A stretch of DNA of 64,000 bases from a virus. Below, one piece after another: positions 1-64,000 of the stretch. The translations under genes and the position numbers were made by a program. Where the stretch lies: IMG/VR virus record IMGVR_UViG_3300046167_000869, positions 1 to 64,000 of that record. One strand, given 5' to 3'. A model generated the notes under the pieces. That model was not told the DNA's origin. It ran no database searches and saw only the letters and a program-made list of their open reading frames with translations. Position 1 is the first letter of the stretch. Every line of letters begins with the position of its first letter.

Positions 1-93
1 GACGCTCTCCTGCTCTGCATAGAGCGCGACCACGACGCGCGCGAGCTCGAAGATAGATGGCTCAAATTTCATCGAAAGAACAACATAACTCAT
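1..93 (-). CDS. Partial leftward gene of unknown function
   Basis: This is the first 31 codons of a leftward gene that runs off the window edge. Its ATG overlaps the stop codon of the gene before it in an ATGA junction, the coupling used throughout this genome, which is the main reason to believe it. The visible residues begin MSYVVLSMKFEPSIFELARV and show no recognisable motif. A second in-frame ATG at codon 8 could also be the start. It is the last visible member of the small leftward operon. No function can be assigned from so short a piece. Confidence 0.55.
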   Translation of the reverse strand, partial: MSYVVLSMKFEPSIFELARVVVALYAEQESV

Positions 94-500
94 GAGCGAC
101 GCCCCCGGACAAGGCGCGCGAGAGAAGCGAGCACGCGCACCGCACCGCGCGCGATATCGAAAGGTGAAACAGGCGAAACAGCGCGCTCAGCTCCATCTAC
201 AGCCCCGAGCGCCGCGCACTCCGCCAGCGTGACAGCCGACGCGGGAGCCGACACGGGAGCCGGTGGACCGGTGACAGGTCCTAAATCATAGTAGCAAGTA
301 GGCTCCAGATCTTGTGATGGCTCAATACCCATGATCTGATCATATCGAGCGCGAGCTTGACGGAGACGCAGGACACGAACAGTCAGGACACATTGAGAGT
401 ACGGACGCTCAAACGTGGCGTAGAGCTCAATCTGAGCATTCTCCAGATCATCGAGCGCTTCACGGACGGTAGAGGGAGATGGGGTGGTAGAGATAGACAT
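90..500 (-). CDS. Hypothetical small phage protein (136 aa)
   Basis: The leftward frame stays open further upstream, but the ATG giving MSISTTPSPSTVREALDDLE is preferred: a CT-rich leader with AAAGGT lies just before it, matching its neighbours. Residues 1-60 look like helical coding sequence (alternating ED and LR residues, a YDQIMG segment). The C-terminal half is rich in Ala, Val and Pro. No family was recognised. It lies 11 bp downstream of the preceding leftward gene and overlaps the next by 4 bp, so it is probably co-transcribed and translationally coupled. Confidence 0.6.
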   Translation of the reverse strand: MSISTTPSPSTVREALDDLENAQIELYATFERPYSQCVLTVRVLRLRQARARYDQIMGIEPSQDLEPTCYYDLGPVTGPPAPVSAPASAVTLAECAALGAVDGAERAVSPVSPFDIARGAVRVLASLARLVRGRRS

Positions 501-511
501 GGTGAGTACCT

Positions 512-898
512 TTAGAGAGAGAGGTGAGAGAGGTGAGAGAGGCCGAGATGCACGCACCGCGCCGCGACAGAGGCCAGAGAGGCGCGATAGTGACACGCGA
601 CATCATAGACCCATTGATCGAGCCACTCAGGAGCACTAGCAGACAGGCGCTCAGAGCTCGCGATATGATCAGGGAGCTCAGCCCCCTCTAGGTGTGCGAT
701 GAGCCCTTGAGTGAGGAGCGCGCGAGCGAGGAGCGCGCGAGAGGGAGCAGGGTGACACGCGACGAGAGGGAGCGCGAGCGCGGGTGATAGATCGAGATCA
801 GCAGGGATAGCGACAGCGAGACGGACCACGCCGCCCGAATGATCACGCATCCTTTGACGCAACGGAGTGCCTAGAGAAATGACCCTATGAGAGTTCAT
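512..898 (-). CDS. Hypothetical small phage protein (128 aa)
   Basis: The predicted product starts MNSHRVISLGTPLRQRMRDH. An AAGGT ribosome-binding site sits about 6 bases before the ATG, inside the CT-rich leader typical of this operon. The middle contains a plausible helical segment (SAPEWLDQWVYDVACHYRAS). The C-terminus runs into a Ser/Leu/His-rich tail encoded by the CT-rich leader of the next gene, so the stop lies 12 bp before the next start. No domain or homologue was recognised. Confidence 0.55.
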   Translation of the reverse strand: MNSHRVISLGTPLRQRMRDHSGGVVRLAVAIPADLDLSPALALPLVACHPAPSRALLARALLTQGLIAHLEGAELPDHIASSERLSASAPEWLDQWVYDVACHYRASLASVAARCVHLGLSHLSHLSL

Positions 899-909
899 GG
901 TGTAACCTT

Positions 910-981
910 TCAGTGTGTGAGGGAGAGGAGGAAAGCGCAGATGAAGAGGAGAGACGACAGGGGGTAGAGAAGAGAATCCAT
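910..981 (-). CDS. Possible 23-aa hydrophobic micro-ORF
   Basis: The reading frame encodes MDSLLYPLSSLLFICAFLLS plus three residues. Apart from its two ends it is one hydrophobic stretch long enough to cross a membrane. It has a good AAGGTG ribosome-binding site, spaced as for its neighbours. However, the leader and first codons are a near-copy of those of the upstream gene, so this may simply be what a duplicated leader happens to read into. Membrane peptides this small are known in phages as holin-like or regulatory peptides, but nothing here shows a role. Confidence 0.3.
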   Translation of the reverse strand: MDSLLYPLSSLLFICAFLLSLTH

Positions 982-1008
982 AAGAGACACCTTAGAGAGA
1001 GAGGAGAG
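971..1008 (-). repeat. Duplicated CT-rich leader, copy 2
   Basis: This 38-bp segment matches the segment at 1438-1475 at 37 of 38 positions. Read leftward it contains a CT tract, AAGGTG, the ATG and the first codons (MDS). It supplies a second translation-initiation region within the same operon, for the 23-aa micro-ORF. Confidence 0.85.
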
Positions 1009-1014
1009 GGGTGA

Positions 1015-1448
1015 TCAATCAAGATACTCAAGAGCGATTGACCACGCGAGAGAGCCGTTTGAGTAGTAGAGTGAACCGCTGACAGTGTAGGCATCGAGAT
1101 CGCGCGGCTGATGAGCCTTGAACGCTGAGAGCTCGATCATGCACGCGCCGCCGTCATGACGCCAGTGTTGATCAAAGGCGGCTTCAACCAGATCCATATC
1201 AGCGGGCTCAGCGACAGTCGCAGAGACAGGTGAGAGGAGCTCATCAAAGATAGCGTCGAGCTGCTCAGCGGGTGAAGGCTCGACCTCGACATCATCATGG
1301 ACAGCGGGCGCCTCAAGAGCATCGGCCTGAGCGTTAAGCTGAGCGATGGTCTCAGTAGAGTATCAGCGAAGAGATCACCAAAGAGAGCTTGTTCGGCGAG
1401 GGTTCGAGCTTGTGAGCGGAGGTCAGCAGCGAGAGCGAGAGAATCCAT
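1015..1448 (-). CDS. Hypothetical phage protein, broken by a frameshift (about 144 aa)
   Basis: The leftward gene starts at MDSLALAADLRSQARTLAEQ, with AAGGTG before the ATG. After GDLFAD the open frame turns into unnatural Ser/Leu/Met-rich sequence. The -1 frame from about position 1352 continues as convincing protein: TETIAQLNAQADALEAP, then an acidic stretch, then the C-terminal block DLVEAAFDQHWRHDGGACMI and on to EYLD. The simplest reading is one gene with a base missing near 1350-1355. There is no classical slippery heptamer there. No family was recognised. It is the first gene of the leftward operon, 69 bp from a candidate promoter. Confidence 0.55.
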
Positions 1449-1475
1449 GAGAGACACCTTAGAGAGAGAGGAGAG
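1438..1475 (-). repeat. Duplicated CT-rich leader, copy 1
   Basis: This is the partner of the 38-bp segment at 971-1008, with one mismatch. It holds the ribosome-binding site and first codons of the first leftward gene. Looser versions of the same CT-tract plus AAGGT design precede the other two leftward genes. Confidence 0.85.
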
Positions 1476-1516
1476 AGAGAGTGATAATGATTCACTTGTG
1501 AACCGTTGGTGTAAGA

Positions 1517-1545
1517 GTGATACATGATCGACCCCGCGCCGTCAA
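1517..1545 (-). promoter_or_regulatory. Candidate sigma70-type promoter for the leftward operon
   Basis: On the minus strand there is TTGACG, a 17-base spacer, then TATCAC. The -35 matches the consensus at 5 of 6 positions and the -10 at 4 of 6. It sits about 70 bp before the first leftward start codon in the gap between divergent genes, which is where a promoter is expected. No experimental support is available. Confidence 0.5.
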
Positions 1546-1566
1546 GATATATTTCAAAATAATATC
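1546..1566. promoter_or_regulatory. AT-rich imperfect dyad, possible operator
   Basis: GATAT at the left and ATATC at the right bracket an AT-rich centre, giving an imperfect palindrome directly next to the leftward -35 box. In an otherwise GC-rich genome it stands out and could bind a repressor or be a UP-like element. The symmetry is short, so chance is possible. Confidence 0.3.
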
Positions 1567-1631
1567 TCGGCCTACCCTAAGCCCCTGAAAACTGATATGA
1601 TAAGCCCTGAATAAGCTTAGGAGCGCGCCCC

Positions 1632-1868
1632 ATGTATGACGATTATTGCCAGCTCGATGAGACCATAGACGCTCTCGATACATGGATTGATGATCATATA
1701 GAGGCGAGCCCGCGAGGGCGCTTGAGTCTCGATATAGTGATGAGCGCATATATCGAGCACACCGGAGAGAGCGCGGATTTAGACGAGCTCTACGGCCTGT
1801 TGTCCGAACGATTCACGGCGGACACGGATCACGGCGACCTTGTATTTAAAGCGCGCATCATCATTTAA
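1632..1868 (+). CDS. Hypothetical small acidic protein (78 aa)
   Basis: The ATG follows TTAGGAG, a good ribosome-binding site, 9 bases upstream. The product is acidic and mostly helical in character (DETIDALDTWIDDHIE; TGESADLDELYGLLSERF) and ends VFKARIII. It is the first rightward gene after the divergent gap and precedes the terminase module. No family was recognised. The opposite-strand frame over the same region looks unnatural and was not accepted. Confidence 0.65.
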   Translation: MYDDYCQLDETIDALDTWIDDHIEASPRGRLSLDIVMSAYIEHTGESADLDELYGLLSERFTADTDHGDLVFKARIII

Positions 1869-1906
1869 ATCTGTATTGTATCTAGCCACTTAGGAGAGAG
1901 AGAATT

Positions 1907-2407
1907 ATGTTTAGCGATCTAGTAAAAGCCCGCAAAGGCTCAGAGAAGCAGAGCGCGAAAAAAAGCGAGATCAGCGACGAGCGCCTAGACGAGATCATGG
2001 CGGAGCTCTTCGGGAGCGCAGACGACGAGGACGATGGGCCCGCGCCTAAAATGAAAAAGGGCTCAGGCTACAGCGCGCGTGACAAGATGCTTGAGAAGGC
2101 CGAAGACGAAGAGGACGTCGACGAAGAAGAGGGTGAAGAGGACATGGAAAAGGGAATGTCACGCCGTGAGATGATGACCCAGGTCTATTCTATGGTGGAT
2201 GACCTCAGTGATGATGAGCTTGATAAATTCCTCTCTGATCGTCAGATTAAAAAGGCTCAAGTCATGGCAATCTTTGAGCAAATGCCTACAGGCGACCTTA
2301 AAGAGCTAGTGTCATCCAAAGCCGCAAACGGGGCATCACCGATGGAGGCGCTCGAAATGGCGAAGGGTTCGGAGATGGATGCTGATGATGATGAGATGGA
2401 CATCTAA
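1907..2407 (+). CDS. Acidic low-complexity phage protein upstream of terminase (166 aa)
   Basis: The start follows TAGGAGAGAGAG. The product opens with a Lys-rich segment, then has strongly acidic stretches in the middle (EDEEDVDEEEGEEDMEKG), a helical block (SRREMMTQVYSMVDDLSDDE) and a DADDDEMDI tail. The composition suggests a largely disordered or DNA-mimicking protein. Position directly before the terminase genes is compatible with a packaging accessory or small-terminase role, but nothing in the sequence proves it. The next ORF begins 1 bp after its stop codon. Confidence 0.7.
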   Translation: MFSDLVKARKGSEKQSAKKSEISDERLDEIMAELFGSADDEDDGPAPKMKKGSGYSARDKMLEKAEDEEDVDEEEGEEDMEKGMSRREMMTQVYSMVDDLSDDELDKFLSDRQIKKAQVMAIFEQMPTGDLKELVSSKAANGASPMEALEMAKGSEMDADDDEMDI

Positions 2408-2408
2408 A

Positions 2409-2477
2409 ATGCACGCCGAATATCTAGCGCTCACGCTGTTCATTTTCGCGTATTTGATCGCGGCGCTAGACGGATGA
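2409..2477 (+). CDS. 22-aa single-TM micro-ORF
   Basis: This ORF fills the gap between two larger genes exactly: its ATG follows the preceding stop by 1 bp and its TGA overlaps the next ATG as ATGA. It encodes MHAEYLALTLFIFAYLIAAL followed by DG, with a hydrophobic core long enough for one membrane span. Precise coupling on both sides argues that it is translated. Function unknown; it could be a membrane peptide or simply a coupling ORF. Confidence 0.45.
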   Translation: MHAEYLALTLFIFAYLIAALDG

Positions 2478-2950
2478 GCGCCCAAGCGCGCGCTGATCTG
2501 CTCAAGAGCGCGGAGAGCGCCAACCCCCCTAAGATCCCCGCTAAATATCTCAGCGGCCTTGAGGGTGAGGAGCGAGCGCAGCGGAAGCGAGAGCTAGAGC
2601 GCCGAGCGCGTGACGCGTCCCAGCGTACCTATGAGCCGTTAGAGAGCGATAAGGACGCGAAGACACGCCCCTCTAAATACTCGCGAACTAAACTCGCAAA
2701 AGACACACGCGATGAGATGAAGGGTAACAGCGCCAAAGAGTTTATCTCGACCGTAGCGCGCTTAACAGGCATCAAGCGCTCTATCATCAAGAAGGTACAT
2801 GGGCGAGGCGCGGCCGCGTGGGCTACAGGACACCGCCCCGGCGCGTCTCAAGTGGCGTGGAGCCGAGCGAGGGTTTACTCTTTTGCCACGGGTGGCAAGA
2901 CGCAAAAAACCGCAGACGCGGATTTATGGAGACAGCACAAGGGGAAGTGA
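2474..2950 (+). CDS. Conserved phage protein of unknown function (DUF5824-like C-terminus)
   Basis: The 158-aa product is basic. The N-terminal part resembles many environmental phage proteins that open with a KYLSGLEGEERAQRKRELERR-type helix and a TRPSKY segment. The C-terminal block GRGAAAWATGHRPGASQVAW followed by ARVYSFATGGKT and TADADLW is a pattern I recognise from numerous phage proteins of unknown function; the DUF number is from memory and should be checked. It lies immediately before the large terminase, so a role in packaging or heads is possible but unproven. Confidence 0.7.
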   Translation: MSAQARADLLKSAESANPPKIPAKYLSGLEGEERAQRKRELERRARDASQRTYEPLESDKDAKTRPSKYSRTKLAKDTRDEMKGNSAKEFISTVARLTGIKRSIIKKVHGRGAAAWATGHRPGASQVAWSRARVYSFATGGKTQKTADADLWRQHKGK

Positions 2951-2951
2951 T

Positions 2952-4145
2952 ATGGACACTCAACAGCTACTAGCCACCCCCCGAGGACGCCGAGTTTTAA
3001 GCGCCGCATCTCCTCAGTTTTTCGACGCGTACTACTGCGGTATGAGGCGAGCTGACCACCGCGACAGGTGGCTCGACCGGATGGAGAGCGCCACCACACG
3101 CGCAAGAGACACGGGAGTGAAGGCGAAAAATCTAATTCTAGCACCCCGCGACCACGGCAAAACCGAAGCCGCGATCACTTATGCCACGCGCGCCTTGTGC
3201 CTTGATCGAGATATCAGAATCTTATGGATATCGGAGAGCCAAGGACAAGCTGAGAAGCGTATGAGGCGCGTGAGCTCGCTTTTACAGAGTTCACGGATCA
3301 TGGAGGATTGGGCGAGCGATCCCCTAGATGGGGCGCCACCATTTCAGGCCGACGGCACCAAATGGACAAATAATCTGATCTATCTCAACCGATCCAGAGA
3401 GAGCGTAGACGCAAGCCTTGAGGTGATAGGCGCCGGAGGATCTGTTACAGGTGGTCACTTTGATTTGATCATCTGTGATGATATTCAGGATGACAGAAAC
3501 ACCTACACCGCCGGCGTGAGGTCAAAGACGCGCGAATGGTGGCGCGGTACAGTGGCGCCGATGCTCTCACGAGGGGGATCAATATTAGTGATCGGGACAA
3601 GGAAGCATCACGATGATCTCTTCTCTCACCTGATCAATGATCCAACGTATCGAGTGATGCATGATAAGGCCATCCCAGAGTGGCCTGAAAAATACTCATT
3701 CATCATGGACAGTGACGAGAACGGGCGCGAGATCATAACCGGTGTAGACATCGAGGGCGGCTCATGTTTATGGCCCCAAGAGCGCCCGCTTGACTACCTG
3801 CTACTTGAGCGCCGCGCGGTAGGATCTAGGCTCTTCTCGCGCGAGTTTCAAAACGAGGTCCAAGACGAGTCAAGCGCAGCGTTCAAGATGGCTTGGTTAG
3901 AGCGCGCGATGAATCGCGGTAAGAGGTATAGGCTAGGCAGCATACCGAGCGAGGTAGATGATCTAGTCAAGGTTGGGACTTCTCGCTTGGTGACAGATGC
4001 TCAGGGAGCTCAGGAGCGAGACACAGATTACACCGTAGGGATCACATGGGGGAGGGATTCAAAGACGGGTGATAGATATTTGATAGACATCTTCAGAAAG
4101 CGCGGTATGAGCCCCACCGAGCTTCAAGGACGTGTTAAAGGCTGA
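2952..4145 (+). CDS. terL: Terminase large subunit, N-terminal (ATPase) fragment
   Basis: This fragment carries the packaging ATPase. A Walker A-like APRDHGKT lies at residues 64-71 and Walker B LIICDD at about 172-177, followed by the coupling region (LVIGTRKHHDDL). The RNase H-fold nuclease domain begins with RDTDYTVGITWG, whose Asp is the expected first metal ligand. The frame then stops at GRVKG. The ATG just after the preceding gene is preferred over the longer upstream extension, which overlaps that gene. Reading on in the shifted frame restores RVKAEYAKFDRPPRVVAVEK, so the stop reflects an extra base in AAAGG near 4140. Confidence 0.9.
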   Translation: MDTQQLLATPRGRRVLSAASPQFFDAYYCGMRRADHRDRWLDRMESATTRARDTGVKAKNLILAPRDHGKTEAAITYATRALCLDRDIRILWISESQGQAEKRMRRVSSLLQSSRIMEDWASDPLDGAPPFQADGTKWTNNLIYLNRSRESVDASLEVIGAGGSVTGGHFDLIICDDIQDDRNTYTAGVRSKTREWWRGTVAPMLSRGGSILVIGTRKHHDDLFSHLINDPTYRVMHDKAIPEWPEKYSFIMDSDENGREIITGVDIEGGSCLWPQERPLDYLLLERRAVGSRLFSREFQNEVQDESSAAFKMAWLERAMNRGKRYRLGSIPSEVDDLVKVGTSRLVTDAQGAQERDTDYTVGITWGRDSKTGDRYLIDIFRKRGMSPTELQGRVKG

Positions 4146-4147
4146 GT

Positions 4148-4657
4148 ATGCGAAATTTGACCGGCCGCCGCGCGTGGTCGCCGTTGAGAAAAAACGCCTT
4201 CGGTGAGTTGCACTATTTAGGTCTGCAGCGATCCTCAGACCTGCCCCTCAAGGGCCACATCACCCACGCGCGGAATAAGGCTGACCCATGGGAAGGTGTG
4301 CCCGCGTTGAGCGTGCTCTTCGAAAACAATAAGATCATTCTCCCCAGCGCCACAGACAGCGACCGCGAGCGCTTAGAGCCGTTGATTCATGAGCTCTATA
4401 ATCTAGGCAAAGAGCGCCATGACGACACCGTTATGGCCTTGTGGATCGCTGAGACTTGGCTACGTAAAAGCGCTTTCATTTACACGATGGACTTCGGCGG
4501 CACTGAGCTACAAGGATCAGCCGACGAGCGCCTATTTAGTGGAGATGAAAGCGAAAATATGACACACGCGGCATATTCAGAGAGCGCGACGAGGGCGGCG
4601 CATGATACAATATGGAGTGAATTATTGCCCGGCTACGATGAGGGAGGCTACCATTGA
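4148..4657 (+). CDS. terL: Terminase large subunit, C-terminal (nuclease) fragment
   Basis: This fragment carries the rest of the terminase nuclease: KNAFGELHYLGLQR and KERHDDTVMALWIAE, which supply the conserved Glu region and final Asp of the RNase H-like nuclease. Its first residues are out of frame. A second indel in an A6 run near 4190 separates the true EYAKFDRPPRVVAVE segment from KNAFGEL. Both breaks are in homopolymers and both halves match one family, so the gene is probably intact in the real phage, spanning about 2952-4657. The last 50 residues are acidic and look like a flexible tail. Confidence 0.85.
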   Translation: MRNLTGRRAWSPLRKNAFGELHYLGLQRSSDLPLKGHITHARNKADPWEGVPALSVLFENNKIILPSATDSDRERLEPLIHELYNLGKERHDDTVMALWIAETWLRKSAFIYTMDFGGTELQGSADERLFSGDESENMTHAAYSESATRAAHDTIWSELLPGYDEGGYH

Positions 4658-4983
4658 ACGAGACACATACATTTAGCAGCACAGGCGGCGCGGAGCTCGT
4701 TATTGAGCCGAGCTCATACGCGGGCCAGCGCTTCAGCGACGGCAACAGAAACGCGATGATAAGCGCGAGTAATCTTGACGGGGGTTCCTATACGGTAAGT
4801 TATAGACCGCCGAGCGCACCTAACTTCGTTGAGCACATATTAGGCGCGACTGAGAGTGATAGCGTGATGCTAGCAGGCCCCGAAGCGCCTATTTTTGACG
4901 CTCTTAAGATCACGTTTAGCGGCGTGGGAGCGGCACCCGCTCAACAGATCATCACCCTGAATACATGGCCGAGAGGACTCTAA
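4654..4983 (+). CDS. Hypothetical structural protein (109 aa)
   Basis: The start is TTG, overlapping the terminase stop as TTGA. The product is beta-rich in character, with Ser/Thr/Gly-rich stretches (SSTGGAELVIEPSSYAG, DGGSYTVSYRPPSAP), and ends NTWPRGL. Its position immediately before the long fibre gene suggests a virion component or fibre accessory, but no family was recognised. Confidence 0.6.
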   Translation: MNETHTFSSTGGAELVIEPSSYAGQRFSDGNRNAMISASNLDGGSYTVSYRPPSAPNFVEHILGATESDSVMLAGPEAPIFDALKITFSGVGAAPAQQIITLNTWPRGL

Positions 4984-4986
4984 TCA

Positions 4987-7836
4987 ATGGCAACTCTATA
5001 TTCATCAGGCGCGAGTACACCGGACGCGACCGAGAGCACCGCAGGTAAGCTCAGGATCTCGACAGCTCTTGAGGCGACCACCGGGACCAATGACACAACC
5101 GCGATGACACCTGCAAAGGTCGCCGCCGCGATCAGCGCCGGTTCGGGCGGTATAACAGGCGCGCTAGTCTATCGCGGATCATATGACGCCTCGACCGCAT
5201 CCCCAGACCTCACCACGGCGAGCAAGGGCGATTTCTATTTAGTGTCAGTAGCCGGCGCGCTCGACGGTGTAGCGTTGAGTGTAGGTGATCACGTAGTATT
5301 CAATCAAGACGCAGCAAACCCTGTAACGGCGGCGGTGTTCGATAAGATTGATTCTACGGACGCGGTGAGCTCTGTCAATGGACAGACAGGAGTGATCACA
5401 CTGACAGCAAGCGATGTAAACGCGCTAGCAAGTGGTGATAACGTGAGTGAGCTCACGAATGACTCAGGCTATCTGACAAGCGCACCTGTAACAAGCGTGA
5501 ACACTCAGACAGGAGTGATCACACTGACAGCAAGCGATGTAAACGCGCTAGCAAGTGGTGATAATGTAAGCGCGCTCACGAATGACTCAGGTTATCTGAC
5601 AAGCGCACCTGTAACGAGTGTGAACACTCAGACAGGAGTGATCACACTGACAGCCTCAGATGTAGGAGCGCTAGCGACAGGCGACAATGTAAGCGCGCTC
5701 ACTAATGATAGTGGCTATCTCACCTCTACACTGAGCGCTGATATTATCGTAGACACAGACGGCGCTTATGATCTCGGCACAGAGAGCGCGCGCTTAGGTC
5801 TCACCTTCAGCGACCTAGACGGCGCGGTAACATTCAAGGCGAGCAACGCGAGCGGCGCCCAGATTGCCAAGGGGCAGCCTGTATACATTGCGGGCGTGAG
5901 TGGAGACGTGCCAACGGTCGCGCTCGCAGACGCAGACGCGGCCGCCATGCCTTGCGCCGGTTTGGCAGCAGAGACAGCGAACTCAGGCGCGGCTATCCGG
6001 ATTGTGAGCTTTGGGAACTTGACCGGCGTAGACACAAGCGCGTTTAGTCTTGGTGATACGCTCTACATAGACACGACAGCGGGAGCGCTGACAGCGACAC
6101 CCCCGGCGGGTGAGACAGCCAAGCTTCAGAATATAGGAAAGGTGATACGAGTTCACGCGACAAGCGGAATCATCAAAGTAGGGGGAGCCGGTAGAAGCGC
6201 CGCGACGCCGAACCTTGACCAGAATAAAATTTTCTTGGGAGACAGCAACAACCGCGCGGTGAGCACAGCTCTAAGCACCGTCGCGCTGAGCTCATTCAGC
6301 AATGATTTAGGGCTTGCAGCGGTCGCGACATCAGGCGCGTATAGCGATTTGAGCGGAACACCAACGCTAGGCACAGCGGCGGCACTTGATGCGGGTACAA
6401 GCGTCTCAAATGTGGTGCAGCTCGATGGCTCGGCGCGTCTACCTGCGGTTGATGGCTCACAGCTGACTAACCTACCAAGCGGAGCAACTCAGCTCAACGA
6501 TCTCTCAGACGTGACGATCACAGGAGCAGCTACAGGTGAGGTTTTACGCTACAGCGGCGCGGCGTGGGTAGATGCACAGCTAGCCTATGGCGACCTGAGC
6601 GGAACACCGACACTCGCAACGGTCGCGACATCAGGCGCGTATAGCGATTTGAGCGGAACACCCGACCTATCCATCTATGCCCCACTTGCATCACCCGCGC
6701 TAACAGGTACGCCGACCGCAGACACCGCAACCGCGGGAACGAACACGACTCAACTCGCGACGACCGCGTTTGTCACGACCGCAGTCGCGGCGGGTGGTGG
6801 TGGTATATCAAACATCGTCGAGGACACGACGCCGCAACTCGGCGGAGATCTCGATCCGAACGGCTTCGGCGTATCGGGTGATTTGTCGCCGTCTGCGGCG
6901 AACACCCACGCTTTAGGCTCCGCCGATGCAGAGTGGAGTGATCTATATCTAGGCGACGGGGCGGTCATTAACTTTGGTCTTGATCAAGATATTAAGCTAA
7001 CCCATGAGCACAACTCAGGGCTCGTACTTGAGAAAACCCCCGGCTCGGCGTTCTACCCTAGGCTCACGTTGCGAAATCAGGACTCGGGCTCTCTCTCTTA
7101 CGCCGAGCTTAAGTTCGATTCTCAGTCCACATCACCCGCCACGAATGATTTTATCGGGCGCGTGTTGGCGAGCGGCAAAAATAGCGCGGGCGGAAACTTC
7201 GATTACTCTAAAATTGAGACGAGAATCGCGGACGCGACGGACTCCACGGAGGCGGGGCGGCTTCTGCTTCGCGTCGGTACAGGGGGAACAGTCGCGGGCA
7301 ACTCAGGGACAGACGCGCTCGACATCCACGGATCGAGCGGCGGCGACATCGTGGTCAAGATCCCCGAGCATGACGGCGCGAGCTCGGGCCTCATGCTCGG
7401 CTCCACTCTGCTCACATCGACCGCCGCAGAGCTGAACCTCTTGGACGGCGGGGCGAGCGTCGGCTCATCAATCACGATCTCAGACACCGACGGCTTTGTT
7501 GTAAACGACGGGGGCGTGTCAAAGCTGATCCCCGCGAGTGATCTCAAGACATACGCGGCGGGTGGCGGCGGCGGTGGCGTCGAGTACAGCGCTATCTCTT
7601 CGGCCACTACAGCGGCAATCAACTATCACTACTCATGCACAGGAACATTCACACTCACGATCCCCACGTCTCAAGCGGCGGGTTCATCCATCAGTATTAA
7701 GAATATGGGAACAGGCACAATCACACTAGATCCGCAAACATCGAACATCGACGGGTCAAGCACTGACTATACGATGGACGTACAGTTTGGGGCGCTGACC
7801 TTGGTCAGCGATGGCACAGGATGGGAGATCATCTAA
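4987..7836 (+). CDS. Long repetitive tail fibre protein (949 aa)
   Basis: The protein is Thr/Ser/Ala/Gly-rich and typical of trimeric phage fibres. Three 41-residue tandem repeats built on TGVITLTASDVNALASGDNV and LTNDSGYLTS lie near residues 130-252. Further on are copies of a short motif, ATSGAYSDLSGTP, and a LNDLSDVTITGAATGEVLRY segment common in marine phage fibres. LTSTAAELNLLDGG near the C-terminus is another familiar fibre motif. It lacks a recognisable chaperone domain. It probably binds the host surface or forms the shaft on which the following small proteins sit. The stop overlaps the next start by one base (TAATG). Confidence 0.85.
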   Translation: MATLYSSGASTPDATESTAGKLRISTALEATTGTNDTTAMTPAKVAAAISAGSGGITGALVYRGSYDASTASPDLTTASKGDFYLVSVAGALDGVALSVGDHVVFNQDAANPVTAAVFDKIDSTDAVSSVNGQTGVITLTASDVNALASGDNVSELTNDSGYLTSAPVTSVNTQTGVITLTASDVNALASGDNVSALTNDSGYLTSAPVTSVNTQTGVITLTASDVGALATGDNVSALTNDSGYLTSTLSADIIVDTDGAYDLGTESARLGLTFSDLDGAVTFKASNASGAQIAKGQPVYIAGVSGDVPTVALADADAAAMPCAGLAAETANSGAAIRIVSFGNLTGVDTSAFSLGDTLYIDTTAGALTATPPAGETAKLQNIGKVIRVHATSGIIKVGGAGRSAATPNLDQNKIFLGDSNNRAVSTALSTVALSSFSNDLGLAAVATSGAYSDLSGTPTLGTAAALDAGTSVSNVVQLDGSARLPAVDGSQLTNLPSGATQLNDLSDVTITGAATGEVLRYSGAAWVDAQLAYGDLSGTPTLATVATSGAYSDLSGTPDLSIYAPLASPALTGTPTADTATAGTNTTQLATTAFVTTAVAAGGGGISNIVEDTTPQLGGDLDPNGFGVSGDLSPSAANTHALGSADAEWSDLYLGDGAVINFGLDQDIKLTHEHNSGLVLEKTPGSAFYPRLTLRNQDSGSLSYAELKFDSQSTSPATNDFIGRVLASGKNSAGGNFDYSKIETRIADATDSTEAGRLLLRVGTGGTVAGNSGTDALDIHGSSGGDIVVKIPEHDGASSGLMLGSTLLTSTAAELNLLDGGASVGSSITISDTDGFVVNDGGVSKLIPASDLKTYAAGGGGGGVEYSAISSATTAAINYHYSCTGTFTLTIPTSQAAGSSISIKNMGTGTITLDPQTSNIDGSSTDYTMDVQFGALTLVSDGTGWEII
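5374..5742 (+). repeat. Three tandem 123-bp repeats in the fibre gene
   Basis: Units start at 5374, 5497 and 5620, a period of exactly 123 bp or 41 codons. The first two are nearly identical at the DNA level. The third has diverged at its 3' end. They encode the fibre repeat SVNxQTGVITLTASDV and what follows, and could change copy number by recombination. Confidence 0.9.
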
Positions 7837-7850
7837 TGAGCCATAATAGC
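7824..7850 (+). repeat. 27-bp exact repeat at fibre-cassette starts
   Basis: The sequence spanning the ribosome-binding region and first codons here recurs exactly at 9448-9474, ahead of another member of the same fibre-protein family. Similarity continues for about 90 bp into both genes, giving a recombination handle between cassettes. Confidence 0.85.
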
Positions 7851-8465
7851 GCCAAAGTGAACACTCAAGAGCCCAATCGTCAAGGCGTCGTGACTCAAGC
7901 GCTCGGAGACTTGAGCGATGTGAGCGCGAGCTCTCCAAGCGCTGGGCAGGTCTTGGTATATGCATCGGGCGCTTGGGGTGCGGGAGCTGCGGGGGCGACA
8001 GGTGGTATTATCAACATCGGTTCAGGGGAGAGTAACGCATACTCAAACTCTGGAGCGTCGAGCATCGCCACCAATGTAGATCTTTTTTTCTATGATACCT
8101 CGCCGACAAACTCCATCAGCGGGGCTACGATCAACAATGTAGGTGCGACGGATTGGGTTTCTTCGGTAGAGCTCCCCGTTGGCGATTACATGATATGGGT
8201 GCGCTTTGGGGCTGAGTTCAGCTCTACGGGTTATCTCGGTTTCGCGGTCTATGACTCGGCTAATGTGGTAAAAAGTACCTATGCGATGATCGGCGCTAAC
8301 ACCACAGCGTATCATTTCCCCCCGAGTGTGCTGCAAGCGCGCGTGTCCCTCACGGCGACCACTACTCTTAAGATTCGTGGGTTCCATTCGTTGGGTGTTG
8401 ATAGCGTCGGGAATCAAGGCGACACTCCCGCTGAGTTTAGCCAGTGGACTATTGTGAAAATATGA
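7836..8465 (+). CDS. Fibre-tip family protein 1, shared N-terminal anchor
   Basis: The start giving MSHNSAKVNTQEPNRQGVVT is preferred over an earlier ATG because all four family members begin with this block and it forms a TAATG junction with the long fibre gene. The anchor ends QALGDLSDV and is followed by a GQVLVYASGAW motif. The C-terminal domain (residues about 60-209) is beta-rich, with a pattern (FFYDTSPTNSISG then WVSSVELPVGDYM) shared with family member 3. I infer a variable receptor-binding or fibre-decorating module on a constant anchor. Confidence 0.75.
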   Translation: MSHNSAKVNTQEPNRQGVVTQALGDLSDVSASSPSAGQVLVYASGAWGAGAAGATGGIINIGSGESNAYSNSGASSIATNVDLFFYDTSPTNSISGATINNVGATDWVSSVELPVGDYMIWVRFGAEFSSTGYLGFAVYDSANVVKSTYAMIGANTTAYHFPPSVLQARVSLTATTTLKIRGFHSLGVDSVGNQGDTPAEFSQWTIVKI

Positions 8466-9073
8466 GCCACAACAGTAATAAGGTGAACGCTCAAGAACCA
8501 AACCGACAGGGCGTCTTGGCTCAAGCGCTAGAAGACCTGAGCGACGTGGGCGCACTCGGCGCGTCTGAGGGTCAGGCTTTGGGATGGGGCGCAGGTCCCA
8601 CGCTCGCCGCGATAGACGTGCATGGTAACTACGATATAGCCGGATCGTTTTGGATATCGGGGGGCGGTTGGGGCGGCTCATACGCTTACAGTGTGGGCGA
8701 CGCTGTAATCTGGCGTCAAGGAAGCGCGACGATCACGGCCGACGCGAGTCGGCTCACGTTTCAGGGCGGAACATGGATCAGCCAATTCACCCTACAGGCG
8801 GGTACATATTTACTAAAGTGGGACCTACCATTTAGCCCATCGGCGGCTTCAGCATACGCCGTAATCAGGCTCAAAGACATCACGAACAATCAATACATAG
8901 GCCCCAAGGTTAAGATCGGTGATGGCCGATCATCTAATCACTTAATGTGTGTGGTCGCGCCAACCGCGGCAACCACCTACAATTGGGAAGTTATCGCAAA
9001 AAATGGAACGATTGCATTACCCACCGCCACCACACTGAGATCACTACAAGCGGCATTTATAGAAGAGGTATGA
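8462..9073 (+). CDS. Fibre-tip family protein 2, shared N-terminal anchor
   Basis: It begins MSHNSNKVNAQEPNRQGVLA, then QALEDLSDV, matching the anchor of its neighbours; the ATG overlaps the preceding stop as ATGA. The C-terminal domain differs from members 1 and 3. It contains a glycine-rich stretch (SGGGWGGSYAYSVGDAVIW) and a beta-rich segment ending AAFIEEV, with AGTYLLKWDLPFSPSAAS resembling jelly-roll fibre heads in style only. No enzyme motif was seen. Likely a virion surface protein. Confidence 0.72.
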   Translation: MSHNSNKVNAQEPNRQGVLAQALEDLSDVGALGASEGQALGWGAGPTLAAIDVHGNYDIAGSFWISGGGWGGSYAYSVGDAVIWRQGSATITADASRLTFQGGTWISQFTLQAGTYLLKWDLPFSPSAASAYAVIRLKDITNNQYIGPKVKIGDGRSSNHLMCVVAPTAATTYNWEVIAKNGTIALPTATTLRSLQAAFIEEV

Positions 9074-9074
9074 C

Positions 9075-9425
9075 ATGTTCGTAACGGTAAAATTTCTAAC
9101 GGCACCGCCCGCGGGTACTCTCGTTTGTCACGACGCAGACAATGTTTGGCGAGCCGCCACCCCAACAGATGACGCCCCCCTCGGTGTCCTAAGCAGAGAG
9201 ACAACGCTCGACGATGACGGGGTACGATGGGGAGAAGTTACCCTAGCGGGGGCGGCGTGGGCGCGAGCGGGGGCGGCGATACCCGCTCAAGGGGGTTGGC
9301 TTAGCGTGGATACTGAGGGGCGCGCAATCGTGGCACCATCTGAAGACTGTGGCCTAATCGCTCCTCTATCTCGCGGCGCGACAGCTCCGAGCGTCGATGA
9401 CTTAATTATGATTTGGGTGCGATGA
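9075..9425 (+). CDS. Small cap-like protein following a fibre cassette (116 aa)
   Basis: The product is beta-rich (MFVTVKFLTAPPAGTLVCHD; GVLSRETTLDDDGVRWGEVT) and ends LIMIWVR. It resembles the 125-aa protein encoded at 10742-11119 in size, in position after a fibre-tip gene, and in the pattern AxxPAxGGxxxxDxxGRxxxxxS. A ribosome-binding GAGG lies 7 bases before the ATG. I infer that it pairs with the preceding fibre-tip proteins, as a cap or decoration. About 30 bp of apparently noncoding sequence follows. Confidence 0.65.
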   Translation: MFVTVKFLTAPPAGTLVCHDADNVWRAATPTDDAPLGVLSRETTLDDDGVRWGEVTLAGAAWARAGAAIPAQGGWLSVDTEGRAIVAPSEDCGLIAPLSRGATAPSVDDLIMIWVR

Positions 9426-9459
9426 TGCGCGTACACGACACAAGAGAGGAGATCATCTA

Positions 9460-10077
9460 ATGAGCCATAATAGCAGTAAGGTGAACACTCAAGAACCGAA
9501 TCGTCAAGGCGTCGTGGCTCAAGCGCTGGATGACCTGAGCGACGTAAATATAACATCGATCTCATCAGGCCAAGCGCTGGAGTATGACGGGGCGCAATGG
9601 GTCAACTCCGCCAACGCGATCACGGTAGGCTCAGTGTTCTGCGGTGAGGGAGCCTCTCAGAACTACTCGACATCTAGCGCGAGCGGGGTGACCAATGGGG
9701 ATGTCGTGCAGTTCTACGCAGCATCACCCCACAACTCCCTAAGCGCGACAATCACTAGCGCGAGCAATTGGGTAAGCGCTGTGACTGTCCCTGTCGGAAC
9801 TTACCGCGTCTCTGCGCTCGTTGCGCTGACCTTTAGCTCAGCTGGAAGCGGTGAGTATCGCGTCCACAATGGGGGGACGGCTGTGGGCTCGACAGGGACA
9901 TACGCGCAAGACGACGCGGATTGTACGAGCATCGCTACGGCAATTATCACTGTCACAAGCGGAACAGCTGTCATAGATGTACGCTTAACGTCTCAAGCTA
10001 ATAACGTCAACACGATCGCTAACCAAGGCTCTCGGCACGCTGAGCTAGGATATCTGATCATAGATCGGTTAGCCTAA
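9460..10077 (+). CDS. Fibre-tip family protein 3, shared N-terminal anchor
   Basis: It begins MSHNSSKVNTQEPNRQGVVA, QALDDLSDV, with the same GQALEYDGAQW motif after the anchor. The C-terminal half aligns by eye with member 1 (VVQFYAASPHNSLSATIT, then NWVSAVTVPVGTYRVSALVA), so this pair shares a head fold. The 27-bp region around its start codon is identical to that of member 1. The stop overlaps the next ATG as TAATG. Confidence 0.75.
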   Translation: MSHNSSKVNTQEPNRQGVVAQALDDLSDVNITSISSGQALEYDGAQWVNSANAITVGSVFCGEGASQNYSTSSASGVTNGDVVQFYAASPHNSLSATITSASNWVSAVTVPVGTYRVSALVALTFSSAGSGEYRVHNGGTAVGSTGTYAQDDADCTSIATAIITVTSGTAVIDVRLTSQANNVNTIANQGSRHAELGYLIIDRLA

Positions 10078-10745
10078 TGAGTCATAACAATATCATTGTG
10101 AACGACCAAGCGCCGAATCGTCAAGGCGCGATTACCCAAGCGCTCAGTGACCTGAGCGACGTCGCGTCGGGTGCCTCTGCTGATCAAGTCCTAGCATGGG
10201 GCGGGTCTAGTTTTGGGGGGGTGGTCGCAGAGAACGCGGTCTGTATTTTAGAGCCCGTTGGGACGGGGGAGCCCGCCAACGCGGGGGTGTATAATCCCGC
10301 GTTGGAGAACGGGTGGTTCTTTTCTGCGCGCACCGTGGGAGCAACCGGAAACATGATCGCGTCAACAACGGACTCAGACTTTGTATCTGTCTCTTCGAGG
10401 GTCTTTACGGCGTCCGCTCAATACCTTGAGCACCTAACGCTAAGCGCTGGATACGTCTATCAGATCCACCTGGAAATGTGCATCGGCGGGAACTCCGACG
10501 CGGGAGCCTCCATTGAGGTGCAGTGGCAAGACGGCGCAGGCAACGCGCTAGGCCCACGGGCTTTCCTTCGCAAAAAAGGCGAGAATCGCACACCGATCAA
10601 AGGCGTGATAGATCTCACCTCGGCAGGCGGAGATACAGACGTGGGACTCCAGCGCGTGGGTAGTGGTGTACAAGGTAACGCGCGGTACATTCTAACAGTG
10701 GATGATCTTCAACAATTCAACCTAAGTGTAAGGATTCTATCATGA
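10077..10745 (+). CDS. Fibre-tip family protein 4, shared N-terminal anchor
   Basis: It begins MSHNNIIVNDQAPNRQGAIT, QALSDLSDV, the most divergent anchor of the four. The C-terminal domain is unlike members 1 and 3 and contains LEHLTLSAGYVYQIHLEMCI and ASIEVQWQDGAGNALGP. The TGA overlaps the next ATG. The gene order tip-tip-cap-tip-tip-cap suggests duplication of a three-gene block. Confidence 0.72.
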   Translation: MSHNNIIVNDQAPNRQGAITQALSDLSDVASGASADQVLAWGGSSFGGVVAENAVCILEPVGTGEPANAGVYNPALENGWFFSARTVGATGNMIASTTDSDFVSVSSRVFTASAQYLEHLTLSAGYVYQIHLEMCIGGNSDAGASIEVQWQDGAGNALGPRAFLRKKGENRTPIKGVIDLTSAGGDTDVGLQRVGSGVQGNARYILTVDDLQQFNLSVRILS

Positions 10746-11119
10746 AAGTAACACTGCACCGGACAAGTGAAGTCACCAATGGCTCACTAGTACAGATAAA
10801 CAATTCAAACGTAGCTGAGCCGCTAGCGACGCTCACGCTGAGCGGTGTAGCGACAAACTGCCGAACCGTCGAGATCCAAGAGACGCCAGAGTCGCCTCTC
10901 GAGACCGTGGCGGTCTGTGAGGTGGTGCTTGAGGGCGCGTGTCAAGCTCTGCTCAGCGGCTCAGCGCCCGCCGAGGGTGGGTACATTTACGCGGATGGAG
11001 CGCGTGTTTCACTTGTCGCGAGTGGCGAGCGCATCGGGCGATTAATTCCGCGGGGTTGGTCCGCCCGCACACCATACGTTGATGGTGAGTTGGTCACATG
11101 CTTTATATGTGGCGTGTGA
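10742..11119 (+). CDS. Small cap-like protein, paralogue of the one at 9075 (125 aa)
   Basis: The product is beta-rich (MKVTLHRTSEVTNGSLVQIN; GVATNCRTVEIQETPESPL) with a segment SAPAEGGYIYADGARVSLVA that parallels AIPAQGGWLSVDTEGRAIVA in the earlier cap-like protein, and both end in a hydrophobic strand after PSVDDLI/PYVDGELV. It is coupled to fibre-tip protein 4 by ATGA. A role alongside the fibres is inferred from position and duplication only. Confidence 0.65.
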   Translation: MKVTLHRTSEVTNGSLVQINNSNVAEPLATLTLSGVATNCRTVEIQETPESPLETVAVCEVVLEGACQALLSGSAPAEGGYIYADGARVSLVASGERIGRLIPRGWSARTPYVDGELVTCFICGV

Positions 11120-11382
11120 CCAAATCCTACCAAGCCGCCGGCGTAGCCTTCGCGCTCATTATCCTCTATATCTGCACAGAGAGCGCAGAGACAGCGACAG
11201 CGGGCGCCGTGATCGCAGCCGCCGCGACATCGCACCGAGAGCGAAAGAAGAGGATGGAGCGAGAGATAGAGCTCGCTGAGCGAAGCGCCCGGGATCAAGA
11301 CGCAGAACGAGAGCGCGCCTCATCTGTGGCGCGCAGACAGGCAACAGAGGAGGCTGAAGAGTGGCTAGATTCCCGATTTTGA
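11098..11382 (+). CDS. Small membrane protein with charged coiled-coil tail (94 aa)
   Basis: A hydrophobic segment near residues 12-27 (AAGVAFALIILYICTE) and a second Ala-rich stretch (TAGAVIAAAATS) precede a highly charged helix (ERKKRMEREIELAERSARDQ). It overlaps the preceding gene by 22 bp. An alternative ATG lies three codons downstream. One N-terminal membrane anchor plus a coiled coil just before an endolysin-like gene fits a holin or inner-membrane spanin role, but topology alone cannot separate these. Confidence 0.55.
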   Translation: MLYMWRVTKSYQAAGVAFALIILYICTESAETATAGAVIAAAATSHRERKKRMEREIELAERSARDQDAERERASSVARRQATEEAEEWLDSRF

Positions 11383-11816
11383 GCGCGCTCTTACTCGCGC
11401 TAACGCCGGTCTCCACAGGGCTATGGACAAAGGCCACAGGCGAGGTCATCGAGGCCCCTTGCCCTGCGGATTTACGCGCCAGTGAGCCGGCACGCCTGCC
11501 GGAGCGATGCAGAGCACCGCGCGCGGGCGTTCTGATGAGCCCCGCGCTCTATACTCAGAGGGCGGGCGCGGTCGCGGCATTACGTGCGGAGAGAGACACG
11601 CTGAAGAGACAACTCGCAGAAACCCGCGCGCGGCACAAGCGCCTAGAAGACGCGGTGCGGAACATGATTTCAGAGCATGAGCTCGCGCTAAACGTGATCG
11701 CCGCCACCTGTACGACAACGGCGAAATGTTCAACTTTCAAGCCCGCCGCTATAGGCGCAGTGATCGCGGTGAGCGCGTGCGCTAGTGCGTGGGCTTCCTA
11801 TGAATTTACAAGGTGA
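11361..11816 (+). CDS. Exported or membrane protein with central coiled coil (151 aa)
   Basis: The N-terminus has a signal-like hydrophobic run (FPILSALLLALTPVSTGLW). A central coiled coil (AVAALRAERDTLKRQLAETR) follows, then an Ala-rich hydrophobic C-terminal segment (AAIGAVIAVSACASAWASYE) that could anchor in a membrane. Four or five cysteines could form disulfides in the periplasm. Its stop codon overlaps the AAGGTGA ribosome-binding site of the next gene, so it is coupled to the CHAP-like enzyme. Probably part of a lysis or envelope-modifying set; the exact role is unknown. Confidence 0.55.
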   Translation: MARFPILSALLLALTPVSTGLWTKATGEVIEAPCPADLRASEPARLPERCRAPRAGVLMSPALYTQRAGAVAALRAERDTLKRQLAETRARHKRLEDAVRNMISEHELALNVIAATCTTTAKCSTFKPAAIGAVIAVSACASAWASYEFTR

Positions 11817-11820
11817 GATA

Positions 11821-12441
11821 ATGGATCATGACACAAGAAGGGCTCAGCGAGCTCAAGCGATGAAAGAACTAGACCGAGACCGGCGCACAGCGCGCCCTAC
11901 CGAACACGCGAGCGCGGAAGCCGGACAAGAGGCGCTTGAGCGAGCGCTTGAACAATGGCGAGAAGGGATCACTGAGCCGCGTGGTGAGGTCGCAACCGGC
12001 CCGATCTTAGAGCGGTACATCCAAGAGGGCGCTAAATGGACTTGGCAACAAGCCTACGAAAATAGGCGCTTCGCGTGGTGCGGTTGTTTCGCGGCGTGGT
12101 GTTGGATCAGCGTTTTACCCCAGCTCAGAAAAAAGAGTTTCCCATCGACTTATCGCCTCCGTGAATGGGCGCGCGGAACACCTAGAGAAATCAAAGGTTT
12201 AGAGAACGCGCGCGCGGGTGATATCATGGTGATAGCGACTTCAACCGGTAAACGTTGGGGAGACCACATCACGATCATTGACCGCGTAGAGGATGATTTA
12301 AGCGGTGTGTGGACGATCGAAGGCAACGCCTACGGTGAGACACCTACTGAAAATCGCGCTGAAGGTGTGGTAAGATGCTTTCGACCGATTGACAAAATCA
12401 AGTTTATTTATCGGCCTTTGGAGGTCGATCTAATCGAGTAA
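11821..12441 (+). CDS. CHAP-like amidase/peptidase, probable endolysin (206 aa)
   Basis: The C-terminal half has the signature of a CHAP/NlpC-P60-type cysteine hydrolase: FAWCGCFAAWCW around residues 84-95 (catalytic Cys 87 or 89), RAGDIMVI, WGDHITIIDRV with His near 149, and TIEGNAYGE with Asn near 169. CHAP enzymes cleave peptidoglycan cross-links or stem peptides. Residues 1-60 are a charged helical region that may be a linker or targeting segment. The start at MDHDTRRAQR is chosen because AAGGTGA precedes it by 5 bases. It could be the lysis enzyme or a virion-bound hydrolase. Confidence 0.7.
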   Translation: MDHDTRRAQRAQAMKELDRDRRTARPTEHASAEAGQEALERALEQWREGITEPRGEVATGPILERYIQEGAKWTWQQAYENRRFAWCGCFAAWCWISVLPQLRKKSFPSTYRLREWARGTPREIKGLENARAGDIMVIATSTGKRWGDHITIIDRVEDDLSGVWTIEGNAYGETPTENRAEGVVRCFRPIDKIKFIYRPLEVDLIE

Positions 12442-12453
12442 TAGTGAGGCGAC

Positions 12454-13941
12454 ATGAGCGACATACAAGAGACCATAGAGGCGTTGACGGACCTCGTAAA
12501 GGCCAAACCCGGCAAACCTCAAGCGTATGAGCTCAACCCTTACTCCACGGATCACAGCGCGCATTACAGCAGCGCTCTACTAGGAGATCAGCATCAGGGA
12601 ACCACAGGCGCGCTGAGCTATGCGACGCTGAGAGCTCTAGCGCGCGTGCCTCTGATCAGCGGGATCATCCAAACTCGAATCTCTCAAATAGCCTCATTCG
12701 CACGCCCGCAACCGGACCGACACTCAGCCGGATTCGTGATCAGGCTGAGAGATCAATCCATGGAGCTCACAGACGAGCACCGAGAAGAGATCAAGGCTGT
12801 TACGTCATGGCTCATGACGTGCGGAGACGCGCGCGTAGTGGGCTACCAGACGCTTGAGAACTTTTTACGCGCGATCACACGTGATAGCCTAACTCTTGAC
12901 CAATGTTGTTTTGAGATCATCCACAAAGGAGGGCGCCCCGTCGCATTTAAGTCGGTGGATAGCGCGACCATACGCCGCGCCGCGCCTACAGAGGCCGAGA
13001 TCAAAGCAGGTCAACGAGACCCCAAGAAAACGGCATATTGCCAAGTGCTTGATAACCGCATAGTAGCCGAGTTTGACGCGGATCAGATGGCGTTCGGAAT
13101 CAGACGCCCGCGCTCTGATCTAAGCTCTAATGGGTACGGATACCCTGAGATAGAAGAGGCCGCGCCAACGATCATAGACATGGTGAGGGCGAAGGCTTAC
13201 AACAGCGCTAACTTTACTCACGGCCTGCATTTATCAGGAATCCTAGCGATTAAGTCTAAGATGAGCCCCGCGCTCTTCAGGGCGTTTAGGCGTGAGTTTT
13301 ATTCCATGCTGCAAGGAGGGAGCGGTGCCAAAAAGACACCGATTATCCAACTCGACCCAGAGGCAAAAGAAGAGGTACAATCCGTCAACATGACGAACTC
13401 AAATTCTGATATGGAGTATAGTAGTTGGCTCAACTTCCTCATTAAAGAGGTATGCGCCCTGTATCAGATGGACCCCGCCGAGCTTGGCTATGTGTTCGGC
13501 AATGAAGGACAGTCAAGCGCGCTCAACCAAGGGGGGCCCGGTCAGCGTATTGAGTATTCAAAGGAGAAGGGGCTGAGACCTCTGCTCAGGGCGCTTGAGA
13601 CGTGGCTCAATAGATGGCTTGTCACGCCCCTAGCACCTCACTTAGAGCTCAGTTTCGTGGGGCTCGATGTAGAGAGCGAGACACAGCGCCTAGACGCGAT
13701 CTCAAAAAAGGTGAACAGTTATATGACGGTCAACGAAGCCCGCGCGGCGTTTGACCTTGAGCCTATTGATAACCCCGTGGCTGATATGCTCCTGAATCCT
13801 TCTTACATCAACGCGGCGCAGATGGCCGGCGCCGGTGAGGGTGAAGAGGATGAGGGAGAAGAGATCCCAGGTCTAACACGCCCCGCAGAGCCCGCAGACA
13901 CAGACGAAGACATTGAGATTGATGAGGAGTTCGGAGCATGA
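12454..13941 (+). CDS. Portal protein (495 aa)
   Basis: Length and features fit phage portal proteins. The N-terminal part has the ATLRALARVPLISGIIQTRI helix, a mid-region resembles the portal wing/stem (NGYGYPEIEEAAPTIIDMVR; NFTHGLHLSGILAIKSKMSP), and the C-terminal clip region contains FLIKEVCALYQMDPAELGYV, a classic portal stretch. The last 40 residues are acidic. It forms the dodecameric ring at the packaging vertex. Its stop overlaps the start of the giant protein as ATGA, suggesting coordinated production for head assembly. Confidence 0.88.
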   Translation: MSDIQETIEALTDLVKAKPGKPQAYELNPYSTDHSAHYSSALLGDQHQGTTGALSYATLRALARVPLISGIIQTRISQIASFARPQPDRHSAGFVIRLRDQSMELTDEHREEIKAVTSWLMTCGDARVVGYQTLENFLRAITRDSLTLDQCCFEIIHKGGRPVAFKSVDSATIRRAAPTEAEIKAGQRDPKKTAYCQVLDNRIVAEFDADQMAFGIRRPRSDLSSNGYGYPEIEEAAPTIIDMVRAKAYNSANFTHGLHLSGILAIKSKMSPALFRAFRREFYSMLQGGSGAKKTPIIQLDPEAKEEVQSVNMTNSNSDMEYSSWLNFLIKEVCALYQMDPAELGYVFGNEGQSSALNQGGPGQRIEYSKEKGLRPLLRALETWLNRWLVTPLAPHLELSFVGLDVESETQRLDAISKKVNSYMTVNEARAAFDLEPIDNPVADMLLNPSYINAAQMAGAGEGEEDEGEEIPGLTRPAEPADTDEDIEIDEEFGA

Positions 13942-16900
13942 ATATGAATATGATCACAAAAGGTTATCAAGACGTACCCATGACGAGGCGACGCGCTCAA
14001 CTGTTAGAAGAGTACGCGGGTAAGCTCGCTGATATGTTAGAGGCCGCGCCCAACGATAAAGATCTAGCCGAGTGGGTACAGGCAAAGATTGACCGCGCCG
14101 CCGCCGCGATCCAGAGCGCTTATCATTATCTTGATCAAGAGGATGAGAGCGAGCTTGAGAAGGCGCGCGTGTTAAAATATGACTACCGCCGCCCATCGAA
14201 AACGCGCTTTAACAAGAAGACAGGTAAGCGCGAGTGGGATTATTTTTACGCGAAGAAACACGGCGCGCGCGTGACCCGCGGCGCCTTTGAAGCGGGCGCA
14301 GCGTTCAGGATGACATTCAAAGGACGTAAGGGACATTTCCATATCCATCATGTGAAAGGTGATCAGGTCTTCATTACGCACGACTCACGCCCCGATATGG
14401 AGCCTATACCGGTTCAAGCCGATGAGCTCAGAGCGCTCTTAGAGCGCCAACACAAGCGCGAGGTAGATCAACACCTCAAGCGCAAGACGCGCAAAGTAGA
14501 GGAGATCAAGCGCCGAGCTCACAGAGGCGGGCTAGGCCTCGCGCTCCATCGACTCAGACAAGCGGCAGCTCAAGCGGGCGTGAGCTTACCTGAGCAGTAT
14601 CAGAGGAAGCCTAAGAAGACACGCGCGCCGGTTGCAGAGACGGCGCGTGAGACTGAGACGGCGCCACAGGCCGGGGCGGGTGAGGTATCCTTTCAAGGCG
14701 TGTATCAGCGATTCCTTGAGGAACGCGCCGAGCTACCTAAGCCGAGGAAGGGCCGCAGAGATACGCGCGGTATAGATGCATTGAGAGCTTTATCTGATCA
14801 AGAGCTCAAGGCACTTAATGAGGGATATAAAAATGAAGAGTCGAAGCTTGAGCAGATAAAAGCAAAAAGCCGCCCCTTGTTTGAAGCTTACTCTAAAGAG
14901 GACCTAGAACTTGGGGCAGAGATAGAAGAAAAATCAAGAGCCTATAGACGTATGCGTGTAGGAGAGCGCGAAGCGAGAAGACAGGCGCGAGCAGAGATAG
15001 GAGCGCTGAAGAGAAGGCGCGAGGAATCAAACAATGCATGGGGCGACCTAAACGCACAGCGGAAACAAGAGATTGAGAACGAGATACACGCTCTCATAAA
15101 ACCCGCAACAAACCTAGGCATCTCAGGGGATAGCATAGGGCGAGAGATAGCGAGGCGGCTAGATGAGCGCGCTCAAGCGATCATAGAGGAAGCCACCACG
15201 CCAAGAGACCAACTAACCTCGGCAGCTCAACAGATCATAGCGGACGCGAACCAAGAGCACGAAGAGCGCCATGAGGAACACCAAGAGATCACGCGCTTTG
15301 AGCTAGGGGAGCATGTACACACGAAGACCGGCGCTAAGCTCTTCACGGCGAAGCAGACCGAGCGCGTTGATCGAGATGAGTATTCTAGGCGCGTAGAGAT
15401 CGCGAAGAAGTACCGAGGGCGCTATGAGCGGCGCTATGTACGCGGCTTCGTCTTCCAGAACGCTGACGACGCGCGCGCGTTCGCGCTAGAGGTAGAGGGC
15501 GCAACACAAGAGGCGCCTGAGACGAGCGCGGAGACAGTGACACCGCACGAGGACCACCCGAGCGCGGATAACTTCGAGACGATGCCAGAGGTTGAGAGCG
15601 CAGAAGACAGAACACGCGGAGACCTCAAAAGTAAACAGCAGGCGCTTGATCTCCTGAGACGCTCAGAGCAAGAGGACGAGCTTAAGGGGAGACGGAGAGC
15701 GAAGGGCGCAGGAACCGCAGACAAGGCGCTTATGCGCGCAGTACGAGAGATCCTTAAGCGCCCCGACCCTACACAGGATCTCGATGAACGCGACCGACAG
15801 CGTTTACGCGATAGCCTATTCTCTTTAGAAGAGGCACAGCGCCCCAACAAATACATGAACGCGCAGAGATCAAAGGAGAAGCGGCAGAGAGCGCGCGCTA
15901 CCATTAAAGAGATCCTAGACCAACAGGTCAGGATGATATCAGAAGCGCTCAGCCCTACACCGATACCACAGACACCCGCGCCGGAGCCGACCACACCCAG
16001 CACGCGCCCCGCTAGCGCGTATTATGGCAGGGCGACGAAGAAGCTAGTTGATCAAGCGCTCTCCACAGAGCCGACAGGCTTTGACCCTAAGAGGAGCGGT
16101 ATAGACTTACCTACGAAGGGCGATCTAAGAGAGATGCTCTCTCAAGAGCAGAGACTAGAGCGCGCTAAAGAGGATCTTAGGCAAGTAGGCGTAAAGTATT
16201 TCCCCTCATCCCCAGCAGACCCACGATCAGACATCATGTTTGCTCTAAGTGGTTACTTGAACGGGCCTTATGTAGAGCTTGAGCAAGAGCGAATAAGAGA
16301 GATGGAGAGAGGTTTAAAGATCGCTCTCAGAGACTCCAAGGGCGAAGAACTAGAGCAGGTGAAAGACGAGACAGCGCGCTTTTGGCGCGAATGGGGAGGC
16401 GAGTATAAGCGCCTTCAGAGGGAGCTTGTCACAGAGCGCACACAAGGCGAAGCGCTCAGGAACATTAGGCCGCTTATCCCGGACTATGTTCTAACACCTG
16501 AGATCAATCAGCTACTAGATCAGATGGAGCGGGAGCTAGATCAAAAACCGGTATCAGGTAAGGAGGTCTCAGAGTGGATATCCACAAGAGACACCAACGA
16601 GGCTACAAGAGACAGGCAACCAACCACACCCCGCGAGCAGTTAACCGAGACCGCGCTTGAACCAAAGCTAAATTTAAAGCAAATCAGAGCGCGCGAGGCG
16701 CTCAAAAGAGCGCAAGGCGCCCTGACGAGGATCAAGGCAGGTAACCGCTCTGATAAGCTCACAGCGACAGGGAGACGCGCGCGCGCTTCAATCAACGCTG
16801 ATAAGGAGCTCATCGAGGCGATAGAGAGGATCATTGAGCGGGATTATCGCGAGATGGAGAGACCTCTACCATCAGACATCAATCAACGCACATCTCAACA

Positions 16901-19811
16901 GGATAATTTCGCGAAGCTCAGAGGTGCCTTGAACGGATTCAAGAGTTCACAGACACTCACACGCGGATCATGGACAGATGATCATGAGAGCTTAAAAAAG
17001 AAGCGGATCAAGTCACGAAGCGAGATTGAAGACGCGATCAAAAATCTTGAGGCGCGATCTCGTGAAGAGCTCCAGACTCAGACCCAAACAAATATCGAAG
17101 ACCTACCACCCAAAGGACAGCGCACAGCGGAGGACGCTAAGCGCTTCTTTGGTGAGCCAAGCAAAAATGAGGCGATTAAGCGCGTTACTTATGAGCGAGA
17201 CGGGCACATTGTCACAGGCCCCGCGAGCGGAAGAGGGAAAGGGAAGTTTAGATATGATCTAAGTTTACCCCGCGAGCGCTTTAGAGATGAACCTCTACTC
17301 GCGACCGCGCAGAGTTCAAACGAGATCGGAACCTACGACACGCTAGACGAAGCGCTAACCGCAGCGATCAATCAATATGAGCCATCTGATCAGATCATTG
17401 ACCGAATGATCGAGAGCGCGAAAGAGGAGCGCGAGCGCACAGCCCAGAGAATGGGAGTGACACCCCGCGAGCAGTTAACCGAGACCGCGCGCGAGGTGAC
17501 ACAGGGCGCTGATAACTTTGCGACGATGCCAGAGGTTGAGGCGCCGGCGCGTGAGCAACTCATAGAGACAGCGGAGCAGGCCACAGCGCCGAGCTCACCG
17601 CTCGACATTGATCAAGCAAACGCTCAGGACACCTTGACCGAGAACCGCACGCGAGCACCTGAGAGCAAGGCGGCAGACAAGGCGCTTATCGAGAGCGCGC
17701 GTGAGCTCGCGAAGACCTCAGAGCGAGGGGAGGAGATCAAGAGCGCGCTAGTTGACCTCATGAACGCTCAACAGCTCAAGCGTTATAAGCGCGCAACCGG
17801 AGATACACGCGCCCGCGCTGAAGACATGATTGAGAAGCGACGAGAGGCGCGCGAGCGCTTAAGAGCCGCGACATCAGGCGAGGTGATCAATAACTTTGAG
17901 ACGATGCCAGAGGTTGAGGCGCAGCCTAAGAAGCGTAGCGGGCCTGATATCAGCCGATATAAGCGCGCGTTGAGTCTCGCGAAGAAAGCCGAGCGACTAG
18001 ACAAGCTCAAGAACAACCGACGCTCAAAGGCATCAAGAGAGGCAGATCAAGCGCTTATCAGCATCGCCCAAGAGATCTTAGAGAAAGATCTCGGAGACGT
18101 GGAAGTGAGAACCATCTATCGCAAACCTTCAACAATGTGGACCCGCGAAGAGAGCTTAAAGGTTGCAATAGGTGCCATGGCAGGAGAGCTTAAGACGCGA
18201 CAAAGAGCCCTAGGAGGTAGAGGGGGAGCGGAACAAGCGCAAGAGCTCAGAGTAGACGCACGTGAGAAGCTTATTGACGCGATCCAAGAGCACGTTGACC
18301 GCTTCTTACCTGATGAAGTGATCGACGCTCGACTTGACAGAGACCTCGCACGAGACGCCCGCGAGACCGCAAAGCAAGAGGCGCGAGAGGCTCAAGAGGC
18401 GAGACAGTATCAACAAAAGACATTCACGCCAGAGATCCAAAGCGCGATTGATAATCTTCGCCACCCATACCAGAAAACGCGCGTAGACTCTTTTGAGAGC
18501 CACTTCAAGACACGGAAAGACGGGGGAGTCTTTAGAGCGACCCTCGCGCCAAAAGATATCGCTGTTAAGATCACCTCAAGTTTACCGAGAGAGATCAATC
18601 AGTTTATCGCAGGCAAAAGCAAAAGCACATTGAGCTCTGAGATCGCAGCTGTTATCGAGCAAGGGTTAGAGGATCGAAAGACACCCGCAGAGCTTAAAGA
18701 CGCGATAGGTGAAACCGTCACAGCCTACGCGGAAGATAACGCAGTTATAGACAAAGAGAGCATCTCTTCATCTAAGGCGATTATAGAGCTCGATAGAAAC
18801 ATCACAGCTCTGACAGGCACAGGTTTGTTTGACGGAGACAGTTCCCGACGAGAAGAGAGATTCCGAAGGCTTCCTTTTATCGGGCTTGAAAGGCTTAAGA
18901 ATGATATGGGAGATATTAACGAGAGGATAAAAGCGAGCGTTTCAATGAGGCATGTGTTCACACGCAGACTCAGCGAGCGTATGGAGAAATACGAAGTAGG
19001 GCTACCTAATCGCGTGAGGTTTAACTCTTCAGGGCCAGAGGTAATAACTGCTGTTTACGCAGAAGCCTACCCTACAGTGGGAGACATAAGAGAGAATATC
19101 TCAGAGATTAGAGACGAGCTACGAGCAATGATCACAGACGGCTTAAACGGGGTGACAAATGGCGTTGCAAACCCAGAAGTTATCTTTAACAGGATCAAGA
19201 GCGGGTACGAGAAAGCCACAGAGCAGAAAAACAAAGACAGAGAGGACCATCTCGATAGAGCGAAAAAGCTTGCACAATACACAGATGATCCACAAGCGCA
19301 CCTCTCAGAAGTACAAGAGCGAGAGCGCAAAAGCGCACAAGAGATCTCAGAGCAGTTGGAGACTAATCGAGAGTTTGCAGACGCATATAGCCATGAGGCA
19401 GCAAAGATCATCGAGGACGCAACAGAGAACACAAAAGGAGAGCTCATAGAGAATCTACTTGAAAGCCGTAGTAGCTATCAGCTCAAAGCACCAATAGAAG
19501 GCAAAGCGAACCGTAAGCTTATGGCGCGGATATTCAATGAGGTATTTGAGCAGGTGACGCGAGAAATTAGAGATGAGCCGATTGAGCGAGGAGAGAAGCA
19601 CCCGCGCAACATCGCAGACACTGTAAAGAAGCCATCGAAGACACCCACGCAGTTTAGAGGCGACATCGAGCGCGCAGACGAAGAGAAGATGGCGCGAAAG
19701 CTCGCAGAGCGCGAAGCACGCCGAGCCCGCCGAGTCCAAAAGAGCGCCCGCCCCCTGATCACCTACCGAGCGCAGTTGACCCAGACCGTTGAGCGGCTGA
19801 CAGCGGCATGA
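13938..19811 (+). CDS. Giant multidomain protein with repeated motifs (1957 aa)
   Basis: Residues about 89-172 form a domain (DYFYAKKHGARVTRGAFEAG to ELRALLERQHK, with GHFHIHHVKGDQVFITHDSR) that is shared with two later proteins. Near 452-520 is another compact block (RFELGEHVHTKTGAKLFTAK, YRGRYERRYVRGFVFQNADD). The rest is highly charged and helical, broken by disordered linkers with PREQLTETA and NFETMPEVE motifs (residues about 543, 1191, 1317), each followed by a helical unit ending ADKALIxxAxEIL. The size, modularity and position beside the portal resemble phage polyvalent proteins that enter the host with the DNA. No enzyme active site was recognised. Confidence 0.8.
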   Translation: MNMNMITKGYQDVPMTRRRAQLLEEYAGKLADMLEAAPNDKDLAEWVQAKIDRAAAAIQSAYHYLDQEDESELEKARVLKYDYRRPSKTRFNKKTGKREWDYFYAKKHGARVTRGAFEAGAAFRMTFKGRKGHFHIHHVKGDQVFITHDSRPDMEPIPVQADELRALLERQHKREVDQHLKRKTRKVEEIKRRAHRGGLGLALHRLRQAAAQAGVSLPEQYQRKPKKTRAPVAETARETETAPQAGAGEVSFQGVYQRFLEERAELPKPRKGRRDTRGIDALRALSDQELKALNEGYKNEESKLEQIKAKSRPLFEAYSKEDLELGAEIEEKSRAYRRMRVGEREARRQARAEIGALKRRREESNNAWGDLNAQRKQEIENEIHALIKPATNLGISGDSIGREIARRLDERAQAIIEEATTPRDQLTSAAQQIIADANQEHEERHEEHQEITRFELGEHVHTKTGAKLFTAKQTERVDRDEYSRRVEIAKKYRGRYERRYVRGFVFQNADDARAFALEVEGATQEAPETSAETVTPHEDHPSADNFETMPEVESAEDRTRGDLKSKQQALDLLRRSEQEDELKGRRRAKGAGTADKALMRAVREILKRPDPTQDLDERDRQRLRDSLFSLEEAQRPNKYMNAQRSKEKRQRARATIKEILDQQVRMISEALSPTPIPQTPAPEPTTPSTRPASAYYGRATKKLVDQALSTEPTGFDPKRSGIDLPTKGDLREMLSQEQRLERAKEDLRQVGVKYFPSSPADPRSDIMFALSGYLNGPYVELEQERIREMERGLKIALRDSKGEELEQVKDETARFWREWGGEYKRLQRELVTERTQGEALRNIRPLIPDYVLTPEINQLLDQMERELDQKPVSGKEVSEWISTRDTNEATRDRQPTTPREQLTETALEPKLNLKQIRAREALKRAQGALTRIKAGNRSDKLTATGRRARASINADKELIEAIERIIERDYREMERPLPSDINQRTSQQDNFAKLRGALNGFKSSQTLTRGSWTDDHESLKKKRIKSRSEIEDAIKNLEARSREELQTQTQTNIEDLPPKGQRTAEDAKRFFGEPSKNEAIKRVTYERDGHIVTGPASGRGKGKFRYDLSLPRERFRDEPLLATAQSSNEIGTYDTLDEALTAAINQYEPSDQIIDRMIESAKEERERTAQRMGVTPREQLTETAREVTQGADNFATMPEVEAPAREQLIETAEQATAPSSPLDIDQANAQDTLTENRTRAPESKAADKALIESARELAKTSERGEEIKSALVDLMNAQQLKRYKRATGDTRARAEDMIEKRREARERLRAATSGEVINNFETMPEVEAQPKKRSGPDISRYKRALSLAKKAERLDKLKNNRRSKASREADQALISIAQEILEKDLGDVEVRTIYRKPSTMWTREESLKVAIGAMAGELKTRQRALGGRGGAEQAQELRVDAREKLIDAIQEHVDRFLPDEVIDARLDRDLARDARETAKQEAREAQEARQYQQKTFTPEIQSAIDNLRHPYQKTRVDSFESHFKTRKDGGVFRATLAPKDIAVKITSSLPREINQFIAGKSKSTLSSEIAAVIEQGLEDRKTPAELKDAIGETVTAYAEDNAVIDKESISSSKAIIELDRNITALTGTGLFDGDSSRREERFRRLPFIGLERLKNDMGDINERIKASVSMRHVFTRRLSERMEKYEVGLPNRVRFNSSGPEVITAVYAEAYPTVGDIRENISEIRDELRAMITDGLNGVTNGVANPEVIFNRIKSGYEKATEQKNKDREDHLDRAKKLAQYTDDPQAHLSEVQERERKSAQEISEQLETNREFADAYSHEAAKIIEDATENTKGELIENLLESRSSYQLKAPIEGKANRKLMARIFNEVFEQVTREIRDEPIERGEKHPRNIADTVKKPSKTPTQFRGDIERADEEKMARKLAEREARRARRVQKSARPLITYRAQLTQTVERLTAA

Positions 19812-20059
19812 AACGGATCATCCATGTAAACCAGCACACTATCAGACGAAACCTTAAGACGGGCGCGCGCGCCCCCGTTCTGACGTGTAAAACCTACAAG
19901 TCGAATGATTACGCGCACGAGATTGAGCTTGTACATAATGGTGAGGTTGTCGCTCGCGTGATCTACTCGCCCGATAAGCCGCTCTCTTGTGGCGCGCGTG
20001 TGTGGATCGAAACAGACACTGATCAGGTAGAGGTCAAGCTAGTGACACACGAGACTTGA
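19808..20059 (+). CDS. Conserved small phage protein of unknown function (83 aa)
   Basis: The product (MKRIIHVNQHTIRRNLKTGA; YSPDKPLSCGARVWIETDT) belongs to a small family I recognise from many phages, characterised by IHVNQ near the start and PLSCGARVWIET near the end. Its function is not known to me. It overlaps the giant gene as ATGA and lies directly upstream of the nrdJ leader, whose regulatory hairpin begins at its stop codon. Confidence 0.75.
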   Translation: MKRIIHVNQHTIRRNLKTGARAPVLTCKTYKSNDYAHEIELVHNGEVVARVIYSPDKPLSCGARVWIETDTDQVEVKLVTHET

Positions 20060-20120
20060 TCTCTCTCTCTCTCCTGCTTTAAGGTGAGCGTTCACCCTTG
20101 ATTAAAGGAGAGAGAGAGAT
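20059..20120 (+). promoter_or_regulatory. Hairpin sequestering the nrdJ ribosome-binding site
   Basis: The CT tract at 20059-20074 is complementary to the GGAGAGAGAGAGAT containing the Shine-Dalgarno sequence and start of nrdJ (20107-20120): 14 pairs plus TTTAA/TTAAA beyond a small bulge. Inside it is a second hairpin, AAGGTGA with TCACCCTT around GCGT. Folded RNA would hide the start site, giving a possible translational switch for the reductase. The GA-rich Shine-Dalgarno style is used elsewhere in this phage, but only here is a complementary CT tract placed in front. Confidence 0.55.
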
Positions 20121-20667
20121 GATAGGGGATTTTGTATTTAAGCTGAAATACGCGCGTTATAATTCCGAGGCGAAGCGGCGCGAGACGTGGGGAGAAGCCG
20201 TTGAGCGGTATTGCCAGATGCACCGCGACAAGTACGGCGCGGAGACAGTCGGCGCGCTCATCGAGGACGTAAGACCCGCACTGTTAAGGCGTGAAATTCT
20301 ACCCTCCATGAGAGGGTTACAATTTGGCGGAGACGGTATACTTAATAAAAACATGAGGTTATACAACTGTACATCCTCATACGCAGACCGCCCGCGATTC
20401 TTTGCCGAGGCGTTATGGCTCCTCTTATGTGGCTCAGGTGTGGGATTCAGCGTGCAGCGTCACCACGTCGCGCGGCTTCCCTCAATCCGAGAGCCTATCT
20501 CTAAAGCAGAGCACCTGATCACGGACAGTATCGAAGGGTGGGCCATCTCTGTGGATGCGCTCATGAAAGCATATACACAAGGTGGCTCTGAGCCCGTTTT
20601 CAACTTCTCACGCATCCGGCCCAAAGGATCACCGCTCAGCGTTGGAGGCGTCGCACCAGGGCCCTGA
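20119..20667 (+). CDS. nrdJ: Class II ribonucleotide reductase, N-terminal fragment
   Basis: The fragment matches the N-terminus of B12-dependent (class II, monomeric-type) ribonucleotide reductases: KRRETWGEAVERYCQMHRDK, LPSMRGLQFGG, MRLYNCTSS with the first active-site Cys near residue 82, LLCGSGVGFSVQRHHV and SIEGWAISVDALMKAY. The frame stops at GGVAPGP because of one extra C in GGGCCC; the shifted frame continues as EPLKEALEGVRAILRRAIG. The ATG after GGAGAGAGAGAG is preferred to the upstream TTG. The enzyme makes deoxynucleotides independently of oxygen using adenosylcobalamin. Confidence 0.88.
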   Translation: MIGDFVFKLKYARYNSEAKRRETWGEAVERYCQMHRDKYGAETVGALIEDVRPALLRREILPSMRGLQFGGDGILNKNMRLYNCTSSYADRPRFFAEALWLLLCGSGVGFSVQRHHVARLPSIREPISKAEHLITDSIEGWAISVDALMKAYTQGGSEPVFNFSRIRPKGSPLSVGGVAPGP

Positions 20668-20905
20668 ACCCTTGAAGGAGGCGCTAGAGGGCGTGAGGGC
20701 CATTCTACGCCGCGCGATAGGGCGACAGCTCACACCGCTAGAGGTCTTTGATGCTACAATGTACCTTGCCGACTGCACGCGGACAGCAGGCACGCGACGA
20801 AGCGCGACCATCGCGCTCTTCTCGGCTGATGATCAGGAGATGATGAACGCTAAAACAGGGGAGTGGTATGTCACGCACCCGAAGCGCGCAAGAGCCAATA
20901 TATCC
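20661..20905 (+). CDS. nrdJ: Class II ribonucleotide reductase, middle fragment
   Basis: In a shifted frame this stretch reads EPLKEALEGVRAILRRAIGR, TPLEVFDATMYLADC, RRSATIALFSADDQEMMNAK and THPKRARANIS, the expected continuation of NrdJ. It is open on either side only through frame changes at about 20664 and 20902, where C runs appear one base too long and one base too short. It has no start of its own and is listed so that the reductase can be reconstructed. Confidence 0.8.
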
Positions 20906-22106
20906 TGCCGTGATCACCTCAGAGACGCCACAAGAGACATTCAGGGAGCTGATCAAGAGCACGCGCGAGTTCGGCGAGCCGGGGTTCTTATTCCTCGAAT
21001 CTACAGAGCACTGCGTCAACCCTTGTGTAGAAATCATCATGGCCCCTGTATTGATACGCGCTCCAAACAGGCAGATAGCGCAGAAATACACAGCAGAGCT
21101 ACTCGATCCCGCGCGGCGCGCAGAGTGGGAAGCTCAAGGATATTCTTTTGAGAGTGGGTGGCAAGCGTGTAATCTCACTAGTGTGAACGTGAGCGCATGT
21201 GAGACACCCGCAGATCTTGCAGAGGCGACGCGCCGCGCCGCGATACTAGGCACCCTTCAAGCAGGTTTCACAGACGCCGGATATTTAGGCGCCGTCAGCC
21301 GTAGGATCATTGAGCGCGAGGCGCTCTTAGGGGTTTCTCTATGTGGTGTGCTCGACCGTCCCGAGGTCACGACAGACACCGCACTAGAGCAAGCGGCGCG
21401 CGCAGCGGTAGAGGCGAACACCTCAACAGCTCAGGTGATCGGAATCAGACCCGCCGCGCGCGTGACATGCGTCAAGCCTGAAGGGACATCTAGCTTAGTG
21501 CTAGGCTCCTCAAGCGGGATTCATCCCGCGCACGCTCAGCGCTATCTTAGGCGTGTCCAGTGCTCCACATTAGAACCTGTATTCAACCATTTTAGAGCGG
21601 CCAACCCGCAAGCGGTAGAGCCTAGCGCGTGGGGCTCAGATTATTGTGTGATCTTCCCTATGAGCGCGCCCGAAGGCGCTCTAACTAAAAATGATCTCAG
21701 CGCGCTAGAGATGTTAGAGCAAGCGCGCAGAGTCAAAAAACACTATGTGAACTCAGGCACCGCGCGCCCAGAGAGCCTAGAGGGCGCCTCACATAATGTA
21801 AGCCTCACTGTGAGCGTAGATGTAGACGAATGGTCAGAGGTCGAGGACTACTTATGGTCTCACCGCTCCGACTTCACAGGCGTTTCACTACTAGCGAGCT
21901 CAGGGGATTATGATTATATACAGGCGCCGCTACAGGGAGTGAGCCCTGACATGGAAGGTGACGACCAGCGCCGCGCTTGGGAATTATGGGAGATGTTAAG
22001 TGGGACGATGAGCCCCGTGGATTATGACAATCTAAATGAAGAGACAGACGTTACAGCGCCGCTTGCTACCGAGGCGTGCGCGGGTGGACAGTGTGAGCTA
22101 AGGTGA
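20868..22106 (+). CDS. nrdJ: Class II ribonucleotide reductase, C-terminal fragment
   Basis: True coding sequence begins near PAVITSETPQETFRELIKST; the residues before it are out of frame. NPCVEIIM carries the thiyl-radical Cys and the catalytic Glu. Further blocks are ACNLTSVNVSACETP, VTCVKPEGTSSLVLGSSSGI and HYVNSGTARPESLEGASHNV. The end ACAGGQCELR supplies the C-terminal cysteine pair that re-reduces the active site. All catalytic elements are present, so the enzyme is probably functional once the two indels are corrected. It is coupled to the helicase by GTGA. Confidence 0.88.
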   Translation: MSRTRSAQEPIYPAVITSETPQETFRELIKSTREFGEPGFLFLESTEHCVNPCVEIIMAPVLIRAPNRQIAQKYTAELLDPARRAEWEAQGYSFESGWQACNLTSVNVSACETPADLAEATRRAAILGTLQAGFTDAGYLGAVSRRIIEREALLGVSLCGVLDRPEVTTDTALEQAARAAVEANTSTAQVIGIRPAARVTCVKPEGTSSLVLGSSSGIHPAHAQRYLRRVQCSTLEPVFNHFRAANPQAVEPSAWGSDYCVIFPMSAPEGALTKNDLSALEMLEQARRVKKHYVNSGTARPESLEGASHNVSLTVSVDVDEWSEVEDYLWSHRSDFTGVSLLASSGDYDYIQAPLQGVSPDMEGDDQRRAWELWEMLSGTMSPVDYDNLNEETDVTAPLATEACAGGQCELR

Positions 22107-22921
22107 GTATCACGCGCTTGAGCGTAGACCGCCCGCCACTCTTCACCGCGCGCAACCGCCGCGCATGGACAACGGGCGGCGAGGCGCTCAAGCGCTTAGG
22201 TGTAGCCCGCGCGCTAGGCTATGCATCAAGCTCACTGATCTATGTAATGAACCGCGCCGATGACCTCCAAGAGCTCAGCGCGGATGAAGAGGCGCAGCTT
22301 AGCGAGGGGATAGGCCGCCTCTCTGATTTATGGGCGAGGTGGACGGCGCAAGAGCGCGAGGAGTTCTATCACACGTTCCTAGACACGGCTAGACAGCCTC
22401 ATTTCGAGCGGCCCTACTCAGAGCCCAAAATCTACATCCCAGATCACCCGCGAGGAATGGAAGAGATGAGGCGCCGAGAGTGGGCGCCGCACCCTTACCA
22501 AGCGCGCGCTGTACAGTTCGCGCTAGAGCGCCCGCGCTCAGTGCTAGCGCTTGAGATGGGGCTCGGTAAAACGCTTATCGCGCTGATGAGCTATCACCTA
22601 CTCAAAGCGCGCGGAGAGCTCAGGCGCGTGATCATCGCGGCCCCGAAGAGCGCGCACGCATCTTGGAGAGATCACCTGGAGCTATCAGATGCTCAGATTC
22701 ATGTGTTGACGTCACAGCCCCCAGACAAGCGCGAAGAGATCTACACAGCGCTCTATCACGGGCAGTTAGAAGGCGTGCTGATCACACCGCAGACACTCGC
22801 GATAGACCGGAGCTATTTTAAGAAGCTCATGAGCCTTGAGCCTTATCTCTTGGTAGCTGATGAGGTGCATAAATTCAAAGCGCCGCAAGGGATAAACGGC
22901 CTTATGTTTTCAAGAGCTTAG
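22103..22921 (+). CDS. SNF2-type helicase, N-terminal ATPase fragment
   Basis: Starts at GTG overlapping the nrdJ stop. After about 130 residues of unassigned sequence come PHPYQARAVQFAL (Q-like motif), LEMGLGKTLIALM (Walker A, near residue 150), IIAAPKSAHASWRDHLE (Ia) and LLVADEVHKFKAPQG (DEVH, near 252), the order of SNF2/superfamily 2 ATPases. The frame ends at LMFSRA because of one extra T in a T4 run; the shifted frame reads FQELSKSAARVIGLTGTP. These enzymes translocate on duplex DNA. Phage versions may remodel host proteins, or help replication or anti-restriction. Confidence 0.85.
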   Translation: MSITRLSVDRPPLFTARNRRAWTTGGEALKRLGVARALGYASSSLIYVMNRADDLQELSADEEAQLSEGIGRLSDLWARWTAQEREEFYHTFLDTARQPHFERPYSEPKIYIPDHPRGMEEMRRREWAPHPYQARAVQFALERPRSVLALEMGLGKTLIALMSYHLLKARGELRRVIIAAPKSAHASWRDHLELSDAQIHVLTSQPPDKREEIYTALYHGQLEGVLITPQTLAIDRSYFKKLMSLEPYLLVADEVHKFKAPQGINGLMFSRA

Positions 22922-22937
22922 CAAGAGCGCCGCGCGC

Positions 22938-23312
22938 GTGATAGGGCTCACAGGCACGCCGAAGCCCAACGCCGTTGAAGACTTCTATCATGTGATTGAT
23001 CGGGTAGACCCTAACAGACTAGGAGACATCCAAGAGTTCACCGCGCGTTACACCTACCGCAAGCTCGCTCAATATGACTCGATCAGAGGCCCACAGTATG
23101 AGATGGGAGCGCTGAGAGGAGACATGTTAGGTGAGCTCTATGAGCGTCTTAGAGATACCCTCTTCACGCGCAACACCTCAGACCCCGACGCTCAACTAGA
23201 CCTACCCCCACGCGAGGATCTAGCGCCCTACATCGCACCGGATGAGAATCAGCGCGAGCTCATGAAGCAGCTAGTGGAGATGCAAGGCGGCGCGAGAGCT
23301 CAACGCGAGTAG
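22938..23312 (+). CDS. SNF2-type helicase, middle fragment
   Basis: Reads VIGLTGTPKPNAVEDFYHVI (motif III region), then the SNF2-like inter-lobe segment (RYTYRKLAQYDSIRGPQYEM, TLFTRNTSDPDAQLDLPPRE). It ends where the true frame continues as KAARELNASSYREALEGARG, implying an indel near 23282. The predicted ATG is internal to the real protein and not a genuine start. Confidence 0.8.
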   Translation: MIGLTGTPKPNAVEDFYHVIDRVDPNRLGDIQEFTARYTYRKLAQYDSIRGPQYEMGALRGDMLGELYERLRDTLFTRNTSDPDAQLDLPPREDLAPYIAPDENQRELMKQLVEMQGGARAQRE

Positions 23313-23355
23313 CTACAGAGAAGCGTTAGAGGGCGCGCGAGGTTTCAAAAACAAA

Positions 23356-24123
23356 GTGGCAGCAGAGGGCGCGCCTAAAACATCTCAGGCGCTCGGGATG
23401 AGACTTGAGCAACTCACGATATCACCCGCGATCTTTAGCGAGACCTTCAGCGTCGAGGCGCCGAACTACGAGAGCCCTAAGCTGAGATGGATCATAGATA
23501 TGGTGCTACGCTATCTCGCAAAGGACGAGACACACGCGGCTGTGATTTTCTGTGAGTACATCACAGGGCTCACAGAGGCGCGTAAAGCGTTGATCAGGCG
23601 AGGGCTCAAGAGCTCAGAGATCGACATCTACACAGGCGAGAGCTCAGAGAGCCAGCGCGCAGAAATGACACGCCGACTCAATGAAGGTGGCTCAAGAGTT
23701 CTACTCGGGCAGACCCGCGCGCTAGAGACAGGCGCCAACTTACAGAAGCGCGCCGCGATGGTCGCGCACCTCTCAACACCGTGGGCGCCGGACACCCTAA
23801 CGCAGAGCACCGCGCGAGTATACAGACAGGGACAGAAGCGCCCTGTAATCGTGCTGAGACCATCAGGATCAAGGCTCGAAGAGGCCAAGAACAAAGCGCT
23901 AACACGCAAGATCATGCAGAGCGCGAGCCTCACAGGAGCCCTAAGCGACGCAGACCGCGCAGTGATCGAGACCAGCGCAGATGAGCGCGTAAGGCGCGCG
24001 CACTCAAGATTATTAGAGCGTGGGGCCTATGATCTTGATACAATACACACACTTATAAAGTTAGAGGGAGATCATGAGCAGACTCAAGCTAACAGGGCGC
24101 GCGGATCAACTAGCCCGCCCTGA
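23356..24123 (+). CDS. SNF2-type helicase, C-terminal fragment
   Basis: Contains the second RecA lobe: AAVIFCEYITGLTEARKAL (motif IV), IYTGESSESQRAEMTRRLNE, RVLLGQTRALETGANLQKRA (motif V) and LTQSTARVYRQGQKRPV (motif VI arginine finger). The GTG start is an artefact of the frameshift. Joined, the helicase would be about 670 residues across 22103-24123. Its 3' end overlaps the next gene by 50 bp. It lies between nrdJ and a run of large head-region proteins, an unusual place for a helicase unless it is injected with the DNA. Confidence 0.83.
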   Translation: MAAEGAPKTSQALGMRLEQLTISPAIFSETFSVEAPNYESPKLRWIIDMVLRYLAKDETHAAVIFCEYITGLTEARKALIRRGLKSSEIDIYTGESSESQRAEMTRRLNEGGSRVLLGQTRALETGANLQKRAAMVAHLSTPWAPDTLTQSTARVYRQGQKRPVIVLRPSGSRLEEAKNKALTRKIMQSASLTGALSDADRAVIETSADERVRRAHSRLLERGAYDLDTIHTLIKLEGDHEQTQANRARGSTSPP

Positions 24124-24736
24124 GATACAGTTTCAAATATGGCAACAGCTCACGATACAGAAGGGCTTCAGGCGCCGCTTCAGCGTGGAGGGGGTGAAAG
24201 GCGAGGTGGTCCTAGACCCACGTGACCGCCCCTCACAGGTTATCGACCTGATCAAAGCAAAGGCGGAGAAGAGCGCGCCAGAGTATAGGGGAGAGGTCGA
24301 TGTGATAAAAGAGCTAGCCGGTGAGATGAGCACGCTCCATAAAGCGCGCGTGAGCTCTCTCATGGATGAGCTAGACGCGATTCTCGTAGAAGATCTTGAG
24401 AAGGGCTATAAGCCCCCTGAGAGCGTCGCGCGCGAAGCGGCGCGAGGCTTAGAGCTCAGACGCGAACACGGGCGCGGAGGCTTGAGCGCTAAGCAAGCAA
24501 GTGAGCAAGGTATAGGCTCAGGAGTACAGCGCGCGGTAAATTTGAAAAACCGCGATGAGATGACTCTCAAGACCGTGAAGCGTATGAAAAATTTCTTCAG
24601 CAGACACCGCACCTATAAAGAGCGCGGATATCACCGAGACCGCACCAGCGCGAGCTATATCTCATGGTTATTATGGGGCGGTGACGCGGGTGATAAATGG
24701 GCTCAGAGGATCGTAAAAGAGGAGAGTGATAAATGA
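24074..24736 (+). CDS. Phage protein with conserved RHxxxK...WLLWGGD C-terminal motif (220 aa)
   Basis: The last 80 residues follow a pattern I have often seen at the C-terminus of phage proteins: RGLELRREHGRGGLSAKQAS, then RAVNLKNRD, KTVKRMKNFFSRH and SYISWLLWGGDAGDKWAQRI. The function of that block is unknown to me. The N-terminal part (QFQIWQQLTIQKGFRRRFSV; SQVIDLIKAKAEKSAPEYRG) is unassigned. The start follows AGAGGGAG, and the stop overlaps the next ATG as ATGA, so it is coupled to the second large N-domain protein. Confidence 0.7.
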   Translation: MSRLKLTGRADQLARPEIQFQIWQQLTIQKGFRRRFSVEGVKGEVVLDPRDRPSQVIDLIKAKAEKSAPEYRGEVDVIKELAGEMSTLHKARVSSLMDELDAILVEDLEKGYKPPESVAREAARGLELRREHGRGGLSAKQASEQGIGSGVQRAVNLKNRDEMTLKTVKRMKNFFSRHRTYKERGYHRDRTSASYISWLLWGGDAGDKWAQRIVKEESDK

Positions 24737-27279
24737 CTTGGAATCTAACACAGACCATGAACTTGATTAAGGCCGCCGGCCACAAGTACACACATAGAAA
24801 GCTAGTGGGTAGAGATCCGAAGACAAACCGCGCGCGCTATCGTTATTATTATGCAGAGCATCACGGCGGCGGGATTACAAGCGCTAAGTTTGAGGAAGGT
24901 GCAGCGTTTAAGCTCACCTTTAAGGGTAGGCGCGGACACTTCCACATTAACCGCGTAGAGGGTGATAAGGTCTTTGTGAAGCACGACGGCCGCCCCGGCT
25001 CTAAAGAGGTCGAAATGTCACAAGACGAGCTCAGAGCGCTACTTGAAAAGCAACACGCAAAGGCCGAGACCAAGAGCCGTGAGAAGGCTCAGAAGCGGCG
25101 CAAGAGCGCCACTAAGAAGCGCAAGAGCACCAAGCGCAAGAAGCCACGCGAGCAGTTAACCGAGACCGCCGCGCAAGCGCAACAAAGCGCGGATAACTTC
25201 GAGACGATGCCAGAGGAGCCCCGAGGTTTACGCGAAAGCCGCGCGAGTCTCAAAAGAAAAGAGGAGATCTTAAGAGACTCAAAAGCCGTGGGAACAAGCG
25301 CGGACAGAATCAAAGACATCGAGGAGAGCATATTGACCCTTCGAGACAATGTGGCAGATCTTGAAGAGAGTCACTTGTCTGAGGTGTTCGCGGATCGCCT
25401 CAAAAAACGCGCGGCGTCTGCAAAAGGCAAGCAACTTTTAAACGCGTTAACAGAAGCGCACCAAGAGGCATATAAAGAGGGCGGTGATGAGAAGCGCGCG
25501 CGAGCTGAGCGCGCGCTTGTGGACTTTTACAAAGACACATCCATAGAGCGCCCCAGCAGTAAAGAACGGCTCGCGGATCGTCGTTTTCAGGACGTCCGCA
25601 ACATCAACGACAATTGGCGCGGGAGCGACGAGCTGGCCTTACATGATGAGCTGAAAGAGCAAGAGACAGAGGCGCGCCAAGTTTACTACCGTCACGCGAG
25701 CGGTGACACACAATACACACAGGCGCAAGTAGACACAGCCGTGAAAAAGATGACCACGAAAGGCGCACAGGCGGCCGCGCTTAAGTTCGCGTACACGGAG
25801 GGGATGGAGAGAGCCGCTAGAGAGCTAGAGGCGCAAGCGCAACAAAGCGCGGATAACTTCGAGACGATGCCAGAGGAGACCCAAGCCCCAAGCGCCGAAT
25901 ATAAAGAGACACGCGCGCAGATCTTGAGAGAGAGATCCGGCGATTTTGACCGGCAGAAGCTTAAAGAGCTTGAGAAACGTTTGAAGACGCAGACGGGGCC
26001 CGACTCTGCGCGCGCTTCGGAGGAGCACATTAACTCGTTACTCACTTTGGCGAGGACGCCAGAGATGAAGCGTTTGGTTGATAACGTAGTGGCTGAGCAT
26101 AAAGGAACGACCCCTCAGACGCAGCTTGACGCGATCACGGAGTATATGACGGAGAAAGCACCCCCGCGCGCGCCGTTGCCTGAAGATCAGAGCCCTGAGA
26201 GTCTCACCTATGAACTCGCAAAGGTGAGAGAGCGCGCGACGGCGGACCTTAACAGGGCGAGCCGTGGTGAGCTTTTGCCGCCAACCATCGCAGAGCTTGA
26301 GGCACAAAGAGACGCCGCTTATGACGCGATCCCCTCCGCACCGAGCGATGCGCGCCTAAAGGCACAAGAAGAGTACTACAGGCGTGAGGCTTTGGCGACG
26401 GCTACACGCCATGTATACAGCGCCGCGATCAGTGAAGCGATTCAAAACCGCACAGGCCAGCAGATCCAACAGCTTGAACAACTCATATTTGAAAAGAAGC
26501 AAGAGCGCGCAGAGGAACGCGCTAAAGCGAAAGAGGCGCAAGCGCAACAAAGCGCATTTAAAGACCTCTCGACGGAAGACCGCGCGCAGATCTCAACCGT
26601 AGTATCAGAGCTCGACAAGACGGGCGGCAAGATCCTTAATGTAGAGAAACAGGGTGACGGCTATGTCGTCACCATTGACCCGTTCAGCGCACTAGATGAG
26701 CGCCCTACGCGTTTCAGTTTTGGGCGCTCAAGAGGCGGCGATATAAGGTCTTCAGGACTTCAGGAATCCTCACGAGGACACGCAGCCGACGCGGAGACTA
26801 ACGCGCACGTTAAAACTTTTGGGAAACGCTTAAAAGATATCATCAAAAACGACGAGCGTTTCGAGAGCTTCTACATGATCAAGCGTCCAAAAAAGAAGAG
26901 AGTACGAGACGGCCAAACATGGTTCCCCGTAGACCAAGACGAAGAGAATTACTTTGTGTTTGAGTTTGAGACCGCCGCGCAAGCGGAAGACCGCGCGGGG
27001 CAAGGCGTATCCCAGACCGCGCAAGCTTTTAAGGAGATGGTGTCCACCATCAAGAGTGAGAGTAAAGGTGAAGCGGCTCAGGCGGCTCAAAAAAAGTTCA
27101 AGGCGGGACTAGACGAGATAATTGAAAAGACGAAAGCAGGCACACTCACAGACGCAGAGCGCGCGGAGCTCCTACCCATCACTGAAGAGTTGGTGGAGAT
27201 AACATCCGGTAGAGCGCGCAACCTCATGATAATGATCAGAGAGCAGGTTAAGGCATCATCAGAGAGGAGGGGGGGATAA
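24733..27279 (+). CDS. Large protein 2 with shared N-terminal domain (848 aa)
   Basis: Residues about 17-115 (HKYTHRKLVGRDPKTNRARY to ELRALLEKQHAK, with GHFHINRVEGDKVFVKHDGR) are nearly identical to the N-terminus of the next protein and clearly related to the giant protein. The remainder is charged and helical with two exact copies of a linker containing SADNFETMPEE (near residues 153 and 373), plus PREQLTETA as in the giant protein. A more compact block occurs near 620-760 (GKILNVEKQGDGYVVTIDPF; GQTWFPVDQDEENYFVFEFE). No catalytic motif was recognised. Likely co-delivered or head-associated; its stop overlaps the next start as ATGA. Confidence 0.78.
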   Translation: MTWNLTQTMNLIKAAGHKYTHRKLVGRDPKTNRARYRYYYAEHHGGGITSAKFEEGAAFKLTFKGRRGHFHINRVEGDKVFVKHDGRPGSKEVEMSQDELRALLEKQHAKAETKSREKAQKRRKSATKKRKSTKRKKPREQLTETAAQAQQSADNFETMPEEPRGLRESRASLKRKEEILRDSKAVGTSADRIKDIEESILTLRDNVADLEESHLSEVFADRLKKRAASAKGKQLLNALTEAHQEAYKEGGDEKRARAERALVDFYKDTSIERPSSKERLADRRFQDVRNINDNWRGSDELALHDELKEQETEARQVYYRHASGDTQYTQAQVDTAVKKMTTKGAQAAALKFAYTEGMERAARELEAQAQQSADNFETMPEETQAPSAEYKETRAQILRERSGDFDRQKLKELEKRLKTQTGPDSARASEEHINSLLTLARTPEMKRLVDNVVAEHKGTTPQTQLDAITEYMTEKAPPRAPLPEDQSPESLTYELAKVRERATADLNRASRGELLPPTIAELEAQRDAAYDAIPSAPSDARLKAQEEYYRREALATATRHVYSAAISEAIQNRTGQQIQQLEQLIFEKKQERAEERAKAKEAQAQQSAFKDLSTEDRAQISTVVSELDKTGGKILNVEKQGDGYVVTIDPFSALDERPTRFSFGRSRGGDIRSSGLQESSRGHAADAETNAHVKTFGKRLKDIIKNDERFESFYMIKRPKKKRVRDGQTWFPVDQDEENYFVFEFETAAQAEDRAGQGVSQTAQAFKEMVSTIKSESKGEAAQAAQKKFKAGLDEIIEKTKAGTLTDAERAELLPITEELVEITSGRARNLMIMIREQVKASSERRGG
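25171..25218 (+). repeat. 48-bp exact repeat, copy 1 (NFETMPEE linker)
   Basis: This segment is identical to 25831-25878 and encodes AQAQQSADNFETMPEE. Part of it (GCGCAAGCGCAACAAAGCGC) recurs a third time near 26536 without the NFETMPE part. Confidence 0.9.
25831..25878 (+). repeat. 48-bp exact repeat, copy 2 (NFETMPEE linker)
   Basis: Identical to 25171-25218. The two copies are 660 bp (220 codons) apart and in the same frame, so the intervening segment could be lost or duplicated by recombination without breaking the frame. Confidence 0.9.
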
Positions 27280-28088
27280 TGACCTACTCACCAACACTAG
27301 CGCTCACGATCCTCAAAGCGGCTCAACACAAGTACACACACAGAAAGCTAGTGGGTAGAGACCCAAAGACCAACCGCGCGCGCTATCGTTATTATTATGC
27401 AGAGCATCACGGGGGAGGGATCACAGGCGCGAAGTTTGAGGAAGGTGCAGCGTTTAAACTGACCTTTAAAGGACGCCGTGGGCACTTCCACATTGACCGC
27501 GTAGAGGGTGATAAGGTCTATGTCACGCACGACGGGCGACCCGGCTCTAAAGGCGTGGAGCTCACAAAGAGCGAACTTCGAGCGCTACTTGAGAAACAGC
27601 ACACAAAGGCCGAGACCAAGAGCCGCGAGAAAGCCCAGCGCAAGCGCACCAAGCGCAAGAGCCCCAAGCGCCAAGCGTCAAAGACAGCCGCGCCGAAGAT
27701 CAAACGCATGAGCGCGAGTGAGCGCAAGGCGCTTGATAGTGATCTCTCTAAAGCGCTGAGAGAGGGAGACGCGGACGCGGCACATGAGCTCATAAAGAAA
27801 GACCAGATTGACTACGCACAGACAGGTAACAGCGCGCTTGATAGCCTGTTTTCACAAGCGATCAGCGCGGGTGATGTAGAGACGTTCGATGATGCGACTA
27901 AGAAGATCAGCGGGCGCGGTAAGCTCTCAGCGGAGCAACTCAGCGCGCTTGAGGAGGCGGCGCGGCGCGGCGCGCTCAACTCGACCACTCAAGGTGATCT
28001 TGAGGTGTACGCGCTCAACAGCTCAACAGACCCCGACCGCTCGTTAACGCTACTTGTCAAAGGCGATAAGCTTCGAGCTCAAGATTGA
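27279..28088 (+). CDS. Large protein 3, N-terminal fragment with shared domain
   Basis: The N-terminal 115 residues match large protein 2 almost residue for residue (HKYTHRKLVGRDPKTNRARY; GHFHIDRVEGDKVYVTHDGR). A Lys/Arg-rich linker follows, then a helical segment (ERKALDSDLSKALREGDADA; FDDATKKISGRGKLSAEQLS). The frame stops at KLRAQD. The +1 frame continues FELKIDDFRPPNSRDQRAIP, and further frame changes near 28165, 28215 and 28285 lead into the ParB-like fragment at 28300, passing through LLEKNPDLASDPRVAALIGP. The intact gene therefore probably spans 27279-29685, about 800 residues. Confidence 0.75.
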   Translation: MTYSPTLALTILKAAQHKYTHRKLVGRDPKTNRARYRYYYAEHHGGGITGAKFEEGAAFKLTFKGRRGHFHIDRVEGDKVYVTHDGRPGSKGVELTKSELRALLEKQHTKAETKSREKAQRKRTKRKSPKRQASKTAAPKIKRMSASERKALDSDLSKALREGDADAAHELIKKDQIDYAQTGNSALDSLFSQAISAGDVETFDDATKKISGRGKLSAEQLSALEEAARRGALNSTTQGDLEVYALNSSTDPDRSLTLLVKGDKLRAQD

Positions 28089-28299
28089 CGACTTCAGACC
28101 ACCTAACTCACGCGATCAGCGCGCTATACCGGAGGGTAAAGAGCAACGCGCACCGGTGCCGAAAAGAGAAGCTTGATGAGGCGCTCAGCGCGATTCAGGG
28201 CGCTCTTAGAGAAGAACCCTGATCTCGCGTCAGATCCCAGAGTAGCCGCGCTCATAGGCCCGCAGAGGCAAGCCCAAGCGCGAAGGGCGAGCAGATGAG

Positions 28300-29685
28300 A
28301 TGTTTCTCACCATTGACGGACGAGAGCGGAAGGCTGAGTTTAAGTATCAGCTCATTGAGGCGGGCGACGCGATCCCCTCACATGATCCGCTGAGCTTCAG
28401 TAAGCGTGAGGACTACCCCGAAGGGATTCAGGAGCGCATCTATCATCAGGACCGAATGGAACAGCTCAAAGTACAGCGCAACGCGGGTAGCGCATACGAG
28501 CCTTCATACTTGATCAACACGAACCCAGACGCGACCAACGGCCCGCCGATTGTGACACCTGACGGAATCGTGTTAGGAGGCAATAGCCGAGTAATGAGCA
28601 CTCAGCTAGTACACATGAACAACCCCGAAGGGCGAGAGCGTTATCGAGAGAAACTCTCTCAAGACGCGGCGATCTATGGCTTCAGTCAAGTAGACATCGA
28701 CGCGATGGATCACCCAATGCTTGTGCGAGTATACGAGCCAGAGCAGACCGATAAGAAACATATGGCTAAGCTCGTTAGAGCCATGAATGAGAACAAGACA
28801 CAAGGGATGGACGAGCGCACAGCCGGACGCGCGGCCGCCGCTAAGGTCTCTCAGCGCACGCTCAAGACACTTCAACAGGGCCTTGATAAGTTCCCGACAT
28901 TCAGCTTTAACCGATTCATGACACGCCCCTCAAAAGCGCTCGACGCCTTTAAAGAGGCGCTATACTCAGATGGTATTCTAAACGCTCAGAACGCATCGCA
29001 GCTCATACGCTCACAAGACGGCACGTTTACCGCGACCGGCCGCGAGTTTATGCAGTATATGTTGACGGGCTATGTAGTGAGCGACGATAGGCTTTTGCCC
29101 ACGCTCGACTATGCGACAATGGAACAACTCACAGTGAGCTTAGGTAAGTTCGCCGCCGCCGGTATTGGCGAGGCTGAGCGCTCTAGTCTCCAGAACGCGA
29201 TAGCCATCTACAACAACGTGATAAGCCGCGATCTACTCCCTCAGAAGGGCGGTAAAGATCTGATTCAAAAGCGTAACCGAGTTGTAGACATCATCATGCT
29301 AGAGGAGCAAGAGCTAGGACTTGCAGAGGCGGGCGCAGAGGGTAGTGATAGTGATGAGTTAAGCGTCTCGAAGATCCCTATTGGCGAGCTCAAAGAGCGC
29401 GTGAGAAAAGATCCATTGAGTAGCGCATTTCTCAAGATCCTCACACTCAATCCCGGAACTAAACGCCTTGAGAAAACCGTTGAGCGCTTCATTGAACTTG
29501 TAGAGGACACAGGACAATCTAGCCTATTTGGTGGTGATGAGGTGCTCGATTACACAGAGGCCGCTAGCAAGCTTGCTCAAGAGCTCTCAGAGACACATGA
29601 GATTGAGGCGCGGCTCTATGAGCTACCTGAGAAGACGCGCAAGGGCTCACCTCTACTCGATCTCTATAAGGCGATCAGATGCTAG
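28300..29685 (+). CDS. ParB/DdrB-like domain of large protein 3
   Basis: Features of ParB-superfamily domains found in phage polyvalent proteins (DdrB-like): GPPIVTPDGIVLGGNSRVMS near residues 80-100, HPMLVRVYEPEQTDKKHMAK and a long helical C-terminal part (ALYSDGILNAQNASQLIRSQ; GTFTATGREFMQYMLTGYVV). ParB-fold domains bind nucleotides and can act as CTPases or nucleases. In phage P1 the DdrB protein is packaged and linked to the Dar antirestriction set. The assigned ATG is internal; true sequence (RADE) extends upstream in the same frame. The stop overlaps the minor head gene by 7 bp. Confidence 0.75.
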   Translation: MFLTIDGRERKAEFKYQLIEAGDAIPSHDPLSFSKREDYPEGIQERIYHQDRMEQLKVQRNAGSAYEPSYLINTNPDATNGPPIVTPDGIVLGGNSRVMSTQLVHMNNPEGRERYREKLSQDAAIYGFSQVDIDAMDHPMLVRVYEPEQTDKKHMAKLVRAMNENKTQGMDERTAGRAAAAKVSQRTLKTLQQGLDKFPTFSFNRFMTRPSKALDAFKEALYSDGILNAQNASQLIRSQDGTFTATGREFMQYMLTGYVVSDDRLLPTLDYATMEQLTVSLGKFAAAGIGEAERSSLQNAIAIYNNVISRDLLPQKGGKDLIQKRNRVVDIIMLEEQELGLAEAGAEGSDSDELSVSKIPIGELKERVRKDPLSSAFLKILTLNPGTKRLEKTVERFIELVEDTGQSSLFGGDEVLDYTEAASKLAQELSETHEIEARLYELPEKTRKGSPLLDLYKAIRC

Positions 29686-30704
29686 TGTTGGACGCCGAGC
29701 GCCGCACGCGCCAGAGTATCGCGGATCATTATGACGCGCTCAGCGTGGAGCTCTTAGGCGCTCGCGCTTCGGGGCTTTCGCGTGAGCGTATCGAGGCGCT
29801 AGTGAGATCAGGACGCTTGAGCGCTGATCAGCTCAGAGGACTAGACGCGGGCGCGCTCGACGAGCCCATGAACCCTATACTCTTTATCAGGCTCATCGGT
29901 ACACCCTACAGCCGCGCAAATCCTGATGAGAGAGCGCGTATGCGGACATGGAGCCTTGAGAGGTGGCGTAGACAGCTCACAGGCGCAGACAGGAGACCCG
30001 CGCGCCTGATCCCACCACCACCGGCGCCGATACAACGAGAGCCTAGCCCCTACAGCGCACCGCAACCGCCGAGCCCGCGCGCGATCCCTGAGCACTTCAC
30101 CGCAGCAGAGCGCGCGGGAGTGGTGAGCGCGTTCGAGTTGGCCGGATCTTATATCAGAGGATTAGGCGCACGATTCGCAGACGAGGCGAGCGCTGATCTC
30201 TTCGAGCAGTGGAACGGTGAGCGCATCTTAGAGACACCCGACCCAGAGCGGCGCGCACAGGTGCTTAAGGTGATCCGCGAGGAGGTGGGAGCGGCGACGC
30301 TCACAAAAGACCAAGCGCGCACAGTAGCGAGGCGTATTAGACAACGCTCAGGAGACCTAGCGCGTAACTTCGAGAGGATCGCAGAAACAGAGCTACAGGC
30401 TACCCACAATGAGGGACAGATCGCGCAAGCGGTAGAGCTTGACGGGGAAGGCGCGCGCGTGGCCCGTATCCCAGAGAGCGGCGCGTGTAAGCATTGCCTT
30501 GAGCTCTTCATAGACCGAGAGACACAGCGCCCACGTATCTTTGAGGTGAGTGAGCTCATAGAAAACGCAACGAACATAGGAAGGGCGCGCGCGAATTGGC
30601 AGCCTTCCGCCTACCCTGTACACCCTAATTGCAGATGTGATACAATACCGGTAGGCCCCTCTCAGATTGTGAGCAGGAGCGGGCGTTTAGAGGAGTTAAA
30701 ATGA
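29679..30704 (+). CDS. Minor head protein, Mu gpF / SPP1 gp7-like (341 aa)
   Basis: The C-terminal half has the head-morphogenesis signature: LARNFERIAETELQATHNEG, then IPESGACKHCLELFIDRETQ and YPVHPNCRCDTIPV near residue 314, the Cys/His cluster typical of Mu gpF and SPP1 gp7 relatives. Residues 85-130 are a Pro-rich linker. These proteins sit inside or at the portal vertex and are needed for head assembly or DNA delivery. The gene directly follows the large-protein cluster and precedes the protease, a normal head-module order. Confidence 0.85.
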   Translation: MLVLDAERRTRQSIADHYDALSVELLGARASGLSRERIEALVRSGRLSADQLRGLDAGALDEPMNPILFIRLIGTPYSRANPDERARMRTWSLERWRRQLTGADRRPARLIPPPPAPIQREPSPYSAPQPPSPRAIPEHFTAAERAGVVSAFELAGSYIRGLGARFADEASADLFEQWNGERILETPDPERRAQVLKVIREEVGAATLTKDQARTVARRIRQRSGDLARNFERIAETELQATHNEGQIAQAVELDGEGARVARIPESGACKHCLELFIDRETQRPRIFEVSELIENATNIGRARANWQPSAYPVHPNCRCDTIPVGPSQIVSRSGRLEELK

Positions 30705-31405
30705 GAATAGATTTAATCAAAGCTGAGATTGACAAAGACAAACCAGAAACCGCTAAAATCGCGGGCGTGATATCGACTGATGAGGTTGATTTACAAGGTG
30801 AGAGAGTCTTGCAGAAAGGCTTAGATTTCAGCTACTTCTTAAAAAAAGGCGTGTTCAATTACGAGCATCAATCGGGCGCGTCTAACCTCCTCGGATACCC
30901 CACAAAGGTAACGCAGCGGAGAGGCTACACCGAGGTTGAGGGCGTGTTACTCCTCGATAAGCCGAAAGCGCGAGACATCTTTGAGACCGCTTCAGCGATG
31001 AGGAAGGCCGGAGGGCATCGAACGCTAGGCTTTAGCGTTGAAGGACAGGTTGTAGAGCGCGACCCAGAGAACCCTAAGATAGTGACTAAGGCGAAAGTCA
31101 TCAACTGCGCGATCACCTCAAACCCTATCAACCCCGACACATCACTTGAGCTCATCAAATCAGTAGCGGCGCTCTTAAAAGGTGTCGGATATCAAACCCC
31201 GAGCCAAGTAAACGGCGCATCTATCGCGGGCCTCATCCCGCAGCAACTCGACTCCACAGTGAGTAACGCAAGTTATAACGCCTTGAATGATGGGCGTTTA
31301 GCCTCTATAATCAAAAAATTATCAGCACTATACCCTAATGTAGAACCCGGCGCGCTCGCTCGCGCCGCATCAGAATTATCAGGAGTCCTTCATGAAGGCA
31401 GATGA
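30701..31405 (+). CDS. Prohead maturation protease with capsid-like C-terminal tail (234 aa)
   Basis: The N-terminal 150 residues look like the HK97/U35-type prohead serine protease: VISTDEVDLQGERVLQKGLD, VFNYEHQSGA (His 56) and GGHRTLGFSVEGQ (Ser 112), then KVINCAITSNPINPDTSLEL. The C-terminal tail is unusual: GVGYQTPSQVNGASIAGLIP followed by QQLDSTVSNAS resembles the capsid protein N-terminus (VGYQTP, LIPQQL, TLSIATS) encoded about 0.8 kb downstream. The protease cleaves scaffold and capsid during maturation, so the tail may direct incorporation or be a mimic substrate; that is inference. It overlaps the next gene by 14 bp. Confidence 0.85.
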   Translation: MRIDLIKAEIDKDKPETAKIAGVISTDEVDLQGERVLQKGLDFSYFLKKGVFNYEHQSGASNLLGYPTKVTQRRGYTEVEGVLLLDKPKARDIFETASAMRKAGGHRTLGFSVEGQVVERDPENPKIVTKAKVINCAITSNPINPDTSLELIKSVAALLKGVGYQTPSQVNGASIAGLIPQQLDSTVSNASYNALNDGRLASIIKKLSALYPNVEPGALARAASELSGVLHEGR

Positions 31406-31964
31406 TCTAATTGAGATGATGACCGGCGCCGGTGTATCCTCGCGAGAGGCCGAGCGCCGCGCGTCCGAGTACCTGCGCGACCAAGCAGACACAGAGCTGT
31501 TTGAAAAAAGCCTCACAGCGCTTGACGGCGTGGCAGAGGCACAGCGCGAAGCCGAAGAGGCTCAATATGAGCGTCTCTCTAAGGCGTATGGTGAAGGTCA
31601 AGACACGGTAGCAGAGGCGCTCGCGCCCGCGCTAGACGCGCTCTTAACAGAGCAACGCGCGCAAAATGAGGCACTTTGTAAAGGTTTGCAAGGAGCGCTT
31701 GAGCTCATCAAGTCGCTCCAAGTCGAGGTGAAGACGTTACGAGGCGCGCCCGCACAAGAGCCCACCCCTATGGCTAAGAGCGTGACCTCATACATTCCCG
31801 CACCCGGAGAGAGCGCGCCCGCCGCGTCTCGGGATGACCTCTTTAAATCGCTCTCAGACATGACCGTTAGCGACCCCCAGCGCGCGGGCGAGATGATGGA
31901 GGCCGCCGCGCTTCTGGAGTCCGGCGCCGATCCTCAATCTATCAAAACTCGATTCGGCATCTAA
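31392..31964 (+). CDS. Probable scaffold or capsid-assembly protein (190 aa)
   Basis: An acidic, helical, Ala/Glu-rich protein: REAERRASEYLRDQADTELF, DGVAEAQREAEEAQYERLSK and a coiled-coil-like EALCKGLQGALELIKSLQVE, followed by a Pro/Ser linker and a small C-terminal helix pair ending SGADPQSIKTRFGI. Position between protease and capsid is the standard scaffold slot. The AGGAG ribosome-binding site lies inside the protease gene. No cleavage site was identified. Confidence 0.7.
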   Translation: MKADDLIEMMTGAGVSSREAERRASEYLRDQADTELFEKSLTALDGVAEAQREAEEAQYERLSKAYGEGQDTVAEALAPALDALLTEQRAQNEALCKGLQGALELIKSLQVEVKTLRGAPAQEPTPMAKSVTSYIPAPGESAPAASRDDLFKSLSDMTVSDPQRAGEMMEAAALLESGADPQSIKTRFGI

Positions 31965-31973
31965 GGAAAAATC

Positions 31974-33413
31974 ATGCAAGGATTACCATCATCAGCGGAT
32001 ATGTCAGCGCTTATGGGCTCACTTCAAAAGGGCACCGTGGGATACCAAACACCCCTTGTACCAGCAGGAGGATCACAGACAGCGGCTAATCTGAGCCCGC
32101 TCATCCCCCAGCAGCTCGCGCAGACCTTGAGCATTGCTACATCTTCGATGCAAGATCTCAAGCTATGGCCCATGCTCGCTAAGGTACAGGCTCAGAATAC
32201 CGTTGTGGAGTACAACCGAGTGCTTAACCACGGCGGCCAACACAGCCCCTTCATCACGGAGGGCGGCAACGCCGCGCTTAATCGCAGCACTTACGAGAAG
32301 GTAGCCACTAAGATTCGGTATATGGCGGAGCGTCGCGAGGTCACGGACCAAGCATCTATGGTCTCTATCGTAGGCCCTAGCGCCGACGCGATCGCTGAAG
32401 AGACTCGCCGAGGGACTGAGAGCCTTCTCCAACGCCTTGAGCTCAACCTCTTTCACGCTGATGAGACGAAGGACAGCAACGCGTTCAACGGCATTATCAA
32501 GCAGATCAGCGACGGCGGAAACGTCGCGGATCTTCGTGGCAAGGCTCCAAGCGCTGTATATCTGAGCGAGATCTTAGGGGCGCTTTACAGCGCGCCTCTC
32601 TACGGAATGGTGAGCCACATCATGGTCACGCCTCGCGTGCTCAGCGAGCTCATCAAGCAGACCGTCCACCACGGCCGCCACGACCAGATCCAAGTCAATA
32701 ACGGCTCAGTGACCTTCGGCGCGGCTTCCCTCTCAATCACGGGGCCTTACGGGCCTGTTCAGGTGGTCTCAGCTCCGTTCCTAGAGCGTCATGATCGCAT
32801 CGCCCCGAACTTGGACTCGGGTTCTGTGTTTGACGGATCGCTCGCGGCGCCTTCTGTCCAGGTCCAGACAGCGGCCAACGCAAACAACGCGTCTAAGTTT
32901 GTCGCGGCTGACAACGGTGATTATATCTACCGCGTCGTAGCGGTGGGAGATAATGGCGTGAGCGTGCCGGTCGATACTGCGGCGGTGACAGTCGCGGCGG
33001 GTGAGCAGGTCACCTTCACGATTCGACACGCGGCACACGCGGGTGTTAAGTACCTTCGTGTTTATCGTAGCGCCAAAAACGCAACGACAGCAGACGGGGC
33101 GCTTCTGATCGAAGAGGTGAAGGTCACTGCCCAAGATACGGTTGTGACAGATAACAACGCGAACATTCCGGGCGCGTCTGAGATCTTATTCTTAAACTTC
33201 TCACCTGATTACATGTGCTATTATCAGATGTTAAGCCTAGTGCGTCGGCCTCTCGCGCAGATCTCAACCACGTTCCCCTTCTTGCTCATGATGTTTGGTG
33301 CGCCCGCTGTCAAGCTGCCTACCAAGATGTTTGTTGTCAAGAACGCAGGCGTTAACGCGTCAAGTGGCCTGAGCGCGATTACAGATCCACAGCTTCTCGG
33401 ACTTCACATTTAA
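31974..33413 (+). CDS. Major capsid protein (479 aa)
   Basis: The order of the module and the pattern SPLIPQQLAQTLSIATSSMQ, MLAKVQAQNTVVEYNRVLNH, RYMAERREVTDQASMV and RRGTESLLQRLELNLFHADE fit an HK97-fold capsid protein of the kind found in myophages. Residues about 295-400 are different in style: QTAANANNASKFVAADNGDY to VTDNNANIPGASE resembles an Ig/fibronectin-like insertion that may project from the shell. The last 80 residues return to capsid-like sequence (LSLVRRPLAQISTTFPFLLM). AAGGA precedes the ATG by 7 bases. Confidence 0.85.
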   Translation: MQGLPSSADMSALMGSLQKGTVGYQTPLVPAGGSQTAANLSPLIPQQLAQTLSIATSSMQDLKLWPMLAKVQAQNTVVEYNRVLNHGGQHSPFITEGGNAALNRSTYEKVATKIRYMAERREVTDQASMVSIVGPSADAIAEETRRGTESLLQRLELNLFHADETKDSNAFNGIIKQISDGGNVADLRGKAPSAVYLSEILGALYSAPLYGMVSHIMVTPRVLSELIKQTVHHGRHDQIQVNNGSVTFGAASLSITGPYGPVQVVSAPFLERHDRIAPNLDSGSVFDGSLAAPSVQVQTAANANNASKFVAADNGDYIYRVVAVGDNGVSVPVDTAAVTVAAGEQVTFTIRHAAHAGVKYLRVYRSAKNATTADGALLIEEVKVTAQDTVVTDNNANIPGASEILFLNFSPDYMCYYQMLSLVRRPLAQISTTFPFLLMMFGAPAVKLPTKMFVVKNAGVNASSGLSAITDPQLLGLHI

Positions 33414-33427
33414 GGAGATAGGCGGTT

Positions 33428-33646
33428 ATGAGCATGATCAAAATACGACACCCTAGACTCAAAAACGTTGAGCTCTCGCTTGCAGACGGTCTTGTGACCA
33501 TCGACGCCGAAGGGCTCCTCACGGGTGATTTGTCAGCCGCTCAGATCGCCAAAGCCTCCCTAATGGGGTGGGAGATCGAGGACAAGCCGAAGCCAAAGCG
33601 CCGGCGCCCCTCACGTAAGATCGCTTCTAGCGATAAAGAAGAGTAG
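33428..33646 (+). CDS. Small head or neck protein (72 aa)
   Basis: Residues 1-50 are ordered in character (MIKIRHPRLKNVELSLADGL; AAQIAKASLMGWEIEDKP) and the tail is strongly basic (KPKRRRPSRKIASSDKEE). Position directly after the capsid gene suggests a decoration or connector protein. A GGAG site precedes the ATG. No family was recognised. Confidence 0.65.
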   Translation: MSMIKIRHPRLKNVELSLADGLVTIDAEGLLTGDLSAAQIAKASLMGWEIEDKPKPKRRRPSRKIASSDKEE

Positions 33647-33652
33647 GCCCCA

Positions 33653-34597
33653 ATGGCAACCATCCAAGAGCGCGGGTATGATGTCCAGTACCTCAAAAAC
33701 ACTTATCTGTTAGGTGTGGATTTAACTCTTGATGATGGTAGCCCCTACCCTGACACCATCTTCACAACGTCCATCGAGCAAGCGGCGCGCGCTGTTAGCG
33801 ACGAGCTCGGCTTAGTCTTTGACGTGCAGACATTCTCTGAGCGACACGATAAGGAACCAGACGCGGCCCCCGCGTGGCATCCGATCCGGTCACGTTATCG
33901 CCCGTTGATCGATGTCGAGGCGCTCAACATTGTGTACGGCAACAGCACGACGCGCGCAGAGCTCCCCCCCGAATGGGCCCAGATTACTGAGCCTATGGCC
34001 GGTCAGGTCCATATCGTACCCACGACAGAGGGCGCTTCAAGCTATATTGTAGCGGGAGGTACACCTGTTATCTTAGGGCTTGGAGGGCTCAGCGCGCAGT
34101 ATTACATACCGGCGTATTTTGAGCTCGATTACCGCGCGGGCTTCCCTTACTACACAGGCACTATCGCGATCAGCGCGGGCGAGAGCTCAGTAGAGGTGAG
34201 CACGCCCCAAAGGTTCGTTGACCGCTACGACGTGAAGGCCACAGGGGCCACTGTGGGCGCTAAGAGACATGATAAGTTCACCTTGAGCTTGAGCGCGCCC
34301 GCAACACAAGACACAGACATCTCATGGACGATTGACACATTACCCCAAGACATCGCGCGCGCCGTCATGCTTAAGAGCTCGCTCTTAGCGCTAGACGTTG
34401 CAGGTGATTTGATCGCGGGCGCAGGTCTCGCGATGGTGAGTACCTCGATGGATGGATTGAGCCAGAACATCAACACCACGGCGAGCGCGACGAACTCAGG
34501 TTATGGAGCGCGTGTACTCCAATTCACCAAAGAATACAAGGAGTTGCTCGCGACCCTTAAGGCCACCTATCGCGCTATGAACATCATGGCGCTGTGA
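33653..34597 (+). CDS. Probable head-tail connector / neck protein (314 aa)
   Basis: Sequence starts MATIQERGYDVQYLKNTYLL and contains QAARAVSDELGLVFDVQTFS, PIRSRYRPLIDVEALNIVYG and a C-terminal segment DGLSQNINTTASATNSGYGA followed by FTKEYKELLATLKATYR. That C-terminal style is familiar from neck or virion proteins of large myophages encoded right after the capsid gene. A beta-rich insertion (ISAGESSVEVSTPQRFVDRY) is present. Assignment rests on position and overall appearance. Confidence 0.6.
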   Translation: MATIQERGYDVQYLKNTYLLGVDLTLDDGSPYPDTIFTTSIEQAARAVSDELGLVFDVQTFSERHDKEPDAAPAWHPIRSRYRPLIDVEALNIVYGNSTTRAELPPEWAQITEPMAGQVHIVPTTEGASSYIVAGGTPVILGLGGLSAQYYIPAYFELDYRAGFPYYTGTIAISAGESSVEVSTPQRFVDRYDVKATGATVGAKRHDKFTLSLSAPATQDTDISWTIDTLPQDIARAVMLKSSLLALDVAGDLIAGAGLAMVSTSMDGLSQNINTTASATNSGYGARVLQFTKEYKELLATLKATYRAMNIMAL

Positions 34598-34606
34598 GGT
34601 GAAACC

Positions 34607-35383
34607 ATGATTCTAGGCTCCCGTATCCCTCCAAAACTGAACCCGCGCGCAGATTTTAAACCTGAGCAATTCCGCAAAGTGATCATCTCACACGGGATGG
34701 ACATTAGGTGGGAACAGGCCGCAGAATGCCCATGCTCGCAGACCACGGGCGCGCATGGTTTCAGTCTGACAGGAGCGAGCGGCGACGCCGAACAAGCGCG
34801 CGTTGATTGCCCAGCGTGCCACGGCAAAGGCTACCTCTACCACAGCGCGCAGACAATCAGAGCGGTAGTTACAGGCGCGCGAAAAGAGGAGCAGAGACAC
34901 GGCCCCGCAGGCGCTACCGAATACGGACGCGGCCAAATTGGGATCACGTTACTACCTGAGCACTTACCGACATACGGCGACCGCCTCACGATCATGGATA
35001 GCGCGATGATCTACCGTGAGACACTCAAGCGCGGCTCAGGCGCGACAGACACCCCGCGCTACCCTATCTCCCCTAGATCACACGATCTTGAGGGCGGCCA
35101 AGTGAGCTTCGGCGTGAGACATTTGATACCGGCCAACGCTCAAGGGATCGTAGACCCCGCAGGCGCGCTTGAGGAGGGCTCAGATTTCACGGTTGACGGC
35201 GAGGGCGCTATTGAATGGATCAATCCACCCAATGAGGGCGACCGCTTCAGCGTGACCTATTACGCGCACCCCACATATATAATCACGAACCATCCCCACG
35301 CGGTGCGTGATACCTTATGTGAATTTCAAGGCCCCCGCGCCCTATCATGCAGAGCTCCCAGTGTATGCCGAGGCCCAGCTTGA
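34607..35383 (+). CDS. Neck protein with zinc-ribbon-like cysteines (frameshifted near the end)
   Basis: Residues about 40-80 contain ECPCSQTTGAHGF and DCPACHGKGYLYH, a CxC...CxxCxGxG arrangement like a zinc ribbon. The rest is beta-rich (GQIGITLLPEHLPTYGDRLT; DFTVDGEGAIEWINPPNEGD; RFSVTYYAHPTYIITNHPHA). The last 25 residues are out of frame: skipping one T near 35311 gives VNFKAPAPYHAELPVYAEAQ and a stop at 35416, which overlaps the next ATG as ATGA. The intact gene is therefore 34607-35416. Position argues for a neck or tail-completion role. Confidence 0.65.
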   Translation: MILGSRIPPKLNPRADFKPEQFRKVIISHGMDIRWEQAAECPCSQTTGAHGFSLTGASGDAEQARVDCPACHGKGYLYHSAQTIRAVVTGARKEEQRHGPAGATEYGRGQIGITLLPEHLPTYGDRLTIMDSAMIYRETLKRGSGATDTPRYPISPRSHDLEGGQVSFGVRHLIPANAQGIVDPAGALEEGSDFTVDGEGAIEWINPPNEGDRFSVTYYAHPTYIITNHPHAVRDTLCEFQGPRALSCRAPSVCRGPA

Positions 35384-35413
35384 GTTCTACGGCACCCCTG
35401 AAGGGACCGCGCA

Positions 35414-36124
35414 ATGATTGACCTCAGAGAGTACGGGCTCGACAGACGAAGCAGAGAGGCTCGCTCTAAGCGCCTAGCCGTGGCGCTTGTGGCCGCTTGG
35501 AAGGCTACAGCGCATGAGGCCGGTGAGGATCTAGGCTCAGTGCTCAGAGATTATAAGCGCGGCGTGGTGATCACGCAGGCTACGCCGGAGCTTGTCGTTG
35601 TGACGCTACAAGGGATAGTACCAAATCTACTAGAGCAAGGTCAGCAGCCCCACGACATGAGAGACTATCTCTTAAGGACTGTGAGACCCGGCGCCGCGCC
35701 GATACGCCGCGATAAATTAGGCCGTCCGTATCGCTTCATTATGTTTCGGCGCAAGGTTGCAGAGATCAAGCGCATGGGAGACACCGCCGCCTACAGCGAC
35801 GCTAAAAATTTAACGGCGACCATGAGCGGGAGTGAGGGTAAGCTGTTATTTGGATCTCGCATGGACAGCGGCAGAGCTCAACACTACATCAACAAGAGCG
35901 GCGTGAGATCCGTATCAGACGCGCTCACAGGTATGGTGAAGCTCGTAGGGATCACGACACCAGAGGGCGCGGCGCGCGGTGGAGCTAATACCACTTATGC
36001 AACGTGGCGAACCGTCTCATATAAGCGCCCCGAAGCTTGGCAACATCCGGGAAGACAGGCGCTCAATTTAGCGCAGAGCGTCATAGACAATGTAAACGAG
36101 ATCGCAGAGGGCGCGGGGCTATGA
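35414..36124 (+). CDS. Tail-completion protein, HK97 gp10-like (236 aa)
   Basis: The C-terminus (AWQHPGRQALNLAQSVIDNV) resembles the W-HPG motif of HK97 gp10-type tail-completion proteins. Earlier segments are DRRSREARSKRLAVALVAAW, IVPNLLEQGQQPHDMRDYLL and GRPYRFIMFRRK. The start overlaps the corrected stop of the preceding gene, and the stop overlaps the next ATG. These proteins join the neck to the tail. Confidence 0.65.
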   Translation: MIDLREYGLDRRSREARSKRLAVALVAAWKATAHEAGEDLGSVLRDYKRGVVITQATPELVVVTLQGIVPNLLEQGQQPHDMRDYLLRTVRPGAAPIRRDKLGRPYRFIMFRRKVAEIKRMGDTAAYSDAKNLTATMSGSEGKLLFGSRMDSGRAQHYINKSGVRSVSDALTGMVKLVGITTPEGAARGGANTTYATWRTVSYKRPEAWQHPGRQALNLAQSVIDNVNEIAEGAGL

Positions 36125-36720
36125 TCCATCATCACCTAACAACCGCGCTACGCACCGCGCTGAGCTACTACCTTGACACAGCTAATCAAGCGCAGACACT
36201 AGAGCGCCTCTACGCCACCGCGCACGATGACACAACGCTTATTAAGATTCTCACAGAGATCAGAGAGAAGCCCCCAAAGGTGATCCCTCACGCGACAGCG
36301 GGCGCGCAAGGTTTACCCTTAATCGTATGTCAGCAACGCTCGCGTAATGTGACCCACCGCCCGTTAGGTGGTACCGCGCTAGGTGTGGAGCAGACAATCT
36401 CTAATCAAACGGCATTGATCGAAATCATGGCCGCCGGTGCAGAGGCCGCCGAGGTGCTCGCTCAACTAGCAGTCACCGCGCTACACGCGCTTAGAGCTGA
36501 CTTCATCGCGAACGGGTACATCTCATTCCAATTTGACTCTATCGCAGAGCTCGCGCCTCAAGAGATGCTAGCAGCTGAAGAGCTTGGTGTGTTTGTCCGG
36601 CGTATCAATATATCAGCGATGCTTCACGACAGCGCCGGCGCGCGTCTCTTCTCCCCAGATGAGGTGATAGGGGCACTGAGTTTAGATCTAACGCCACGAG
36701 GGCGCGTGACACCGACGTGA
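36121..36720 (+). CDS. Probable tail terminator / neck protein (199 aa)
   Basis: The ATG overlapping the preceding TGA is preferred over an upstream in-frame ATG inside the neighbour. Sequence MIHHHLTTALRTALSYYLDT, LIVCQQRSRNVTHRPLGGTA, TALIEIMAAGAEAAEVLAQL and FQFDSIAELAPQEMLAAEEL suggests an alpha/beta tail-terminator-like protein. It is the last gene before the sheath promoter, the usual place of a terminator protein. No specific motif was seen. Confidence 0.6.
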   Translation: MIHHHLTTALRTALSYYLDTANQAQTLERLYATAHDDTTLIKILTEIREKPPKVIPHATAGAQGLPLIVCQQRSRNVTHRPLGGTALGVEQTISNQTALIEIMAAGAEAAEVLAQLAVTALHALRADFIANGYISFQFDSIAELAPQEMLAAEELGVFVRRINISAMLHDSAGARLFSPDEVIGALSLDLTPRGRVTPT

Positions 36721-36734
36721 ACACCCTATATAAT
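36706..36734 (+). promoter_or_regulatory. Promoter upstream of the tail sheath gene
   Basis: GTGACA (one mismatch to the -35 consensus), a 17-base spacer and a perfect TATAAT lie just before the sheath gene, with the -10 box in the only gap of the tail module. A good AAGGAG ribosome-binding site follows. Strong independent transcription of sheath and tube, the most abundant tail proteins, makes sense. The -35 lies inside the end of the preceding gene. Confidence 0.6.
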
Positions 36735-36766
36735 ACCCACACACAAACACACAAGGAGCGCTCAAT

Positions 36767-38413
36767 ATGCCAAGCATCCTAAACTCTTCAGGGTTCCCGC
36801 GCACAGGGCGCCCCGGTATTTACAGCCGCATAGACGCCAGCGCATTGTCAGGCGGAGACGTAGCTAGCGGTAATATCGCAATCATTGGCGACTTCCCATC
36901 ATTCCAGAGTCACACACCGAAGCTCTTTGGCTCGCGCCGATCAATGAGCGCGTATGACCTCAGTGATAACGATCTCTCTCTACTCGCTCAGCTCGCGTTC
37001 AGTCCCTCAGACGATCCGGCGGCGAGCGCGGGCGCGTCTAGCGTGAGAATGGTGAACGCGCGTGAAACCACCGCTCAAGCCTCTCTTGATATCGGGCCAC
37101 TCACCATCAAGAGCGTGATCTATGGTGTGAAGGGCGACCGCTTAAACGCAGCTCTCGCGATCTCAGGAGACACACACACACTTACGCTCAACCGTAACGG
37201 GCTAAGCGAAGAGTTCAAGATTGAGAGCGCGGATCTCTTCAGCGTGGAGAATGAAGACGCGGTAAATGATCTCACCGTAGTGATTGAGAACGGCACCGCA
37301 ACGCTCACGCGCAACGCCATTGCACTGCTCTCAGTGGACAGCGACGAGGCGCCCACGCTCAAGGCTTTTGTCACGCTTGCGAATGAGCTCACAGACGTGA
37401 GCGCAACGCTTATCGAGGTCTCTGAGATCGCGCTTGATGAGATTGATTACATATCTCAGACCATAGGCGCGAGCTCAACAGAGACATTCAAAGCGCCCGC
37501 GTATCAGCTCAAGCAAGCGCTGAGCTCATCGACACTCGCAGAGGCCACGCTTGATAACTCATCAGCAGCCGCATCACTTAGCGCGACATCCCAAACCGCG
37601 ACGGGTGGCGTAGACGGGGCGACACTTGATTTTACAGAGGCCCTCGCGAGCGTTGAAAATACAGACGTGCAGATTATCGTACTCTTCACCGAAGACGCGA
37701 ACTCACAGAGCTTATTAGGCGCGCACCTCACAGCGAGCGCGACCGCCGGCTATGAGCGTCAGGCTTATTGTGCAATCGCGAGCACGGAGACCCTAGCGAA
37801 CGTGAAGACGCGCGCGGCGAGCTTGAACAATGCCGCCATAGCACTAGCCTCACAGAGCATCAAACTAGTTGACCCGCGCGGGAAGACCCAGACCAAGAGC
37901 CCGAAATATACCGCGCTCATGTTGGCCGCTATGCAAGCGGGATCAGACACAGGCGAGCCGCTCACGCGCAAGCGCCCGCGCATTATCGAGACCTCGCAAT
38001 CATGGGACGCATACGCCGACATTGAGCAGGCGATCAAGAGCGGTACTATCGCGATCAGTACAGATAATCTAGGCCCGCGCGTCGAGAGATCTATCACCAC
38101 CTATCTCACAGACAATAACCCGGTCTATTGTGAGGTGAGCGCGTATGAGTCCATACTTGTATCACTACGAACGTTACGCGCCGCGCTCGCTGATCAGATC
38201 GGGCGCCCAACGCGAGCAAGTCAGATTCCTCTGATCACCTCGCGCGTTCAGAGTAGCCTCACATCACAGGTTCGAGACGGCGTGATTAAAGCTTTTCAGA
38301 ATATCCAGCTTGAAGACCTTGGCGATGAGGTAGCGATTAGCTATGAGGTCGCACCGGTTGAGCCCCTCAACTTTATCTCAATCACCGCCGTAGCGGTACG
38401 AATCACAACCTAA
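36767..38413 (+). CDS. Contractile tail sheath protein (548 aa)
   Basis: The N-terminus MPSILNSSGFPRTGRPGIYS with GNIAIIGDFPSF is typical of phage sheaths. The C-terminal region has the conserved sheath pattern: LGPRVERSITTYLTDNNPVY, AYESILVSLRTLRAALADQI, VRDGVIKAFQNIQLEDLGDE and PLNFISITAVAVRITT. The middle third is a variable surface domain. Its presence defines a contractile tail. It has its own promoter and precedes the tube, the normal order. Confidence 0.9.
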   Translation: MPSILNSSGFPRTGRPGIYSRIDASALSGGDVASGNIAIIGDFPSFQSHTPKLFGSRRSMSAYDLSDNDLSLLAQLAFSPSDDPAASAGASSVRMVNARETTAQASLDIGPLTIKSVIYGVKGDRLNAALAISGDTHTLTLNRNGLSEEFKIESADLFSVENEDAVNDLTVVIENGTATLTRNAIALLSVDSDEAPTLKAFVTLANELTDVSATLIEVSEIALDEIDYISQTIGASSTETFKAPAYQLKQALSSSTLAEATLDNSSAAASLSATSQTATGGVDGATLDFTEALASVENTDVQIIVLFTEDANSQSLLGAHLTASATAGYERQAYCAIASTETLANVKTRAASLNNAAIALASQSIKLVDPRGKTQTKSPKYTALMLAAMQAGSDTGEPLTRKRPRIIETSQSWDAYADIEQAIKSGTIAISTDNLGPRVERSITTYLTDNNPVYCEVSAYESILVSLRTLRAALADQIGRPTRASQIPLITSRVQSSLTSQVRDGVIKAFQNIQLEDLGDEVAISYEVAPVEPLNFISITAVAVRITT

Positions 38414-38425
38414 GAGGAGTCTAAA

Positions 38426-38650
38426 ATGCCACAGTATAAAGGTATTAGCGGCGCTAGTTGTAAAGTATTCTTGAGCGCGACAGGTGACGAAATCGGGTGG
38501 GCTACAGGCGTGAACGTCTCAGAGAACATCCAGACTCAGCGCGTTGATGTGATAGGCGAGATTGACTCACAAGAGATCATCCCCGTGAGGCGTACAGCTA
38601 CCCTGAGCGTTGACGCAATCAGGATCTCTAAGCAGCGCTTTAGAGGATAA
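38426..38650 (+). CDS. Tail tube protein, N-terminal fragment
   Basis: Begins MPQYKGISGASCKVFLSATG, EIGWATGVNVSENIQTQRVD and VIGEIDSQEIIPVRRTATLS, the pattern of myophage tail tube proteins following the sheath. The frame terminates at KQRFRG because of an extra base near 38630; the shifted frame reads SSALEDNGGWQKGSTSDILN. The intact protein would be about 143 residues, within the usual range for tube proteins. Confidence 0.8.
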   Translation: MPQYKGISGASCKVFLSATGDEIGWATGVNVSENIQTQRVDVIGEIDSQEIIPVRRTATLSVDAIRISKQRFRG

Positions 38651-38855
38651 CGGCGGGTGGCAGAAGGGCTCGACGAGCGACATCTTAAACGCCGGTGGAA
38701 TTGACATGAGCGTGATTGATGAGAACAGTGGTGATAGACTCCTAACGCTTGAAGGTTGCAGGCCAACAACGCGAAACTTTAGAGTAGACTCTAGCTCACT
38801 CTTCAGCGAGAATCTGAGCTTTGAAGTCCGAAAAGTAGTCTACCCTAACGAGTGA
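38610..38855 (+). CDS. Tail tube protein, C-terminal fragment
   Basis: True coding begins near SSALEDNGGWQKGSTSDILN and continues SVIDENSGDRLLTLEGCRPT and SLFSENLSFEVRKVVYPNE. The apparent start (MTQSGSL) is an artefact of the indel. With the preceding fragment it completes the beta-barrel tube protein that lines the sheath. Confidence 0.78.
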   Translation: MTQSGSLSSALEDNGGWQKGSTSDILNAGGIDMSVIDENSGDRLLTLEGCRPTTRNFRVDSSSLFSENLSFEVRKVVYPNE

Positions 38856-38864
38856 GGTTAAGTG

Positions 38865-39221
38865 ATGTTAAGCACGATCCGAGAGCGCGCAGAGGCCGCG
38901 CCACAGAGCACCGCAGACAGCGAGCCCGTAGGAGCTGAGAAGCTCTTACATATCGAGTTTGATCTACAGGGCGAGACCCTGAGCGCCTCGGTTGTGTGTC
39001 GCATCCTCACCACTGATCAGACGATCAGGCGAGATAGAGCGCTTGTGCAGCTCAGCGCGCCTGAAAAGTACGACGACTTGCCCGCGATAGCAAAGCTCAG
39101 GATCTACGCACTAGCCACACTCTCACAAGCGCTACTCGATCCCCCCGAGTGGCTAGATGAATGGGCCGGCCGCTATGACCCTCTTCCTCTTCGCCATCTA
39201 CGAGGAGGTGGCAGCGCATGA
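38865..39221 (+). CDS. Tail assembly chaperone, first-frame part (119 aa)
   Basis: The ATG is preferred to the GTG one codon earlier because AGGTTAAG is correctly spaced. The sequence LLHIEFDLQGETLSASVVCR, IRRDRALVQLSAPEKYDDLP and WLDEWAGRYDP resembles tail assembly chaperones encoded between tube and tape measure. Such genes often use programmed frameshifting. Skipping one C near 39180 opens a frame reading LFLFAIYEEVAAHERGFFHG, which looks more natural than the terminal LRHLRGGGSA. Whether this is programmed or a sequencing indel cannot be decided here. Confidence 0.65.
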   Translation: MLSTIRERAEAAPQSTADSEPVGAEKLLHIEFDLQGETLSASVVCRILTTDQTIRRDRALVQLSAPEKYDDLPAIAKLRIYALATLSQALLDPPEWLDEWAGRYDPLPLRHLRGGGSA

Positions 39222-39520
39222 GCGCGGCTTTTTTCACGGACACGTGGCGAAGAGCGAAGATGGCGCGGAGCCTACACCCCTTGTCAGGATCAGGTCTCTC
39301 GATCCACCACCCCCCGCTTGAGGCGTCTGCTTTAGACCCCTCGCGCTTTCTCGCGCATCCCGCGCATGTGTTAGAAAGAGCTCTGCTTGAGCTTGATGAT
39401 GAGCGTTTTAACGCATTGGCGCCTGAGAGCGCCGCCCAGATTAAACCTAATCAAGCCGCTGAGACAGGCGTTGAGTGGATTGATGAGCTAGAGAAAAAGC
39501 TATTTAAAACGGAGGCTTAG
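39218..39520 (+). CDS. Tail assembly chaperone, downstream part
   Basis: Only the portion after about 39325 is convincing coding sequence: LEASALDPSRFLAHPAHVLE, LDDERFNALAPESAAQIKPN and VEWIDELEKKLFKTEA. The stretch before it reads naturally in another frame (EVAAHERGFFHGHVAKSEDG) and joins here through a C6 run that seems one base too long. The start at 39218 is therefore probably not real. Together with the preceding ORF it would make one protein of about 217 residues. Confidence 0.6.
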   Translation: MSAAFFTDTWRRAKMARSLHPLSGSGLSIHHPPLEASALDPSRFLAHPAHVLERALLELDDERFNALAPESAAQIKPNQAAETGVEWIDELEKKLFKTEA

Positions 39521-39522
39521 AC

Positions 39523-40164
39523 ATGGCTCAAGAGACACAGATAAAAGTCAAGATAGATGACAATGAGGCGCTTCAAGCTCTGCGCGAAATGGCCGCGCTT
39601 GTTGAGGGGATCAAAGACAATTTAGCGGGGCTCAATGTGCCACCGGGAGCGATCCCCACAGCGCCTCAAGCTCCCGCGCCCACGCCGAGCGCAGCGCCGG
39701 ACGGAGACAAAGAGAACAAAGAGCAGATCGCAAGCCGTCAGAAAGAGGTCAGGCGCATACTCCGTAATGAGGCGCGCGCGACCATCGACGCGGTGAGCTC
39801 CGAGATCTCTCTAGGCTCCCTCACCTCAAGAGTAGGTGGTCAGCTATCTAGTATAGCTCGAATTATGCCTAAAATCTTCGGAGTCTCCACGGGACTTCCC
39901 GTAAAAATCGCGGGTGAGGCCATGAAGGCGACCGCACAGAGTCTTAAGGCGCGACAGGCGCGTTTAGGCCAGATCATAGGGCTAGAGGCGCAAGAGGCAG
40001 AGATCGCGGGCATTGTTGACACGGAAAACGCGAAAACGTTCAGCGAGTCGCGTACAAAAGACCTTGAAGCTCTAGGCCTTGATTCTTCTTCAGCGCGGCA
40101 AATGATCACAGGTGTAGCAGGCGGCGTGGGATTCAAGGCGACAGAAGGGAGACCTGAGCTCTGA
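39523..40164 (+). CDS. Tape measure protein, N-terminal fragment
   Basis: Begins MAQETQIKVKIDDNEALQAL with a coiled-coil-like start, a Pro/Ala linker, then helical amphipathic sequence (TSRVGGQLSSIARIMPKIFG; GLPVKIAGEAMKATAQSLKA). Stops at GRPEL through an extra base near 40143; the shifted frame reads DLSSDRLMRLASAERSG. The whole protein would be about 515 residues, short for a tape measure and implying a fairly short tail if the usual length relation holds. Confidence 0.72.
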   Translation: MAQETQIKVKIDDNEALQALREMAALVEGIKDNLAGLNVPPGAIPTAPQAPAPTPSAAPDGDKENKEQIASRQKEVRRILRNEARATIDAVSSEISLGSLTSRVGGQLSSIARIMPKIFGVSTGLPVKIAGEAMKATAQSLKARQARLGQIIGLEAQEAEIAGIVDTENAKTFSESRTKDLEALGLDSSSARQMITGVAGGVGFKATEGRPEL

Positions 40165-40171
40165 CAGACTC

Positions 40172-41068
40172 ATGCGCTTAGCGAGCGCTGAGAGGTCGGG
40201 TGTAAGCGCCGGAGGGATGAGCGCTCTTGCCGGTATCATCGCTCAAAACACGGGAATGAGTGTAGGACTTGCGCTTGATCAGTCTTTAGCCTTAAGAAAT
40301 GTGGCCGAGAACCAGCTCGATCTTAGAGGGCCGGGCGTTGACTCATTCCTGAGCGGTGTAGGCGGGCTCATAGACGGTCTAACCTCTCAAGGGCTCAAAA
40401 CAGACCCCTCCGGCGTGGCGCAAGGTATCATGGCGATCTCTCAGCGCACAGGGGAGCGAGGCAGGCGCCCTACACAAATGTATCAGAGTTTTCAGGGAGT
40501 GGCGCAGGGTGCAGCCGGCCAGATATCAGCACCCTTTCAGGATCTCGCTCAACTCGCGCTCATGGCTGAAATTTACAGCTCTTCAGATTCGATGTTAGGC
40601 GCTATGCAAACAGCCGAGGCTTACCAACTTGCCCCCGAGCTTATACCCGGAATAGTCGGCAAGAACTTAGGCAAAGGAGAGGCGGGTAATATTGCGCTCG
40701 CGAGCATTCCCGGCCTTAGCACCGCCGACGCAGGAAGGCTTATACAGGGCGTGGGGACAGGATCTCTTAAAACAAGCGCGCGGGCCACACCAGCCGCCGT
40801 ATCCGCGCGGCTTAATTTAGGCAGAAAACAGGCGGCGCAACAAGGCACGACCACTCGAAGCCTGAGAGACGACCCCGCAGACACGGCGATTTTTGAGAAG
40901 ATGATTGAGCTCTCAGGAAAGAGCGAGCGCAACATATTGAAGATGAGTGAGAATGTGCAGGCGCTCACTAAGCTCACTGACATCGTGATCAAACTACAGG
41001 GCGCTTTAGCAGGGAGCGTTAGCGCCTTTAATCAGGTGCTTGATAGGCTCACAAGGTTCATCCCGTGA
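40172..41068 (+). CDS. Tape measure protein, C-terminal fragment
   Basis: Continues as helical, Ala/Gly/Leu-rich sequence: GVSAGGMSALAGIIAQNTGM, NQLDLRGPGVDSFLSGVGGL, APFQDLAQLALMAEIYSSSD and SVSAFNQVLDRLTRFIP. The composition, and the position between chaperone and baseplate genes, support a tape measure, which sets tail length and may be ejected into the host. The assigned ATG is internal. Confidence 0.72.
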   Translation: MRLASAERSGVSAGGMSALAGIIAQNTGMSVGLALDQSLALRNVAENQLDLRGPGVDSFLSGVGGLIDGLTSQGLKTDPSGVAQGIMAISQRTGERGRRPTQMYQSFQGVAQGAAGQISAPFQDLAQLALMAEIYSSSDSMLGAMQTAEAYQLAPELIPGIVGKNLGKGEAGNIALASIPGLSTADAGRLIQGVGTGSLKTSARATPAAVSARLNLGRKQAAQQGTTTRSLRDDPADTAIFEKMIELSGKSERNILKMSENVQALTKLTDIVIKLQGALAGSVSAFNQVLDRLTRFIP

Positions 41069-41136
41069 ACACAGCAACGGTTACACTTTACACCGATGAG
41101 CGCTCTTATGTCGGCTCACGAGCTACACCACCATGA
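41065..41136 (+). CDS. 23-aa ORF, probably the true N-terminus of the next baseplate protein
   Basis: A GTG overlapping the tape measure stop (GTGA) opens MNTATVTLYTDERSYVGSRA then TPP, and its stop overlaps the next ATG (ATGA). It could be an independent micro-protein. However, read straight through a one-base indel at CCACCATG, it fuses to the next ORF as RATPPMIDLQEMITAPYHQA, which looks like one continuous gpD-like N-terminus. I favour the fusion. Confidence 0.4.
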   Translation: MNTATVTLYTDERSYVGSRATPP

Positions 41137-42488
41137 TTGATCTACAAGAGATGATCACAGCCCCGTATCATCAAGCTCAGATCACACTCCAGATCCCCTT
41201 GCATGAGCAGAGTGAGGCGCTGCCCTACTATGAGGACACAGGCGCAGTCAATCTTGACGCGTGGCTTATTGTGAGTGAGTGGATCGAGCGGGAAGGTGTA
41301 GAGCGCGCCGTGTTCCTAGGGCGCTTAAACGCTGTCAGTTATGGGATCGAAGCGCTCTCTGAGCCCGATCTAGCGGGCATGATCGCCGCGCCTGAGATCA
41401 CGATCACAGCGGGCTCATTTATAGCGCCTCTTATAGAGTCTCAAGTTTACCTCTCGGGCAAGTCATTATTCAGCGGGCACATTTACGAGTTAAAAGCTTT
41501 CGGCCGTCTGTTAAAGCGCGTCTTGAGCCGCGTGTTGAGGTCAGATGTAGGCTCAGTGTTGAGGGCGCTTTATAACGAGTTCTCGCCTCATTATCGACTA
41601 CCCAAGACACTCGCAGGCGGCGCGAAGCTCAGCGCTTTACCCGTCATCCACTCACAGGCCCGCGCGCGGCAGTTTGCGCCAGAGCGCGCCCCGCTCTTTA
41701 GGTCTGTGTTTGGCCGCGCCGTTAACGCCGCGCACATTAGGCCCACCGGCGCGCCGTGGTCGATCCTCTCTAGTTTTTTTGATGTCGATCCTAGCCTTAT
41801 CGAGTTCTACCCATCGCTTGAGCCCGCGAGCGTCTCAGGTGAGGTGAGCGACTTCTTAGGCTCCACACCCGTGATCATCTATAGACTGAAGCCGTTCATC
41901 TTCGAGGCGTTGAGCTCACAAGGTGTAGACCCGAACGCCCCCGCGCAACAAGAGCACGCGGCGCGGCTCTCGCGGATCATTACCGCAGATGAGATCATCA
42001 GGCTAGGTGTAAGCGCCAACGCTCAAGACCGTGTAAACTCGGTCTATGTAGACACGCCTTTCAATGAGTCCAGAGGCGTTGAAGCCTTCGGGCTAGTAGG
42101 CACACCGACGCTTGACCGCGAGGATATCGAGCGCGCAGGGCTCAGGATGTACCGTGGACAGTGGCCGTTTTTCCCCCAAGGCCGCGCGAGTAAAGCGGGC
42201 TCACTTAATCGTGAGGTCCAATACACCATCGAGATCGTAGACCGCCTCACTCGCGGAGCGCACCGCTATTTAAGCGGCACAGCCAACACAGCGCAGAGGC
42301 TAGACATTAGAGCGGGTATGTGGGTAAAGTTTGAGACGCCCGCCCATGATGAGACGCGCTATTTCTGCGCTTATGTTGAGACCATCTCTCACAGCACAAG
42401 AGCGCTCTCAGGTGGAGTGATCACTAGACGCTCTACATTATCCCTAACACGCGGGTTTTACACGACAGGAGAGCCCGTTCATGATTAA
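41133..42488 (+). CDS. Baseplate hub protein, gpD-like (451 aa)
   Basis: Features fit a gpD-type hub: an opening beta domain (MIDLQEMITAPYHQAQITLQ; HEQSEALPYYEDTGAVNLDA), central helical sequence, and a C-terminal domain with YLSGTANTAQRLDIRAGMWV and RYFCAYVETISHSTRALSGG ending in SLTRGFYTTGE, the kind of stretch seen near the end of late-control/hub proteins. It lies between tape measure and spike-like genes. The hub connects the tube to the spike. Assignment is by pattern and order. Confidence 0.62.
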   Translation: MIDLQEMITAPYHQAQITLQIPLHEQSEALPYYEDTGAVNLDAWLIVSEWIEREGVERAVFLGRLNAVSYGIEALSEPDLAGMIAAPEITITAGSFIAPLIESQVYLSGKSLFSGHIYELKAFGRLLKRVLSRVLRSDVGSVLRALYNEFSPHYRLPKTLAGGAKLSALPVIHSQARARQFAPERAPLFRSVFGRAVNAAHIRPTGAPWSILSSFFDVDPSLIEFYPSLEPASVSGEVSDFLGSTPVIIYRLKPFIFEALSSQGVDPNAPAQQEHAARLSRIITADEIIRLGVSANAQDRVNSVYVDTPFNESRGVEAFGLVGTPTLDREDIERAGLRMYRGQWPFFPQGRASKAGSLNREVQYTIEIVDRLTRGAHRYLSGTANTAQRLDIRAGMWVKFETPAHDETRYFCAYVETISHSTRALSGGVITRRSTLSLTRGFYTTGEPVHD

Positions 42489-43167
42489 GAATTTCATAGG
42501 CTTGAAGAGCGCGCGCTTGGCAGTAATGCAAGTGATCGACCGCTACATTACAGAGAGCACGCCTGAGATTGATCTGATTGATTTCAATGGGATTGTTTAC
42601 ACAGGGTGTACAGTGATCTCTTTAGGCGGTGGAGACCTCGACAGGATGAGCACACCCGCGATCAATGCGGAGGTCCTGACGATTCAACAGGGCGCGGGCG
42701 CCCCCTACATCATAGGCGTGTTGGGCGAGGATCAGAATTACGTAGACGGGATCACGCTAGACAGCGCGGGTGAGTATCCCGCCGACCAAATCAGCATTGA
42801 TCACAACGAGCTCAAGAGCGCAGGCGCGCGGATTATCGCAGGTGAAAGCGCGCTCTATCTCTCACCACGCGCCAGAGTTCAAGGCGTGCTAGAGGTGAGC
42901 TCAGGAGCAACACCGGCGCAGCATATCGCAGTAGCAGAGCCCACGATAGAAACCCTAGAGACCTATCAAGCGCGGCTCGATGAGCTCAGAACAGCGGTGC
43001 TAAGCCTCCAAACAGCGCTCGCTAGTGTAGTGAGCGCGGCTTCACTTGATGTGGTCTCAGGCGCCCCAACAGCACTAAGCGCGGTGAGCTTACCCTCTGA
43101 TCAGATAGAGACAATCACCCCCCCGTCTGATAGAATAGCCTCAGAGATCGCGAAGATAGAGAGGTGA
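42481..43167 (+). CDS. Baseplate spike-like protein (228 aa)
   Basis: Starts MIKNFIGLKSARLAVMQVID and contains VYTGCTVISLGGGDLDRMST and APYIIGVLGEDQNYVDGITL, resembling the OB-fold region of gpV-type spikes. The C-terminal third is a predicted coiled coil (TIETLETYQARLDELRTAVL). It overlaps the hub gene by 8 bp. The GAGGTG ribosome-binding site of the next gene lies at its 3' end. Confidence 0.55.
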   Translation: MIKNFIGLKSARLAVMQVIDRYITESTPEIDLIDFNGIVYTGCTVISLGGGDLDRMSTPAINAEVLTIQQGAGAPYIIGVLGEDQNYVDGITLDSAGEYPADQISIDHNELKSAGARIIAGESALYLSPRARVQGVLEVSSGATPAQHIAVAEPTIETLETYQARLDELRTAVLSLQTALASVVSAASLDVVSGAPTALSAVSLPSDQIETITPPSDRIASEIAKIER

Positions 43168-43171
43168 AAAC

Positions 43172-44752
43172 GTGCCGAGTTCAGGTATAAAAATAGGAGG
43201 CGCTTTAGGAGGCGCGCTAGCCGCGCTCGCACGCGTGAACATCCGCTATCTTGTTGAGTGGCACAGAAACAGCGCACTGTATCGCGCTGTGAGCTTACCA
43301 CTACCCCCTAACGCGCTCAGCGTATCCGCTCAAGCCCCCAGCCAAGTGACCTACACGCTCGGCCAACCTATCAGAGAGTTAGGGCGCTATAGACAGCGCA
43401 CGATAGAACTATCAGGGAGCGCGGGTTATGACGCGCGGCCCAGCTTCACCGCCACAGGCGCGATCACCTCACAGCTAGGCCCAGCTATCCTGATAGCGTT
43501 TTCTCGGTTCCTAGAGGAGTATCAGAGGACAGCGGCCAACGAGGGCACAGAGTCGCACGAACTCATTTTTAGAGCGCTTGACGAAGAGATTCACCTCAAA
43601 GTAGAGGTGGGCACTCTAGCTTTTGAGCGCAACGCAGACAGTTCTAATCTAGCGCCCGAGTGGTCTCTATCTCTTCAATCCTACGATGATGCGGCGCCGG
43701 CGCCTGAAGATGCTTTGTTTGATCTTGAGGGCGCGCTCTCAAGGGTCACGTCAGCTATTCAGTTCATGGCCGACGGTGTAGCCGTCGCACAGCTTCTCAC
43801 AGAGGGCTCCAACGCCTATGTGAGACGAGGAATCAGCGGGCCGCTAATCGCGCTAGATAAGCTCACAAGCGCCGCTAGCGGTACTATGAACGGACTAAGA
43901 GAGCTCGCAGACATCCCCGCCGATATCCTGAGACAGATCAGCAAGACCGCCGGATCATTAAGGAGCGCGGGCGAGCTACTCGTAAACGATTTGATCACCT
44001 ACGATGATGAGTTTAGCGCGGAATGGTCGCTATTACGAAGCATCTTTGGCGCAGTAGAAGAGATTGAGATCCAAGCGGAGAGCGTAAGCGCGATCATTCC
44101 TCTGCCTGAGCTTGAGACCGCGACCGCGCCGCCCCTAGTGCCTAGCGCCTCAGAGCCCGTGATAGCGCCGCTTAGAGACCTCATCCCCACGACCGCCTAC
44201 AGGCTCAGGCTAGGTGAGGATTTACGCACCATAGCCGCGCGTGTATTCAGCGACGCGGAGAGGTGGCCTGAGCTCTCAAGGCTCAATGGTTGGCTGAGCG
44301 CCGACCGCGACGGGCGAGGACAGCCGCCGCGCGCGGGCTCAGTGATACTCATCCCTGATATAATTCAGAGCGGCGCACCAACACAACGCGAGCCCCACGG
44401 CGTTGATCTCTTCATTGATCCCGCGACAGGTGATCTTGATCTTGTCGCTGATGATCTCGCGACGGTCAGAGGATCAAGGAACCTAGAGCAAGCGCTCACT
44501 CATCGCCTTCACACGCGCCAGGGAGAGACACCCATCCTGACCGCGTATGGCCTACCTCTCACTATAGGTGAGCGCGTGACCACGACGAGCGCGGGCTACC
44601 TCAGCGCGCATATCAGAGAGCAGTTAGCGCGAGATCTTAGAGTTGAGAGCGTGAGCGTGATCGAGCTCTCAGATAGGGGCGATCATTTGAGCGCGGCGCT
44701 CGAATTTACAGCGCGCGCGGGCGGGCTCATCACATCTCAAGTGAGGTTATAA
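43172..44752 (+). CDS. Fused baseplate protein: N-terminal domain, LysM-like domain and gp25-like domain (526 aa)
   Basis: The start is GTG after GAGGTGAAAAC. Residues 1-180 include VEWHRNSALYRAVSLPLPPN and LSGSAGYDARPSFTATGA. Residues about 340-395 form a LysM-like segment (YRLRLGEDLRTIAARVFSDA, WPELSRLNGW, PRAGSVILIPD) as in phage proteins next to the hub. Residues about 405-526 match the gpW/gp25 wedge family: LATVRGSRNLEQALTHRLHT, RQGETPILTAYGLPLTIG and YLSAHIREQLARDLRVESVS. In most phages these are separate genes, so this is a domain fusion joining sheath-contacting wedge to hub. Confidence 0.78.
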   Translation: MPSSGIKIGGALGGALAALARVNIRYLVEWHRNSALYRAVSLPLPPNALSVSAQAPSQVTYTLGQPIRELGRYRQRTIELSGSAGYDARPSFTATGAITSQLGPAILIAFSRFLEEYQRTAANEGTESHELIFRALDEEIHLKVEVGTLAFERNADSSNLAPEWSLSLQSYDDAAPAPEDALFDLEGALSRVTSAIQFMADGVAVAQLLTEGSNAYVRRGISGPLIALDKLTSAASGTMNGLRELADIPADILRQISKTAGSLRSAGELLVNDLITYDDEFSAEWSLLRSIFGAVEEIEIQAESVSAIIPLPELETATAPPLVPSASEPVIAPLRDLIPTTAYRLRLGEDLRTIAARVFSDAERWPELSRLNGWLSADRDGRGQPPRAGSVILIPDIIQSGAPTQREPHGVDLFIDPATGDLDLVADDLATVRGSRNLEQALTHRLHTRQGETPILTAYGLPLTIGERVTTTSAGYLSAHIREQLARDLRVESVSVIELSDRGDHLSAALEFTARAGGLITSQVRL

Positions 44753-44753
44753 A

Positions 44754-46154
44754 ATGGCATACGTTCCCAGAGCGCGCGACGAGTTAGCGCGCATATTTCT
44801 TGGCTCGCTTATCTCTCGTAGTGAGCTCACAGACACCGCCCAAGGGAGCGTTATTGACGTTCTAGCGCAGAGTATGGCGGCGCTTGCATCATCGACAGAG
44901 CGCAGGATTGCAGGCGTGAGAGATGCTTTTGATTTCCGCAACGCGACAGGCGCAGAGCTAGACGAGCGCCTAGCAGAGCTCCCCCCCGGCACCGTGACAC
45001 GGCTAGAGGCGACCACGGCGAGCGGAAGCCTTGACATTACTTTGACCGGCGCGCTTGGCTCAGATCTCACCATCGAAGCGGGCTCAGCCTTCAGCGCCTC
45101 GACCGCGCCAGAGGTCTTGTACACCTCAACCGCTGACCTCATTATTAGCGCGGGAGATGTGACAGGCTCACTCACAGTTGAAGCATCACTTGAAGGCCGC
45201 GCGGGTAACATCGCCGCGCAACGTATAGACACGATAGTGAGCGCGAGCCCCTCTATCTTATCGTGCGCGAATCCAGCCCCACTGACCAACGGCCAAGAGG
45301 CTGAGACAGACACAGCGCTTAAGCGTCGCGCTCTCCTTTACCTCCAAAGCTTAGCGCGCTCACAGCCACCCGCGCTTGAATTTGCCGCGCTGAGCTATGA
45401 GGGCGCGCGTATCACCCTCGCGTCACTTTACGAAGATCCGAGCGTCGCGGGAATGAGCTATCTCTATATTGATGATGGATCAGGTGAGTTAGGTCTGAGG
45501 ACCATCACGGGGAGGCGCTACACAGGCACAGCCACCGCGACCGGCCCCACGATCATTTATCACGACGGCCCCGCCGTGAATACCCTAACGATCACCTACA
45601 TAGACCCCTTGACGAGCATCACGCGTATGGTGAGCACCGCCGATTATGTGAGCGTTCCAGAGCGCGGAGTGATCTATTTAGACGCCGACGCGATCCCTGA
45701 CACCGCCGCGTGGACACTTGGTGCCTATGAAGTCTTCACCGGCCCCATAGCAGCCGTTCAGAGAATTATCGAAGGCGACCCCGCGACACCGAACAGCGCG
45801 CCCGGATGGAGAGCGGCAGGAACGCGCGTGAGGGTGTACCCCCCTAGCATCGCAAGGCTCAACGCTGACATCCACCTCACCCCAGAGAGCGGGTATGAGC
45901 TGAGCGCGCTCAGCGAGAGCGTAGAGGGAGCGTTGATTGACGCGCTCAGCGTGTACCGAATAGGAGAGCCCTTATATACCGCTCGACTCACTGAGATGAT
46001 CATGAGCGTGGACGGTGTGAGAAACATAGCGCTCTACGTCGCCGGAACGGGCGACGACGCCACGCCCCAAACGCTTGAGGATCTCTACCCCGCAGCTGAT
46101 AGAGTGATTAGACTAGGCACGCTCGCGATCATCCCGAGCCCCGAGGAGACCTGA
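44754..46154 (+). CDS. Baseplate J-like wedge protein (466 aa)
   Basis: Typical of the gpJ/gp47/T4 gp6 family: ELTDTAQGSVIDVLAQSMAA, GAELDERLAELPPGTVTRLE, the beta-rich FTAxGS-like GSAFSASTAPEVLYTSTADL, GRAGNIAAQRIDTIVSASPS and GQEAETDTALKRRALLYLQS. The C-terminal half has PPSIARLNADIHLTPESGYE and IGEPLYTARLTEMIMSVDGV. It follows the gp25-like domain directly, as in other contractile systems, and forms the baseplate wedge. Confidence 0.88.
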   Translation: MAYVPRARDELARIFLGSLISRSELTDTAQGSVIDVLAQSMAALASSTERRIAGVRDAFDFRNATGAELDERLAELPPGTVTRLEATTASGSLDITLTGALGSDLTIEAGSAFSASTAPEVLYTSTADLIISAGDVTGSLTVEASLEGRAGNIAAQRIDTIVSASPSILSCANPAPLTNGQEAETDTALKRRALLYLQSLARSQPPALEFAALSYEGARITLASLYEDPSVAGMSYLYIDDGSGELGLRTITGRRYTGTATATGPTIIYHDGPAVNTLTITYIDPLTSITRMVSTADYVSVPERGVIYLDADAIPDTAAWTLGAYEVFTGPIAAVQRIIEGDPATPNSAPGWRAAGTRVRVYPPSIARLNADIHLTPESGYELSALSESVEGALIDALSVYRIGEPLYTARLTEMIMSVDGVRNIALYVAGTGDDATPQTLEDLYPAADRVIRLGTLAIIPSPEET

Positions 46155-46156
46155 AA

Positions 46157-47653
46157 ATGGATAGAGTAAAATTCCAACCGTTAGAGCGCGCCGATTTAGA
46201 GGACGTAAAAGCGCTCACTGATCTAGCCTATGAATATGATCAAAGGGCACTCGGGGCGCTTTTAGGCGCCGCAGATCTAAGCGCCTATGACGGCGGGCTA
46301 TTGAGTGGCCCCGCGCTCACCTACGCTCACGCTACAGGGTTTCTCACGCTGAGCTCGTGTAGCTACCTAGAGATCACAGCAGGCGGCGCGCCGACAGACG
46401 CGAACGGGAACAGTTTAAGCCCAGAGGCGCGCGTGATTAGGTTCGACTCAAGCGCAAGCTCTCACATTAACAGCCCTGTAGACATCAGCGCGGCGCGCAC
46501 CGTGGGCACCACCTACACGCTCTACGCTCGATCCATTCAGGTCGCCGCAGACACAAGCGCGCGGCGCCGTTGGGATGTAGGCAGCTCTCAAGAGGTGAGC
46601 TATTCACCCACGACGCGACTTAGGGAGCGTGTGGAGTTCAGCGCAGGTGTAGCGAGGCCCGCTGAGACCACCGCCGCCGACGTTGGGCAATGGGCGCCTC
46701 TGCTCACGTATGAAGTAGACAGCGCCGGAGTTTTGACACATACACCGATCAGCGCGCTAGACGTATCAGACGCGCGCGCCATTGCGTTTCTTCAACCGGA
46801 AGGAGACGCGGAAACTCTCTCAACCCATCAGTTCTTAAACACCGCGTCAACGGGCACAGAAAGCCGCGCTTTAGGCTTAAACGGCCTCTTGAGTGTCCTC
46901 AAACACATAGCCTACAGAGCCGCTCAAGATGGTTTGAACGACCAATTACACACGCCCACAATAAACGCCCGTTGGTATGAGACCCCTCTCATCTCATTAG
47001 GCGAAGCCAGCGCAAGAATTGAACGCCTAGAAACTCGCTTAGCCGGTCTCTCTAGCGTGTTTCCTTTTAGTGTAGAAGTTCAGGTTAGGTTTCTCAGCGG
47101 CGCATATACCGAGAGCGTGAGAATCTCACAAAGCACTCAAAGCCCTTTTACGAATGAGCTCACAGTAGCCTTTGATAACAAATGGCGAACCGCAGGCACG
47201 ACGCCCGCCGCGTGGACAACGGTAACCACAGACGGCAGCTTAACCGGCGGTGATATCATTGAGCGTGTATCACACCCGGTATTCATCTTTGATAGCACGT
47301 TTACAGGTGGTGAGCTCTTCATGATTCAAGCTTTCCATACTATCCATGTTCTACGCGACGGAGCCAACACAACTACGACCCACTCAAGCGCAAGCACAAC
47401 AGGCGGCTTGATTACGGCACCGGTTGAGATAGGTCTATTAGAAGAGACTCAGCTCTCAGACGGTAGTTCACCCGCGCCGCGCGCGAGCCTCATCACCTCG
47501 CGCTCTTATTTAGACGATAGCTCCACAGAGATCACAGGTGCGAACGCTATAAAGGGCGTAGCATCCCTTGACCTTAGCGCTTTGAATCAAGACGTTACAG
47601 ATAATTTAGGGCTCACGCTCACTCTCAACTATCAGCTATTAGTGAGGCGATAA
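46157..47653 (+). CDS. Baseplate-attached structural protein (498 aa)
   Basis: Opens MDRVKFQPLERADLEDVKAL followed by LTDLAYEYDQRALGALLG, and is otherwise beta-rich with many Ser/Thr segments (YLEITAGGAPTDANGNSLSP; SAARTVGTTYTLYARSIQVA; GVASLDLSALNQDVTDNLGL). The gene order after gpJ suggests a wedge-distal or fibre-attachment protein. No catalytic motif. Confidence 0.62.
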   Translation: MDRVKFQPLERADLEDVKALTDLAYEYDQRALGALLGAADLSAYDGGLLSGPALTYAHATGFLTLSSCSYLEITAGGAPTDANGNSLSPEARVIRFDSSASSHINSPVDISAARTVGTTYTLYARSIQVAADTSARRRWDVGSSQEVSYSPTTRLRERVEFSAGVARPAETTAADVGQWAPLLTYEVDSAGVLTHTPISALDVSDARAIAFLQPEGDAETLSTHQFLNTASTGTESRALGLNGLLSVLKHIAYRAAQDGLNDQLHTPTINARWYETPLISLGEASARIERLETRLAGLSSVFPFSVEVQVRFLSGAYTESVRISQSTQSPFTNELTVAFDNKWRTAGTTPAAWTTVTTDGSLTGGDIIERVSHPVFIFDSTFTGGELFMIQAFHTIHVLRDGANTTTTHSSASTTGGLITAPVEIGLLEETQLSDGSSPAPRASLITSRSYLDDSSTEITGANAIKGVASLDLSALNQDVTDNLGLTLTLNYQLLVRR

Positions 47654-47654
47654 A

Positions 47655-48716
47655 ATGACGATCACAGCGCACGCGGGATGGACCCTAGACCCCGTATCAA
47701 ACGCAGACCCCACGATCACGCACAGCTTACCTTTAGCGGCTCAAAGTTATGGCGTGTTTGGTGGCGCGGTAGACAGCGCAGACCCTAGCGCGAGCTTCAG
47801 CTTCTCATGGTCGATCCTATTGCCCCGAACGGGCCAGACCGCGAGTTTATCAAGCGCTGCGATACAAGATCCCACGTTACAGAATGTTAACGATACATGG
47901 GGAGACGTGAGACTCTTCTTGGTTGCGACCAACACCGCGACAGCCGAGACGAGCGACAGCGACCCGCGCACCGCGCCCGCGAGCGCCTTTTGCACGTTGC
48001 AGATTGAGAGCGCGGCGAGATCACTTCGCCTTCCCGCGATAGGCTCAAGAGATTGGTACACCGCGCTAGATGCGATCACATCGACACTAGACACCCTCAC
48101 CATTAACAACGGTATAGACACCGCGACAGTTAACGTTTCAGGTGAGCTCATCTTAACGCTTGATGACGGCTCAAGCATAAACGCGGGCTCAGTGGTAGGA
48201 GCAGATGGAGCAGATGGAGCGAACGGGGCAGATGGAGCAGATGGAGCGAACGGGGCAGATGGAGCAGATGGAGCAGATGGAGCAGCAGGACCAAGCGAAC
48301 ACGAGCTCATGTACTCCGCTCATGTGACTCATTGGTACGACCTCGACAGCACCACCCTTCAGAGCGCGTTCAACCCCGTGAAAGTAGAACCCGTGGTGGG
48401 CCCGTGGCGCGTGCCCTATGACTGCACGCTCACTCACATGAGCGTAGCTGTAAGGAACGCCGGCCCAAACACCAACACCGCAAACTTTAACATTTTCACG
48501 ACCACTCAAGGAAACTGGAAGCTCGACACGATCACACACAATACACAGACCGTTTCGATTCTCTCGGCTCAAGCTAATATGCCCGCCTCTAATAAGCTCA
48601 CGTTTAGCCCCGCGATATCGCTGAGCGAGGGTGATTTATTCGGCGTCGCGATGAGCGCGCCATCACTTGGTGCCATGCACTCACTTAGTGTGAGTATCAA
48701 GGCCGAGGAGACCTGA
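47655..48716 (+). CDS. Tail fibre with collagen-like triplets (353 aa)
   Basis: An N-terminal beta-rich domain (HAGWTLDPVSNADPTITHSL; DSADPSASFSFSWSILLPRT) leads through a helical segment to a collagen-like run of Gly-X-Y triplets built from GAD and GAN (residues about 182-213), then a C-terminal domain starting PSEHELMYSAHVTHWYDLDS. Collagen-like stems are common in trimeric phage fibres. It probably projects from the baseplate and contacts the host. Confidence 0.75.
   Translation: MTITAHAGWTLDPVSNADPTITHSLPLAAQSYGVFGGAVDSADPSASFSFSWSILLPRTGQTASLSSAAIQDPTLQNVNDTWGDVRLFLVATNTATAETSDSDPRTAPASAFCTLQIESAARSLRLPAIGSRDWYTALDAITSTLDTLTINNGIDTATVNVSGELILTLDDGSSINAGSVVGADGADGANGADGADGANGADGADGADGAAGPSEHELMYSAHVTHWYDLDSTTLQSAFNPVKVEPVVGPWRVPYDCTLTHMSVAVRNAGPNTNTANFNIFTTTQGNWKLDTITHNTQTVSILSAQANMPASNKLTFSPAISLSEGDLFGVAMSAPSLGAMHSLSVSIKAEET
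48198..48293 (+). repeat. Collagen-like GGAGCAGAT / GGGGCAGAT repeat tract
   Basis: Ninety-six bases of 9-bp Gly-Ala-Asp and Gly-Ala-Asn codon units in tandem, in frame with the fibre gene. Copy number can vary by slippage without disturbing the frame. Confidence 0.85.
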
Positions 48717-48718
48717 TC

Positions 48719-49507
48719 ATGAAAGGCTATGGTGACCCCGAGAGCGGCGGGTTTGGCTACGGCGACCCTGAGAGCTTAGCAGGCTCAGTTCTAGAGCGCG
48801 GCTATGGATCGCCAAATCAAGAGGCGCTCATTTATCTTGAGCTCCGATCAACGCGCGTCCATCATCGAGGCGGCGCACAAATCCAGCTCACAGGCCCCCT
48901 CTCTGATGAGCTCGCGCCCTATCGGTTATCAATGCAGGTTGATGGCGTCACCACATATCTCTATTCAGGGATCGCAGGCCAAGGCCCCAATCTGATCAAG
49001 CGGCGAGGTGATCTTGAGGCGTTCACACCACCGGCGCCGGCGGGCTCATATGTGCTCACTCTACATTGCGGCCCGAGCTTTCTCACGACCTACACCGTAG
49101 GCTCAGCGCTAGTGATAGAGCCTGATAATCGAGGCGCTCAGCGCTACACAGCGCGCAGTCTACCACCGAGCTTTTACACGACCGGCGCACGCTTCAGCGG
49201 CCAGGAGCCGGTGGACCTCGCGACAGTCAAGCCCCCGCGCCCCGCCCAATTGCACCAGATCGTGGACATCTTCGGGCGCATCTCTCAAGAGCATGCGGGT
49301 AGTGCTCAGACAGTGCTAACGCGAGACCACGCGCGAGGCGAGACCGCGCTAGAGCTAGAGAGCCTGCTAGGTTTAGGTGAGAGCGGCGCTATATACATTG
49401 ACGCTCGTCGCTACGCATACACCGTCTCAGGATCTCAGCTCACTCTGAGCTCAGGTCTCAAGAGCGCACAGCCGGAACTCAGCGAGGTGATTAGCGATGC
49501 TCCGTGA
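48719..49507 (+). CDS. Baseplate/tail structural protein with GYGDPES repeats (262 aa)
   Basis: The N-terminus has repeats: GYGDPESGGFGYGDPES, then GYGSPN. The rest is beta-rich (IYLELRSTRVHHRGGAQIQL; YRLSMQVDGVTTYLYSGIAG; GSYVLTLHCGPSFLTTYTVG) and ends with an Ala/Glu-rich segment (LTRDHARGETALELESLLGL). Position among baseplate genes and coupling to the next gene indicate a virion protein. The function of the GYGDP repeats is unknown to me. Confidence 0.62.
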   Translation: MKGYGDPESGGFGYGDPESLAGSVLERGYGSPNQEALIYLELRSTRVHHRGGAQIQLTGPLSDELAPYRLSMQVDGVTTYLYSGIAGQGPNLIKRRGDLEAFTPPAPAGSYVLTLHCGPSFLTTYTVGSALVIEPDNRGAQRYTARSLPPSFYTTGARFSGQEPVDLATVKPPRPAQLHQIVDIFGRISQEHAGSAQTVLTRDHARGETALELESLLGLGESGAIYIDARRYAYTVSGSQLTLSSGLKSAQPELSEVISDAP

Positions 49508-50297
49508 AGACAACCACATTAGAGAGGCCCGCGCAGATACCCAGATTCACCGCGCGCCGAGAGATTACCTTGAAACCCTCGCGACGCTTTACGACCTGCC
49601 CCTACAGGCGACCGAGACACCACACCTCTCACAGCGCGCGTTTATTCACGAGGCGCTGTACAGTGTGCGAGGATCTTACACCGCGCTCATTAATCAGCTC
49701 AGCGGCCTTTTCAGGCATCTCATCGAGGAGACCACAGCGACGCTCACACCGAGCGCCGATCCTTATTTAACATCGTCAGACATCACTAGCGCATGGGGAG
49801 AGGAACGCTTAATCAGAGTATCAGGCGCGCTGTATCACTCAACCCGCTACGACAGCGGCACCGCCAGGCTTTATCTGAGCCCCGCGCGATCACTCGCGAT
49901 CACGGGCGCGCCTACGAGCGGGAGCGCTCAGAGCGTAGATGTTGAGCTACTCCCCTTTGTGATCAGAGAGCCCCAACCAGCGCAGATCAAAGCACAACGC
50001 GGGCGCACCGTTGAGGCTCAGTGCACTGTGATCATTGACATGATATCTCCTGAGACCGAGATCACCCCGCCTAGCTATTGGCGAGAGAACGCAGACGCGC
50101 GCACCAGTGACCCCTTCGGCGCTCACATCCTCGACATCTTCAGCGCGACAGAGAGCGAGCGCAACGGAGGTCAGCCGCCCTATCCTCTCTATTTCACAGG
50201 TGAGGATTTTGGACCCTCGATTCGGTCACTACTCAGCGATCTATTAGCCGCAGGCGTTGAGCTCAGAATGAGGCTCAAACGCACGTATAACCCCTAG
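49497..50297 (+). CDS. Distal baseplate or tail protein (266 aa)
   Basis: Opens MLREDNHIREARADTQIHRA and RDYLETLATLYDLPLQATET, then HEALYSVRGSYTALINQLSG, reminiscent of gpI-type tail proteins that follow gpJ in many contractile systems. The C-terminal portion includes MISPETEITPPSYWRENADA, PYPLYFTGEDFGPSIRSLLS and ends LRMRLKRTYNP. It overlaps the preceding gene by 11 bp. Assignment is tentative. Confidence 0.55.
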   Translation: MLREDNHIREARADTQIHRAPRDYLETLATLYDLPLQATETPHLSQRAFIHEALYSVRGSYTALINQLSGLFRHLIEETTATLTPSADPYLTSSDITSAWGEERLIRVSGALYHSTRYDSGTARLYLSPARSLAITGAPTSGSAQSVDVELLPFVIREPQPAQIKAQRGRTVEAQCTVIIDMISPETEITPPSYWRENADARTSDPFGAHILDIFSATESERNGGQPPYPLYFTGEDFGPSIRSLLSDLLAAGVELRMRLKRTYNP

Positions 50298-50315
50298 TAA
50301 ATAAAAGGCTTTATC

Positions 50316-50663
50316 ATGGAGATCAACCCCTCACTCTTACCACTTGAAACTCTCGCTTGGACAGCGATCAGCGCGTGGGCGCTTGTTGAGTGGTCCAGAC
50401 CGCTCTTAGACATGTTCAAGGTCTCAGGCCCCCAGCGCGTGTTAGCTCTCCGCTCAATGGCATTGATAGTGGGCGCGGTCGTGGGCGCGCTCATCCATCC
50501 AGAGGTCACAGAAGATGAGAGCCTTGTTTTGTACGGCGCAATCATAGGCATGGGCGCCGGCGCGATGAATAGCATTATCGTGAGCATCCTTAAGCGCAAG
50601 GTGAGCGCGGCGGTGGGAGCGCCAGAGCTTGAGAAGGGTGATGATAATGACACAGCCAATTGA
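50316..50663 (+). CDS. Holin-like membrane protein (115 aa)
   Basis: Hydrophobic segments: LETLAWTAISAWALVEW, then ALRSMALIVGAVVGALI and GAIIGMGAGAMNSIIVSIL, with a charged C-terminal tail (EKGDDNDTAN). Small size, two or three membrane spans, charged tail and position just before two spanin-like genes fit a holin, which times lysis by opening the inner membrane. The stop lies inside the next gene. Confidence 0.6.
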   Translation: MEINPSLLPLETLAWTAISAWALVEWSRPLLDMFKVSGPQRVLALRSMALIVGAVVGALIHPEVTEDESLVLYGAIIGMGAGAMNSIIVSILKRKVSAAVGAPELEKGDDNDTAN

Positions 50664-50937
50664 TCAACCCACCGCGTTGGAGTGGTTATGGCGCGGCCTC
50701 TCTCTTCTCGCGATCCCCGCGCTAGCGTGGGTTATCAAGCTCTCTAGTGATCTCGCGCGCGCAGAGTATCAGCGCCGAGACCATGAGCGCCGGATCGAAC
50801 AGCTAGAGACCGACAGCCGCGAGAACACTAAGGTTTTTGGAGAAATCAAGGGGCTGATTATCGAGCTGAAGACCCAAAATAAAACAATGGCTGAAGACAT
50901 AAGAGAGCTCAAGGCCCAGCTCTCAAAGGTGCCCTAA
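50647..50937 (+). CDS. Inner-membrane spanin-like protein (96 aa)
   Basis: The start giving MTQPIDQPTALEWLWRGLSL is preferred because GAAGGG sits 9 bases upstream; an ATG two codons earlier is possible. One N-terminal membrane segment (LSLLAIPALAWVIKLSSDL) is followed by a charged coiled coil (HERRIEQLETDSRENTKVFG; KTQNKTMAEDIRELKAQLSK). This is the layout of i-spanins, which span the periplasm with an outer-membrane partner to fuse the membranes at lysis. It overlaps the lipoprotein gene by one base. Confidence 0.58.
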   Translation: MTQPIDQPTALEWLWRGLSLLAIPALAWVIKLSSDLARAEYQRRDHERRIEQLETDSRENTKVFGEIKGLIIELKTQNKTMAEDIRELKAQLSKVP

Positions 50938-51401
50938 TGGCCGCGCTCAGGATCATCACAGCGAGTCTTCTGCTCATCCTTATCTCACTTTCCCTGAGAG
51001 CGTGCAGCGCACCGCCGCCGCGCCTTCGTGATTCAGAGCCCAGCTATGAGGGTGAGGATGAGGACGAAGACCCCCGCGCCGTGGTAATGCGTGAGCTACT
51101 TGAGCTCAGGACTCAGACCCAGCGGAATCACGCTGAGATCATCTTTATGCGTCTTGATCTCGACCCCGCCAACGCTCTATTGAATGACGTGAGACCCGTC
51201 AGCGCCGCGCAATTCATCCAGCCCCTTACACCACACCCGGCTACACCACGCTTCCGCTTGAATAGGCAGATCAGGGATACAAGGCTGTATCCCCTTGAGC
51301 ATGAGCCGCGCGAGCTCATCAGCAGCGGAGGGCGCTTTCGACTCTTCAACCTCACAGATAATCTCATCATGAATAAAGAGCACAGGCTTAGCGCCGAATA
51401 G
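50937..51401 (+). CDS. Lipoprotein, outer-membrane spanin-like (3' end uncertain)
   Basis: The N-terminus is a lipoprotein signal peptide (ALRIITASLLLILISLSLRA followed by C, lipobox LRAC), then a Pro-rich and acidic stretch (APPPRLRDSEPS; GEDEDEDPRAVV) and a helix. Placement after an i-spanin-like gene suggests the o-spanin. The last 225 bp lie antisense to the polymerase gene, which is suspicious. A +1 shift near 51150 would end the protein at 51183, almost meeting the polymerase stop at 51177, so the true C-terminus is probably shorter. Confidence 0.55.
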   Translation: MAALRIITASLLLILISLSLRACSAPPPRLRDSEPSYEGEDEDEDPRAVVMRELLELRTQTQRNHAEIIFMRLDLDPANALLNDVRPVSAAQFIQPLTPHPATPRFRLNRQIRDTRLYPLEHEPRELISSGGRFRLFNLTDNLIMNKEHRLSAE

Positions 51402-51800
51402 CGGGCTTTTTGGCTCCATCCACGCGGCGCGCACCACGTCAAAGAGCGCGCTCTTAGCTCCATCTGCAACGAGTCCTTGGAAATAGGTATTAGCGCCGTC
51501 CGTGAACCCCACGCCACCGCGCCTGCGGGCGCTGTGATGTTGGATGATATGGCCTACCCTGACACGCTCTTTAACGTGGTCAAAGTAGCGGCGCATCTCG
51601 GGCCACCGCGCGAACCATGCGCGTTTCAGCTCCTCGGCCTCATGCTCTGATATATCGAGTCCATAAGAGCCCCGCGCAAAACCTACCAGACCCTGCGCCC
51701 CTAAGCCTCCCGGTAAGCCCAAAGTTTGGCACCTTAGCGAGCTTACGCAGTTTGAGAATCTGCTTATCTTTTGAGGCTTTGAGCTCAAGCGCGCGCTCAT
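51177..51800 (-). CDS. Family A DNA polymerase, C-terminal fragment
   Basis: Real coding begins at LPGGLGAQGLVGFARGSYGL, the second half of motif B (the KxxNFG part ends the other fragment), and continues ISEHEAEELKRAWFARWPEM, RRRGGVGFTDGANTYFQGLV, ADGAKSALFDVV and motif C FIHDEIICEVEES, with the catalytic His-Asp-Glu. The residues before LPGG are out of frame. An extra G in the GGG of the NFG codon near 51722 explains the break. Confidence 0.85.
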   Translation of the reverse strand: MSARLSSKPQKISRFSNCVSSLRCQTLGLPGGLGAQGLVGFARGSYGLDISEHEAEELKRAWFARWPEMRRYFDHVKERVRVGHIIQHHSARRRGGVGFTDGANTYFQGLVADGAKSALFDVVRAAWMEPKSPLFGAKPVLFIHDEIICEVEESKAPSAADELARLMLKGIQPCIPDLPIQAEAWCSRVWCKGLDELRGADGSHVIQ

Positions 51801-53040
51801 AAGTCACGCCCGCGAGATCAGCGGCTAGAGCTAAGTGTAGATCTTGACCTTGTGATATGGCTTCCGCCATTTTAGAGGCTAGTCCTAAATTCAAGCACAC
51901 TTGAGCGAGCGCGACGAGCTCCGCCGTGGAGTAATCCGCGCCGATGTAAACGCACCCTTCACGCGGTCTAAAGCACTCGCGCACACCACCCTCTTGAGGG
52001 AGCTGCTGTAGGTTGGGCTTAGTACAGCTCGTACGACCGGTCCGCACTAACACATTCCAACGTGGGTTAAGCGGGCGCTCTGTCGCGCTCTGAATTACAG
52101 GGCCGAATGTGCCTGATAACTTGTCTAGTTTCAGCCACTTAGCGAGGCTCTCTAAGATAGGCTCGCCGCTCTCCTCCAATACCTCACCGGATGTTTGAAT
52201 AGCGCCTTTCTCGGTTCGCGGTGTGGCGTCTCCATAGCTCGCTTCAATTACCGCCTTAATCGCGCTCATGTTGCGTTTACCACCCTCTTTGAGCAGCCCA
52301 AAATCTACAAGCTCACGCTCAAGTTTAGCGCGCTTTGTAGTGAGCTCATCACGCCACGTCTCGACGCTCTCCGCGCTTGTCCTGAGCCCCCATAGCTCCA
52401 GATGATGGAGAGCCCACGCGGCGCGCGTCTGAGTGTGGAAGCTCGCGAGATAGCGATAAGGCGCGCGCGTGATGTGCTCCACGTCCATGAGCCGCGCTTG
52501 TTGGGCCTCGAAGATCTCATGAGTGATCCGCGCGTCTTCGAGCGCGTAATCTCTCGCCTCTGCTGACCATTGATCTAGCGGCGTGTCTAAGAGCTTTCCG
52601 TAGGAGTAGCGCGGTGAATTTGGGTCTAGTTTCTGAGAGCTGAGATCAAGACCTAGGAGACCTCGCGCGAGCTGAGCGAGGCTCACCCCTTGGGATATGA
52701 TAGGGCGCCCTATCTCGGGATGCTGAGACCATCCGTGATAGAGAGCCACTAAGCGCTCATGAATGCCTGTATCCCATATTCGCCCCTGATCATATAACCG
52801 CCATATACTCGCGGCTAAAGTGGGCCGGTGACGTATGACCACGGCCAAGTCAAATGCGATGTTATGACCGATGAGCCAACCTTGATCTAAGCGTATCCAT
52901 CGCTGTAATAAATCGCATCCTTCATCTGGATTTAAGAGCTGGTGTGCCTGTCCATCACTCGCGCTCATGCACGCCATTAAGGGTGCCTTGCGCCCCTGCC
53001 CTATAAGCTCGGTCTCACAGTCTATCGTTAAATTTTTCAT
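51640..53040 (-). CDS. Family A DNA polymerase, exonuclease and N-terminal polymerase fragment
   Basis: A 3'-5' exonuclease domain is clear: MKNLTIDCETELIGQG (Exo I DxE), LIGHNIAFDLAVVI (Exo II) and YALEDARITHEIF (Exo III). Polymerase motifs follow: RWNVLVRTGRTSCTKPNLQQ, motif A YIGADYSTAELVALAQV and LRKLAKVPNFG, where the frame breaks. No 5'-3' exonuclease domain is present. The intact gene spans 51177-53040 (about 620 residues), the usual size of a phage replicative Pol I. Its ATG overlaps the SSB-like stop as ATGA. Confidence 0.9.
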   Translation of the reverse strand: MKNLTIDCETELIGQGRKAPLMACMSASDGQAHQLLNPDEGCDLLQRWIRLDQGWLIGHNIAFDLAVVIRHRPTLAASIWRLYDQGRIWDTGIHERLVALYHGWSQHPEIGRPIISQGVSLAQLARGLLGLDLSSQKLDPNSPRYSYGKLLDTPLDQWSAEARDYALEDARITHEIFEAQQARLMDVEHITRAPYRYLASFHTQTRAAWALHHLELWGLRTSAESVETWRDELTTKRAKLERELVDFGLLKEGGKRNMSAIKAVIEASYGDATPRTEKGAIQTSGEVLEESGEPILESLAKWLKLDKLSGTFGPVIQSATERPLNPRWNVLVRTGRTSCTKPNLQQLPQEGGVRECFRPREGCVYIGADYSTAELVALAQVCLNLGLASKMAEAISQGQDLHLALAADLAGVTYERALELKASKDKQILKLRKLAKVPNFGLTGRLRGAGSGRFCAGLLWTRYIRA

Positions 53041-53140
53041 GGTTCCACCGTTGGCGCGCGCGGCGCCTTTTGATGTGTTGCTAGGAGCTGTCTCTGTTCG
53101 GGGCCTTCAATGCGGCGGGCGGGGCTGTTAGCTACGCGCG
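53037..53140 (-). CDS. SSB-like protein, C-terminal fragment
   Basis: After an indel near 53135 the leftward frame continues ARVANSPARRIEGPEQRQLL and ATHQKAPRAPTVEP, with a stop overlapping the polymerase ATG as ATGA. That junction is the strongest argument that this is the true end of the gene. It forms a basic, disordered tail of about 34 residues. Confidence 0.55.
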
Positions 53141-53646
53141 GCGCTCCAATGGCATTTCGTAAACTCGTTACCGCTGCGCGTGAGGATCTGCTCAGAGCGT
53201 AAGTGAACGCGCTTTCCTCGTGCTGGCTGTGACGGGCCTGTGAGCTCTTCCATGATCTCGCGCCCAAATGAGCGCGGGTCTCCTTGTGGATTCAAGCCGC
53301 AGACGAACGCCTTGATGTTTTGGAGATAGGGCCGTTCATCGGCTTTCGCTACCCAATCATAACGCGCGGGCTCAGCTTCGAGCGTCTGAATCGTCGCGAT
53401 AAAGATAGGGCGGTTATTATTTTTGATGCTCTGGATCACTTTTAATTCGATGACCTCAACGTCACAATCAAGGCCGGCGGGAACATATCCGTTACGTTGT
53501 GGCGACGTGTCGATCTCCTCGAAGTTGTCCCATATCGAGCCGCCTTGCGTTTGCTGCTGTGGTGCGTTCCCCCACGCGTTAGGCGTCGCGTTAGGCGCCG
53601 TTTTTGGGGTGTTATCCCATGTGTTGTTATTCCATTCATTTGTCAT
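53128..53646 (-). CDS. Putative single-stranded DNA-binding protein
   Basis: The product has a Gln/Asn/Pro-rich N-terminus (NTWDNTPKTAPNATPNAWGN) and then a beta-rich core: GYVPAGLDCDVEVIELKVIQ, NRPIFIATIQTLE, PARYDWVAKADERPYLQNIK, FVCGLNPQGDPRSFGREIME and ARGKRVHLRSEQILTRSGNE. The core resembles phage OB-fold SSB-like (DUF669-style) proteins, and gene order next to the polymerase agrees. Identification is by pattern only. An AAAGG ribosome-binding site precedes the ATG. The frame breaks near its end and continues in the fragment that leads to the polymerase start. Confidence 0.6.
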   Translation of the reverse strand: MTNEWNNNTWDNTPKTAPNATPNAWGNAPQQQTQGGSIWDNFEEIDTSPQRNGYVPAGLDCDVEVIELKVIQSIKNNNRPIFIATIQTLEAEPARYDWVAKADERPYLQNIKAFVCGLNPQGDPRSFGREIMEELTGPSQPARGKRVHLRSEQILTRSGNEFTKCHWSAARS

Positions 53647-53675
53647 TTTATTTAGCCTTTTCAGGTGTTTATGTT

Positions 53676-54194
53676 TTAACGTGTTCCTCTAACCACAATG
53701 TCAGCGAGTGCTAACAAGGCGTGTGAACAGTGTCTATATAATGGGTGTGAAGAGTCAATGGTTATTATGTTTTTTCTGAATCCCCATGACGTGAGTCTTG
53801 AGCCAAGAATCTTCCACCCCTCATCATATGGGATCATCGAAATGGGGCGTTGATGCTGGCGCTCAATGTCTTTAATGAGTGGCGCGAGTTCGTCGAGCAT
53901 GTGCGAGCTTTCGCCCGTGGTCGCTACTGCGTCGATGAGTAGAATATTAGGCGCGTAATGCTCAGGCTTTAGCGTGGGGTCTTCCGTTACCCATGCGGGC
54001 TCAGGTGCGCTCTCTTGTGCGCTCTCAGGTGCGCTCTCAGGTGCGCTCTCATGTATCGGCTCAGGTGCGCTCTCTTGTATCGGCTCAGGTGCGCTCTCTT
54101 GTATCGGCTCAGGTGCGCTCTCATGTAGCGCTCTCAGGTGCGCTCTCTTGTATCGGCTCAGGTGCTGTCTCTGCGAAAAGGCCGAAAAAATCAT
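53676..54194 (-). CDS. Unknown replication-region protein with ESAPEP repeats, C-terminal part
   Basis: After out-of-frame first residues the protein shows tandem ESAPEPIQ / ESAP repeats (about 8 copies), then a globular C-terminal domain: TEDPTLKPEHYAPNILLIDA, VATTGESSHMLDELAPLIKD, IERQHQRPISMIPYDEGWKI and SSHPLYRHCSHALLALADIV. I do not recognise the domain. The N-terminal part of the gene lies in another frame upstream; the break falls inside the repeat tract near 54125, where recombination slippage or assembly error is likely. Confidence 0.6.
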   Translation of the reverse strand: MIFSAFSQRQHLSRYKRAHLRALHESAPEPIQESAPEPIQESAPEPIHESAPESAPESAQESAPEPAWVTEDPTLKPEHYAPNILLIDAVATTGESSHMLDELAPLIKDIERQHQRPISMIPYDEGWKILGSRLTSWGFRKNIITIDSSHPLYRHCSHALLALADIVVRGTR

Positions 54195-54288
54195 TGGTGC
54201 TCATGGGTGGCTCCGGTGTGTCTGTGACTGTGATCAGGCCATAATTGATTTTATGGATCACCTCTAAGCGCTCTTTGTTCGCGCTCAT
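54121..54288 (-). CDS. N-terminal part of the ESAPEP-repeat protein
   Basis: Reads MSANKERLEVIHKINYGLIT and VTDTPEPP, then MSTNDFFGLFAETAPEPIQE and stops within the repeats. Two starts are possible: the ATG at 54288, which would form an ATGA overlap with a corrected nuclease stop, or the ATG at 54204, which has GGAG upstream. Joining to the downstream fragment gives a protein of roughly 180-200 residues. Confidence 0.5.
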   Translation of the reverse strand: MSANKERLEVIHKINYGLITVTDTPEPPMSTNDFFGLFAETAPEPIQESAPESAT

Positions 54289-55369
54289 GGTGTCTGCTGT
54301 GAGATGCTCTGTGTGGGTCGGCATAAGCGGCGCGCGCTTGGGCGCTCATCACCCCTGTGAGCTCCTGAATAGCCTGCACGCGATCAGCCGCGCGCATTGC
54401 TGACAGGCTTTTCCCGTTCCATCGAAAGCGAGGGAGTCTTTGAGAGGGTCGTTGGTCTTCGGGCAAGGGCTCGCGGTCAGGGAGCCCGTCGGGCGGGTTT
54501 GTTTGGCGGTACCATTCCCCGTCCTCATCTAGCTCATCATTTGTCTCTAGCGCGGGGCGCGCTTCGATCTGGATCACGTTTGACGCCTGCGGCGCCTCTC
54601 CCTTGAGCGCGCTCATGAAGGCGCGAACGTCTTTAGAGCTCGGCTCGGGCGCTGTCACCGTTGCGCGTTGGGCGGCGCGGGTGCAATCATGCCGAAAAGC
54701 GCATCCACCATACTTATCACAGCTCTGATAATTGGGCGCGACCTCGGACCATTCGAGCGCCTGAGATGTGCTCTGCTGCTCACTCACCTCTTCACCTATA
54801 CGAGCAAGAGGCTCTGCTAACTGAGCGCGGGTGAAGCTGCGTGATACAAGCGCCGTCTTTACAGGGCCGCGGGTTGTGCCATAGGAGAGGGTGAACTTGA
54901 GAGGCTCATCAAATTCAATCCCTAAGCTTCCGCTCAAGGCCACTGAAGAATAAATAATCGCCTGTGTGTCTGTCTCTAAATCTTGCTGTGTTTTTGCATA
55001 GTTGAGAGACGCTGTGCTTTTATGGTCTATGATTTGATTGGTTGAAGGATCAATTAAATCAATCCGGCCTCTAACACGCGCCACCCATCCGGGGGGTGTG
55101 AGGTCAAATGCCTGCTCTACATGATCAGGCGATACTGAGCCGCCCGGTGGTAGGTGTCTTAGCATCGCGCGCGCGGTGCCGTCTGTCGGCGCTACGCCAT
55201 TCATGAGCCATTGCTCTATCTGTTCGTGTATGCGCGTTCCTCGCTCCGCTGCGGGTGAACTCGGCGGGCGCTCTCCAAGCACGCTGACTCTGAACCATTT
55301 ACGCTTGCAATCTCGAAAGGTTGAGAGCTGGCTTGGGCTTGTGGATACCCACTTTTTACGCTCGATCAT
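54251..55369 (-). CDS. PD-(D/E)XK nuclease, Cas4/RecB-like with four cysteines (372 aa)
   Basis: Motifs in order: TSPSQLSTFRDCKRKWF (Cys 20), GTRIHEQIEQWL near residue 44, GRIDLIDPSTNQIIDHKST near 101-118 (catalytic Asp, Asp-x-Lys), then YQSCDKYGGCAFRHDC, three more cysteines. The four-cysteine arrangement is the iron-sulfur signature of Cas4/AddB-type RecB-family exonucleases. The last 25 residues (HSRHHEREQRALRGDP) look out of frame; one indel near 54325 would end the protein at PTQSISQQTP with a stop overlapping the next ATG. It probably trims DNA ends in replication or recombination. Confidence 0.8.
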   Translation of the reverse strand: MIERKKWVSTSPSQLSTFRDCKRKWFRVSVLGERPPSSPAAERGTRIHEQIEQWLMNGVAPTDGTARAMLRHLPPGGSVSPDHVEQAFDLTPPGWVARVRGRIDLIDPSTNQIIDHKSTASLNYAKTQQDLETDTQAIIYSSVALSGSLGIEFDEPLKFTLSYGTTRGPVKTALVSRSFTRAQLAEPLARIGEEVSEQQSTSQALEWSEVAPNYQSCDKYGGCAFRHDCTRAAQRATVTAPEPSSKDVRAFMSALKGEAPQASNVIQIEARPALETNDELDEDGEWYRQTNPPDGLPDREPLPEDQRPSQRLPRFRWNGKSLSAMRAADRVQAIQELTGVMSAQARAAYADPHRASHSRHHEREQRALRGDP

Positions 55370-55577
55370 GTGGCTCCTCCCCTCTATAGGAACTAGGGAG
55401 CGTCGCGAGATAGCCGTTAAACAGGCTCTCTAGGGCGCTTACGCATCCTCCCAACATCAAAGGACTCACCTCTTGCGCGTTGTCTTTGAGTAGGTTGATT
55501 TGATGCTGGATCTCATGGAGTAGGTGAGCGCGTGTCTCTTTAATAGACGGTTGTTGGTTTTTAGGTGAGTTGCTCAT
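55356..55577 (-). CDS. Hypothetical helical protein (73 aa)
   Basis: Sequence MSNSPKNQQPSIKETRAHLL and HEIQHQINLLKDNAQEVSPL is mostly helical; the end SYRGEEPHDRA overlaps the nuclease start by 14 bp, and the start overlaps the upstream gene by 17 bp. No family was recognised. Placement within the replication operon suggests an accessory role. Confidence 0.6.
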   Translation of the reverse strand: MSNSPKNQQPSIKETRAHLLHEIQHQINLLKDNAQEVSPLMLGGCVSALESLFNGYLATLPSSYRGEEPHDRA

Positions 55578-55818
55578 GATTTTTTAACCTTTCGATCTCT
55601 CGGCGGAGATACCAAAGCGCTTTATTTAAGTCTTCAAGCTCTCGCGCTGGATCTTTAAGGCCCGCGCGTGCGATGTATTTAACGGTGTTCCCTCGGTTGA
55701 AATTAAGCCCCCATGCTTCAATGACCTCTATGGCCTCGATGGTGTCCCTGTGGTAATGAGGGGGGTGCTCTACGCGCTCAGAACGCGCGAGCTCTTCAAC
55801 GAATTGCGCTTTTGTCAT
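55561..55818 (-). CDS. DUF3310 protein, T7 gp1.7-like nucleotide kinase family (85 aa)
   Basis: The family pattern is clear: VEHPPHYHRDTIEAIEVIEA, then GLNFNRGNTVKYIARAG and DPARELEDLNKALWYLRREI. Members include T7 gp1.7, reported as a dTMP/dGMP kinase, and occur widely in phages. It is the first gene of the leftward replication operon, about 30 bases from the twin promoter, so is probably early. Whether it has kinase activity here is not shown by the sequence. Confidence 0.75.
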   Translation of the reverse strand: MTKAQFVEELARSERVEHPPHYHRDTIEAIEVIEAWGLNFNRGNTVKYIARAGLKDPARELEDLNKALWYLRREIERLKNHEQLT

Positions 55819-55855
55819 TTGCTCATCTTTCGTCCTCGGTTATTTGAGATTCATT

Positions 55856-55894
55856 AAATAACCGCTTGACAGTGGCGAAGTCAAGCGCTTATTT
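55856..55894. promoter_or_regulatory. Palindromic twin promoter driving both replication operons
   Basis: Arms of 15 bp (AAATAACCGCTTGAC and GTCAAGCGCTTATTT) match as an inverted repeat at 14 of 15 positions around a 9-bp centre. Rightward: TTGACA, 17 bases, TTATTT. Leftward: TTGACT, 17 bases, TTATTT. The two -35 boxes lie inside the palindrome and overlap the same face of DNA, so only one polymerase is likely to bind at a time. Start codons lie about 39-42 bp beyond each end. The repeat could also bind a dimeric regulator. Confidence 0.7.
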
Positions 55895-55932
55895 TGAATC
55901 CCCTCTCCACCCTAGCTAAAAGTGAGTCACTC

Positions 55933-58512
55933 ATGATTCTAGGCGCTCTCCCTATCTCCTATTATCCCGCTCATCGAAGGTACGCGCCGCCGCGCGCGTG
56001 GCGACCCGGTGAAGCACACCCTAACTCAATGAAAACACTCGACTTTAGAGAAGCGCTCTCTAAGGATTGGTGCGCTGTCACTAACAACGCTCAAGAGGTC
56101 TGGCTCTACCCTCTCGCCGCTCAAGGCGGTGATGTCCTGAGACCTTCTAAGCAAGGCTCACCTGATATCATCAAGCGCGAGCTCAACATAGATCTCTTTG
56201 TCTCAGGTGTCCTGATCGACCTCGACGACCGAGGCGCCCACGGTGACGACTCGGCGCGCTCCGGCGAAGAGTTTTTTAACACGGTTGAGCGCGTGCTCAC
56301 TCCGCTGATGAGCCTGCCGGGTGCGTGTTATTATCGCACCTTACGCGGCGCGCGGGTGGGGCTCATCTTTGCTCAACCTGTAAATCTCGCGCTAGGTGAG
56401 CGCGCGCGGCGCGGGTTCTTTGCTCAAGTAGAGAGCATGTTTGAGGCTCATGAGTCTGTAGAGGTAGACCGCGCAAGTATCGAGGTTTCAAGAGGTTTCG
56501 CCGCTCCTATGATCTACAAGCGCGGTGAGCGGATCACAAGCGCTCAAGCTCAGCTCAGGCTACATGAGAGAGACACGCCTTACGCGTACATTGAAAAGCT
56601 CGCTGAGTATTGGACAGAACAGCTCAAACAAGTGAGCCAAAGCGCGGCAGACAGTGAGCGCCGACCGAAGGCGGCCCAGAGCGCGACAGCGCGGGAGGGC
56701 GCCGGAGGTCAAGCCGCACGCGCGCCGAAGGGGGATAAGAAACCGGCTGTGATCATCCCGCACGATCTACAGACACGCGAGCTTGACCGCTCGCAGGCAC
56801 ATGATCTCTTCAGAGGCTCAGTCTTCAAGCTCTCTCATTGGGTACAGGACGAGGCTCTGTTAAGAGACCTGAGCACCGTTCTAGATCGCCACCTATGCGC
56901 CGGTAGACGTGCCGAAGGTGGCGAGCTCACGCGCTACGTCGATCAGGCCCTAGACCTCGCGACCATCCACGAGGATGTACAGATAGCGGAAGGGATCGCA
57001 CCACCTACACCAGTTGACCTGCTCGATTTTCCCGAGCTTCAGCCCTTGCGCCGCGCCTTCTCAGCGCCTCTCGATGATCTCAAAATCGCTCAAGCCGTAC
57101 TCGAATCAATGGGCGATGAGCCCGCCCCGATATGGCATGGTGAAGGGCTCCGACGTTATGAGCATGAGCGCGGGATATGGCAGCTTTACAGGCCCAGCAG
57201 GCTAGAGCGCATCTTCCTCAAGTTGGAGGGCGCGCAGTACGAGAACGATAAAGGCGAGTGGCGCCCCATCGCGATCAACAACAAACTGATCACAGGAGGC
57301 GTCAAGATGCTCGCGAGCGTTAGCGGCGCAGGGGAGACCGAGACGCCGTTTGACAGCGCGCCTATGGGCGTGGTGTTAGGTGCACACTTTATCAGCGCGA
57401 GCTTGACAGGGCTCAAAGTACAACCGCGCGGGCCTCAGTTCTACGCGATTCACGCGCTTGATTATGAGCTCTCACCTCAACTGTTATCCTATTGGGAGGA
57501 TGAGGACACAGGCGCAGAGCCACGCGAGCCCACGACGTTTACGCGCTCATTCCTCGCGCGCTCTCTTTACCGCGCCCCAGAGGACGATGAGACAGAGCAG
57601 ACTATTAGAGACGAGATCAACGCCAAGATCATCACTATTGGTGAATGGTTAGGGCTCGCGCTACTCGGGATGTGCACACGCGAAGCTACCGCGCTTGTAG
57701 CACACGGTCCCGGCTCCAATGGCAAGAGCGTTTTAGCCTCTCTCATCTCTGATCTCTTCGGGGCAGAACGCACCGCGCACTTAGCGCCGCAGGCGATGAA
57801 AGAGCGCTTTAGTAGAGCTCAGCTCTTCGGCGCGGCTGTGAATGTGGTCTCTGAGATGCCTGAGTCTGATCTGTTAGAGTCAGACACTATCAAGGCCATG
57901 ATATCCGGTGACGCAATCACGGTTGAGAACAAAGGGGAGAAGCCATTTAGGATGATCCCTAGAGCCGCTCACTTTTTCGCGGCTAACACATTACCAGCGT
58001 CAAGAGATAGGTCTCATGGTCTATGGCGCCGGTTGATCCCTATCGAGTTCCATCACATCTTCACCCGCGCAGACAGAGACCCTGATCTGCTCGATAAGCT
58101 CAGGACAGAGTATGATTTACTCGTCCCGTGGGCGCTCAACGCGGCGCGTCAATACATCGAGCGCGGAGGCTATAAGCACCAAGACCACATTGAACAGTGG
58201 CGCGGTAAGTGGCGACGTGAGACAGACTCAATCAGCGCGTTCATTGACGCGCGCTGTGAGATGCTCACATCACCCCACGACGAAGACGCGCTAGACTCAG
58301 AGACCCTATGGCAGCGCTTCAGAACTTACGCTGAAGACGTAGGGCAGACAGGCGCCGCGCGCATGAGCCTTGTAGCCTTCGGGCGCTCTCTTGCCTCACA
58401 GCCGGATCTTATTAAAGCGCGCAAACGCAAGGGCGGGCGCCAACTGACATTCTACAACCTCAAACTCAAAGACACCGCGCCCCCGAAGCGCGACACATGG
58501 AGCATCCGATGA
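55933..58512 (+). CDS. Primase-helicase, AEP-like plus D5/SF3 helicase (859 aa)
   Basis: The ATG is preferred to the upstream TTG, which lies in the promoter. The N-terminal half has a possible archaeo-eukaryotic primase core (FVSGVLIDLDDRG, an acidic DxD; ACYYRTLRGARVGLIFAQPV). The C-terminal half has the superfamily 3 helicase of D5/P4 primases: EATALVAHGPGSNGKSVLAS (Walker A near residue 592), AAVNVVSEMPESDLLESDTI, MISGDAITVENKGEKPFRM, AAHFFAANTLPASRDRSHGL and WRRLIPIEF. It would unwind and prime the phage DNA. The stop overlaps the start of the thyX reading frame. Confidence 0.85.
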   Translation: MILGALPISYYPAHRRYAPPRAWRPGEAHPNSMKTLDFREALSKDWCAVTNNAQEVWLYPLAAQGGDVLRPSKQGSPDIIKRELNIDLFVSGVLIDLDDRGAHGDDSARSGEEFFNTVERVLTPLMSLPGACYYRTLRGARVGLIFAQPVNLALGERARRGFFAQVESMFEAHESVEVDRASIEVSRGFAAPMIYKRGERITSAQAQLRLHERDTPYAYIEKLAEYWTEQLKQVSQSAADSERRPKAAQSATAREGAGGQAARAPKGDKKPAVIIPHDLQTRELDRSQAHDLFRGSVFKLSHWVQDEALLRDLSTVLDRHLCAGRRAEGGELTRYVDQALDLATIHEDVQIAEGIAPPTPVDLLDFPELQPLRRAFSAPLDDLKIAQAVLESMGDEPAPIWHGEGLRRYEHERGIWQLYRPSRLERIFLKLEGAQYENDKGEWRPIAINNKLITGGVKMLASVSGAGETETPFDSAPMGVVLGAHFISASLTGLKVQPRGPQFYAIHALDYELSPQLLSYWEDEDTGAEPREPTTFTRSFLARSLYRAPEDDETEQTIRDEINAKIITIGEWLGLALLGMCTREATALVAHGPGSNGKSVLASLISDLFGAERTAHLAPQAMKERFSRAQLFGAAVNVVSEMPESDLLESDTIKAMISGDAITVENKGEKPFRMIPRAAHFFAANTLPASRDRSHGLWRRLIPIEFHHIFTRADRDPDLLDKLRTEYDLLVPWALNAARQYIERGGYKHQDHIEQWRGKWRRETDSISAFIDARCEMLTSPHDEDALDSETLWQRFRTYAEDVGQTGAARMSLVAFGRSLASQPDLIKARKRKGGRQLTFYNLKLKDTAPPKRDTWSIR

Positions 58513-58554
58513 CAGAGACACCTTTACCCCCTGAGCAACATCAGTGTTAAACTC

Positions 58555-59223
58555 GTGGATTACTACGGATGCGACCGGCGCCCCGTGTTGGCCGCCAGAG
58601 TCTCAACGCTTCTCGATGACATGGAGCCTGATCAAGAGCGTGATCTCAAGCTTGCGAAATATCTCTTAGAGCATGGACACACGAGCCCTTATGAGCACTG
58701 CGGCGCTACCTTCATCATCGAGGCGCCTATCTATGCCGCGCGCCAGATCATGAGACACCGCACCTTCAGCTACAACGAGATGAGCCGCCGTTACACCTCT
58801 GATGACGTGAGCTTTTACGCCCCCCAACACCTCTATCAGCAGCATGAGCGCCGCTTACAATGTAGCTCTCATGCCACATTAGAGCCCGCTCAGGAGCTCG
58901 CTTTACTTGATTCCCTTGAGGCGCACTATCAACGCTCACTTGAGCTCTATCACGATATGTTAGAGAAGGGCGTGAGCCGAGAGCAGGCGCGTTTAACGCT
59001 TCCCGTCGCTCAGATGACTAAGTTTTATATGTCGGGTAACTTGTTAAATTATATCAAGTTTCTCAAGCTACGCCTTGATCACCACTCACAGCGCGAGACG
59101 CGCCTAGTAGCTCACGCCATGTACCTGCACCTCTCTCAGTGCTTCCCTGTTATCATGAAATTATGTGCAGATCTTGGGCTTTTAGGGCACGCGCTACAAA
59201 AACAAGAAGAGGAGACACCTTGA
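58555..59223 (+). CDS. thyX: Flavin-dependent thymidylate synthase ThyX (222 aa, N-terminus frameshifted)
   Basis: The ThyX signature RHRTFSYNEMSRRY is present, with HTSPYEHCGATFIIEAPIYA before it and LRLDHHSQRETRLVAHAMYL after, giving FAD- and dUMP-binding residues. It methylates dUMP using a folate carbon and FAD. The GTG start is internal: an ATG at 58509 (overlapping the helicase stop) opens MTETPLPPEQHQ, and removing one T near 58547 joins it to VKLVDYYGCDRRPVLAARVS, the normal ThyX N-terminus. So the intact gene is probably 58509-59223. It pairs functionally with the dCMP deaminase about 2.2 kb downstream. Confidence 0.9.
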   Translation: MDYYGCDRRPVLAARVSTLLDDMEPDQERDLKLAKYLLEHGHTSPYEHCGATFIIEAPIYAARQIMRHRTFSYNEMSRRYTSDDVSFYAPQHLYQQHERRLQCSSHATLEPAQELALLDSLEAHYQRSLELYHDMLEKGVSREQARLTLPVAQMTKFYMSGNLLNYIKFLKLRLDHHSQRETRLVAHAMYLHLSQCFPVIMKLCADLGLLGHALQKQEEETP

Positions 59224-59444
59224 CGCTTACAGACACACTCAGCAGGCTCAAAGAGCTTCTCGTTGACCAGACCACACACACAGAAGCCGAAGCGTTAAGC
59301 GCTGAGCTTTATTATGAGATCGAACGCGCCGTAAAAGAGAGCGTACATCAACAGCAGTCCGCAGCAATTCTAAAACGCATCGAGGCCGCGAGAGATTTAG
59401 GGATGCTCGCGGCGCGTGAGGCCGCGCGTGAGCCCGATGAGTAA
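59220..59444 (+). CDS. Hypothetical helical protein (74 aa)
   Basis: The start is TTG overlapping the thyX stop (TTGA), preceded by GAGGAG; an earlier in-frame ATG lies inside thyX and was not used. Sequence LTDTLSRLKELLVDQTTHTE, AEALSAELYYEIERAVKESV and ILKRIEAARDLGMLAAREAA is all helical. No family was recognised. It overlaps the next small gene by 8 bp. Confidence 0.6.
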   Translation: MTLTDTLSRLKELLVDQTTHTEAEALSAELYYEIERAVKESVHQQQSAAILKRIEAARDLGMLAAREAAREPDE

Positions 59445-59586
59445 CGAGGCTGAGCGACTACGCGCCGAGGTCGCGCGCATGACGCGCCGCGTTGAGCATG
59501 AGCTCGCGCGTCCGGGGTATGTTTCATGTGAAACAAAACGAGCGTTCAACGCGCTGAAGAAGAGGATACATGACACAGACACATGA
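59437..59586 (+). CDS. Small basic helical protein (49 aa)
   Basis: Reads MSNEAERLRAEVARMTRRVE, HELARPGYVSCETKRAFNAL and KKRIHDTDT. It begins inside the end of the preceding gene and ends 16 bp into the next, filling an otherwise empty gap, which favours reality. It looks like a short coiled coil. Function unknown. Confidence 0.5.
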   Translation: MSNEAERLRAEVARMTRRVEHELARPGYVSCETKRAFNALKKRIHDTDT

Positions 59587-59858
59587 GGAGCGTTTAGCGT
59601 GGCAGCGGGACTATGAACGCCGCCCCGAGGTACGCGCGCGAAAACGCGCACAGAGACAAGCCGAGCAAGCGCCGCGCGTTAGCCGCAGAGACACCTACCG
59701 AGCGAGCGGAGCGCCTCGCCTATCAAAGTTGGTACGCCCGAGAGCGTCGCGCGCAAGAGACACCGACCGAGCGAGCGGAGCGCCTCGCGAAACGCCGCGC
59801 GTATTATCGCGCTAGAAAAAACAAGAGCGAGACGCGTATTATCGCGCCCCGCTCATGA
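59570..59858 (+). CDS. Small basic protein with ETPTERAERLA repeats (frameshifted)
   Basis: The ATG opens MTQTHEERLAWQRDYERRPE and VRARKRAQRQAE. The natural continuation is in another frame: KRRALAAETPTERAERLAYQ, SWYARERRAQETPTERAERL and AKRRAYYRARKNKSE, with the 11-residue repeat twice. An indel near 59660 joins them. Arg/Lys/Glu-rich repeats of this type are common in small phage proteins of unknown function. It could bind nucleic acid. Confidence 0.5.
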
Positions 59859-59913
59859 TCTATCTATCACCCCACCGTATCGCTCTCTCCAGCGCGAAAG
59901 GCAGAGCCCATAT

Positions 59914-59940
59914 TTAACATAGCCTTATATGTGTTACAAT
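59914..59940 (+). promoter_or_regulatory. Candidate promoter for the cyclase gene
   Basis: TTAACA, a 15-base spacer, and an extended -10 (TGTTACAAT) lie in a 118-bp noncoding gap that is AT-rich for this genome. The extended TG motif can compensate for the short spacing. A GGGAGG ribosome-binding site lies about 11 bases before the cyclase ATG. This suggests the cyclase and next genes are transcribed separately. Confidence 0.45.
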
Positions 59941-59976
59941 AGCCGGAACCACAAATAACGGGAGGTAGTCAAGCAC

Positions 59977-60831
59977 ATGAGACCCCCGCTCACGCCCCGA
60001 ATGAGAGAGCGCCGGCTCACTATCGTTCTTCTCGATTTGATAGGCTCTACGGCTTTTGTGGAGCGTGTAGGGCCTATGCGCGCGGCGCAATGGCTCCAAT
60101 ATCATGATCGTCTTGCACGCGGGCTTATTTATCGCTATCAAGGACGCGAGATAGACCGCTCAGATGGTTTCCTGCTCAGCTTTGAGCGCCCCATTGACGC
60201 GCTCAATTTTGCGCTCGCGTATCAAATCCAGATCCCTCCAAAAACCTATCTGAAAACCCGAATTGGGATACACGTTGGCGCAGTCGTAGAGATTATACAA
60301 CATGAGCTCGATGTGATGATTGGTGTTAAACCCGTAGAGCTGGAGGGCATCTCAAAGAATATAGCCGCGCGCACTATGAGCTTATGTGGCCCCGGTCAGG
60401 TACTCTTGACCGAAGCCGCCTACAAAGCGGTGCGAGGGAGAGCTAACGCCCACACGCCCAGCGGCACGCGCTACGCGCTTGCAGGTCTCTACGCCTTTAA
60501 GGGCGTCGCAGAGCCTCAGATCATTTACACGGTAGGTGTCACCACGGAGAGCCTACAGCCTCCACTATCGACCGAGAAGGCGCGGCGCGTCGGGGGCCCG
60601 AAAAAAATCAAGAGCCGGCTCAGCCACATGAGAGCGCTAGAGCTCGCAGAGTGGGGCCTTTATCGCGCGGTAATGATCACCTCTATAATCTACCTCTATA
60701 TTTTCACAAGGTGGATCGCGCGACCATCAGCGCGGCGTTATTGGGGTATTGACCACGCCCCGTTTACATGGATTGATCATGTGAGTGAGGCGCTGCACTA
60801 CATCATTGAGACTCTGATTTCGGGAGGCTAG
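59977..60831 (+). CDS. Class III adenylate/guanylate cyclase-like membrane protein (284 aa)
   Basis: Residues 14-180 match the class III nucleotidyl cyclase fold: TIVLLDLIGSTAFVERVG (metal ligand Asp 20), EIDRSDGFLLSFERPIDALN (second Asp 63), RIGIHVGAVVEI, KPVELEGISKNIAARTMSLC with the transition-state pair Asn 128 and Arg 132, and GPGQVLLTEAAYKAV. Both metal aspartates and the Asn/Arg pair are present, so activity is plausible; the nucleotide cannot be predicted. A single hydrophobic segment (YRAVMITSIIYLYIFTRWIA) near residues 225-245 anchors it in a membrane. Cyclases are rare in phages. The next gene, 4 bp away, encodes a two-TM protein. Confidence 0.85.
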   Translation: MRPPLTPRMRERRLTIVLLDLIGSTAFVERVGPMRAAQWLQYHDRLARGLIYRYQGREIDRSDGFLLSFERPIDALNFALAYQIQIPPKTYLKTRIGIHVGAVVEIIQHELDVMIGVKPVELEGISKNIAARTMSLCGPGQVLLTEAAYKAVRGRANAHTPSGTRYALAGLYAFKGVAEPQIIYTVGVTTESLQPPLSTEKARRVGGPKKIKSRLSHMRALELAEWGLYRAVMITSIIYLYIFTRWIARPSARRYWGIDHAPFTWIDHVSEALHYIIETLISGG

Positions 60832-60835
60832 ACAC

Positions 60836-61345
60836 ATGACACAGGCAGAGAGCGCGAGCTCACAGACAGAGAGCGCGAGCTCACAGACAGAGAGCGCAGA
60901 GAGCGCGAACTCACTCACTCTCACTGAGCTCAAAGCGCGGCGAGGGTGGCTGTTTAGCGTGATCTATCTAGGGCTCATCTTAGGGCTCATCTTTTTTCTC
61001 TCCTTCGTTGAGATCGTGGAGAAAAACCGCGATGTTTTAGTAGGGATTCTTGGTGTGCTCACAGGCTCGATCTCTTCAATGATCGCGGTAGCGTCAGGGC
61101 GCGACCCCGCAGAGATCGAGGAGCTTAAAGGGGAGCTCAGCTCACAGCAGGCAGACCGCGCCGCGCTCATCGCTCGACTACGAGACGCCCAGATCAGCCT
61201 TCAGCTCAAGAGCGATCAGGTCACGCAACTACAAACGCTCATGATCTCAGAGCTCGCACAGCTTAGAGCGCGACAGCTTACAGAGAGTGACGTTGAGCTT
61301 GATCCCCACATAAAAGCGTGGCTTCCTGATGAGGAGAAAAAATAA
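60836..61345 (+). CDS. Two-TM coiled-coil protein paired with the cyclase (169 aa)
   Basis: An N-terminal Ser/Glu/Thr-rich repeat (ESASSQTESASSQTESAESA) precedes two hydrophobic segments, LFSVIYLGLILGLIFFLSFV and LVGILGVLTGSISSMIAVAS, and a long coiled coil (AEIEELKGELSSQQADRAAL; LQLKSDQVTQLQTLMISELA). It follows the cyclase by 4 bp with GGGAGG before the ATG, so the two are probably produced together. No nucleotide-binding motif was recognised. It could be an effector, a scaffold, or an unrelated envelope protein. Confidence 0.6.
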   Translation: MTQAESASSQTESASSQTESAESANSLTLTELKARRGWLFSVIYLGLILGLIFFLSFVEIVEKNRDVLVGILGVLTGSISSMIAVASGRDPAEIEELKGELSSQQADRAALIARLRDAQISLQLKSDQVTQLQTLMISELAQLRARQLTESDVELDPHIKAWLPDEEKK

Positions 61346-61463
61346 GAATGAGTGAAATGAGCGCGGCTGTTAAAAAATGCATTCAGGGTGTCTCGGGCTA
61401 AATGGTTTTGTAGCGCCGCGCTCTAAAGACAAATACCACACCGCAGAGAAGGAAAACAGAAAA

Positions 61464-61925
61464 ATGAAAACACAACACCTCAGAGCCCGCATGCGCCAAG
61501 CTCAGGCGCTCTCAGAGCTCAGCTCATGCACACGGCGCAAAGTAGGCGCGCTGATCCTCGACCCCAGTACGATGAGCATCATCTCAGATGGATATAATGG
61601 CCCGCCGCGCAAAGGCCCCCGTGCTTGTGGTGGTGATGTATGCCTACGTGATCAGCTCAAGATCAGGAGCGGAGAGCAACCCGCGCTAGGCTGCTATCAC
61701 GCAGAGCATAACGCAATCTTAAACGCCGCCCGACATGGCGCGCGGACATTAGGTACATTCATGATCTGTACAACAGCGCCTTGTGAGAGTTGCGCTAAGG
61801 CGATTTACCACGCGGGTGTTACTCACCTGTATGTGCCCGAAGACTCTTACACCACCGCCGCCGGTCTTGATTTCTTGGAATCTTACGGCGTTCAGGTTTC
61901 ATGTATTACCGTAGGTAATACATGA
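61464..61925 (+). CDS. dCMP deaminase (153 aa)
   Basis: Zinc-dependent deaminase motifs: GCYHAEHNAILNAARHG (His-Ala-Glu) and CTTAPCESCAKAIYHAGV (PCxxC), plus KVGALILDPSTMSIISDGYN and NGPPRKGPRACGGDVC, a region typical of phage dCMP deaminases. It turns dCMP into dUMP, the substrate of ThyX. The ATG after GAGAAGGA is chosen over the longer upstream frame. The 118 bp before it holds at most a 17-codon ORF (61348-61401) and is probably noncoding. Confidence 0.88.
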   Translation: MKTQHLRARMRQAQALSELSSCTRRKVGALILDPSTMSIISDGYNGPPRKGPRACGGDVCLRDQLKIRSGEQPALGCYHAEHNAILNAARHGARTLGTFMICTTAPCESCAKAIYHAGVTHLYVPEDSYTTAAGLDFLESYGVQVSCITVGNT

Positions 61926-61946
61926 TATTTGAAGAGTTGTCAAGGT

Positions 61947-62266
61947 GTGCAGGATGTGTGCAGGATGTGTGCAGGATATTTGCACCTATCCTGCACGGCC
62001 TATCACTTTGATATTGCTATAGTTTCTGAAGAGTGTGCAGGATGTGTAAGATAAATGACAACTCTTACATGAGAGTGCAGAGAAGAACGCTTCAGAAATG
62101 ACACAGTGACTCAGACACACAGCGTAAATACACACACATATATATAAAGAAATGCCAGATATCCTGCACATCCTGCACACACATAGAAAAGTGCAGAGAT
62201 ATCAAAGGGATAGACCGTGCAGGATGCCTGCATCCATCCTGCACACATCCTGCACACATCCTGCAC
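61947..62266. other. Large inverted repeat with 11 iterons, candidate replication origin
   Basis: Outer arms 61947-62014 and 62199-62266 are inverted copies matching at 60 of 68 positions; weaker symmetry continues inward to 62052 and 62161. GTGCAGGAT occurs 5 times (61947, 61958, 61969, 62035, 62217) and its complement ATCCTGCAC 6 times (61988, 62161, 62170, 62236, 62247, 62258). The outer three on each side have exact 11-bp spacing. A shorter inverted repeat lies in the centre (62023/62090), and TGACAACTCT at 62056 pairs with 61933 just outside. An AT-rich stretch (62126-62152) may melt. It contains no accepted gene. Confidence 0.75.
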
Positions 62267-62297
62267 AGACCCGACACACCCCAAAGGAGACAAACCC

Positions 62298-62714
62298 ATG
62301 AACCCTAAACCCTATAGAGGCCCCCGCAGCTCACCACGCTCAAAGAGCGGGCCACCTTCAGAGGCCGATATACAGAAGGAGTTAGCGAAGGCGCTTGATG
62401 AAGCCGGCCTGTTATGGACAGCGACCGCCAACGGAGGCAAGCGAGACAAGCGAACAGCTGCGAGCCTCAAGGCGCAAGGGCTCAAGCCCGGTGTTCCAGA
62501 TGTGCTCATCTTCACTCCGCCACCTTCGGGGATCGGTTGCGGCATGGCTATTGAACTCAAGCGCGACGCCGGACAAGGCAAACAGCGCGGGCGACTCTCT
62601 CCACATCAACGGATATGGCTAGAGGAGTTACGTACGCTAGGTTGGAGAGCTGAAGTAGCGTATGGTCTCGACCATGCACTTGAGATTTTGAGAGCGGCAG
62701 GCTACAAAATATGA
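62298..62714 (+). CDS. VRR-NUC domain endonuclease (138 aa)
   Basis: Motifs of the VRR-NUC branch of PD-(D/E)XK nucleases: SEADIQKELAKALDEAGLLW (catalytic-core start), GLKPGVPDVLIFTPP (Asp), GMAIELKRDAGQGKQRGRLS (ExK) and HQRIWLEELRTLGWRAEVAY ending LDHALEILRAAG. Such phage nucleases are often involved in replication, recombination or packaging as structure-specific enzymes. The start follows AAAGGAGA. It lies directly beside the iteron region, so might act there, but that is inference. Confidence 0.8.
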   Translation: MNPKPYRGPRSSPRSKSGPPSEADIQKELAKALDEAGLLWTATANGGKRDKRTAASLKAQGLKPGVPDVLIFTPPPSGIGCGMAIELKRDAGQGKQRGRLSPHQRIWLEELRTLGWRAEVAYGLDHALEILRAAGYKI

Positions 62715-63184
62715 TCATGACTATCGAACGAGTCTTAAATTTGATCTGCCTCTTGAGCGTGGAGATGAGCGCGACTGAGAGCGGAGTCAACAGCCGCCGA
62801 TATTATGCCCGTCACGCGCAGGCAGATCACGCCGTCTGTTTGCGCGTGGCGCGCCGAGCCCACCGACAGGGCCTAGATTCTTACGAAGCGGTCGCGGTCA
62901 GTCAGCACGAGACGCGGCATCGGGCACACCTCGTAGGATCGAGCGGCGAGAGAGGGCCTATGCAAGCGCTCCCTAAATATTGGAGCCGTAAGGGAGATAA
63001 GGACTACATCGACGCGGGCCTTAGAGCGTGGCGCTATTATCGCTCTCGGTCAGCTTCAACCAGAGAGGCCGCCGGTAAGTTTAACGGGGCGGGCCAGCGC
63101 TCAAAATATGCGCGCACCATTGCGCGCAATGTTCGTACCTTGAAGGATCAGACAGCATGGATATCACCACCCCCCCGAATGTGA
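62711..63184 (+). CDS. Lytic transglycosylase-like protein (157 aa)
   Basis: Central block VAVSQHETRHRAHLVGSSGE and RGPMQALPKYWSRKGD resembles the catalytic region of SLT-type transglycosylases (Glu in the HET position, then GxxGPMQ). AAGKFNGAGQRSKYARTIAR resembles the YNxGxxxxxYA motif. The N-terminus has a short hydrophobic stretch (VLNLICLLSVEM) too weak to call a signal peptide. It would cleave peptidoglycan glycan strands, in lysis or entry. It overlaps the nuclease stop by 4 bp. Confidence 0.6.
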   Translation: MIMTIERVLNLICLLSVEMSATESGVNSRRYYARHAQADHAVCLRVARRAHRQGLDSYEAVAVSQHETRHRAHLVGSSGERGPMQALPKYWSRKGDKDYIDAGLRAWRYYRSRSASTREAAGKFNGAGQRSKYARTIARNVRTLKDQTAWISPPPRM

Positions 63185-63771
63185 GTGAGTCACACTCGCT
63201 CTATGAGGATATCGTAAAAATCAAAGGTTGCACACGCGCGCACCGCGCGATATGGCAGCGGTTACTTGTCGGCCAATGGTATGAGGCCTTAGAGCTCGCG
63301 AGAGCGAACTCACTTGAGGGCGCCACGACCGCGCGCGGCTTAACTCATCTCCTCTTGAGCGCCTATCGGGCGCGCAAGAATGGAGCGGCGCGCCTACAGC
63401 GGATCAGTGATCATATTGAGAACATGATCAGCGAAGCAGAGAACGGGCTTAATATTAGAGAGGCGCTCTCTCCACTCGCGACGCAGTGGGGCCTTGAGCC
63501 GGTACCTGTGAGGGAACAGAGCCGACCTACGATGAAACAGAAGAAGACACACAGGTTGGAGCGAAATCAACTTGCGCGCGATGCCTCCTCACTCGCCTCA
63601 CGCGTACACGCGCGAGAGGAGGCCGACGCGACGCCCCCCGCGCCGATACCTGCGCCCCGCGCTGAGCGCGTGATCATCGCGCCCGCGTCAGACCCGTATT
63701 ACCGACATCAGGCGCTTAAAGATCTCGCTCAGGAGATCGCGCAGGAGATACCCCCCGCCGAGCTTACCTGA
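63157..63771 (+). CDS. Hypothetical protein (204 aa), continues past an indel
   Basis: The N-terminal part is helical (EDIVKIKGCTRAHRAIWQRL; QWYEALELARANSLEGATTA) and the middle is disordered and charged (KQKKTHRLERNQLARDASSL) before a Pro/Ala linker. It ends EIAQEIPPAELT, but removing one C from a C6 run near 63752 gives PPPSLPDHPIGRQFTGVAPP and an open frame to the window edge. It overlaps the preceding gene by 28 bp. Function unknown. Confidence 0.6.
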   Translation: MDITTPPNVSESHSLYEDIVKIKGCTRAHRAIWQRLLVGQWYEALELARANSLEGATTARGLTHLLLSAYRARKNGAARLQRISDHIENMISEAENGLNIREALSPLATQWGLEPVPVREQSRPTMKQKKTHRLERNQLARDASSLASRVHAREEADATPPAPIPAPRAERVIIAPASDPYYRHQALKDLAQEIAQEIPPAELT

Positions 63772-64000
63772 TCACCCGATAGGCCGACAGTTCACGGGCG
63801 TAGCACCGCCGGACACGCGCGCGGAATGGATCAGCTATATTGATCAAGTGGCGCGAAGGTGGCCCGGCCCCCTAACCGCTCAGGACCTCGCGAAAATTAC
63901 CGGCGCCCCTATGAAATGGACGCACAAACTTATACATGAGTGGAAGGCCCTGCTTGAGCGTGGGATCACAGAGGATCAGCGCCGCTCTATGGCACTCTCT
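63755..64000 (+). CDS. Continuation of the preceding gene, truncated by the window edge
   Basis: In the corrected frame the product reads SLPDHPIGRQFTGVAPPDTR, AEWISYIDQVARRWPGPLTA, QDLAKITGAPMKWTHKLIHE and WKALLERGITEDQRRSMALS to the window end without a stop. The QDLAKITGAPMKWTHKLIHE stretch has the look of a helix-turn-helix. It has no start of its own and no gene junction with the preceding ORF, which supports the one-gene reading. Confidence 0.5.

What the first reader, a model, noticed from the sequence alone, without database searches (positions are those of the whole stretch)
61947..62266. 320-bp near-symmetrical inverted repeat with 11 iterons
Seen: 68-bp outer arms matching at 60 positions, symmetry extending about 106 bp inward, five GTGCAGGAT and six ATCCTGCAC copies, the outermost three on each side spaced exactly 11 bp apart so that they face the same side of the helix, extra internal inverted repeats and an AT-rich centre. 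There is no accepted gene inside. Known: iterons and an AT-rich region mark many plasmid and phage origins. Inference: replication origin, or a large protein-DNA complex or structured RNA. The mirrored layout is unusual.
Basis: seen in the sequence. Interest (0 to 1): 0.85.

Follow-up and report, generated by a model that had tools for sequence, protein, structure and literature searches.

The report
Mirrored phage replication origin with iterons
The 320-bp mirrored repeat is very probably the place where this uncultured phage starts copying its DNA; its spacing plan is shared with the known origins of phage P4 and Streptococcus phage Sfi21, while the short binding word differs from phage to phage.

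Summary
In detail: eleven GTGCAGGAT words, found nowhere else in the window, form a mirrored array (61947-62266) around an easily melted centre. The arms match at 60/68, then 86/106, positions. The array lies between a dCMP-deaminase gene and a VRR-NUC gene. Relatives of this phage carry there a mirrored array built from a different word (GTGTCAGAT, GTG[TC]CACTT, GGCGCA, GGTGTCGA), yet the sites keep nearly the same offsets and orientations (about ±58, ±68, ∓114, ±134, ±144). The annotated origin of Streptococcus phage Sfi21 has the same plan. The six annotated repeats of phage P4 ori superpose within 2 bp on the window's left half, and P4 crr resembles the right half. A word-blind search puts this array top of the whole window (11/12 sites; 0/200 shuffles). 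The phage encodes a P4-alpha-like SF3 primase-helicase whose C-terminus, the origin-reading part in relatives, diverges much faster than its core. Best explanation: a bidirectional replication origin loaded by two facing SF3 helicase assemblies (about 0.85). It belongs to a known kind. Apparently new is the rule of fixed geometry with freely exchanged words, and P4 ori plus crr as its two halves.

The parts
61947..61955 (+). iteron GTGCAGGAT, offset about -156 from the mirror centre 62106.5
61958..61966 (+). iteron, offset -144
61969..61977 (+). iteron, offset -134
61988..61996 (-). iteron in opposite orientation, offset -114; with 61969-61977 it makes a 28-bp palindromic pair
61997..62034 (.). 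left spacer; motif CTATCACTTTGATAT with TGA[AT]A 12 bp after the iteron, shared with P4 crr and others
62035..62043 (+). iteron, offset -68
62044..62052 (+). degenerate iteron GTGTAAGAT, offset about -58 (the missing mirror partner)
   Evidence: sequence; position predicted by relatives and P4
62061..62075 (.). central element ACTCTTACATGAGAG, conserved in form in relatives L007, L010 and, less well, L008
62125..62150 (.). TAAATACACACACATATATATAAAGA: third least stable 25-bp-scale stretch in the 64 kb, candidate DNA-unwinding element
62161..62169 (-). iteron, offset +58
62170..62178 (-). iteron, offset +68
62179..62216 (.). right spacer, mirror of the left spacer (76% identity)
62217..62225 (+). 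iteron in opposite orientation, offset +114
62236..62244 (-). iteron, offset +134
62247..62255 (-). iteron, offset +144
62258..62266 (-). iteron, offset +156
61937..61944 (.). TTGTCAAG just outside the left arm, also present in L007, L008 and L010
55951..58512 (+). primase-helicase gene, DUF5906/SF3 class, remotely similar to P4 alpha; presumed initiator. Its C-terminal part (58183-58509) is the presumed iteron reader
62298..62714 (+). VRR-NUC nuclease gene right after the array; a gene annotated as Holliday junction resolvase lies downstream of the array in TP-778L, PY9 and B025

Best explanation
This is the replication origin of the phage, of the P4-alpha/SF3-initiator type. Each arm is a six-site half-module: three tandem words about 11 bp apart, one word in the opposite orientation, a spacer of about 45 bp with a TGATAT-like motif, then two tandem words about 10 bp apart next to the centre. 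Two half-modules face each other across a centre of about 116 bp that holds an easily melted stretch. Inferred mechanism: the C-terminal domain of the phage's own primase-helicase (55951-58512) reads the words; the spacing places the subunits so that one helicase assembly forms on each arm, in opposite orientation; the easily melted stretch is opened, the two helicases load on opposite strands and replication runs both ways, primed by the N-terminal primase domain of the same protein. Shown: sites, symmetry, conserved geometry with changed words, match to annotated origins, presence of the helicase, fast divergence of its C-terminus. Inferred: binding, melting, loading, direction.
For: Relatives have an array at the same place with other words but the same offsets: L010 9 of 11 window sites in register without any shift (0 of 4000 shuffles), L008 6 (p 0.00025), L011 8 (p 0.00025, shift allowed), L067 6 (p 0.03). 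Streptococcus phage Sfi21 has a feature annotated 'origin of replication' directly after its primase gene with the same plan around an AT-rich centre. P4 ori: the six annotated type-1 repeats superpose on the window's left half within 2 bp after one shift. Javan601 satellite, Lactococcus phage 56701 and TP-778L also fit. The word-blind template scan gives the window 11/12 (0/200 shuffles; next best place in the window 7), L010 10, L011 10, Javan601 11, Javan175 10, 56701 9, TP-778L 8, all 0/200; Sfi21 7 (1/200) exactly at the annotated origin and top of its 15 kb. Spacer TGA[AT]A 12-13 bp after the iteron in 10 of 23 spacers versus 0.02 expected per spacer. Primase-helicase: DUF5906, phage DNA-primase families, solved DNA primase 7ola E 2.6e-8, P4 alpha by profile E 5e-9 including the C-terminus. 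Window versus L008: helicase core 94-100% identical, last about 110 residues 22-51%. SaPI Rep helicases read iterons downstream of their gene with the C-terminal domain, apparently as two hexamers (PMC7581432).
Against: No replication, binding or read-depth data. The template was built partly from the window, so the window's own score is not independent. L008 and L067 score only 6/12 in the blind scan (19/200 and 2/200 shuffles as good). L007 fits only loosely. The primase gene lies 3.4 kb away instead of directly next to the array. The GC-skew test is weak: detrended cumulative skew has its minimum near the record ends (around 60-65/0.2 kb) and maximum at 31.1 kb, as expected for an origin near 62 kb, but synonymous sites show no clean switch. 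The predicted structure of the initiator was of too low confidence to use. Other SF3-primase phages (Enterococcus, Vibrio, Arthrobacter, Achromobacter) showed no such array near the primase.
Confidence: 0.85

Rival explanations
1. A regulatory region: the words are operators of a phage repressor or activator that controls a promoter in the centre driving the VRR-NUC operon.
For: All neighbouring genes read rightwards and a TATATATAAAG stretch lies in the centre, left of the downstream gene. The central elements are asymmetric and conserved in form.
Against: No sigma-70-like promoter reading rightwards was found and the number of promoter-like sites is as in shuffles (other promoter types are not covered). 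The geometry matches annotated origins in Sfi21 and P4. Twelve mirrored sites over 320 bp are far more than a usual operator. An origin may also be regulated, so the two are not exclusive.
Confidence: 0.07
2. A partition (centromere-like) or packaging site on which a ParB-like or small-terminase protein assembles.
For: Arrays of repeats also mark centromeres of plasmid-phages (general knowledge); the large terminase gene lies about 6 kb downstream across the record ends (order seen in L008 and L010).
Against: No partition gene was recognised among the neighbouring genes examined (the rest of the genome was not searched for one); the site is in the replication/nucleotide gene block; the plan matches origins next to primase genes in unrelated phages.
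Confidence: 0.04
3. A long structured RNA or a cruciform formed by the inverted repeat.
For: One strand folds into a strong long hairpin (-94.5 kcal/mol as DNA, z -15). The spacers are also mirrored in the window, L008 and L011.
Against: Of 25 mismatches in the arms, 5 are G-U on one strand and 7 on the other, about as expected by chance. Non-iteron symmetry is absent in L067, 56701 and Javan601 although site geometry is kept. Only plant microRNA hairpin models match, far below threshold (49.5 versus 245 bits). P4 ori has only one half-module and so no hairpin.
Confidence: 0.03

Closest known systems
Origin of Streptococcus thermophilus phage Sfi21 and related phages (TP-778L, Lactococcus phage 56701)
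   Same: Mirrored short words around an unstable centre, two tandem words next to the centre, an opposite word about 45 bp further out; next to an SF3-type primase gene; in TP-778L followed by a gene annotated as Holliday junction resolvase, as the window's array is followed by VRR-NUC
   Different: Other word (GTTAC, ATTACC, TGTAAC); centre about 75 bp between inner sites instead of about 116; primase gene directly adjacent rather than 3.4 kb away
Enterobacteria phage P4 ori and crr with the alpha initiator
   Same: Six type-1 repeats of ori superpose within 2 bp on the left half; crr repeats resemble the right half; spacer CCTATCAC...TGAAAT shared with the window; remotely similar initiator
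   Different: In P4 the halves lie about 5 kb apart (crr doubled), word GGTGAACA; in the window both halves are joined as a mirror image
SaPI origins with Rep helicases, and satellite origins (Javan601 and others)
   Same: Iterons read by the C-terminal domain of a self-loading SF3 helicase (PMC7581432); Javan601 shows the full 12-site mirror plan
   Different: Not compared at site level for SaPIs; other words; satellites rather than a 65-kb phage
SV40 and papillomavirus origins (general knowledge)
   Same: SF3 helicase assembled as two facing hexamers on inverted sites
   Different: Eukaryotic viruses, N-terminal binding domain, different sites; no membership claimed

Membership tests
P4-alpha/SF3-initiator replication origins of phages and satellites | Multiple copies of one short word confined to one noncoding region | tested here: met
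   11 copies, all in 61947-62266
P4-alpha/SF3-initiator replication origins of phages and satellites | Sites arranged in sets around an easily melted region | tested here: met
   Mirror plan and 62125-62150 third least stable in 64 kb
P4-alpha/SF3-initiator replication origins of phages and satellites | Same element encodes an SF3 primase-helicase initiator | tested here: met
   55951-58512, DUF5906; similarity to P4 alpha and 7ola
P4-alpha/SF3-initiator replication origins of phages and satellites | Site geometry as in annotated origins | tested here: met
   P4 ori 6/6 sites, Sfi21 origin same plan
P4-alpha/SF3-initiator replication origins of phages and satellites | Initiator C-terminal domain is a winged helix that binds the word | tested here: inconclusive
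   Profile alignment reaches the P4 alpha C-terminus, but no PDB hit for this part alone and the structure prediction was poor; binding not testable
P4-alpha/SF3-initiator replication origins of phages and satellites | Region supports autonomous replication with the initiator | not testable with these tools
   needs an experiment
Structured RNA families (Rfam) | Match at the curated threshold | tested here: not met
   only sub-threshold plant microRNA hairpins

The most novel reading that the evidence does not exclude
SF3-initiator origins across unrelated phages and satellites of different bacterial phyla follow one spacing blueprint (a six-site half-module used in mirror image), while the bound word is exchanged freely together with the initiator's C-terminal domain; P4 ori and crr are the left and right halves of this blueprint pulled apart.
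Probability: 0.5. Interest if true: 0.75.

Novelty: new member of a known kind. Interest (0 to 1): 0.58.

Why it matters
It gives the origin of a lineage of uncultured phages. If the shared blueprint holds, origins of SF3-initiator phages can be found from spacing alone without knowing the word. The frozen geometry would describe how two helicases are placed on DNA, and the changing word paired with a changing C-terminal domain would be a natural series for studying how an initiator changes specificity. It would also give a simple structural reason why P4 needs both ori and crr in cis.

Tried and rejected
Rfam search: only sub-threshold hairpins. Sigma-70 promoter and terminator scan: at chance level. 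G-U test for RNA pairing: no excess. AlphaFold of the initiator with 5 sequences: mean pLDDT 41.7, not used. PDB profile search with the C-terminal part alone: nothing useful. Exact-word search of viral contigs: 8 contigs, of which only L029 (a phage or satellite with integrase, SSB and SF3 helicase genes) has a comparable array and its geometry differs. Genome contigs: no relative of the initiator. GC skew: compatible but weak. Near-primase scan in Microbacterium, Achromobacter, Streptomyces, Enterococcus, Vibrio, Arthrobacter and Escherichia phages: no clear mirrored array. My first word choices for L007 and L011 gave no significant mirror; L011 became clear with the shorter core GGCGCA and in the word-blind scan, L007 stays loose. 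Literature: no paper in the held library was found that describes the shared geometry, but most subscription papers on P4, SaPI and Sfi21 origins are not held.

Full report
What is there. The 375-bp gap between a dCMP-deaminase-like gene (61377-61925) and a VRR-NUC gene (62298-62714) holds eleven exact GTGCAGGAT words, five on one strand and six on the other. They are all the copies in the 64-kb window, where 0.45 were expected, and the 65,044-bp virus record shows no other tandem pair. The arms match at 60 of 68 outer positions and 86 of 106 going inward. All 45 positions where both sides are iterons match, and so do 44 of 67 positions where neither side is. The mirror centre is at about 62106.5. 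Site offsets, with > for the word forward and < for reverse, are -156> -144> -134> -114< -68> | +58< +68< +114> +134< +144< +156<. The one missing mirror position, -58, holds the degenerate word GTGTAAGAT (62044-62052). A 26-bp stretch at 62125-62150 ranks third among the least stable of the 64 kb.

Relatives change the word and keep the plan. Relatives found through the VRR-NUC gene share gene order with the window as far as their contigs reach. Upstream of that gene they carry arrays of other words: L010 GTGTCAGAT, L008 GTG[TC]CACTT, L011 GGCGCA, L007 a mixed GTGTGCAGGAT/GTGTACGGGAT set; L033 holds what looks like part of an array with GGTAACA. The more distant L067, reached through the deaminase, has GGTGTCGA. 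Offsets are nearly the same: L010 -144> -133> -115< -67> -58> | +58< +67< +115> +133< +144<, with all 14 of its sites mirrored; L008 ±68, ∓116, ±134; L011 ±56, ±64-66, ∓106; L067 ±48, ±56, ∓104. Against shuffles of gaps and orientations, register with the window is 9 sites for L010 (0 of 4000), 6 for L008 without shift (p 0.00025), 8 for L011 (p 0.00025) and 6 for L067 (p 0.03). L007 fits only loosely.

The plan is that of known origins. A search with the phage's primase led to phages with SF3-type primases. Streptococcus phage Sfi21 carries an annotated origin of replication directly after its primase gene. Read with the word GTTAC it shows ... -89< -46> -38> | +39< +47< +92> ... around an AT-rich centre. 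The satellite Javan601 shows -128> -120> -109> -86< -42> -34> | +42< +50< +93> +106< +116< +127<; Lactococcus phage 56701 and TP-778L are similar. In phage P4 the six annotated type-1 repeats of ori, after one shift, lie at -154> -144> -134> -112< -68> -58>, which is the window's left half to within 2 bp. The two crr copies read +59< +68< +110> +121> +128> +143<, like a right half with extra sites. In the Sfi21-like phages and in the window the array is followed by a nuclease gene (VRR-NUC here; annotated as Holliday junction resolvase in TP-778L, PY9 and B025).

Control for choosing words by eye. A template of twelve site positions, taken from the window and P4 only, was run without naming the word. 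Sites found, and in brackets shuffles that did as well out of 200: window 11 (0), L010 10 (0), L011 10 (0), Javan601 11 (0), Javan175 10 (0), 56701 9 (0), TP-778L 8 (0), Javan644 7 (0), B025 7 (0), Sfi21 7 (1), L007 7 (1), L067 6 (2), Javan60 7 (3), Javan387 7 (4), PY9 6 (6), L008 6 (19). In the whole window the array is the top (11; next 7). In the 15-kb Sfi21 stretch the top hit is the annotated origin. The window's own score is not independent of the template.

A second shared element. In the spacer between the opposite word and the inner pair, TGA[AT]A stands at a fixed place, 12-13 bp after the iteron in most cases, in 10 of 23 spacers; chance is 0.02 per spacer. The window reads CACGGCCTATCACTTTGATAT, P4 crr CACCACCTATCACTCTGAAAT, L008 CACACCTTAACTCTATGATAT, L010 ACACCCCTAAAGCATTGATAT and Javan601 ACACCCCTAAACGCTTGATAC. 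The sequences are not independent within a lineage, but three lineages are involved.

The likely reader. The phage encodes an 853-residue primase-helicase at 55951-58512: DUF5906, phage DNA-primase families, a hit to the solved DNA primase 7ola (E 2.6e-8), and profile similarity to P4 alpha running into its C-terminus (E 5e-9). Between the window and L008, whose words differ, the helicase core is 94-100% identical while the last 110 or so residues are 22-51% identical. [quoted passage not shown] That the P4 alpha C-terminus is a winged-helix origin-binding domain (PDB 1KA8) is my own knowledge and was not retrieved here.

How it probably works. Each half-module organises one helicase assembly. 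The mirror arrangement orients two assemblies towards each other across a centre containing an easily melted stretch, which gives two-way replication. Binding, melting and loading are inferred. Total skew is compatible with an origin near 62 kb and a terminus near 31 kb, but synonymous sites do not show a clean switch.

Rivals. A regulatory region is possible in addition, but no rightward promoter was seen. A centromere or packaging site has no positive support. An RNA or cruciform role is weakened by the lack of G-U excess, the loss of non-iteron symmetry in L067, 56701 and Javan601, and by P4 ori, which has one half only.

Verdict. A real and well-supported replication origin, a new member of a known kind, in an uncultured phage lineage. 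The layout itself is not unique. What seems new, and was not found in the papers that could be searched, is that very different words are set in one fixed spacing plan across distant phages and satellites, and that P4 ori and crr look like its two halves.

Noticed in passing
61891-61933: A hairpin overlaps the end of the deaminase gene (20-nt arms, loop of 3). Relatives L007, L008 and L010 keep the hairpin there with a changed stem sequence; probably a terminator or mRNA-end structure.
   Followed up: partly
51177-53040: The DNA polymerase I-like gene on the - strand is split into two overlapping frames (51177-51800 and 51640-53040); in relative L103 it is one open frame (8557-10479). Frameshift or sequence error.
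   Followed up: partly
20098-24123: The ribonucleotide-reductase-like gene (20098-22106) and the SNF2-like helicase gene (22103-24123) are each split into two or three open frames.
   Followed up: no
59977-60831: The phage carries a gene with an adenylate/guanylate cyclase domain, with a close relative in L006, L007, L008 and L067's record; unusual cargo for a phage.
   Followed up: no
7821-10745: Several neighbouring proteins begin with nearly the same sequence (MSHNS.KVN.QEPNRQG), looking like a family of exchangeable tail or host-binding proteins.
   Followed up: no
L008:7300-7560: The end of the deaminase gene with its hairpin and the first iterons is duplicated in tandem at the left edge of the array.
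   Followed up: no
L029:4027-4264: A phage or satellite with integrase, SSB and SF3 helicase genes has a dozen AAGTGCAG words between SSB and helicase genes; partly mirrored, with another spacing.
   Followed up: partly
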